From Porphyra umbilicalis (taxonomy: Eukaryota > Rhodophyta > Bangiophyceae > Bangiales > Bangiaceae): DNA of 35,932 bases. Below are positions 1-35,932 of this stretch, piece by piece. A program made the position numbers and the translations under genes. How positions within the stretch are numbered: the first letter of the stretch is position 1; the number at the start of each line of letters is the position of its first letter. The notes beneath the pieces were generated by a model, which had not been told where the DNA came from, did not search any database, and worked only from the letters and a program-made list of their open reading frames with translations. The DNA is taken from the NCBI GenBank assembly GCA_002049455.2, contig KV919270.1, positions 1 to 35,932 of the forward strand, read 5' to 3'.

Positions 1-1336
1 CAGTTGGAGGGTGCCCCGAGGCCGTGCCCCTCCCCAAAGCCACCACCACCCCCACCGCCACCACCCTTACCGCCGCCATCACCGCCACCGCCCTTACCGC
101 CGCCATCACCGCCACCGCCGTGGCCGCCGCCGCCGCGGCCGCTGACATCAACGCCACGGCCGCCGCCGCCATCGTCTCTGCCGCTGCCACCACCGCTGCC
201 GCCGCCGCCGCCGCCGTCACCGCAGCTGCCACCACCACCACTCCCACCACCGCCATCGCCGCGGGCGCCGCCACGACCACGGCCGCGGCCGCGGCCGCCG
301 CGCCCGAGCTCCGCCGCGTCGAGCTTGTGCACCCCCAGCTTGTGCTTTTTCAAATGCGTGTTTTGCTTGAAGCGCATGCCACACAAGTCACACCCGTAAG
401 CGCGCTCCCCCCCGTGCACCAGCCGCACGTGGCGTGAAAGGCCGTCACTAAACGCAAAGCGCTTCTCGCAGTGCGGGCAACACCGGTCCTTTTGCTTGAG
501 GTGCAGAGCCGCCACGTGCTTGACCATATTGGAGCGCTCTCCAAACCGACGCCCGCAGTGCGGACACGCGTGGCGGCGGGGGTAGGTGTGCACGCACGCC
601 ACGTGCTTGCGCAAGTCCCCGAGCCGCCCAAACGTGACGGGGCAGTGGGGGCACGCGTGAGGGGACGCCACCGACGCGGCGGCCGACGGGGATGGGGCGG
701 TCGCGGCGGCGGCGGTGGCGGCGGCTGCTGCCGCCGACGCTGCCGCCGACGCCGCCGCCACGCGTTCGGCCGACGCGCGGAGCACGTCGGTGGCCGTGGG
801 GTAGGCGAGTGGTGGGCCCATGGCGATGGGTGCCGGGTGCTTGACGCCCCTGCCGGCAACGGGCGGTCCGCCCAGCAGGGGGGGGAACGGCGCGCCGCGC
901 AGGTTACCTCCCAACTTCGCGGGAGGCACCACGGGCGCCACGCCGGTCCAGCCGCCGTAGTTCACATCCCCGCCACCGGCGCCCGACCCACAGCCCGACC
1001 CCGCGGCGCCACTGTCGGCCGCCACCGCTGACGCGGGGGCGTCGACGGCGCCACCGCCACCGACGCCCAACCTACCGCCCGTGCCCGCGTCGCCACCGCC
1101 GGCCGCCACTCTTGCGGTGGACGACGCGCCGCCGCTGCCGCCGATGCCACCGCCGCTGCCGCGGCCGCTGTCGCCGCAACCGCCCCCGCCGCCGCCGCCT
1201 CTGCCGCCGCCGCCGCTGCCGCCGCCGCCGAGGGGGGGGGGGGTGGCCACCGGCGTCCACCCCTCCCCGCGTGCCCGCCCCCATCCGCCTGCTCGCCGTT
1301 GAGCAGGAAAGAGATGCTATGCTTTCCGGTGCTCAT
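1..1336 (-). CDS. C2H2 zinc-finger protein, 3' end cut by window edge
   Basis: Probable nuclear DNA-binding protein. Read on the minus strand, four consecutive C2H2 fingers lie between about 655 and 328: CPHCPVTFGRLGDLRKHV.., CPHCGRRFGERSNMVKHV.., CPHCEKRFAFSDGLSRHV.. and CDLCGMRFKQNTHLKKHK.., each closing with H-x(3-4)-H. An Ala-rich linker precedes them and an RG/GGG-rich tail runs off the window at base 1. Upstream of the linker the frame stays open through PPAKLGGNLRGAPFPPLLGG and a Gly-rich stretch. The likely N-terminus MSTGKHSISFLLNGEQ begins at 1336; its FSISFLL-like core resembles short repressor-recruiting motifs of metazoan factors, which is only a resemblance. That start is one base out of frame with the fingers, and the two frames meet at a run of 12 G (1232-1243). 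Finger identity is certain; the start is inferred. Confidence 0.87.
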
Positions 1337-1722
1337 CGCGTCGCGCGACCGGGCACCGCGGGGGTGGGACGGGCGCCGACCTGCCGGTCGAAGGGGAGCC
1401 GCGTCGAGGGCGCCCGTGCGGCGCGACGTGTAGACGGTCAGCGAGAGAGAGGGGATGTCGGTCGCCCGCGTCACGCGGCGCCGAGACCCGGGACACGGGG
1501 TCGTGCGTCGGAGGGAGGCGAAGAGGCAGCGGCGGTCTCGCAGGTGGCGCCCGCGCACGTCGCCGCGGCCGGGTGACCAGGGCGCGCCGCCAGCGCGGTT
1601 GCGACGTGCGCCGGCGCCACGCCCCAAATCCCGGGGGGGGGGGGGCGCGTGACAGGCGCCGCCGCACTGCGGCCTGCAGGCGGTCGGGACACGGGGCGTG
1701 ATGCGTCAGCTTCTGATGCATT
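1337..1722. other. Upstream flank of the zinc-finger gene
   Basis: GC-rich DNA containing a run of G at about 1631-1645. The open frames here are short and look like compositional artefacts. This is where the promoter and 5' UTR of the minus-strand zinc-finger gene should lie, but I see no convincing TATA box or initiator. Confidence 0.4.
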
Positions 1723-1846
1723 CCCCAACGAATGCCCTACGACTCGCTCGTTGCGACAACGACCCAACGAATCCGCCATTTGTTGGGGCTGGTCGGGACC
1801 CAACATGTCCCAACAAGCAGCCCGACATGTCCCAGATTCGTTGGGG
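1723..1846. mobile_element. Small foldback/MITE-like element
   Basis: CCCCAACGAAT at 1723-1733 is matched exactly in inverted orientation by ATTCGTTGGGG at 1836-1846. A second CCCAACGAATC lies inside, with several CCCAACATGTCCC-like direct and inverted repeats. The flanks are similar but not identical (CTTCTGATGCAT against CTTCTTGCAT), so a degraded target duplication is possible. The island is less GC-rich than its surroundings and encodes nothing recognisable. Confidence 0.5.
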
Positions 1847-2289
1847 CTTCTTGCATGACTCTCTCGCGACTGAGGCTTATCGAGCCGCGGCAGGAGCGGG
1901 CTAAGGACGTCGAAAGAGCGTCAAAGTTGATGAAGTTGTTACAAAGACCGATGCCAACGCCGAGAGATGCAGAGAATTTGATGTCCATTGATGTTCAGCA
2001 CCCGTGGGATTGCTGCCGCGGGCGCCGCAGCCCCCGCAGCCGGGGTCGTCGCTATGTCACGCCGCGCGGCGCGCGCGCGCAGGTGGAGGGGGAGGGGGCG
2101 CCGCCGCGGCGGGTCGACGCGCCTCCCCGCCACCACCTCCGCCCGCTGTGGAGCGCCCGGCACTGACCCCCGTTGACTGGCGTCTCCCCTGCGGTGCGTC
2201 CTCCCCATGGGAAGTGCGCCCTCTCCCCCCCCGCGTCACCCACCGCTCGCTCCCTTCCCGCGAACTCCCGCCCCTTCTTCTTCCCACAG

Positions 2290-2690
2290 GTCCGGGCGCC
2301 TCAAACCGAGGCCGGCGACGCCACCCGCTACGTCCTCACTCGCCTGTTATGCCCCCTCTCAACCGCCCTCGCCAATCAAGTCTGGGACCTCCGCTCCGTG
2401 ACCGTCCAGGTAGCGGCAGCGGTCATTGCCACGCTTGCGCGGGCGCTCGGCCTTGCCTACGCCGACGCCGCCGCCGACCGCCGCCTCCCCGCGCTGCTCC
2501 GCGGCGCCGGCGCGACGGTGGCGGTCGTTGCGTCGGCGGTGGTCAGCGCAGCGACGGTGCAGCTCGAGGCGGGGGGGGCGGAGGTGCCCCCGTCGGCGGT
2601 GGCGGCACTGGCGGTCGGTCTCGCGAGCCGCCGCGGCACGCTGCTGGCGATGCGGCAGGATGCAGCGCCCGCTCCCGCCTGGAGACCGTC
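2290..2690 (+). pseudogene. TOG/CLASP-like HEAT-repeat fragment
   Basis: A frame starting at 2290, just after a good acceptor (TTCTTCTTCCCACAG), encodes about 130 residues that resemble part of a TOG domain of CLASP/XMAP215 microtubule-binding proteins. The order is R-Y-V-L-T-R-L-L-C-P-L-S, then NQVWDLRS, VAAAVIATLARALG, LPALLRGAGATVAVVASAVV and a further helix pair. The DLRS...LA..LG...LPALL spacing is typical of CLASP N-terminal domains. Immediately upstream, 'TPVDWRL' followed by a GTGCGT donor could be the preceding exon, but the two exons do not join in phase. Similarity fades after about 2690. It is most likely a gene relic or a fragment carried by a transposon; an intact gene with misread exons is less likely. 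Confidence 0.5.
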
Positions 2691-2699
2691 TACATCTGG

Positions 2700-3862
2700 T
2701 ATCAGGTTCCATATCCGGACTTACCCGCTTGCTGCTCGCGTGCACTTCGATTGCAGTAGCGACCCGAGTTCATTGCATTCCCACTCCGCGTCCGACAGAA
2801 GTCAAGGACAACTGCAGTACACAGAGGCCTTGAAAAAGCTGTGGCCAGGAATGCGTCTCACATGGCTCTGTCTCATGACAGGGCTCGTGGGAGATGTTCC
2901 CCGAATCCTTAACGAGTCCTCCAACAAACCCAGACGAATCGGGTGCTCGTTGGAACAACCAGTCCCAACACTTTTAGGACATGTTGAGGAAAATAACAAC
3001 TACTGACGATTGCCGTGGCAGCTGGAAGCGACCCAGCGGGGGTGCGTGCACCCCCTTTGCCAACGCCGTCTCTGTGCAAGGGACACGCGTGCGCCAACGA
3101 TGGCCAGCGACCGACACGGCACGCAGACGCCAGTCTGGGCGTACAGCGCGGACGGGAGAGTACCTGCGAATAACGCGGGACTGGATGTCAACATGGCAAT
3201 GGAGCCCGATTTAGGGCATTGGACCCCCCGACACCTGCAGTCACTCCACTGTCGCCAGCGTCATCTGCTGCGAGGACGACAGTCCCGTGTGACAAAAATG
3301 CGTCCGCCGCCTCGACGGCGGCGACATTAAAAAGCGACCGGCCTGGCGGTTGAGACCGATGCCGCATTTTATTGGTCGGTCCATTGCGAACACGCGAATC
3401 ATTCGGCCGGGAACGTGGGTAAGATGTCGGGTTTGGCCTCGCTCGAGCTGCTGCGACCGGTTCCAACACCTGACCACGTCAATGAGGGGCTGGAAGCTGA
3501 CGCGTCTGGCTCCATAACAGGGCCTGGCTGTGGCCGGACGACGGGTGGTCAGACACATTCCGCCTCCACAAGTCGCGAACGGAGAGCTATTCATTGAGGG
3601 TGGCGGCTCCCTTCCATTCTTCAGCTGTCTGTCCCTAACAGAAAGCCCCATCCAGTCGCATGGCCTGGGTCTCACAGACGACAGCTTGGATGATGGCCAA
3701 TGGCGTGGCACCACAGACCCAACAGTGTGAGGACAGAGCGGACAGTTCCCACGACCAATTGCGAAAAACTGTAAGCTGGACTCGTGAGCAGTGGCCAATA
3801 AATTCATACACGCTCACAACAGTCGGGGGGGGGGTCAGTCGGGGGGGGGGGTTAGCACATTT
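2700..3862. other. Intergenic DNA without a supported gene
   Basis: An AT-richer block at 2880-3000 contains CCAACA/CGTTGG motifs related to those in the MITE at 1723, without clean inverted termini. Open frames on both strands up to 188 codons show no recognisable domain and contain scattered Cys, Trp and Pro typical of non-coding frames. Two runs of G at about 3825-3850 end the block. Confidence 0.4.
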
Positions 3863-5027
3863 CTAGCGAATGATTGGCCGAGGCTTCAACGACTCCATCA
3901 GGGTCATGATGTGCCCGTGCAAGCAAACGACAGTGCCCTCGTGGGTGTGGCGCGACGGTATGCCTACCCTACCCCCGCACGCCCCCCCCCCGCCTCGCCG
4001 CCCGTGACGGCGGGGCGCGGGCGGGGGTGGGAGCCCGCCCCCCCCCCACTGCAACGGGTGAACGCTCCCGCAACACGCCGCCGCGGGCGCCCCGCCGGCC
4101 GGCCGCGGCGGCGGCCGCGGCGGCGCCGCTGCCCACGTCGCCACCGGCCGACGCGATCGTCGACGGCGGCCCCGCTGGCGCCGTTGCCTCCACTCCCGCC
4201 GGCGCCGCCCCGCCAGTGGGCGGGGCGGTGCGCGGCACGGGTGGCGGCGCGGGGGTCCTCCGCACGCCCGGTGGGGGGGCGCGGGGGGCCGCCTCGCCCC
4301 CCGCCCAGCCCGACAGGGGCCCCGCGTGTGGGGCGTGGAGGGCGGGCGGCGCGTCGTCCCACGGGGTGCCCACCTCGGCCACGGGCGGCGCGTCCACCTC
4401 CATCCCCCCCCGTCAAAGTCCGCCTCGACGCCGTCGGCGGCCGCGGCGGCCAAGCCCGCCATCAGGGGCGGCATGCCGGCCGCCGCTGCCGCCTCGGCGT
4501 CGACCGCCGCCGCCTCAAGGCGGTCGGCGAGCGTCGGCGACGGGGCGCCCCTACCGCCGCCACCGGCGCCACCCCCACTGCCCGCCGAGGGCGCCCCCCC
4601 CGCCACGCCGCCCTCCGAGGCCGCCTCGCCATCGTCGGCCGTCCCGGTGCGAGCCGTGCCCGCTGCCCCCGTCGACGCACCGTCGTCGGCGTCGACCTCA
4701 ATGGCCAAGCCGCCGCCGCCGCCACCCACCGACAGTGGTGCCGCCGCCGCCACCCACCGACGGTGGTGCCGCCGTCGCCGGGGCCGCCACGGCCCCGCTG
4801 CCGCCCGTCGCCGCCGCCGAGGCGGTTAGCGCCGACAGCGCGCCCGCCCGCGGGCGGCGGCCCGTCGGCGCCACCGCCCGCCGCGGCCGCGCGTCGTCGC
4901 GCAGCAGCGCCGAGGCGGCGGGCCACAGGGGCGCCACGGGGAAAAAGGCGGGCGTCGCCGCCCGCGCGGCGGCGAGGCCCGAGAGCGTGCGGAAGGGGGA
5001 GACGTGGAAGAAGGTGAGGGTGCCCAT
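3863..5027 (-). CDS. Unidentified protein, frame broken at least three times
   Basis: Minus-strand gene with a plausible start at 5027, MGTLTFFHVSPFRTLSGLAA, an N-terminus that could be an organelle transit peptide (Ser/Thr/Arg/Ala-rich, no early acidic residues). The frame runs to a TGA near 4700, but from 4753 another frame reads LSVGGGGGGLAIEVDADDG and continues through an acidic, Ala/Gly-rich segment. Near the run of 8 C at about 4400 the sensible reading moves to MEVDAPPVAEVGTPWDD. Near the run of 10 C at about 3980 it returns to end with HTHEGTVVCLHGHIMTL and a stop at 3863. The first break is explained by a 28-bp tandem duplication. No domain is recognised. It is either a decaying gene or an intact one with sequence errors. 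Confidence 0.5.
4723..4784. repeat. 28-bp tandem duplication inside the gene at 3863-5027
   Basis: On the minus strand the unit reads about ACCACYGTCGGTGGGTGGCG plus GGC triplets and occurs twice in a row, once as 28 nt and once with an extra GGC (31 nt). Twenty-eight is not a multiple of three, so the duplication shifts the frame. Removing one unit joins ...AATAAPLSVGGGGG and LAIEVDADDG in a single frame. Confidence 0.7.
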
Positions 5028-5650
5028 GGTGGCCGGGGGGTGAGGGGGGGGGGGGGGGGGGGGGAGCGCGCGGGGGCAGAGCGGGGGCAGCGAACCGATG
5101 GCGTGGCCGACGCAACCGTCGCGCGGGCACGGGCAGGGCGGGCGGCGCGCCGGCAGGGGGGGAGTGGTGGGCGGCGAAGCGGCCGGGGCGGCGGGGCGGC
5201 GGGGCGGCACGGCGGTGGAACCACAGTGGGCGCAGCGGCGCCCCGGGAGGGGGGGGCCGCAGGCGCTGCCAGCGCGGCCGTGGTGGGGGGGGACCCCCTG
5301 CCAGCGCGGCCGTGGTGGGGGGGGACCCCCCCCCACCACGGCAGCGCCCGCGCACCCGGGTACCCGGGTGCGCACCCGGGTGCGGCCGCGCAACCCGGGT
5401 GCGCACCCGGGTGCGGCCGCGCAACCTCGGAGGTTGCGCCCGCCGCGGTTGGCCCATCGTCACGGCTACACCAATCGCCATCGGTCGACATCCAAAGCCC
5501 ATCGGTACCCAACAGAGTTTTCGATGTGCGTTTTTACCGCCTGTGGAGGCCCTCCGATTTGACAGCGAAAGCCATCGGCGGATGGGCTTTTTAGGCCGGC
5601 GCGACTGGAGACACGCGACCAGGATGCGGGGCACGCCCATTTCTTCCCCT
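5028..5650. repeat. CpG-rich upstream block with short tandem repeats
   Basis: Holds a run of G at 5043-5063, a 32-33-bp unit (CTGCCAGCGCGGCCGTGG followed by a G/C run) repeated at 5266 and 5298, and repeats of CCCGGGTGCGCA with GCGGCCGCGCAA between 5355 and 5440. At 5490-5600 two AAAGCCCATC / GATGGGCTTT arms form a weak inverted repeat. No gene is supported. It may include the promoter of the minus-strand gene starting at 5027. Confidence 0.5.
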
Positions 5651-5652
5651 CC

Positions 5653-6390
5653 TCACTCAGGGCCGCGCGGAGCGCATTCGTTATCTGATTGGTCCAGCAC
5701 ATGCGCGACGAGGCGGTGGTGAATCTCATCCTTGCTGTTGCGGACACCCCCCGCGACGCCCACGCCGTCCGCCCCGCCCCGAGCATGCGACGCCGCACAG
5801 TGGCACAGACGCGCCCGCCGCCAACCTGTTGACCTCCTCTTCCACCCGTCCCCCACCCCACCCCCCCCCACCCCGTCCCCGCCCGCCGGGGCGTTGCGGC
5901 CGACACGGCGCCATAGACGCGTCGGTCGCGTCGCCCTCTGAAGCGCGGTCATTGTTTTTCCCCTCGGGCCTCCCCGCCTCGCCGTTGTTCGAGCGCCGCC
6001 GCCCGTCGCCGCCGCCGCCCCGAGGCCCGCCGCCCCCCCCCCCCATCGGCCGCCACGTCGCCCCCGCCAGTCGGCAAAGCGGCCACCGCGGGTCCCCCCC
6101 CCCCCCCTTCCCCCCCCCACTGCTCCCCCCTCCCGCCCCACCCTCCCGCCTTTGGCGCAGCCGCCCCTGTGTCTCCCCCCGTGGAGTCTGACCGGGGCCG
6201 CCCCCCCCTCCCCGCCTGCGACGCATACCGCCTGCGCGTGGGCTGCTGCGCGGCGGCGGCGGTGCTCTGTGCCCCCGCGCTCTCTGCGGCTTTTCGATCG
6301 GCTGCCTGGCGGGTGTCGGCCACTGGTCGGCAGGCGGCATGGGGCGGCCGACGCGGGTGCGCCCCGAGTTGGCGCTCGTCCCCCCCGTGA
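5653..6390 (-). CDS. Possible coding region, unidentified
   Basis: A minus-strand frame ends at 5653 with a well-mixed C-terminus, VRNSKDEIHHRLVAHVLDQS, unlike the surrounding low-complexity frames. Further upstream, Gly/Arg-rich and Ala/Gln-rich stretches are open in more than one frame and broken by several C runs (for example 6014-6045 and 6094-6120). No start codon stands out and no domain is recognised. It may be the last exon of a Gly-rich protein or a chance frame. Confidence 0.25.
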   Translation of the reverse strand, partial: SRGGRAPTRGAPASAAPCRLPTSGRHPPGSRSKSRRERGGTEHRRRRAAAHAQAVCVAGGEGGAAPVRLHGGRHRGGCAKGGRVGREGGAVGGGRGGGGTRGGRFADWRGRRGGRWGGGAAGLGAAAATGGGARTTARRGGPRGKTMTALQRATRPTRLWRRVGRNAPAGGDGVGGGGVGDGWKRRSTGWRRARLCHCAASHARGGADGVGVAGGVRNSKDEIHHRLVAHVLDQSDNECAPRGPE

Positions 6391-6397
6391 GGTGGTA

Positions 6398-7337
6398 CAG
6401 TCAATATCCGGTTATATATCACCCTTGCGCACATTGTAGCCCCTGCTCCAGCGATGCATTCTTGTGGCGCACCGTGCTGGGACGTCGTGCATCGTCCCTG
6501 CCGAGACCCAGATCGGGCCTCGAATCAAGCCCGATCGCGAGGTTCTCTGTCACAAACTGGCTGGGTGTCCACGGTCGATCGCGTTGGGAATGCTTCAATT
6601 ACGGATTTGATTGCACGTGAGACTGCGACCTCGTGTGCTCTTCCGACCGGATCCAACGCCAAGACAAGGCAGACTCGCTCAGGCAGCCTTCGACTTAGCC
6701 AGGGACGTGGCCCTCTTACCCCCCCACCCCCCAGCCCGCGTCCAGACCTGCCCCCTCCCCTCCCACGATATGTATCAGCGTGAACAAATAGCAACAGAAA
6801 TTGTCGTGATTACTTCATATCGCAATGAGACGTTTGTGGTCTTGGGACCGACGACAACTTAAGCGATGCAAGGGAAAACTCATCCTTCTTCGAGGTCCAT
6901 GTCACCCTCACTCCCATCACTCTCAGAGACCCCGCTTTGCGGCAGGTCCTCACTCCCGTCATCGTCAGAGTCCCCGCTATCCGACAGCTCATCCCGCCGC
7001 TCCGCGGTCCCCTCACAGTCACAGACCCGGCTGTTCTGCAGGCCCTCACTCCGTGCACCGCGCGCGTCGGAGCCCCCCGCCCGCTTTTCAAACAAAATCT
7101 CGTCGGGTGTCGCAGCCAGCACACCCTCGTCATCCTCGACTGACAGCCACTCCTGCACCGCCATCTCTCGTGCGGCCATTGCGGCATTCAATTCCTCTGG
7201 ATTGGGCTTTTTGCCGACTGTATGCCAGATGACGATCGAGGTTGGCTACTGATCGAGTAGAGAATGTCGATCGAGAATCTCCCAGTTATATATCACCCTG
7301 ATATATAACTGGAGCGTATATAACCGGATATAGACTG
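6398..7337 (-). mobile_element. Tc1/mariner-superfamily element, degraded
   Basis: CAGTCAATATCCGGTTATAT at the left end (from 6398) is matched in inverted orientation by the right end (to 7337, reading CAGTCTATATCCGGTTATAT on the minus strand). Each end is flanked by TA (6396-6397 and 7338-7339), the target duplication typical of Tc1/mariner. The 940-bp length and the absence of a DDE core mean the element is internally deleted. Its only coding trace is an acidic C-terminal tail on the minus strand. An internal perfect inverted repeat at 7282-7312 (CCAGTTATATATCA, 3-base loop) lies just inside the right end. Confidence 0.75.
6880..7240 (-). pseudogene. C-terminal tail of a pogo/Tigger-like transposase
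   Basis: Inside the Tc1/mariner element the minus strand reads IVIWHTVGKKPNPEELNAAM, then AREMAVQEWLSVEDDEGV, and a long acidic Ser/Asp/Glu tail ending at 6880. Transposases of the pogo/Tigger branch often end in such an acidic tail after the DDE domain. No catalytic motif remains upstream, where the element's other end follows. The family is inferred from the element's TA duplications and the tail's character, not from a conserved motif; another Tc1/mariner lineage is possible. Confidence 0.4.
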
Positions 7338-7398
7338 TACTGAAAGCGCGTACGCGAAAACACCCTGGCCTGGAGTTGTGCTGTGATCGAAGACAATT

Positions 7399-7418
7399 CC
7401 CTGGCCTTTAGGACAGGG
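7399..7418. repeat. 20-bp inverted-repeat arm, left
   Basis: CCCTGGCCTTTAGGACAGGG at 7399-7418 is the exact reverse complement of 11049-11068. A related site, CCTGAAGGCCAGGG, lies at 8062-8075. The pair could be termini of an element spanning 7399-11068, or outer parts of the ends of the CACAGCCTTCGAT element family. Confidence 0.5.
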
Positions 7419-7476
7419 TGTTCTCAAAGTGTAGTGATGCACACATATACTTAGATCACGGGACTTGCTCTCCGTT

Positions 7477-7758
7477 TCAGAGGTGGCAGTCTGCATTCGT
7501 GTCCTCAGGGATCTGAGAGCGTGTCAGCGTTGGAAGGGTCGCGATGACGCTAAAAGCGAATAGAGTTAAGTGGCTGAGAAGGACTGTCCTGCCACAGGGG
7601 TCACAGTGCGCCTGCCCCCCTACCCCGCCGCCCCGAGTTGCGCGCGGCGACCGCGCGCGGCGACTTCCGGGGTTCGACCCGCCCACGATGACCCGCGGGT
7701 GATCGTGCCTGCGGGCCAGCTTCTGTAGCGGCGGCTCGTCGGCAATTTCTGACGCCAT
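7477..7758 (-). CDS. Small unidentified open frame
   Basis: A 93-residue minus-strand frame starts MASEIADEPPLQKLARRHDH and ends with a hydrophobic segment, TVLLSHLTLFAFSVIATL, that could cross a membrane, then IPEDTNADCHL. The N-terminal composition is balanced, unlike neighbouring low-complexity frames, but no family is recognised and the middle is Arg/Ser/Gly-rich. It could be a 5' exon, a relic or chance. Confidence 0.2.
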   Translation of the reverse strand: MASEIADEPPLQKLARRHDHPRVIVGGSNPGSRRARSPRATRGGGVGGQAHCDPCGRTVLLSHLTLFAFSVIATLPTLTRSQIPEDTNADCHL

Positions 7759-8129
7759 CGAGCGGCGCGGTTGGAGGCGCCCCGTCGCGCGGCGGTCGGT
7801 CCCACCCGCCCGCCCGTGCGCCGTGTCGGCCGCCCCGCCCGCCGTGCGCAGGTGCGCTGCGCAGCGGAGTGACGGCCCCTCTGGTGGGTGTCGCGCGACG
7901 CCGGCGGGCCGCCGCCGCTGTCGGGGCGGCGGCGGCACTCCTTTCCCCGCCCCGCGCGCCCCCCGCCACGGCAACGTGGCTGTATGTGCCCCCGTGCGCG
8001 CTCGCAGCCATGGGGCGGGCCGGCATGCCCCATGTCGATGCGTCGCCGAGCGCGCCACCGCCCTGAAGGCCAGGGTATTGCACGCACGTGCCTGGAATTC
8101 TATACGAGTAAGTTCTGGAGCATTATTTA

Positions 8130-8365
8130 TGGCGCGTCGCCAAAGAATGATCGGATCTGAGAAACGCTCACAGCAAGTCACAGCAGTTCACAGCAGCTCA
8201 CAACACAGAATTTAAAATTGCTGTGATCGTCCTTGCCTCCCACAGAGCCATCCAGGAGCCCTCAGCATGCAATTTTATTTCAAAGCACAGTCACAGCACG
8301 GTCACAGCATGCTGCAACTTGCTGTGGAACTTGCTCGGATCCGATCATTCTTTGGCGACGCGCCA
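8130..8365. mobile_element. 236-bp MITE with 30-bp perfect arms and TA duplication
   Basis: The arm beginning TATGGCGCGTCGCCAAAGAA (8128-8157) is perfectly repeated in inverted orientation at 8338-8367. The outermost TA on each side fits a TA target duplication, suggesting a Tc1/mariner-type MITE. The interior carries repeated TCACAGCA / TGCTGTGA motifs (about 8168-8205 and 8287-8325) and no gene. It is much richer in AT than its surroundings. Confidence 0.85.
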
Positions 8366-8368
8366 TAG

Positions 8369-9143
8369 ACTTGAAGCATGCCGCGTCGCGCTTCACTTGG
8401 CACGTGGTTATATTTTTCATGCACTGCATTGGTTTTTATTTTTATGTCATTGCGGGCGTCCACGGGCAGGCGCGCGCGCCAGAGCCGTCCGCCCCGGTGC
8501 GCGCCGGTCCCCCACCCAGGCGACGCCGTGCTTGCGACAGTCCCAAGCCACGCACGGCTCGCCGACAGCCTCACCCCCCCCAGCCCACCGGCCTCACACC
8601 CACGTCCGCCTCCGCCGCCGCTACCGCGCAGTCCACCCACCCCCTGGGGCAAACGCCACGCCACTCCCGCCCCCTCGTCCATGATGGCTAGGCTTGTTGC
8701 CAGTAGCAAGCCTATCGCAGCAGGGGGCGCGGGCGCAGGGTCCGCCGCCGCCGCCGTAGGGGCTGCCACCGGCTAGCCAGCGGCGTCTTCACCTCTCCCC
8801 CCTCCAGCCCCACGGCCCCTCAACCCCTCCACAGCCCCCCGAACGTACCCCCCTGTCCGTTCTCCTCCCCCCACGACGTACCGCGCGGTCAGTTGTGCGA
8901 CATCCCGCACGGCCGGATCCGCCACCGCGACACCACCACCCCCTCGCACGGGCCACACGCACGACGCCGCCCTCTCCTCGTCACAGGTCCGCGCACAGAA
9001 CCACGCGGGCAGCTGCGTCACGCCACTCGCGACTGCCCGCTTCAGTCACTGCGCGCCACGGTCACACCACATTCCACGACTCTCGGCCGTCCCCGATCTT
9101 GGCCCTCTCCTGCGCGTTCAAAATTTTGAAGAACAAAAACACC
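8369..9143. other. GC-rich spacer between MITE and hAT element
   Basis: No supported gene. Frames on both strands are Pro/Arg/Ala-rich. A minus-strand frame ending at 8773 reads TQLPAWFCARTCDEERAAS and a plus-strand CTCCTCGTCACAG acceptor lies near 8980; neither connects to a recognisable protein. Confidence 0.35.
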
Positions 9144-9151
9144 GTCCAGAG

Positions 9152-10666
9152 CAGAGGTGTGATTCAAATCATTTGTGACGCCGGGTAAAGGTGATTTAAA
9201 TCAACCCTTGATTTTTATTCGTATGACGTGATTTTTATTGATTTAAATCATCGGGCATGATTTAAATCATTTAGGCTCGTTATGCATGAATATAAGTACA
9301 TGTACCGCGTGATAAGGCCTGATGAGGACCACTAACGCTGGTGTTTTCCTTCGTGTCGCGTGTGGTGGGCGTCACCGACTGGGCGGCCGTCGACAAGTCG
9401 GGTGGGGAAGCGAGCGGCAAGGGATGGAGATGGCGACGGGGTGCCGGGGGGGGGTCCGCCGCCGCCCTACCCGGCGATCACCGCCGCGGCGGAGGTGACC
9501 GCCGCCACCGCCGCCGCCGCCGCCGCCGCGGCGAACCTGTCGGGACCGCCCGTGACGGCGGTGTGGGTCGCCCTCGGCACCACGATGACGAGGGAGCGCG
9601 CGGGAGTTTCCGAGGCTGCCGCTGTCGACGGCGGCACCATGGCCGCGTTGCTCTGCGCTCTCGCGGCCGCCGTGGCGGGCGGCGCGTCGACGGCGGTGGT
9701 CGACGCCGGCGACCGCCTCGCTACCCTCATCGCTGTCGCGTCTGCCACTGGCGCACATGCCGCCGCCAACCCGGGGGTGCGGGCGGTCTCCCAGGGGGGG
9801 TGCTGGCACTCACCGCCGTGCTCGTCGCCCTGCCCCTGCCGCCGCCCGCCGACGGCGCGGCGTCGCGCCCGCCGCCGTAGCCGCCGCCGTCGCGGCTGGT
9901 GCTCGCTGGGCCGGCAGCGGTGGCGGCCGCCCTTCGCTTCGCCACCCGTGGCAGTGAAGCCACCAAAGCCGCTGTCGACGCGCCACTCCCCGCCGACGGC
10001 GGAGGGCGGTCCGGGTTGGACGTGGTCCGGGGTACGCCGGCGGCGGCCGGCGTGGCCGCGGCGGCGGCGGGCGGCGCCGCGGCGGGCGCCCGACCCGCCG
10101 CGCTCGCCACCACCGCGATGGTGTGGTCCCTCCTCACCGTCGACAACGCGTAGAAGGCCGTGGCGGGCGTGTTTTCCCACGCCCGCTGCTTGGCGTACGT
10201 TGCCTCCGCGGGCCCTCCGCCCATCGCCGTCGGTGGCGGCGGCGGCGGGGGTGAGGGCGGGAACCCTCCCCCCCGCCCCCCCCTCCTTCCCCTCCCCGTC
10301 CCGCTCGTCGCTCTCCTGCCGCCCGTCGGGACCCCCGCCTCGGATCCGCACCTGGTCACGGCGGCGCTCGCTACGCTCCGCACGGTCGCCGTCGTTGACG
10401 CGGCGTGCGCGGCGCTCATGCCTCCCATCCCCGCCGTCGCGGCGTTGCGCACCCCACCCCGCTCTGTCACTGTCACGCCGGCGGTCGGTGAGAGTTCAAC
10501 GATGACCATGACTCTCGCTAGTCGGTGCACACCCGCAGTGTCAGGTCGCATCAGTGTAAGCAGGACAATGCCCATGTGATTTAAATCATGAGACCCTCTG
10601 AGTAAATGATTTAAAACATTAAAATCAGCATGATTTAAATCAAGTAAAAATCACCTCCCATCTCTG
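9152..10666. mobile_element. Non-autonomous hAT-type element, 1515 bp
   Basis: The left end CAGAGGTGTGATTCAAATCA and the right end (minus strand CAGAGATGGGAGGTGATTTT) are imperfect inverted repeats of the form CAGAG..., as in hAT elements. Both flanks carry the identical 8-bp direct repeat GTCCAGAG (9144-9151 and 10667-10674), the hAT target-duplication length. Subterminal DNA is AT-rich, with several copies of GATTTAAATCA at 9210-9275 and 10578-10645, probably transposase-binding repeats. The interior (about 9330-10560) is very GC-rich with no hAT transposase, so the element is non-autonomous and carries foreign-looking cargo. Confidence 0.85.
9340..10570. other. GC-rich cargo inside the hAT element
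   Basis: Composition changes sharply from AT-rich ends to GC-rich interior. Plus-strand frames contain helix-like Ala/Val/Leu stretches such as TMAALLCALAAAVAGGAST and GVLALTAVLVALPLPPP, with breaks at C runs and stops. Minus-strand frames are also open. No domain is identified; the helical repeats could come from a HEAT/ARM-type gene, which is speculation. It may be captured host coding DNA. Confidence 0.4.
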
Positions 10667-10674
10667 GTCCAGAG

Positions 10675-11048
10675 CATCTCAGGGGCATGTTTGACCAATT
10701 ACGTCTTCAATTCCTCACCCGACGCGGTCATATGCAGCACGCATCCTCGTTTCCAGCTCGTCTGAAGCACAGACCCCCCGTTTCAAGCCATCTGAACGAG
10801 AAAAAAACCCTCTTTCTACATGGTTGGACCTCATAAACGCCCAACGTACGGCCATCGTGCAAAAATACATGTACGGATAGTGTGCAAGTTGACGCTTCTA
10901 ACCATGTCGGACTCAACGTACGGCGACGTCCGCCCGAGCCGTACGAGGTCTCTCCGCGTGCACCCCGCTTTTTCGCAAGTACTCCCGCAACGTGCACCAG
11001 CTCGGAAAAAAAATAGAATGGGGGCCCCTATGCGCATGTTGGATAGAA
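10675..11048. other. Spacer right of the hAT element
   Basis: About 370 bp of mixed composition with two CAACGTACGGC motifs (near 10842 and 10915). No frame shows a recognisable protein. It ends at the 20-bp arm 11049-11068. Confidence 0.4.
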
Positions 11049-11068
11049 CCCTGTCCTAAAGGCCAGGG
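11049..11068. repeat. 20-bp inverted-repeat arm, right
   Basis: CCCTGTCCTAAAGGCCAGGG is the exact reverse complement of 7399-7418 and directly abuts the GAATCACAGCC terminus at 11069, with no base between them. The abutment suggests either insertion of the 3.1-kb element exactly beside another element's end, or that this motif belongs to the outer end of the KDZ-family terminus. Confidence 0.55.
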
Positions 11069-11159
11069 GAATCACAGCCTTCGATGTACTGCAGCAGTAC
11101 ATCGAAGGCCAGATGCAGTACATCGAAGGCAGATCATCCAATGGGGTGACGTGCTCCAG

Positions 11160-12880
11160 ATTTGAATGAGGTGTGTGTTCCGGTAGCTTTCAGCCTCATA
11201 TTTGGCCGTGCATCCCTGGATGGGCGGGGTGCGAATGCACGTGTGTGGCCTCACCTTGTTGCGCCGTCTTTTTGCAGAGCTCTGGTGGCACCACCCCCCC
11301 CGCCTCCCCTGAGTGCCTCATGGCAGCTTCGACTTGGCGCGAGCCCCCGTGTTACCTCCCAGTGCGCCCCGCCGGCCTTCGCCGCTTTCTCTCCCCCGTT
11401 GCAACGTTGCCGTTGTTGGCTGCCACCGCTGCCTGCGGAAGGTGGAGGGGGTGGTGTCGCCACCGCTCCTGTGGCCCCCCCCCCTGTTCGCCCACTTTTT
11501 TTTCGGCTGGCGGGGCTCCCTCCCCTCACGCCACCAACAGCGACGCTGTCACCCCCGCCGCTGCTATCTTTGCTGGCGCCGCTGCTGCCGCCGTCCCGTC
11601 TCCTCTCCGCCCACGACCCCTGTGCATACCCCGAAGAGTTGGCGACTTGAGGGTCCGCACATCCCCAGATGGTCTTGGCATGGTGCACGGCGGGGGGGAT
11701 GCGCGGCGGGAGGGTGGGGCTGTGGGAGCGTGGGCACGAACACGGTGAAAGAGGTGTCGCTGTTGGTATTTAGTGGGGAGGTGAGGTTCTGACTGGGCAT
11801 GTTGTGGGAGCTCGGGGTAGTTGTCGTGAGTCGGTGGGTGGTTGCATCGCGAGGAAGCAAAACGGCTCAGGACAGACCCCCCTCTGTCGCCACTTCCAGA
11901 CCACTGTATTCGGAGGCGATCGCTGACACTGCTGAATCCAGTGGATCAGACGTCCGTCGGATTACACTGCACAATCCAGTGGATTCCCCAGATGCGCTTC
12001 ACTACACGTCTACAGCGGCTCCCATAGTTTTTTCCAAGAAAAAAAGCCGTTACACATCTCGCACAAGGTCGTGTGTCCTTTCTGACGAGTTGTGAAAAGA
12101 ACAGAAACCGTCAGGTAGTCTTCTTCACGTGTTCCTTCCTTTCTGCCGTGTTGCCCTGTATCCAGGTGCATGGAGGACTTCTGGGCCAAACAGGAGCAAA
12201 ACACAACTTTCTTGGAGAGGGTTGTGAGTGGACCTTTTAAGGGCGCTGGTGACGGCAATGTAGGTTGTTTTCATCAGATGCACATCCTTCTTACCTTTTC
12301 TGCCCTCCAAAGGCGACAGTGACCAGAAACAGGCATCACTTCCCCAGCCTGCCATATCCACCTACACGCCAGCTTCTTTAGGGTACTGGGATGTGCGTGT
12401 TCTAAACCCTCAGTATAGCCCAAAAGATGGAACTGGAGCAGCCACAGGAAGCCTAAAGGACTATCTCTGTGACGGACTGTCCCCAGACCTCCCAATCGAC
12501 GTGCGCGAGCTGCCTATGGAGGTCCCAGGGTACCAAAGCACCCTGAGTCACTCCCAAAGTAGCCAAGCGCATGCGTTTATGGTACACCGCCCCCCCATGG
12601 GTAGTGTACTGCCATTGAGCACCAGCTCCTGCCGGCAACACATAGCCACAGACAAGAGAGTCAAAAACACAACTACGAGAAGAGCGTGTGCACATCGATT
12701 TTGATAGGCAAAAAAGCACTACAGCAGCAGCCCGGGACAGGCACAAAGCGGCACAATCCCGCACCGACGAGATCACCCCCCCCAGCAAGCCCTGACCACC
12801 ACGCAGGAGCCCACGCCCGCCCCAGCCCGGGGGCAGCGGTAGGGGGGAGGGGCATCCGGGGACGGCGCCAGCTGCGGCGG
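11160..12880. other. Interior of the 3.1-kb element, no recognised gene
   Basis: A minus-strand frame (11688-11251) with Ser/Gly/Lys-rich content (ADPQVANSSGYAQGSWAERR) and a plus-strand frame at 12393-12704 (MRVLNPQYSPKDGTGAATG) are the least repetitive candidates. Neither shows a known motif or clear exon borders. The block is less GC-rich than the minisatellite that follows. Confidence 0.3.
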
Positions 12881-12884
12881 GGTC

Positions 12885-13955
12885 GGCGACAGCCGCGGGC
12901 GGTGGCTGCCGGGGGCGGCGGCAGCAAGGGGCGGCGGAAGCGGCAGGCGGGGGCGACGGCGGCGGCAGCGGCCGGGGGCGGCGGCGGCAGGCAGGGGCGG
13001 CGGGGGCAGGCGGCTGCGGCAACAGCGGCGGCCCGCGACAGCGGCGGCGGCGGCGACGGCGGCGGCGGCGGCAGCCGCCGAGGGCGGCGGCGGCGGCAGC
13101 GGCCTGGGACGCCGGCGGTGGCAGTGGCCGGGGGCGGCGACAGCAGCCGGGGGGAGCTGCGGCGGCGGCTGCAGCGGCCCGGGGCGGCGGCAGCGGCAGC
13201 AGCCGGGGGCGTCGGCGGCGGCAGTGGCCGGGGGCGGCGGCGGCAGCGGCCGGGGGCGTCGACGACGGCTGTGGCCTGGGGCGACGGCGGTGGCAGTGGC
13301 CGTCGGCGACGGCAGCAGCCAGGGGCGGCGGCGGCGGCGGCAGGCAGGGGCGGCGGCGGTAGGCGGATGCGGCAAAAGCGGCCCTGGGCGGTGGCAGCGG
13401 CAGCGGCCTGGGGCGGCGGCGACGGCAGGCGGGGGCGACGGCGGCTGCGGTAACAGCGGCGGCCGGCCACGGCGGTGGCGGCGGCGGCAGCGGCGGCCAG
13501 GGGCGGCCGCGGCCGGGGGCGGCGGCGGCGGCAGGCGGGGACGACGGCGGCAGCAGCAGCCGGGGGAGGCGGCGGCGGCAGGCGGCGGCGGAGGCAGCGG
13601 TTGGGGGTGGCGGAGGCGGCGGCGGCGGCAGCCGCTGGGGGCGGCGGCGGCGGCAGCAGCCTGGGGTGGCGGCGGTGGCAGTGGCCGGGGGAGGCGACAG
13701 CAGCCGGGGGCGGCGGCGGCGGCGTCAGGCAGGGGCGGCGGCGGCGGGCGGCTGCGGCAACAGCGACGGCCGGAGACGGCGGCGACGGCGGCGGCAGCGG
13801 CGGCCGGGGGCGGCGGCGGCGGCAGCTGCAGCGGCCCGGGGCGGCGGCAGCGGCAGCGGCCGGCGGCGTCGTCGGCGGCAGTGGCTGGGGGCGCGGCGGC
13901 AGCGGCTGGTGGCAGCGTCGGGCGCCGCTGGGCGAGGGGCGGGGTTGACGGCGTG
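12885..13955. repeat. Extreme GGC-rich minisatellite
   Basis: Roughly 1.07 kb of degenerate repeats of GGCGGCGGCAGCGGCC and GGGGGCGGCGGCGGCAG, period about 27-33 bp. With almost no A or T, most frames lack stops, giving long Pro/Ala/Arg or Gly frames on both strands that are compositional artefacts. The G-rich strand is plus and is full of possible G-quadruplex tracts. Confidence 0.85.
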
Positions 13956-14063
13956 GTCGTGGGGGCGTGCATGTGGGGTGCTGCAATGGGCTGTGTGTCG
14001 GGCGATACAGTACGTTGCAGCGGCTGCGACATCTTATGTTTTGGCGGCAGGCTACTATATTTT

Positions 14064-14314
14064 GCTGACAGCGCTGTCGGCTGATGAGTGGCGATATCTG
14101 ATTGGTGCATATGCCTTCGATCCGCTGCAGGTTGCCTTCGATCCGCTGCAGCAGCAGATCGAAGGCTGTGATTACCCTTTAGTTGCCCCCCCGGCAACTA
14201 GGGTAATCACAGCCTTCGATCTACTGCTGCAGCGGATCGAAGGCAACCTGCAGCGGATCGAAGGCATATGCACCAATCAGATACCGTCGCTCATCAACCG
14301 ACAGAACTGTCAGC
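14064..14314. repeat. Head-to-head palindrome of two transposon ends
   Basis: Arms 14064-14177 and 14201-14314 (114 bp each, about 7 mismatches, no gaps) flank a 23-bp spacer, itself partly palindromic (AGTTGCC...GGCAACT). Each arm is a complete terminal repeat: GGGTAATCACAGCC, three CTGCAG...ATCGAAGG motifs, CATATGCACCAATCAG. The terminal faces point at one another. Confidence 0.93.
14202..14280 (+). repeat. Left terminal inverted repeat of the large element
   Basis: Contains CCTTCGATCTACTGC, then two direct copies of CTGCAGCGGATCGAAGG, then ATGCACCAATCAG. The three iterated motifs, one inverted and two direct, are probable transposase-binding sites. Confidence 0.88.
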
Positions 14315-14389
14315 ATTGCGATGTGGCCCGCCATGGCTGGCACATGCTGTCGCAGCAGCTGCAACGTATCGGCCCCACACCGCAGGCGG

Positions 14390-15300
14390 AGCAGCTCCCC
14401 AGCCGTCGTTTCCCGCCGTCCCCGTCGCCCACCCGACAGCCCGCGCTGGCGCCCCCGCTCGCCACGACCGCGCTACCACGCTCCGCCCCCCCCCCCGCCC
14501 CCCCCCCGCTGGGCCATTGCCCGCCTACTGGGCACCGCTGTCCTGCGGCCGCCCCCCCCCCCCGATCTACCTGTCATTGCTCCCTGTCCTCTCCGTCGCC
14601 CGCCTGCCCACGGTGCCCGCCGCGCTGCCGGCCACGCTCACCTCGACCGCTCCGTGCTCACCCCTGCCGCGCCACCCCCCCCCCCCCCCCGCCGGGCTTT
14701 TGCCCGCCGACTGGGCGCCGCCGTCCTGTGGCGGCCCTCACCCCCGGGCTACCTGTCAGCACGTCTCGCCGTCCCCGACATCCGCCCGCCCGCGCTACCC
14801 GCCACGCTCGGCCCCCCGCCCGCCCTCCCCCGCCGGGCTGTTGCTCTCCGACTCGGCGCCGCTGTACTGCGGCCGCCCCCCGCCCCCTGGTCTAACCGGC
14901 ATTGCACCTCGTCCTCTTCGTCGCCTGCCCGCCCACGGTGCCCGCCACGCTGCAGGCCTTGCTCACCTCGACCGCTCCGTGCTCACCCCTGCCGCCCCAC
15001 CCCCCCCCCCCCCCCGCCGGGCCTTTGCCCGCCGACTGGGCGCCGCCGTCCTGTGGCCGCCGTCACCCCCGGGCTACCTGTCGGCGCGTCTCGCCGTCCC
15101 CGCCGTCCGCCCGCCCGCGCTGCCCACCGCGCTGCGCCGTACTGCCTACTACTTGTCGTTTCTCCCCTTCTTCCTGGTCGTCCGCCCGCCCGTGGTTCCT
15201 GGCGCCCTGCCGGCTGCGCTCGCCGCGCCTGCGCAGCGCCCTCGTACCGCAGCGTTGTTGGGGCCGCCCTGTGTTACCTGTCGGTGCTATCCGCCACCCC
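14390..15300. repeat. 325-bp direct repeats in the transposase 5' leader
   Basis: The block GCTCACCTCGACCGCTCCGT, with the Pro-coding C run and CCGACTGGGCGCCGCCGTCC that follow, occurs at 14636 and again at 14961, 325 bp apart. Shorter half-units (ACTGGGC...CTGCGGCCGCC) recur between them. The region is C-rich, with runs up to about 18 C. It reads openly in several frames and is probably the 5' leader rather than coding. Confidence 0.65.
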
Positions 15301-15407
15301 CGACATCAACCAGCAAGCCCTGGCGGCCACGCTGCCTGTCGCATTTGCCGCGCGTTGCCGTGCCGTTGCCGTGCTTGCCTTGTTTTCGGCGGACGGCTCT
15401 CGTCCGT

Positions 15408-18400
15408 ATGTCTCGTGCGCCGCTTGACGAGCTGGACTCGTCGGACGACGGCGAGCCACTTTTAGTAGCGTCCGCGCCGCACTCCTCGGACGGCACCCCG
15501 CTCTCGGGGAGCGTTCCGTCTGTAGAAATCTGGGCGGGTGGCAGCTCAGCCTGCTCTGCTCCCAAAAGTGTGGCTGCTCCCCAGGATGACGGCCTGTTTC
15601 CAGTTGGAGGCGTAGACGACGGTAGTGGCGGCGGCGGCGGCGGCGGCGGCGTCGACGGCGACGTCGACGGTAACGGCGGCGGCGGCGTCGGCGGCGGTGA
15701 CGGCGACGGCGGCGGCGGCGTCGACGGCAGTGGCGGCGACGGCGGCGGCGTCGGCGGCGACGGCGGCGCCGTCGACGGCAACGGCGTCGGCGTCAACGTT
15801 GGCGGCGGCGACGGCGGCCGCGACGGCGGCCGCGACGGCGGCGGTGGCGGCGGCATTGCCAACAACGTGCCAGCTCTTGGTGCTCCGTCCGCTTCCAACC
15901 CTCGCTCGCGTCAGCGCTTCCAACAAGCTCGTCCTGGGCCACGTCATGGCATGGGTGGGCGAAAGAAAGGCACAGGTATGCGTACTAAGGAGAACTTTGG
16001 ACGGGGACTGCGCCGTGCGTTGGGGTCTTTCCTATCGGCCACCCCAATCGATACCCTCGCGTCCGAGTGTGGTGTCTCCCACGCTGCTGCAGAGGAGGCC
16101 GTCGCCTTGCTGCTGTCGTGGTCCGAGGTGGAGGGCAGGGAGCAGGTTTGGCTGGTGGGTGGCGTTTTTGGAGTCGTCGCGCGGTGGGGCGAGTGGCGAC
16201 GAGACTCCCTCGGGGAGTGTGCCAGTGCCTGTGTGTGGCTCGCGGCGGATGGGAGGTGCAGGTGCACCTGTGTCGGAGCCAACGTACATCAAGACAACCA
16301 CATCCACGAGCGGCCAACCAGCTGCCAACATGCCGGCGCACTAGATGCGGCGCTGCAGGAGATTGCCTTTGCGCTGGGCGTGCCGCTACATGACGTCAAG
16401 ATTCACTTGGGCAGGAAGGCCCAGCAACCCGGAGATGAGGACGGGCAGGGCTCTGCGGGCGACCCTATGACCTTTCATGTCGTGGGAGCGCTGTACGTCG
16501 CCGTGTGTCCGTCACCGCTTGGCGTCCTGCCTGTTCCTGTGTACCTGACGCCCACGCGCTCCTCGTGCGGCTTCTGCCCAGGAGCCCGCACTAGGGTATG
16601 CTCGCACTTGAGCGTTGCGCAAGAGTGCGGGGCGCCGCAAGCTGCCCACCGAGCCTCCGCACAGAGCACAGTGCGCGGCCTGGAGGTGTCGTCGGTGTCC
16701 GAGCTGCCCATCCCCTTGCTCGACTGCGTCGCCGCTGTGAGGTTGAACGCGGACCTGTGCACGAAGGCAACTACCGGCGGGGTGTTTGTGCTGCCGGCTC
16801 CATCCTCCTGCTCCTTGTGCACGGAGCGTGGCAGGCATCATAAGGTGTCCGGCTTTTCCAAGACGGAGGGTGCAATCGCGTGCACGCGCGGCTTTTGCAA
16901 CATGGAGGTGCACTTGGCCAAGTGCTCTTCCTGCCTGCAGTGGGTGTCGCGTGACGGCCGGGAGGATCACGTGGTGCTGCTGTCTTTGGCTTCCGCCGCC
17001 ACGGTGACGTGGGTGCGTTCCATGGCGCTGCAAACATCCGAGGGCGCCGCGCTCACCACGTGTACGACGCGGTGGCTACGCGCCGTCCGCAGGGAGACAG
17101 TCGCCGGTGTCCTGCCGCGTGGCTGCCGTACCCGTGGCGGTCGCGTGCTGCGCAACCTGGTTCTCATGGGCTTGAAACTTATGGTGTCGGACATGCCTCC
17201 CGCTCTGTTCACGTGTGTGCACTGCATGGACAGCGATGGGCGGTACAAGATTGTGTCTGCCGATTCGATATGGGTTGGCTTTGGCAGCGGGTCGGACCAC
17301 GTGCGCTTTGAGCACGTATCGGCGGCCGTACCGGAGAACCGGCGGGCGGTCAAGGCCGCTTATCTCGTGCGCGGGGAGAGCGTCCGCCGCGTCATACGTG
17401 ACGTGATGAAGCCGCGCAAAGAGGTCAAGGTGCTGGCGAGGACGCTGCGCGCGTCGGAGCTCGCGGTTGGTGTCCTCCTTCCTGGCGCCCTTCCTGCCGA
17501 CCGGACCCTGGTCGCCACCCCCGCGGAAAGCGCGATCGGCGCCCTCCTGGGCACTGTGTTCAACATCGGAGATGCGGCGTCCAAGCTGCTCTCGTCCGTG
17601 AGAGCGGGGCTCGCTACGTACAAGACGCGCAGTCGCGCCGAGGCGCAGCGTCGAGCAGGAGCCGCTCAACATCTGGCGGAATTCATTGCCAAGCAGAAGG
17701 GACGGTCGACGGGAGCGACGGCGGCTGTTACGGGATCATCTCCCGCACCCCAACCAACAGCGGCGCCTACTGGCAGGGCTTCAGCGCCAACTTTACCGAC
17801 CGGTCTCTCTGCAGCGGCAGCAATGAGCGGGGCGCCGGCAGCAACGCCACCGACACGCCCACCTCTGCCTGCGGCGATGGCGACGGGGGGGGCTTCGGTG
17901 GCAACGCCGCCAACGCGTACGTCTGCATCAACACCTGCGGCTACGGGCGGGGCGTCGGCGGCAACGCCGCCAACGCGTCCGTCTGCATTTACACCTGCAG
18001 CGACGGGCGGGGCGTCGACGGCAACGCCGCCAACGCGTCCGTCTGCATCTACACCTGCAGCGACGGGCGGGGCGTCGGCGGCAACGCCGCCAACGCGTCC
18101 GTCTGCATTTCCACCTGCAACGACGGGCGGGGCGTCGGCGGCAACGCTGCCAACGCGTCCGTCTGCACCTACTCCTGCGGCGACGGGCGGGGTGTCGGCG
18201 GCAACGCCGCCAACGCGTCCGTCTGCACCTACACCTGCGGCGACGGGCGGGGCGTCGGCGGCAACGCCGCCAACGCGTCCGTCTGCATTTCCACCTGCAA
18301 CGACGGGCGGGGCGTCGGCGGCAACGCTGCCAACTCGTTTGTCTGCATCTACACCTGCAGCGACGGGCGGGGCGTCGGCGGCAACGCCGCCAACGCGTCC

Positions 18401-20483
18401 GTCTGCATCTACACCTGCAGCGACGGACGGGGCGTCGGCGGCGACGCCGCCAACGCGTCCGTCTCCATCTACACCTGCAACGACGGTCGGGGCGTCGGCG
18501 GCAACGCTGCCAACGCGTCCGTCTGCACCTACACCTGCGGCGACGGGCGGGGCGTCGGCGGCAACGCCGCCAACGCGTCCGTCTGCACCTACACCTGCGG
18601 CGACGGGCGGGGCGTCGGCGGCAACGCCGCCAACGCGTCCGTCTGCACCTACACCTGCGGCGACGGGCGGGGCGTCGGCGGCAACGCCGCCAACGCGTCC
18701 GTCTGCATTTCCACCTGCAGCGACGGGCGGGGCGTCGGTGGTAACGCTGCCAACGCGTCCGTCTGCATCTACACCTGCAGCGACGGGCGGGGCGTCGGCG
18801 GCAACGCCGCCAACGCGTCCGTCTGCATCTACACCGGCGGCGACGGGCGGGGTGTCGGCGGCGATGGGTGCTGTGTCGACGGCGACGGGGGGGGTGTCGG
18901 CGGCGACGCCACCGAGGGCACCGACAACGGCACCTGGGGCAGCCGGTGGTTCGCTTCCTCGTGTGCAGCGCGTCGACGCTGCCCAGCGCACTGGCAGCAA
19001 GGGAAAGCGTCCCGCCTACGGTGAGGGGGCGAAAGGCAAGCGGCGGAAGGCGGATTGCGGTCGGCAGCCGTTCAAAGCCGGCAAGGGGGACGCCGACGCG
19101 GACTCACCCTTCCTCGCCGCCCAGGTTGCTATCCTGGGAAAGGACGCGCGGAGGGAGCTGCTTTCGTTTGTCACCGCCATCACGATTGACAGCGTCGTGC
19201 TCCCGTTTCGTGCCAGCCAAGTTGGGGCGGTGAGGAGTCTGGCAGCCGTACTTTCGGGCAGCAACCACCAGCAGGGCATCACAGAGCTGCTTGCGGCGTC
19301 GACATCCTCCACCGAGCTCCCAGAGACTGACGAGCGCAAGCCCATCGTCGACATGCTCCGTGAACTGCGGTTTGTGCAGCTCGGCATGCGCGCGGCTAGC
19401 TGCCTCTTTGCGTCCCTGCCTGCTTTGGTGACTGCCTTGTCCACCACACTCCATTGCGTCGCTGACGCCATCGACAGCTTCCTCCGCGAGTGGCAGAACG
19501 GGCCCGAGAAGGCGGTCGAGTTCGAGCGGCTGTGGAAGTGCGGGGGGCGCTCCCAGGAGGAGATGGCGGCGGATTTCAAGAAACGCTTCCCATTGGCCTC
19601 GGGGCGTCACCAGCACACGGGGACGTGCGCGCCGTCACTCCCCCAGTGCAGGCCGGAGCCGTTCTTGTGGGAGGAGGTGTTGTCCACGGGCATGTGTTCA
19701 AAGCACTACGCGAAAGCGCACAAGTTCTCCCCGGGCGCGATGACGATCTGCTGCGGCTGCAAGCACCCGCTCATCCTCGCCTTCACCGTGCTCGACAGGA
19801 AGGAGGCGCCGCAGGTGCTCCTTAACATGCTGCTGACGCGCTTCGCCCGCATCCCAAGCTTCCTCATTTACGACTTTGCATGCGGTGCGTTCCGTGTGGC
19901 GCTCGGCAAGCTTGGGTGGATGTTGATGGACTGTACGGTGGTCTCCGACCGCTTCCACATCTTCAATCATCTTTGCTCGGACGCGTTCGACCCGCGGTCG
20001 TACGCGGCGATGGACGCGGTGGACTCGGGGGCGCCGGAGCAGCGCAACGCGCCTATCAGGCGCATCCAGACGACGCTCCAAGGCATGGGCGTCGTCCCCT
20101 ACGCCAGCTTGCTCGCCTACCAGACGGCCATCTTGAACCACGAGGCCCAGGTCAAGTGGAGCCTCGGAGTCGAGCGGCTACCGGACGACGTCGACCTGGC
20201 CGGCGAGTACTTTTGTCGGTTTGACTGCCCCTGTTGTGATGAGCCCCCCACTCCCTCCCCGCCGACACGCTCATCACCGAGCAGCTCGTCCGATGGTGAG
20301 GAAGACTCGAGTGGCAGTGAGTCAACGACAAGCGTGGGGAGTCGTGGTCGTCTCTTGAGTGGTGGGGGGGGCGGGGGGAAGGGCTCGACAGCCTCCTCTG
20401 AGCATATGTCTGTGTCTGTTTCGGAGACCAGCAGCTCTTCGAGTGCGGCCTCTGGGAGCGACGACAGCACCTTGGGCGCGTAG
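15408..20483 (+). CDS. KDZ-superfamily (Zisupton/HMGXB3-like) transposase
   Basis: DDE transposase of the Kyakuja-Dileera-Zisupton group, about 1691 residues from the start chosen here, MSRAPLDELDSSDDGEPLL. The same frame is open back to an ATG inside the terminal repeat (14268), but that 380-residue extension is Pro-rich repeat. Order from the chosen start: Ser/Asp-rich head, Gly/Asp run, a helix-turn-helix-like stretch (FGRGLRRALGSFLSATP...), a SWIM-like CGFCPGARTRVCSH, a CxC5-like cluster (CSLCTERG...CSSCLQW), CVHCMDSDGRYKIVSADSIW with likely first Asp 619, about 16 copies of a 20-residue repeat, then YDFACGA (Asp 1489), SDRFHIFNHLC, and APEQRN (Glu 1544) followed by a helical RIQTTLQGMG region. 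It ends in an acidic Ser-rich tail. The frame is intact and intronless, so it may be active. Confidence 0.83.
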   Translation: MSRAPLDELDSSDDGEPLLVASAPHSSDGTPLSGSVPSVEIWAGGSSACSAPKSVAAPQDDGLFPVGGVDDGSGGGGGGGGVDGDVDGNGGGGVGGGDGDGGGGVDGSGGDGGGVGGDGGAVDGNGVGVNVGGGDGGRDGGRDGGGGGGIANNVPALGAPSASNPRSRQRFQQARPGPRHGMGGRKKGTGMRTKENFGRGLRRALGSFLSATPIDTLASECGVSHAAAEEAVALLLSWSEVEGREQVWLVGGVFGVVARWGEWRRDSLGECASACVWLAADGRCRCTCVGANVHQDNHIHERPTSCQHAGALDAALQEIAFALGVPLHDVKIHLGRKAQQPGDEDGQGSAGDPMTFHVVGALYVAVCPSPLGVLPVPVYLTPTRSSCGFCPGARTRVCSHLSVAQECGAPQAAHRASAQSTVRGLEVSSVSELPIPLLDCVAAVRLNADLCTKATTGGVFVLPAPSSCSLCTERGRHHKVSGFSKTEGAIACTRGFCNMEVHLAKCSSCLQWVSRDGREDHVVLLSLASAATVTWVRSMALQTSEGAALTTCTTRWLRAVRRETVAGVLPRGCRTRGGRVLRNLVLMGLKLMVSDMPPALFTCVHCMDSDGRYKIVSADSIWVGFGSGSDHVRFEHVSAAVPENRRAVKAAYLVRGESVRRVIRDVMKPRKEVKVLARTLRASELAVGVLLPGALPADRTLVATPAESAIGALLGTVFNIGDAASKLLSSVRAGLATYKTRSRAEAQRRAGAAQHLAEFIAKQKGRSTGATAAVTGSSPAPQPTAAPTGRASAPTLPTGLSAAAAMSGAPAATPPTRPPLPAAMATGGASVATPPTRTSASTPAATGGASAATPPTRPSAFTPAATGGASTATPPTRPSASTPAATGGASAATPPTRPSAFPPATTGGASAATLPTRPSAPTPAATGGVSAATPPTRPSAPTPAATGGASAATPPTRPSAFPPATTGGASAATLPTRLSASTPAATGGASAATPPTRPSASTPAATDGASAATPPTRPSPSTPATTVGASAATLPTRPSAPTPAATGGASAATPPTRPSAPTPAATGGASAATPPTRPSAPTPAATGGASAATPPTRPSAFPPAATGGASVVTLPTRPSASTPAATGGASAATPPTRPSASTPAATGGVSAAMGAVSTATGGVSAATPPRAPTTAPGAAGGSLPRVQRVDAAQRTGSKGKRPAYGEGAKGKRRKADCGRQPFKAGKGDADADSPFLAAQVAILGKDARRELLSFVTAITIDSVVLPFRASQVGAVRSLAAVLSGSNHQQGITELLAASTSSTELPETDERKPIVDMLRELRFVQLGMRAASCLFASLPALVTALSTTLHCVADAIDSFLREWQNGPEKAVEFERLWKCGGRSQEEMAADFKKRFPLASGRHQHTGTCAPSLPQCRPEPFLWEEVLSTGMCSKHYAKAHKFSPGAMTICCGCKHPLILAFTVLDRKEAPQVLLNMLLTRFARIPSFLIYDFACGAFRVALGKLGWMLMDCTVVSDRFHIFNHLCSDAFDPRSYAAMDAVDSGAPEQRNAPIRRIQTTLQGMGVVPYASLLAYQTAILNHEAQVKWSLGVERLPDDVDLAGEYFCRFDCPCCDEPPTPSPPTRSSPSSSSDGEEDSSGSESTTSVGSRGRLLSGGGGGGKGSTASSEHMSVSVSETSSSSSAASGSDDSTLGA
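17895..18860 (+). repeat. 60-bp minisatellite inside the transposase
   Basis: About 16 tandem copies of a 60-bp unit (for example GGGGCGTCGGCGGCAACGCC then GCCAACGCGTCCGTCTGCAT). In frame it encodes near-perfect copies of ATPPTRPSASTPAATGGASA. Copies differ by few substitutions and all keep the 60-bp length, so the frame survives copy-number change. The array sits between the first and second catalytic Asp. Confidence 0.95.
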
Positions 20484-20630
20484 GGGGGGGTTCCTTTCTT
20501 GAGCGCATAGGGACGTTCCTTTTTCGTTTGTACAGAAGACGTTGTTCTCGTGCTTTTGTTTCTTTCAAAAGCCAACAACACCAACCACACCGGGAAGAAC
20601 CCGTTCCAAAAAAAGGGCAGCCCACCTCAC

Positions 20631-21593
20631 GTAAAGCGGCTATCGTCCATGTGGTCTCCACCGCTTGTATGGCGTCATACAAGGACTGAAGGACTTGGCT
20701 GTCCACACACCCTTGGTCGTCGCCATGCCAGCACCCCACCCGCTTCCCCCGCACCCAAGTTGGCGGACTCACCAGAAAGAAAACAAGCAGGCAGTCATAC
20801 CGACCCACGAGACGCTGTAGCCGTGGTGCTCCACGCCACTCACCGGGGCCGGCGGACAAGCATGCCAAACCGACCGACGGCACACCATGGGCCGTCATCG
20901 TGAATGTCAGCTCCCTGTCCGTCCCCGCCGTACTCACGGTACAGCCGAGACGCACTGCCCAGGCTACCAACGTGCTCTCACCCGGCTTGCCGTAGAACAT
21001 GGCCCATGCAGCAGATTGGAGCCCAGCGCGAAGGAGACCGCGTGGGATCCGATTGTCGGTGACAAACAGGGGCTGCAAGGTGGGGTAAAGCGATCGCTGG
21101 AAGGGGATCGAGAAGGACTCGGTGATCCGCAAGATGAGCTAGACACAATCAATATGGCAGGCTACCTGCTTAATCATGCCTAATAACATACGATTTCCAT
21201 ATCTAAGTTTGACAAGTGCGAGTACAATTCCTTTTCCTGCACCTGACGATTCGTGGTGTGTTGTCGCTCACCTCGATCTACCGATGGAAGCGCATCGCAA
21301 GACGGACCTCTCATCGCCCTGGCGGCTACTCTATAAGACCAAAATCGCTCGGTGGACGTCTTGACGCCTCCGGGCGTACTCTGGACAAAGAAAATGCCTC
21401 CAGTGTCCCTATTTTTCGGCCAATCACGACAAACGGGCCGCAACTGAGCAGCCGCATGGCGCTGCCACAGCACCGGCGAACGTGGTACTTGAAGACAGCT
21501 GTGAGCCTCCTTCTGCGCGCATTTTGTCATCTGCTCGATGCCGGCGAGGCTGAGAGACAGACAGTTCCCAGGCAGCGCACCCCGGACACCCAT
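20631..21593 (-). CDS. Possible multi-exon gene of unknown function
   Basis: Minus strand, tail-to-tail with the transposase. A central exon, 21138-20773, is bounded by TGTGTCTAG and CTG|GTGAGT and is exactly 122 codons: LILRITESFSIPFQRSLYPT..., then RGLLRAGLQSAAWAMFYGK and ...RYDCLLVFFL. An 87-bp intron leads in phase to 20685-20631 (SLYDAIQAVETTWTIAAL), which ends at TTAC|GTGAGG. Upstream, a frame ending CGTCAG|GTGCAG at 21243 joins in phase across a 104-bp intron, though a better-looking GAG|GTGAGC donor nearby does not. Composition is balanced, unlike non-coding frames here. No domain is recognised; first and last exons are not defined, and the 3' end may overlap the transposase 3' region. 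Confidence 0.35.
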
Positions 21594-21599
21594 CTTTAT

Positions 21600-23680
21600 T
21601 CGCTATTACAAACAACCGTGGAGGAGCCTACATCTACATGATGGCCACAAACGGGACGGATAGCCATGCACGGCAACCATAGTGCTTTGAAAAGGGATTC
21701 TATGAGCTCATGCTCTGCCTGGGCTGCTCAGGCAGCTCAGGTGTGTGGTGCTTCCTTCATGCAGATGCAGAACGCGCGTTGCAGCCCACAAGCTACCAGC
21801 GGGTATCCTGGCCCTTCTTTATTTGTTTTAATGACGGGGGGGAGCCTATGGAAGCCAACGCTCCCATGAAGTTGCGCAGGGGACGGTTCGGGCGGACTGG
21901 TCAGTGGGTGGAAGTTCTGGCTGCTGTGACCTTTGGGCGGGCATACTGGCATGAAGAAAGCGCATGAGCTTCAAACCAAGCATACGACCATTATCAGCAC
22001 CCTTCAAAGGTCCAGTAACGAGGCAGTCGGAAGGATTTGTGTTTTTGTCGTGTGGGGCTCGTCGGAGCTGCCCAAAGAACCAAGATGTGGAACATGACTG
22101 CCGAAGGATGAAGGATGGGAGCAGTGTACGAAAAACAGTTCCTGATTTCTCCATGGCTTGTCAGGAAGGATAGAGTACATGGTAGGAGATTGGTCATGGT
22201 GTGATTCCTTTGGGAATACAACGGGAACCGCCGTAGGCGGGGAGTGAAGCGCAAGGATGCAATCTCTGAACAATGCAGTGTCAGCGAGTGCATGTGATCC
22301 ATTCGATTGGGCAGTGCCAGTGACGATCTCCCGGTTACACTATGATTCTGTTGCGTTTTTGGGGGTCCGTCTGCTGGTGACGTCTGCATCAAAGCACATG
22401 TCCGACACTCGCCCGCTCCAAGGTACCAACTCTCTCCCTAGAGAAGCCATACCTAGTGCCCGATTGTCTCTCTCAGCTGGCTGGTCCAATCAATACCCTC
22501 ACTGATGCAGCGGGGCAACCGCCCCCGGCCCCCACGCCTCGCCAACCCCTCAACAGGTCGCGACATCATGTCCGCGTCGACGACCGGTAAGAGTCGCCAG
22601 ACAGCGGGATGGGAGATAGTAGCACTGTTGACACCGTCAACGAAATATGCCGCGCCTGGGCCACACCCATGCCTTGGTGGCATCATCACACAGTCCTGAT
22701 TCACCCTCCTGCACTCTGTCCCGCCGCCGCACGGGCACGGGGGTGGGGGGGGGGGAGAAACGCCTACCGAGGACGGGAAAGCGGCGAACGAGCGGGAGTC
22801 GACCGATATAGACAGGCTGGGGACCAGGGGCAGAAGCGACGGATCACAGCAGGGTTGGGCGGACTGGTGGGGGCGGCCAGAGTCGACGCGGGAGAATGAA
22901 GACCGGGTATGGCATCTGGGGGAGATTAATGCGCCGAAACGAGAAGCACTGAGGCAGGGCAAAGGCTGGAAAACCAAACTGGGGGCGAGAATGTCGGCCG
23001 GGGCCGACGCCCGTGGAATCGACGGTGGGAGCGGCCGACGGCAGGGGTGGCCGACGGTGGCGGTGGCCGTTGACGGAGGCGGCTCCTTCCGAGATGGCGG
23101 GCACCTGGGCGGCCTGGGAGGCTGTCGGAGGCTGCGACCGTAGCGGGAGCGGCGATAGCGGGGATGGCGAGAGCGGGGGCGGCAGACAGTGGTGTTTGCT
23201 GACGGCGGCGGAGGCGGAGGTCGCGAGCGGCCGACGGCTGGTGCGGCCGACGGTGGCGGTGACCGGCAACACCAGCCGCTGGTTTGGGAGTCGCGTGGGC
23301 AAGAGCGGCCGGTGGCGGCCAGGGTGCGGGGGGTGGCAGCGGGGGCGGGGGAGCAAGAAGCCGGTGGCGTACGCCTTGAGCGTGCACTGTTCCTGCTGAT
23401 AAATACATGAATAAATGGAAAATTATGGGCATGGAAACCGATCAAATGGACAATTCAAGTTCCTCTAGTATTTTTCGCCGCATTGGTCGTTCTATTTCTA
23501 GCTGCGAGTGCTTCACGTCAAGCATCTGTGTTTCCCTCATGCCGTCGGCAACCGCCAAGGTTGCGGCTGGGGACGGCGCAACGTGATGGCTGAGTACGGC
23601 GCAACGTGACGGCTCATGACCGCATAACGTCCCCATTGGCTGGACGTGCGGCGCTGACGTTTCGCAGACACTGGGAGCGC
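21600..23680. other. Interior of the large element without a supported gene
   Basis: Balanced-composition frames occur (plus 21710-21967, ending GRAYWHEESA; minus around 22700-22505, AYFVDGVNSATISHP bounded by AGAGTGCAG and a GTGAGG donor), which may be exons of the minus-strand gene to the left. The part 22720-23340 is G-rich with irregular GCCGACGGTGGCGGTGG-like repeats. Two GGCGCAACGTGA motifs, about 24 bp apart, lie near 23576-23612. Confidence 0.35.
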
Positions 23681-23909
23681 CCCGCGAGACTGTTGCTCAG
23701 GGAGTGGAGCTGTCAGTGGTGGGAGAGGTTCCAACGGGTGTTCGCCGGCACTCGCTGGCACTGACTTTGACGATGGTTGACTCTGTCACGTGGGCCCCGC
23801 GAGACTGGTGCTCAGGGAGTGGAGCTGTCAGTGGCGGGAGAGCTGTCGACGGTGCTCGCTGCCACTCGCTGGCACTGCCTTTCACGATGGGTGACTCAGT
23901 GCCGTTATG
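23680..23909. repeat. 115-bp tandem duplication upstream of the helicase
   Basis: CCCCGCGAGACTGTTGCTCA at 23680 recurs at 23795 with one change, and similarity extends over the whole 115-bp unit (GGAGTGGAGCTGTCAGTGG, CACTCGCTGGCACTG, GGTGACTC). It lies about 40 bp before the leader exon of the helicase and may be promoter sequence duplicated in place. Confidence 0.8.
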
Positions 23910-23945
23910 GGCTAGGCGTACAGTTCGCATCGTCCTCGCAGCGGG

Positions 23946-24192
23946 ATGGCTGCCACGACGACGAGGACATTCGTCCCGCTCGGCGCGTTGCTTGCGCCGC
24001 AGCTTGTACGTCCTCTGAGAAGTCCATGCGTGCGCGTTTTCAGTGTGCAGGTATGCGTGTGTGACTGTTTTCGCTGCTCGTATGTGCTGTCGCGTCCATT
24101 GCCTGGTTCTGCCAATCTCTCCATGCTCCTTTATCACGCGGTGCTAATAGTGCCGGTCTCCGAGTTTTCTCTTTCTGTGCAGCTGGCTGGCC
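23946..24192 (+). other. Putative leader exon and 5' intron of the helicase
   Basis: CAG|GTATGC at 24050/24051 and TTTCTGTGCAG at 24182 define a 132-bp intron just before the helicase start. The exon before it contains an ATG (23946) encoding an Arg/Leu-rich, acid-free stretch like a mitochondrial presequence (TFVPLGALLAPQLVRPLRS). That frame does not join the helicase in phase with these borders, so it is either untranslated leader or joined through another donor. Confidence 0.4.
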
Positions 24193-25753
24193 ATGGATCC
24201 TTCCCCAGGGGCACACGATGAAGACCGATGGGCACTCGATGCGTCGCAGCAGCGGGCATTGTCGCTTTTTGAGACGGGCGGCAACGTTGCCCTTTTGGGG
24301 CGGGCCGGTTGCGGCAAGAGCGTGGTGATGCGACGCATGGTCTCAAAGGCCATTGAGAAACATGGCCGAGAGGCGGTCGCCGTCACGGCGTTGTCGGGGT
24401 CTGCGGCCCAGATTTTGAGTGGCCAGACGCTCCACTCCCTCTTCGGGATGGACACCCGCCCTCTGTCCCGAGAAGCCTGGCTGCGCGAGACGCTGAGGCG
24501 CCCGGAGGTGTGCCGACGACTGAGCCGCCTCCGGGTGCTGTTCATTGACGAGGTGTGCACGGTGCCGTCGTCGCTGTTCTCTCGGCTCGGCTACGTCATG
24601 CGGCGGGTAGCCCCACCGCACATGCAGCACCTACCATTCGCTGGTTGCCAGCTCGTATGTACGATTGATATCCACTCGCCTGCTTTTCGTTTGCGTCTGT
24701 CGTCTGCCGGTGGGCTCCTGGGTTCTCGTTGGCCGCTGATGCACTGTCCACTTACTGAAGCCCTTCTCATTACCGCTATTTCCTGACGAACGCTCTCGTA
24801 TCACCCTCACTACGTGTTTCTGTTCGTGTGCAGGCGCCGGTGACCCTCTCCAGGTCGCGCCTGTGAAGGTCACAGAGAGCTCCGTCGACCGCATGGTCTT
24901 CCAGTGCGCCACGTGGCGGGACTGCTTCGAGCGCGCGGCGGGCAAGGTCATCTGCCTCACAGGCAGCCACCGGCAGCGGGACGTGGAGTTTCAGCGCGTG
25001 TTGGACCGGCTGCGCTGGGGGCGCGTGGGCGCGGCTGTCATCCAAAAGATCAACGCGACCGGGACGGCCAGCATCTCTGGGTCCGTCACGCAGCTGCGCA
25101 TCAAGAAGACTTCCATGCAGCTCATCAACGAGGAGCGGCTGGCCCAGATCGAGTCTCCCTCTGTCGTCTTCACGGCGACGGACGAGATCCTGACCAACGA
25201 CGAGAGCTTGGTCGAGACTGCCGTCTCCTCGTTGCGGTCGTCCGTGGATCTGACGGTCGTCTTGAAGCTGAACGCGCTTGTCATCCTTACGCGGAAGCTG
25301 GGCGATACTGTTCCGGGCTCACGCGGCGTGGTGAAGCGGTTCATCTGTGCCGGGGACCAGGGGGGGAGCACGGTGACTGAAGTGGAGTGTGATTTCGATG
25401 GGAAGCTTGTGGTGGTCGGCCGCTCGCGTTTCTCTGCATACAACTCGTCAGGGACCGAGCTGGCCTTTTGCGAGCAGCTCCCTATTTTGCTTGGATGGGC
25501 TATAACCGTGCACCGCGCCCAGGGCTTTACGCTGGACGCGGTGCAGATTGACTTCCAACTTGATACGTGGACGACGGCGGGCCTTGTGTACACGGCTCTG
25601 TCGCGCGTGCGGTCGTTTTCGTCTCAGTGTGTGAAGGGCTTGCGTAGGGACCTCATTCAGGTCAGTCGTTGCTCTACCGCCTACTATGAGAGGCAGCTTG
25701 CCGAGGATAACATCGACCCCGAGGAAGATGGGCGACCGCCGATTGAGCTGTAG
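24193..25753 (+). CDS. PIF1-like SF1B DNA helicase (two exons)
   Basis: ATP-dependent 5'-to-3' helicase of the PIF1/RecD-like group, expected to unwind DNA at replication or recombination intermediates. The start GGCCATGG is an ideal eukaryotic context. Exon 1 (24193-24658) and exon 2 (24834-25753) join across a 175-bp GT-AG intron (GTACGA...GTGTGCAG) to give 461 residues. Motifs: DASQQRAL (Q motif, residues 16-23), GRAGCGKS (Walker A, 36-43), LFIDEV (Walker B, 116-121), QLVCAGDPLQVAPV spanning the splice (motif III), HRAQGFTLD (382-390) and YTALSRVRS (about 407-415). All core motifs are present. The intron sits inside motif III, and only this splice choice restores AGDPLQ. It lies within the large transposon, convergent with the next gene (97 bp between stops). 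Confidence 0.9.
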
Positions 25754-25850
25754 GGATGCTGTTATCTCTTCTCTTTGGCTCGTGTATCTTTTCCTCCAAA
25801 GGCCCCTTCTATCGCATGCAAAAAAACAAGCATGCTCCCTTTTAGAGGTG

Positions 25851-28286
25851 CTACGCAGCAGACACAAAACGAGCATTCCACAGCACGACCAGTCGCCGAT
25901 GCTCGCCATTGGTGCCTTCTTGCAGGCGACGCATCGTCTTCGGGTACAACAAATTCTTGGCATTGAAGTGTGTCTGCAGCAGGTACTCGTACGCATCCGT
26001 CATGTAAAGCAGCTCCATGGCTTGGTAGTCCTCGTCCAGGCCCGACTCCAAGACCTTGACGCCGTACACAGTCACGGCTGGCATATGCCGGGTGACCATC
26101 TCGCCCAGATTCCCGAGAGCAGGAGAGGGTCGCTCCAGTTGATGCAATGAGGCCTGCCCAAGTCTTCTGGCGTCGGCACCTGGGGGGCGGTCCCACAAGC
26201 ACACGCGTGGGCTGGGAAATCAAGCAACACCAGGCACAGAAGGAGGCAGACGTCATTGGAAAGTCAGAAGAGGTTCAATCCAGTAGACGTCAAGGAAACT
26301 GAGAACAAAGCAGACCGTCAAGACGAAGAGCACGTACCCAGTCATCCTCGCTTGCCAAACCAAAGTGTGAAGCGAGACGACGTTTAGCATGGTTTCTGTG
26401 AGTGCGCCATCACCCCACGCCCAGCACGGCACCTTATCGGCGCCGGCACCGAGCGACCGCACCTTGACAGCGACAAAGCGAGACGGGAGCGAGTCGGAAG
26501 GTACCAGGGTGCAGTTAACGTCGACGACGGCATGAGCAGCAACGCGGCCGTCATGTAGTAGCTCCTGGAATGGAGGGCACGAATGTATGGCTGCCGTACT
26601 GGCCGCCCAGCCCCGGGCGCGGCAGTCAAACGAAGCCTCTGTCACGGGCTCAGGCCGCCCGACAAGATGTGCATAGCACAGGTTGGCGTACGTGCCATAA
26701 ACTGGCCCTGTCGGAGCCGCGCCCCGCGCACCGCTGTCCACAACGGCACGGCGACGGGGGCGTCCCAAAGCGGCGCCCACATCAGCGTCTCCCTCCCGCC
26801 GCCGAGCCTGAGCATCCCCAAACCTGGGAGCATCCGAATCCAACGCCGCTGGCAACCCGCCGCTCCCACCCGAGCGGGGACCAGCACGAGCAGGTGGCCG
26901 CGAGCGGGGATCCTCGAGAGCGAGAGCATTTCCCGGACGCCCAATGCCACCGCTTCGCGCAGACTCGCCACTGCGCAAGCCCCCGCCTTGGGCCAGTGGC
27001 GGCGGCGGGCCCCCACGCCCGGCACCGCCCCCAGCGACCGCCCCGCCGCCGCGTGCGCCGCCGCCACTTTCCGCCAGTGACGGCGGCGGGCCCCCACGCC
27101 AAGCACCGCCCCCAGCGACCGCCCCGCCGCCGCGAGCGCCGCCGCCACTTTCCGCCAGTGACGGCAGCGGGCCCCTACGCCCGGCACCGCCCCCAACGAC
27201 CGCCCCGCCGCCGCTTGCGCCGCCGCCACTTTCCGCCAGTGACGGCGGCGGGCCCCCACGCCAAGCACCGCCCGCAACTACCGCCGCGCCGCCACGAGCG
27301 CCGCCGCCTTGCGTCAATGGCGGCGGCCGGCCCCCACGCCCGGCACCGCCCCCAACGACCGCCGCGCCGCCGCGAGCGCCGCCGCCTTGCGTCAATGGCG
27401 GCGGCCGGCCCCCACGCCCGGCACCGCCCCCAACGTCCGCCCCGCCGCCGCGTGCGCCACCGCCAGCTACTGCCAGTGGCGGCGCCGTGGCCCCACGCCC
27501 GGCACCGCCCCCAACGGCCGCCCCGCCGCCGCGTGCGCCGCCGCCTTGCGTCAATGGCGGCGGCCGGCCCCCACGCCCGGCACCGCCCCCAACGACCGCC
27601 GCGCCGCCGCGAGCGCCGCCGCCTTGCGTCAATGGCGGCGGCCGGCCCCCACGCCCGGCACCGCCCCCAACGACCGCCCCGACGCCGCGTGCGCCGCCGC
27701 CAGCTACTGGCAGTGGCGGCGCCGGGCCCCCACGCCCGGCACCGCCCCCAATGACCGCCGCGCCGCCGCGAGCGCCGGCGCCTTGCGTCATTGGCGGCGG
27801 CGGGCCCCCACTCCCGCCACCGCCCAAAACGACCGCTCCGCCGCCGCCCTCGCCGTCGCCATGAGGTGGCAGCGCGGGATCGCCGCCACGCTCTCCACCG
27901 CCTTGGGCAAGTTGTGGCGGGCTATCCTCAAGATCCTGCCCGCCCTCAGCGCCCGTCCCAATCCGAGCAGCAGCGGCTACCGGCGCAGTGCCTGCACCTG
28001 AACGGTTCTCATCAGCGCGGCTGGCATCTTCACCGCCAGCCCCGCACGCCCTACCCCCAACTCGGTTGGAGCCGGAGCCGGACGCGCCCCCGCCGCCACC
28101 GCCTTCTCCACCCCCGCCCTCGCCGCCACCGCCGTCACCGGCACCGCCCTCGCCGCCACCGCCAGCAGCGCCACTGGTGCCATTCTTGCTCTGTGACGAG
28201 TCCGTCTTTTTCGGGGCGGGCACGCGGTTGCCGCTGTTGCACTGCTCGACAATCCACTTGTAGAAGGCGTCGTTGATGTGCACCAT
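25851..28286 (-). CDS. Gly-repeat protein with novel C-terminal domain (two exons)
   Basis: Minus strand, starts MVHINDAFYKWIVEQCNSGN directly after the TAA of the upstream gene. Exon 1 (28286-26338) and exon 2 (26211-25851) join in phase over a 126-bp intron (GG|GTACGTG...TTTCCCAG) to give 769 residues. Residues 1-50 form a small helical head. About residues 55-450 are low complexity, mostly 26-27-residue repeats such as GGGARGGGAVVGGGAGRGG + PPPPL. The C-terminal 300 residues are complex: VYGTYANLCYAHLVGRPEPV, FVAVKVRSLGAGADKVPCWA, then ELLYMTDAYEYLLQTHFNA near the end. No known domain is recognised. Position, phase and closeness to the upstream gene suggest they work together or were once one protein. 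Confidence 0.68.
26960..27850. repeat. 78-81-bp tandem repeats coding for Gly-rich units
   Basis: On the plus strand the unit reads CCGCCAGTGACGGCGGCGGG or GCGTCAATGGCGGCGGCCGG, then CCCACGCCCGGCACCGCCCC. About 11 copies; spacing is 81 bp at 27071/27152 and 78 bp at 27311/27389, always a multiple of three. On the coding (minus) strand this gives 26-27-residue Gly/Arg/Ala/Pro units. Confidence 0.88.
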
Positions 28287-29447
28287 TTAAACGATGAGCG
28301 CGAGGGCCGTGGCGACGCGCATCTGCGACCGGTTCGCCATCTTGAGCGCGACGAGAGTGAAGGGCTTGGTGGGGCGGGTGGCCAATGATGGGACCTTCAC
28401 GGTCACGCCCAGGGTGACCACGGGGGCGAGCTGCTCGTAGACAACTTGTGTGATGGACAGATTCTGCTTGCAGTAGTACGCCATGAGGTCGAAGAACCTC
28501 TCCAAGTCGGCCAGCTTGACCCGCCTACGTTCGCCGCCGCACAGCTTCCGCCCGACATCACGCAAGAGTGTTGCCTCCACCGCGTGCTCCTTCTTCTGTG
28601 AGGCGGCCATCGCCAATAGGTGCTCCCGATGAGATGCGACCGCGTTTGCTCGCGCGTCCCTCTGGGCTCGCGACAGCGGGCCCTCGCCGTCGTCTTCGGC
28701 TGGGAGTCCCGATCCTACCAGCGCCGGGACACGGATGCCTTGAGGCAGAGGAGGAAGAACCGGTGCCGACAGGGTGGGAGGCGGGGAGGAGCCGCCCGCA
28801 GCGTGGCCGGGAGATGGGCCGGCGTCAGGAGTGGGTGGTAAGCCGTCGGCGGGGGGGGGGAGAAGAGGTCCAGCGGCGGCAGAGGGTGGTGAGCCGTCGG
28901 CGGCAGCGGACGGTGAGCCGTCGGCGGCAGCGGGCGGTGAGCCGTCAGCGGGGGGACAGGGAGAAGGACCGAAAGTGGCAGCGAGGGGTGCGCCGGCGGG
29001 GGGGGCACATGATGAGCGGGTAGTATGGGGGAGGGAAGATCCGGTCGCGGCGGGGGGGCGTGAGCCAAGGACAGAAGACATGCTACGAGGCAAGGCAGCC
29101 TCGAGAGACGCCATAGACGAGAGGTCGCCCCCGCCACTGACGCTCCCCGCAGAGGTGTCCATACCTGCAAACTCCTCATCAATCGAAGAGCCATGCCCCG
29201 GCGCGCGGCCAGCTCGCGCCGAACTAACAAAGCCATCAAAGAGCATCTTCATCCCGCGCGCGCCCGCCGCGCCTGCCACCGAGCTGTGTTGTGTGACACC
29301 GGTGGCATAGAGCAGTGCGTACTTGCCATCCCCTCGACGCGCGCAACAGACGAAGCTATAACGCTCGGCACTCATCTCGTCCAGTTGCTTGAGCGAGTAC
29401 CTTGCGGCCTTCGCAATAGCCACCAGGTCATCCGAGAAAAATGCCAT
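28287..29447 (-). CDS. Unknown transposon-borne protein ending at a TAA|ATG junction
   Basis: Minus strand, 386 residues from MAFFSDDLVAIAKAARYSLK (start context CCATGG); the frame is open for another 34 codons upstream across a 51-bp repeat. The N-terminus is helical with a short SFVCCARRGDGKYALLYATG strand-like segment. A long Pro/Ala/Ser linker with repeated DGSPPAAA units follows. The C-terminal 130 residues are well ordered: LSRAQRDARANAVASHREHL, VKLADLERFFDLMAYYCKQN, then SITQVVYEQLAPVVTLGVTV and MANRSQMRVATALALIV before TAA. The next codon is the ATG of the following gene, in the same frame. No family is recognised. It may be the first half of one long protein. Confidence 0.62.
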   Translation of the reverse strand: MAFFSDDLVAIAKAARYSLKQLDEMSAERYSFVCCARRGDGKYALLYATGVTQHSSVAGAAGARGMKMLFDGFVSSARAGRAPGHGSSIDEEFAGMDTSAGSVSGGGDLSSMASLEAALPRSMSSVLGSRPPAATGSSLPHTTRSSCAPPAGAPLAATFGPSPCPPADGSPPAAADGSPSAAADGSPPSAAAGPLLPPPADGLPPTPDAGPSPGHAAGGSSPPPTLSAPVLPPLPQGIRVPALVGSGLPAEDDGEGPLSRAQRDARANAVASHREHLLAMAASQKKEHAVEATLLRDVGRKLCGGERRRVKLADLERFFDLMAYYCKQNLSITQVVYEQLAPVVTLGVTVKVPSLATRPTKPFTLVALKMANRSQMRVATALALIV

Positions 29448-29470
29448 GGGGTGCCGGGAGGGGGGTGCAG

Positions 29471-29572
29471 GGGGTGTGCGGGTGGACTCGCGCGGCATGA
29501 GGACGAAGGGGGCTCGTGCGGGGGGTGTGCGGGTGGAGTCGCGCGACATGAGGGTGAAGGGGGCTCGTGCGG
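29471..29572. repeat. 51-bp tandem duplication at the start of the unknown gene
   Basis: GGGGTGTGCGGGTGGACTCG at 29471 recurs at 29522. The unit is 51 bp (17 codons), so the minus-strand frame stays open and reads two copies of an RDSTRTPPARAPFVLMP-like peptide upstream of the preferred start. Confidence 0.75.
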
Positions 29573-29920
29573 GGGGTCGTCGCTACGCGCGAACACGTGC
29601 AGCGCGGCGACACGCGTCTGTGCTCGTCAAGAGGATTGCGCAACGCGCGGGGTGGGTGGGGCGCCAAGGAAAGCAGGCGATGGAGCAGGCTCGCCAAGTC
29701 AAAGCCGTCTTCAGGAACTCTGGCGAGGGGGGGGCGAGGGGATGGTGCCACCAGCAAGCTCGGCCAAGTCACGTGGACCCGGTCGAGGTGCGGGCGGAGC
29801 CCGCCCAATGGCCCATTCTGGGATGCACGGCCGATAATGCTGCACGAAACACCAATCCCAAAAGCCTGGGGGGCTAAAAGCCGCGGAACACACACCTGAA
29901 AGCGGTGCGGAACAACACAG

Positions 29921-29999
29921 CTGATTGGTTCATCACCCTTCGATGTACTGCATCTTGCCTTCGATGTACTGCTGCAGTACATCGAAGGCTGTGATTACC
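29921..29999 (-). repeat. Right terminal inverted repeat of the large element
   Basis: Read on the minus strand: GGTAATCACAGCCTTCGATG, the perfect palindrome CCTTCGATGTACTGC-A-GCAGTACATCGAAGG, another direct ATGCAGTACATCGAAGG, then GATGAACCAATCAG. Same length and layout as the left end, but with GTAC-type rather than CGG-type motif cores. Confidence 0.9.
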
Positions 30000-30159
30000 A
30001 CCTCACCCCCCGGTGGCGCAGAGTTTGCGCACCGGGGCACCCCCGTCTGCGTCTAATGCGGCGGCGGTGTCGGCGGCGGCGTCGCGACCGTCTTGATGTA
30101 CAGTACGTACCCAATATTACTTGTCCACCCCTATCCGTGGCCAATGCGCACGGTTGCTG

Positions 30160-30698
30160 AGACCGGCCTCACACCAACCGCGCTTGCTGCTGCCGCACTA
30201 CAAAGGAGCCTTTGTCGGAGAAGAAGACCAACACCCAGTGGTCGGTCCCCGACCCGTGGTTCCTCGTCCACGAGGCGTGTGTCCTTGTTGTAAGACGAGG
30301 AGAACTTTCTTGGCAGGAGAACGAGATGACGATCCAAGGCTCTTGACGGCCTTCTGCATCGTTTGGAAAGACAAGTGGGGGAGAGAGGGCCCTCCAGCAG
30401 TGTTGGTGCTCTCGGCATCGTGTTATTCATTATTTTCTGCCAGACTGGCGAAGGGGGCGTCCTGCTCCAGCAGACGGAGCCCGGGCAGCTTGCATTCACT
30501 CACCACCTTTGTCCTGCCCCTGTTTACATTCGCAGCCAGCCCGCCATACCCCCGAGTGGCGGTAGCGACGTAAGCATCCGTTCTTCGATTGTGGCTGATG
30601 GACGTTGCCATGTCGCCGTTGAGCTGTTTGGTGGCGAACATCTCCTTGATCGCGCCTACCTGCAGAGGGGTGATGGGGGTCCTTCGACATCCCGCCAT
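30160..30698 (-). pseudogene. Degraded Tc1-like transposase
   Basis: Minus strand. A frame starting MAGCRRTPITPLQVGAIKEM (30698) resembles the N-terminal helix-turn-helix of Tc1-type transposases and ends at 30423. Further on, in other frames, come SSRSPAKKVLLVLQQGH and GSGTDHWVLVFFSDKGSFVV, similar to the 'R.AKKP.L....' and 'W..V.FSDE..F' blocks around the second catalytic Asp of Tc1 transposases. At least two frame changes and a stop separate the pieces. No termini were found. The assignment rests on short motif resemblance. Confidence 0.42.
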
Positions 30699-30699
30699 G

Positions 30700-32660
30700 A
30701 TGGTTCTGGTGAGTTTCTATCCGCTGGTGACAAGCTGGGGGCGTTTCTTCGTAGGTCACCGGGTGAACGCTCCACGCACAAGTCCCCAGAATGTGGCAGA
30801 TCAGGGCCAGAGAGGCCGATTATCCAATCCCATTGACGACAGCAATCGCCTTTCCAGGGTGGGCAAATAATATTCACAGCACGTTGTCAAATTGGGTCAC
30901 GGAGAACTTAAAATATATGCGAACCGTGAGAGGTCGTGAGAGAAATGTTTTTCCATGCAGCAAACCTCGTGACACCATCCTCGCAAATGTCGCTGTGTCG
31001 ATCTCTAAAAGGCTCTGTCTGAGAAGGCTTTCTGACACCCCCAGAGACCTTCTTACCCCACCCACCTGGTCACCCCTACCCATGTGCGTACTCGTCTACT
31101 CCCAATAGCTGCGGGCACCGCCCAACCACGGACACTTGTGCTTGCCTCCTTTCCTGTCCTCTCCCACTCCTTTCTCCTGCTGGCAGGGGGGGGGGGGCGA
31201 GGGGGGCTGCACATACATGCCGAGGGGGTCGGGGAGGATGGGGGCGCAAACGGTGTCGCTAGAGTGGGACGGCTGCTGGCATTGCCGTGCAGAGCTCTGG
31301 CAGGGTCATGGGGCAGGTCCTCCTTGCGCGATCAAACGGCACCCTTCACACCCAGTTCAAGGCAGACTTGGCGTACACAGTATGCATTCTTGCGGGCACA
31401 TGGAGACCTCTGCTCGGACGCCTCACCGTCGTAGCTTGTGTCAGCCAGACTTTGTTCAGTACCTGTTGGCATGATAGTCTGCTACCAATGGGGACCCAGG
31501 ATGCGCCCCCGGTCAACCGGGCAGCCAACCAGCGGGCTGGAAAACGTCAAGCCTTGTGCTTGGGGATAGCGGGGCGATTAATAATAATTCGAAGTGCTGG
31601 GCGGCGCCAATGCGCGCCCTCGGCATGTGTGCAGGTGACTGCCATGCTGCCCCCAGCCCCGCTCCTGGCTGCCGCCCAAGTGCACAAGTGCTGCCAACAT
31701 CCCCGCTCGCTCTCCTGGCCGACCGCTCGGCCCACCCTCCTGGCGGACCGCCCCGCCCACCCTCTGGTCGACCGCCCCACCCACCCTCCTGGCCGGAAGC
31801 CCCGGCCACCCTCTGTTCGATCGCCCCGCCCACCCTCCTGCCGACCGCCCTCGTTCCTGTCGTATTCTTATCTGCATCCCCTCCATCCCACGCATTCTCT
31901 CCAGCTCGCACGGGGGCGGGGGGGAGTCACTCTACGACGGGCCGGACGACGTTTGCAGTCGCTGGACTAGTGGTGGTGGCGATTGGGTGGGGATCCACAC
32001 TGGCGCAGTGTGGATAGTGTGACGCGCGCGGTGGGTGGGTGGTGGATGGGTTGGATGAACTGACCACGTACTTCTTTTTCGTGTTCGCTCGCCCGTCCCC
32101 CATGTATCCTTACCATGCATATGTGCGATGGCTTCCTCTTTCTTGGCTTCTGTTTCTTTGCAAACCAATGGGTGTTGCTGACATCGAAGTCGAGTAACTT
32201 GTGTCATACGCACATGCATGCGTGGTGTCCGCGAGTCTCTGACATGGTGAGCTTGCTGTTGTCCGGTGGCCTGTAGCTCTGTCAGAGTTTGCGGCTGTGT
32301 GCAGTTAGCTACATGTCTGCGTGACTCTGTAGCACACCGTGGCTTTCTTATCGATTTCGTGTCTGCTCTGCCACCCGTGCCCGCGCCGAGCAACAATAAA
32401 GCGACCGTGTCTTTCAATGCATCTTTGGCATGTATCCTCAATGCTGGCCGGTGTCACATCCTTTCCTCCGTCAGGGTCTTGCTCCACTTCTTCCCCGAGA
32501 CCTCCGAGGGATCATTGCGGCGAGTCTCCCAACATATGTCTCGAAGGATGTGAACTTCTCCTTAAAGATTGGGCAAAGAGGAGTTATGTACTCATTTTCG
32601 ATCTCTCTCTGAACGCAAAGGGGTCGAGCAGCAATACGGTTCGGCCTTGTTGCAGATACC
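30700..32660. other. Intergenic DNA, no supported gene
   Basis: Mixed composition, less GC-rich than most of the window. A minus-strand frame at 31083-30874 (SLLEIDTATFARMVSRGLLH) and a plus-strand frame at 32266-32553 (NNKATVSFNASLACILNAG) are the least random, with no family recognised. A run of G lies at about 31185-31198. Nothing points to an RNA gene. Confidence 0.35.
31712..31855. repeat. 25-bp tandem repeat, about 5.5 copies
   Basis: Consensus about GGCCGACCGCCCCGCCCACC + CTCCT, diverged between copies, from 31712 to about 31855. No coding role is evident. Confidence 0.8.
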
Positions 32661-32798
32661 TTGGAACCTGACACGAGATTTCATCAACGCGCTGTGTTGG
32701 GTACGTACTGTACGGCGTCGGGTGGTTGTGGACGGAGCGTGTGGGGTGGGGGGGAAGTCGCGCAGGGCGGCACAGCGGGGTTGGACAACTGGGCGTGG

Positions 32799-33066
32799 GC
32801 GGTGTCCAAGGCCCTCTGTGGAGAGGAGGCGGGCGTCTTTGGGTGTCGGCGCGGGTGGCGCCGCCGCGACGGCCGTGGGGGTGGAGCGCCCGCCCCGTCG
32901 GCCGCCGTCGCCCGGCGGTAGTGGCGGATGCGCGTCGGCCAAAGGCGCTCTGAGGAAAGGGGGCGGGGGTCCTTGGTGTCGGCGCCGGTGGCGCCGCCGC
33001 GACGGCGGTGGGGGGGGGGCGCCCGCCCCCGTCGGCCGCCGTCGCGCGGCGGTGATGATGGCGGTA
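32799..33066. repeat. 133-bp direct tandem duplication
   Basis: GTGTCGGCGCGGGTGGCGCC at 32843 recurs at 32976 with minor changes. Similarity covers the full unit, from CCAAGGCCCTCTGTGGAG / CCAAAGGCGCTCTGAGGA to GGCCGCCGTCGCCCGGCGG. The G run differs in length between copies. Confidence 0.8.
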
Positions 33067-33271
33067 ACACGTCGGCGCGCGGGCTCTGGGCGGCGGCGAG
33101 GGCGTGAAGGGCGGCGGCGGTGTCGTCGACTCGGTTGTTGGCCCGCTGTTGCGCGTGGGTGGGGGGATGCTGATGATTGGGGGTGGAGTGGCGCCCCGGT
33201 TGGGGGGCGTGACCGACGCCCTGGGGCGGTTGGCTCGACGAGAATGGCCGAGGTGTCGACCTTGTCCTCCA

Positions 33272-33368
33272 GCCCCCCCCGCCCCCCCCCCCGGTCCCTA
33301 TCAGCCGCCCCCCCCCCGGTCCCTATCATCCGCCCCCCCCCGGTCCCTATCATCCGCCCCCCCCCATT
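33272..33368. repeat. Poly-C / GGTCCCTATCA tandem repeat
   Basis: Three copies of CCCCCCCCGGTCCCTATCA(T)CCG with variable C-run length, then a further C run at about 33383-33402. It resembles slippage-prone microsatellite DNA. Confidence 0.85.
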
Positions 33369-33369
33369 C

Positions 33370-34220
33370 CCCCGACACCATGTACGCGTCCCCCCCCCCC
33401 CCCCGCCTCCTCCTCCGCGTCAGGAATCATCTCCCGCACCTCCTCCAACACGTCCCGAACCGCTTCCTCCGCGTCCGCCGCCGCCCTCGTTACGCGGCCG
33501 AGATGGTCCGCGTCGGGCACCGCCGCCGCCACCGTCGCGTAGTCGATGTTGCTGTTGCCGACGCAGGGTCCTCCCCACCCCCCCCCCCCGCCACCCCCCG
33601 ACGGCCCCGCCGACGCGGCAGCGGCGACGATGGACGGCGGAAGCGGCGAGCAGCCCTCCACGCCGTGCCGCGTGTGACGGAGGGCGTGGAGGGAGACGGT
33701 CGCGACGAGGCGGGCAGCCTCTGCCGCCTGCAGGCGGCCAACGACCGTCGCGGCGCACGCAGAGGGCGCGTCCCCCGGGGGCTGCGCCGTCCATGCAAGG
33801 GAGGCCGTGCCTCCAGGTTTGGGGACGTGACCGACGACGCGGTCGGGCGGTTGGTGACGCGCATGCGGCTGCACGTGGCCGCGCTGCGGCGGGTGGCGAT
33901 GGGGGGGCGGGGGGAGAAGCCTCGGGCGCCGAGCGCGCTGGTCGCGCCGGCCGGCCGCGCCGGCAGCGCCGACGCCGGCCAGCGGCGGCGGGCGGCGGGG
34001 GTGTGTGGCTTGCCGGCGGGCTTCGCGCGCACGTCCACCGCGGCGCTCTCTGTCGAGTGCGGCGACAAGGCGTATGCGCTGCCGCCGGTGCCGGCGGGGG
34101 GTAAACTCCGACCGTACCGCCCGGTCGCTGCCCCCTCCGCCGTGGCCGCCAACCGGCCGCCGCGCGCGTGGCGGCGCGTCGGCTGCCTGCCGCGCACCGC
34201 TGTACAAGCGGGCGGCCGCA
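33370..34220 (-). CDS. Probable coding region downstream of the lipase, frameshifted
   Basis: Minus strand. From about 34170 one frame reads GRYGRSLPPAGTGGSAYALS, then SAAVDVRAKPAGKPHTPAAR, and MRVTNRPTASSVTSPNLEA near 33810. A second frame then continues QAAEAARLVATVSLHALRHT, GGPCVGNSNIDYATVAAAVP and DADHLGRVTRAAADAEEAVR, and a Glu-rich helix (VLEEVREMIPDAEEEA) near 33400. The balanced Asp/Glu/Arg/Val helices suggest real coding. The change of frame lies near 33800. It begins almost where the lipase frame stops (34221), so it may be the C-terminal extension of the lipase or a separate gene. No domain is recognised. Confidence 0.42.
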
Positions 34221-35932
34221 TCAGCACAACACCCGCTCCTCCGCGTCCTCCATCATGTCCGCGTCGGCGGCGGCGGCGGCGGCACTGCCGCCCGCGGCGC
34301 CGCCCGCCGCAGCACCGCAGCCACCCCACGTCTGCCGCTCCGGCGGCGCCTCAGTGATGACGGTGTGGTGGTCCCCCCCCCCACCTCCGCCCCGCCCGCC
34401 CAAGTCCATCCACAACCACGACGGGGTGTGGCCGAAAATGCCGCTGCCGTGCCGGCGGCGGCCGCTGCCCCCGCCGCCGTCCCCACCCCCCTCCGCCCAG
34501 CGGCCGGGCGGCCCGCGCCCGACCGCGCGGCCGTGCCCCCCCACTGGGCTGCGAGGCCCCCCCCGCCCCCGCCGCCGCCGGCGCCGCCGGCGACACCCCC
34601 CACCACGTCGAGCGCCGCCGCCAAAGCGAGCGACGACGCCGAGCCGCCCGCCGAGGAGGCGGGCTCCTCCCACGGCGCCGCCCCCCCCGCCCCCCGAGCG
34701 ACCGCCTCGACGCACCGCTCGAGCGTCCGCTCGACGAGGCAGTGGTGGCGGATGACGTGGATGGCCGGCCACGTGAGGGCCTCCCCAACGGCCATGGCTG
34801 CCTTGACCGACGCCCACGTCGGGTTGCGAAAGAGGCGCGCCAAGTCGCCAACGCCGACGGGGCTCATAATCGTCATGTAAGGGTTTCACGAGGACCGGGA
34901 AGAGGGAGCGGAGGAATTGGGGGATGAGGCCGAGCTGCGACGCCTGCCAATACCGCAGCTGCACCTCTGCTTTGAGGATGCCCGCGAGGCGGGTGCGGAG
35001 CAGCGTTAAGTGGGGGTTGGCCTGCGACACAATAAAGTGGTTGACGATGGAGAGTTCGGCGATGCGCGCGAGCGGCACGTCCGCGTGGATGCTGCCGTCG
35101 ATAAAGCCGCCGCCGCCACCGCCGCCGCCGCCGTCGGCGGCGCCGCTGAGCCCCCCGTCGACGCCGCCGCCGCCCGACGCGCCCGCGTACGGGATGAGCA
35201 CCCCGCTCGTCGGGTCCTTAGCGAGCAACCGCACGGGCGCAAACACCAGCGGCAGCGCCGACGACGCCGACACGGCCGACCACAGGAGCACGTCTGGGGC
35301 GGTGAGGTAATTCAACAGCAGCGGCGGGTCCCCCGCCCGCACGGGCGTGACGGTCACGTTGAGGATGCGCTTGGTGCGGCCGTACGCTTCCGCAAACGTC
35401 GTGTCGCCGAGGTGTTCCCGCAACGACGCTTACAGCCGCCGCACGTCGTACAACACGCCCGTGCGGAGGAGGCCGCGGAGGCGGGCGCCGGCGGGCGTCT
35501 CCGTGTCGAAAAACTCAAACGCAAACGCGGTGCCGCGGCGGGGGTTGACAATGTCCGCCGACGCAAAGATGGACCGCAGCTCCCCGTCGGTAAACGAGCC
35601 GAGGATCGACGCGATGATGGCGCCGGCCGAGACGCCCGACAGGACGCGGGGGAGGAGGTTGGCGTCGAGGAGCGCCTTGGCCACCCCGAGGTGGTGCAAG
35701 CCCATCGACGCGCCGCCCGACAGCATCAGGGCGGTGCGGCCGTGCGCGTGGCGGAGCTCGTTGAAGAAGAGGAGCTTGTCGCGGGGGGACAAGCCGCGGC
35801 GGGACGGCAACAGGTCGCCGCCGGCAGCGGCAAACAGGAGCGGCCGCGGCACGCCGCCGCGCCCATCGTCCCACGAGACGCCGCCGCCAGGCGCGCCCCC
35901 CCCCCCCGATGGAGTGAGCTGTCGTCGCTGTC
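34221..35932 (-). CDS. SDP1: SDP1-like patatin triacylglycerol lipase, 5' cut by edge, interrupted
   Basis: Homologue of plant SDP1 and yeast TGL3/4/5, which hydrolyse storage triacylglycerol at lipid droplets. Minus strand: LSPRDKLLFFNELRHAHGRT precedes the oxyanion SGGASMG; the nucleophile elbow GVSAG (Ser, about 35633) and the DGS Asp (about 35092) form the dyad. Conserved blocks follow: FAEAYGRTKRILNVTVTP, LLNYLTAPDVLLWSAVSAS, VNHFIVSQANPHL. The frame holds an in-frame TAA at 35432-35430, where plant SDP1 has Gln (DVRRL-stop-ASLREHL against DIRQLQMMLRNL). An extra base at 34879-34880 shifts MTIMSPVGVGDLARLFRNPT out of frame; a further slip near a run of 8 C (about 34560) returns to the frame ending DADMMEDAEERVLC. 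A Gly run replaces the usual loop before DGS. It is either a pseudogene or an intact gene with sequence errors; identity is certain. Confidence 0.9.

Follow-up and report, generated by a model that had tools for sequence, protein, structure and literature searches.

A probable KDZ-superfamily DNA transposon carrying a PIF1 helicase gene in the red alga Porphyra umbilicalis

The window, meaning the whole 35,932-nucleotide stretch of DNA analysed here, covers positions 1–35,932 of the forward strand of contig KV919270.1 (C510) of the Porphyra umbilicalis assembly GCA_002049455.2. It holds a large element of 15,812 bp (14195–30006), which is very probably a KDZ-superfamily DNA transposon of cut-and-paste type with three genes, and a small element with the same ends:

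11060–14185, no strand: small element, non-autonomous-like, 3.1 kb, head to head with the large element
14188–14194, no strand: left target site duplication, CCCCCGG, 7 bp, read from the sequence
14195–14280, plus strand: B end, 5′-CAACTAGGGTAATCACAG, followed by an imperfect palindrome and, in direct orientation, a copy of a 15-bp motif
15912–20480, plus strand: predicted KDZ-type transposase; the open frame is 14202–20480, and the left limit given is where conservation with the C71 copy sets in (∼15912)
24193–24658, plus strand: PIF1 helicase exon 1, with motifs that we take to be Walker A (GRAGCGKS) and Walker B (DEV)
24834–25753, plus strand: PIF1 helicase exon 2, including the stop, with GDPLQ, VHRAQG and TALSR motifs
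25853–29549, minus strand: gene U, convergent with the helicase
28287–28289, minus strand: in-frame stop TAA splitting U in the window copy
29921–30006, minus strand: A end, ...GTGATTACCACCTCAC-3′, with a perfect palindrome (16-bp arms) and a third copy of the motif
30007–30013, no strand: right target site duplication, CCCCCGG, 7 bp, read from the sequence

The outer ends of the large element read 5′-CAACTAGGG at 14195 and ACCTCAC-3′ at 30006. They are asymmetric yet related: B begins 5′-CAACYAGGG and A finishes ACCTCAC-3′, and the inner TIR is common to both. An initial annotation of this DNA had reported 79-nt paired termini and drawn the element from 14202 to 29999. The termini are present as described (14202–14280 and 29921–29999, inverted, 82% complementary), but the 7-bp duplication sets the true borders wider, at 14195–30006. 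Other copies of the ends do exist in the genome, with 19 matches from one end and 21 from the other, several of which are short sub-matches or the window's own. We rejected an 18.9-kb element at 11067–29999 (ends 86% complementary), whose flanks lack a matching duplication, whereas 14195–30006 has one. The second pair of ends, that of the small element, had been missed by the initial annotation; it comprises an A core at 11067–11142 and a B end at 14101–14185 (paired stretches 11065–11142 and 14101–14178). The A terminus of this element is degenerate, and a target duplication was looked for at 11060–14185 and not found.

The transposase has candidate catalytic residues, putatively assigned, at 17262 (D), 19872 (D) and 20037 (E), and in-frame 60-bp repeats at 17880–18862. 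Its earlier description as KDZ-type holds by profile–profile comparison and fails as a direct Pfam KDZ match: a Pfam search with the window transposase matched 0 families, and PF18758 (KDZ) was found in none of 11 family members at E up to 10; most weak matches are removed by the tool's filters at this setting. Aligning the window's family (A1, these 11 members) with five PF18758-positive proteins (A2, picked from 19 loci above the PF18758 cut-off, all five matching PF18758), hhalign returned a probability of 99.1 and E of 5e-19 over 347 columns, both alignments being shallow (Neff 2.3 and 2.2); the negative control, A1 against helicases, gave a probability of 0.1. Motifs common to A1 and A2 are C-K, C.H, YD.AC, DR.H..H.CS and E. 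The D at 19872 and the E at 20037 are invariant columns of A1, and the D at 17262 is invariant in family alignment A4. AlphaFold placed the catalytic region at low confidence in two transposase models (mean pLDDT 47.3 and 47.7). Judged by these profiles, the transposase is homologous to PF18758 KDZ proteins, a divergent KDZ overlooked by Pfam. A search of viral contigs for transposase relatives confirmed none.

The helicase was correctly recognised as PIF1 (PF05970, E 3.5e-14, 53.4 bits vs a cut-off of 25.9). Among PDB entries its best match is the PIF1 entry 5o6b (E 1.9e-36), and Helraiser is also matched (E 6.9e-11). The splice sites of its single intron were picked from frame and motif; at the same place, record P0030 of the C104 copy reads across by eye. 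The ‘two adjacent unknown genes’ of the initial annotation proved to be one gene, U, interrupted in the window copy by the TAA at 28287–28289: all six other copies checked (C55, C181, C71, C79, C104 and C34) have a sense codon at this position, and the two halves form a single frame in C71, C181, C79 and C104. The element thus has three genes: those for the divergent KDZ transposase and for the PIF1 helicase (one intron), and U. The last consists of an N-terminal part (28290–29549), Gly/Pro-rich repeats (∼26992–27861) and a conserved C-terminal part (∼25853–26555), with an additional conserved stretch at ∼25853–26150. U gave no Pfam match above cut-off and no NCBIfam match at all; its PDB matches are weak and all fall within the Gly-rich part, and, among 8000 candidates scored, its one database homologue is the C71 copy.

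Two ends were located for each of six elements (C510, C71, C104, C79, C38 and C120). Four of these are large (C510, C71, C104 and C79), and all four keep the three genes together between the same ends, which supports the earlier proposal that the element includes the helicase and the unknown proteins as constant components. The two shorter elements, C38 (2.6 kb) and C120 (6.3 kb), show no match to the three proteins among the matches listed; direct tblastn with the three proteins found none in the whole of C38 and none in the examined pieces of C120, and blastn aligns C38 to the window element at the ends only, as expected of non-autonomous copies. Exact 7-bp duplications flank 6/6 elements with two recognisable ends, the window's small element (one degenerate end, no duplication found) standing outside the six scored. 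Such a duplication has a chance of ∼1e-4 per element at an assumed 65.8% GC, and in two cases (C104 and C79) the 7-mer was taken from the A side beforehand and then found at the B side. An 8-bp duplication was rejected: with fixed ends it fits at most two of the six elements (C510 and C71, by eye), and 7 bp fits all six. The genome search with the transposase scored the best 82 of 208 candidates, so its listing is a lower bound. On C55 and C11, PIF1 and U occur with no listed transposase match, a weak form of the arrangement that the initial annotation had named as speaking against it. Both loci are damaged, with two stops in U and a helicase in two frames on C55, and one stop in each of U and the helicase on C11.

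The transposase, helicase and U are kept between the same ends under purifying selection. Transposase and helicase divergences are correlated across the nine loci with both sequences (Mantel r 0.89, 0/20,000 permutations) and within the seven closest loci (4/5040). Estimates of dN/dS, in which many dS values exceed 1, are 0.17–0.25 for the transposase, 0.18–0.34 for the helicase and 0.28–0.42 for U; the close C510–C55 helicase pair gives 0.49.

In this genome, PIF1 appears to accompany two KDZ groups regularly, and its inclusion between shared ends was observed for the window's family only. Within 12 kb, a limit chosen after seeing the data, a Pfam PIF1 match accompanies 22 of 28 PF18758 loci (expected 1.0), 18 of 38 window-type transposase loci (expected 1.3) and 2 of 43 loci of a third transposase set (expected 1.5), the expectations assuming uniform placement over 83.8 Mb. 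The latter two sets come from the best 82 of 208 candidates, split at a score gap (120.7 to 92.4 bits) that was likewise chosen after seeing the data, with row C32:55859–56131 omitted as part of the C32 locus. The 28 PF18758 matches include 19 above the family cut-off; PIF1 lies within 12 kb of 14 of these and of eight of the nine others. In 18 of the 22 linked PF18758 loci, PIF1 is 4.5–6.5 kb away on the same strand; the two on C155 have a single PIF1 match between them, and neither this pair nor the C9 copies are independent. Conversely, 20 of the 38 window-type loci (best 82 of 208) lack a Pfam PIF1 within 12 kb, and 14/38 lack one within 30 kb by protein search. A TIR search of the available locus sequence at two distant KDZ–PIF1 pairs gave one 14-nt match at C56 and none at C90, none of it convincing. 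Ends were not found at the distant pairs, and the linkage there is one of proximity, not of shared ends. In metagenomic data, transposase P0010 and helicase P0054 have longest listed contigs of the same length, 14,172 bases, which hints that such a pair may be linked elsewhere too.

These data bear on two other accounts of the genes. The transposase might belong to a DDE superfamily of its own, similar to KDZ, as the failure of Pfam KDZ across the family would allow; moreover, the hhalign region spans the C-terminal core only and leaves the first candidate D outside. Against this, the length and significance of that alignment, its common motifs, and a 7-bp duplication and large size that agree with KDZ make such a superfamily very improbable. 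Alternatively, the helicase could be a passenger, a host gene or inserted piece of a Helitron captured by one KDZ family by chance. PIF1 is indeed common in the genome (125 Pfam matches, of which 25 have a Helitron Rep within 12 kb), and giant Ectocarpus transposons, including KDZ elements, hold nested insertions and accessory genes, according to the part of that study available (PMC12477816). However, a Helitron Rep lies within 12 kb of none of the 66 KDZ loci that make up the first two sets (and of 1/43 of the third), and none of the 39 PIF1 matches near those 66 loci adjoins one. Capture from a Helitron is supported neither by these counts nor by a search of C510, which gave no PF14214 match. 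The co-divergence with the transposase, the purifying selection and the recurrence of the pairing in a second KDZ group likewise argue against a passenger, which we regard as a slim prospect.

How the helicase might serve the element is a more speculative matter. The transposase would bind the 15-bp motifs that are repeated, often as palindromes, at the ends, then cut and join with a 7-bp stagger, and could mobilise short elements with the same ends in trans; U is presumed to encode an accessory factor. The helicase may be made because DNA must be unwound when an element of 15–21 kb moves; the likeliest step is donor-gap repair by long templated synthesis, and unwinding of the GC-rich palindromic ends is less likely. 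In yeast, break-induced replication is driven by the cellular PIF1. We tentatively suggest, as a rather doubtful possibility, that red-algal KDZ elements are helicase-assisted: their own PIF1 would promote break-induced, long templated repair of the donor gap that recreates the 15–21 kb copy, a nominally cut-and-paste element would thereby gain copies and tolerate giant size, and the KDZ–PIF1 partnership would date from before the two KDZ groups separated. The helicase could instead act at the ends, unwinding GC-rich palindromic termini or G-rich structure for transposase assembly and cutting, a proposal that is possible but likewise doubtful. PIF1 enzymes unwind G-quadruplexes, and 12 of 19 ends examined carry a palindrome (arms of 15–16 bp, no more than two mismatches, perfect in seven), and the arm sequences differ between ends (e.g., C510_A and C104_B). 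Yet C79 has a helicase and neither of its ends shows such a palindrome; short elements share the ends, so a tie to large size is not accounted for by the ends alone.

Among eukaryotic transposons, PIF1 is a mark of Helitrons and, apart from Teratorn, we know of no eukaryotic transposon of DDE type with a DNA helicase of its own. In this genome, PIF1 recurs with the transposase in two KDZ groups, lies inside the element and under selection in one, and is not enriched in a third set. The pairing suggests helicase-assisted movement for very large transposons and makes it directly testable how giant cut-and-paste elements restore themselves or increase in number. It also provides an annotation signature for a family missed by Pfam: transposase plus PIF1, a 7-bp duplication and CAAC/CTCAC ends.

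The literature searched, whose coverage was incomplete, held no description of a KDZ transposon with a PIF1 helicase. Several known systems share parts of the arrangement; the comparisons that carry a citation draw on the available part of each source. Kyakuja likewise combines a KDZ-type transposase with a 7-bp target duplication, but its fungal families have 5′-CA..TG-3′ termini, no TIRs and a TET/JBP gene (PMC12730594), whereas the window element has CAAC..CTCAC ends, a 79-nt TIR, a PIF1 helicase and U. Zisupton and Dileera share the KDZ transposase and, for Zisupton, TIRs; they differ in their 8-bp target duplications (PMC12730594). The 7 bp seen in 6/6 elements here is within the KDZ range of 7–8 bp. 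Cryptococcus KDZ1–3 resemble the window element in KDZ core, TIRs and size (∼9–11 kb) and differ in having TIRs of 139–241 bp, duplications of 8 bp or 4–8 bp and a transposase with CxC1; the word helicase is absent from the available text of their description (PMC12810828). Giant algal KDZ elements also occur in Ectocarpus (to 30.3 kb) and Chlamydomonas (31.7 kb); the giant Ectocarpus families often have extra genes, mostly of unknown function, and the part of the study available names no helicase for KDZ (PMC12477816). Helitron RepHel offers another PIF1-like helicase encoded by a transposon, but the window element has no Rep domain (a search of C510 for HUH Rep, PF14214, gave no match) and instead has TIRs, target duplications and a DDE-type transposase. 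Finally, Teratorn, a fusion of piggyBac and a herpesvirus, similarly unites a DDE-type transposase and a DNA helicase gene in one mobile unit; its helicase, however, is found among ∼90 viral genes together with a polymerase and primase (PMC6431247), whereas that of the window element is of PIF1 type and one of three genes.

The PIF1 helicase gene is part of the large transposon in the window, contig C510 of the Porphyra umbilicalis assembly (83.8 Mb in 665 contigs, each with a C number). Four lines of evidence from the genome of this bangiophycean red alga lead to that conclusion: shared ends, co-divergence, dN/dS, and genome-wide linkage.

Features of the window and two-ended elements on other contigs
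14195-30006: large element, 15,812 bp, CCCCCGG flanking both sides
14202-20480, + strand: transposase open frame, conserved with C71 from 15912
24193-24658 and 24834-25753, + strand: PIF1 helicase exons (Pfam PF05970, E 3.5e-14)
29549 to about 25853, - strand: uncharacterised gene U, convergent with the helicase
11060-14185: small element, 3.1 kb, same ends as the large element and head to head with it, A terminus degenerate
C71: element of 16,189 bp
C104: element of 21,123 bp
C79: element of 14,871 bp
C38: element of 2,603 bp
C120: element of 6,286 bp

The 79-nt inverted ends of the initial annotation are real (82% complementary), but other copies push the true borders outward. The element has two related but asymmetric ends. 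Among the copies compared, the A end has the consensus (G/C)TGAGGTGG(T/A)AA(T/C)CACAG, and the majority of B ends read CAAC(T/C)AGGG(T/A)AA(T/C)CACAG. Exact 7-bp duplications flank all six two-ended elements (C510, C71, C104, C79, C38, and C120); in C104 and C79, the duplicated 7-mer was first read off at the A side, and the B side was searched for it afterwards. Six further contigs examined showed a single end, either A (C55, C329, C101, and C34) or B (C181 and C134). The 3.1-kb window element, in which no target duplication was seen, is excluded from this tally. Its B end lies 9 nt (CCCCCCCGG) from that of the large element, with which it shares, by blastn, the ends and two weak inner pieces (67–75%). 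Matches between C38 and the large element are restricted to the ends in blastn; tblastx contributes only scattered short pieces, none longer than 50 residues, and tblastn of the transposase, PIF1, and U found no match in C38. An inverted repeat at 8128-8185 and 8310-8367 (58-nt arms, 86% complementary) is possibly another small element.

Each of the four large two-ended elements holds transposase, PIF1, and U, bearing out the proposal that the helicase and the unknown coding sequence are fixed parts of the element. The helicase also matches a PIF1 entry in the PDB (5o6b, E 1.9e-36). By eye, the C104 protein P0030 (BU14_0188s0036) reads across at the position of the helicase exon junction; the P. 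umbilicalis protein P0027 (BU14_0138s0038) is identical to the C71 query. The two unknown genes originally described are halves of U, which is a single frame in C71, C181, C79, and C104. A TAA at 28287-28289 interrupts U in the window, whereas all six other copies (C55, C181, C71, C79, C104, and C34) have a sense codon there; the window U is thus broken, and copies open at this point exist. The C55 copy is damaged at other positions. Domain searches with U gave no recognised domain. In-frame tandem repeats occur in the transposase (60 bp, 17880-18862) and U frames (78–81 bp, 26992-27861).

Across the nine loci compared for both proteins, helicase distances track those of the transposase (correlation 0.89, 0 of 20,000 permutations); for the closest seven loci, 4 of 5040 permutations reached the observed value. 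The dN/dS values, rough since many dS exceed 1, are 0.17–0.25 for the transposase (6 pairs), 0.18–0.34 for the helicase (10 pairs; 0.49 for the close pair with the C55 helicase), and 0.28–0.42 for U (6 pairs).

Genome-wide, at least 82 transposase matches were found (82 of 208 candidates scored). Helicase matches were counted by protein search (95 matches) and by Pfam PIF1 (125 matches), with expected counts assuming uniform placement. Among the matches listed, 22 of 38 window-type loci have a helicase within 12 kb by protein search (expected 1.0) and 18 by Pfam (expected 1.3), the distance limit and the split between transposase sets having been chosen after seeing the data. For the 28 loci matching the KDZ domain PF18758, the counts are 17 (expected 0.75) and 22 (expected 1.0), respectively; in 18 of these 22, PIF1 lies at 4.5–6.5 kb on the same strand, two loci sharing one PIF1 match. 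A third, more distant set (43 among the matches listed) gives 1 (expected 1.2) and 2 (expected 1.5). This KDZ-like set, with no PIF1 excess nearby, includes C238, C170, C136:98257, and C32:63324. Helitron Rep (28 matches genome-wide) occurs within 12 kb of none of the 66 window-type and PF18758 loci, one of the 43 third-set loci, and none of the 39 PIF1 matches neighbouring those 66 loci; 61 of the 125 PIF1 matches are near neither those KDZ loci nor Helitron Rep. C9:422491-435106 contains two KDZ-PIF1 units in tandem, spaced about 7.75 kb apart. The longest contig is 14,172 bases for both P0010, a metagenomic transposase relative, and P0054, a helicase relative, which hints at linkage of the pair outside the Porphyra genome.

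Other observations qualify this linkage. By protein search, 14 of 38 window-type loci lack a helicase match within 30 kb, among the matches listed. C11 and C55 hold PIF1 and U with no transposase among the matches listed, a weak form of the case that would refute the proposal, and both are damaged; C34 and C164 have U matches with no PIF1 match nearby. In C181, where the A end was not found, 25.5 kb and another KDZ-like match separate transposase and helicase. No convincing ends were found in the sequence examined around distant KDZ-PIF1 pairs, whose linkage is one of proximity.

We file the window transposase as a divergent KDZ on sequence homology. The KDZ-type assignment of the initial annotation has no direct Pfam support: the window family gave no KDZ match in Pfam, and none of the 28 genomic PF18758 matches (19 over cut-off) falls at a window-family locus. 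Nonetheless, an alignment of 11 family members (A1) matched one of five proteins from over-cut-off PF18758 loci (A2, all five PF18758-positive) with probability 99.1 and E 5e-19 over 347 columns, both alignments being shallow; an unrelated control alignment scored probability 0.1. The shared motifs are C-K, C.H, YD.AC, DR.H..H.CS, and E. A longer alignment taking in the first candidate D aligned the core only, and two structure predictions of the transposase had low confidence. At L076, a locus on C56 (65000-67800), a canonical KDZ frame runs on into what we take, by motif, to be a candidate Ulp1-type protease-like stretch.

The observed basis for a mechanism comprises the ends, the duplication, the gene set, and constraint. 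By analogy with DDE transposons in general, the element would excise and insert with a 7-bp stagger, and short copies such as C38 would be mobilised in trans. Cellular PIF1 supports long templated synthesis in break-induced replication, and the element's PIF1 could likewise aid repair of the large donor gap. Alternatively, it may unwind palindromic element ends. Palindromes whose 15–16 bp arms carry no more than two mismatches occur at 12 of 19 ends examined (perfect in seven, including C510_A and C104_B), with arm sequences that vary among groups; both C79 ends, both C71 ends, and C104_A fall below this criterion.

In the literature covered, no KDZ element with a helicase is described, and an earlier mention may exist. 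The KDZ passage of PMC7473861 describes none, and the portions covered of PMC12810828, PMC6431247, and PMC5718144 name no helicase for KDZ. Teratorn has a helicase (PMC6431247). Giant KDZ elements reach 30.3 kb in Ectocarpus, a 31.7-kb Chlamydomonas element has moved, and many giant families carry additional genes, according to the part of PMC12477816 covered. The covered part of PMC12730594 reports 8-bp duplications for Zisupton and Dileera, in contrast to the 7 bp of the window family, and 7 bp for Kyakuja; the window element thus resembles Kyakuja in its duplication but differs in having terminal inverted repeats, which the Kyakuja described there lacks.
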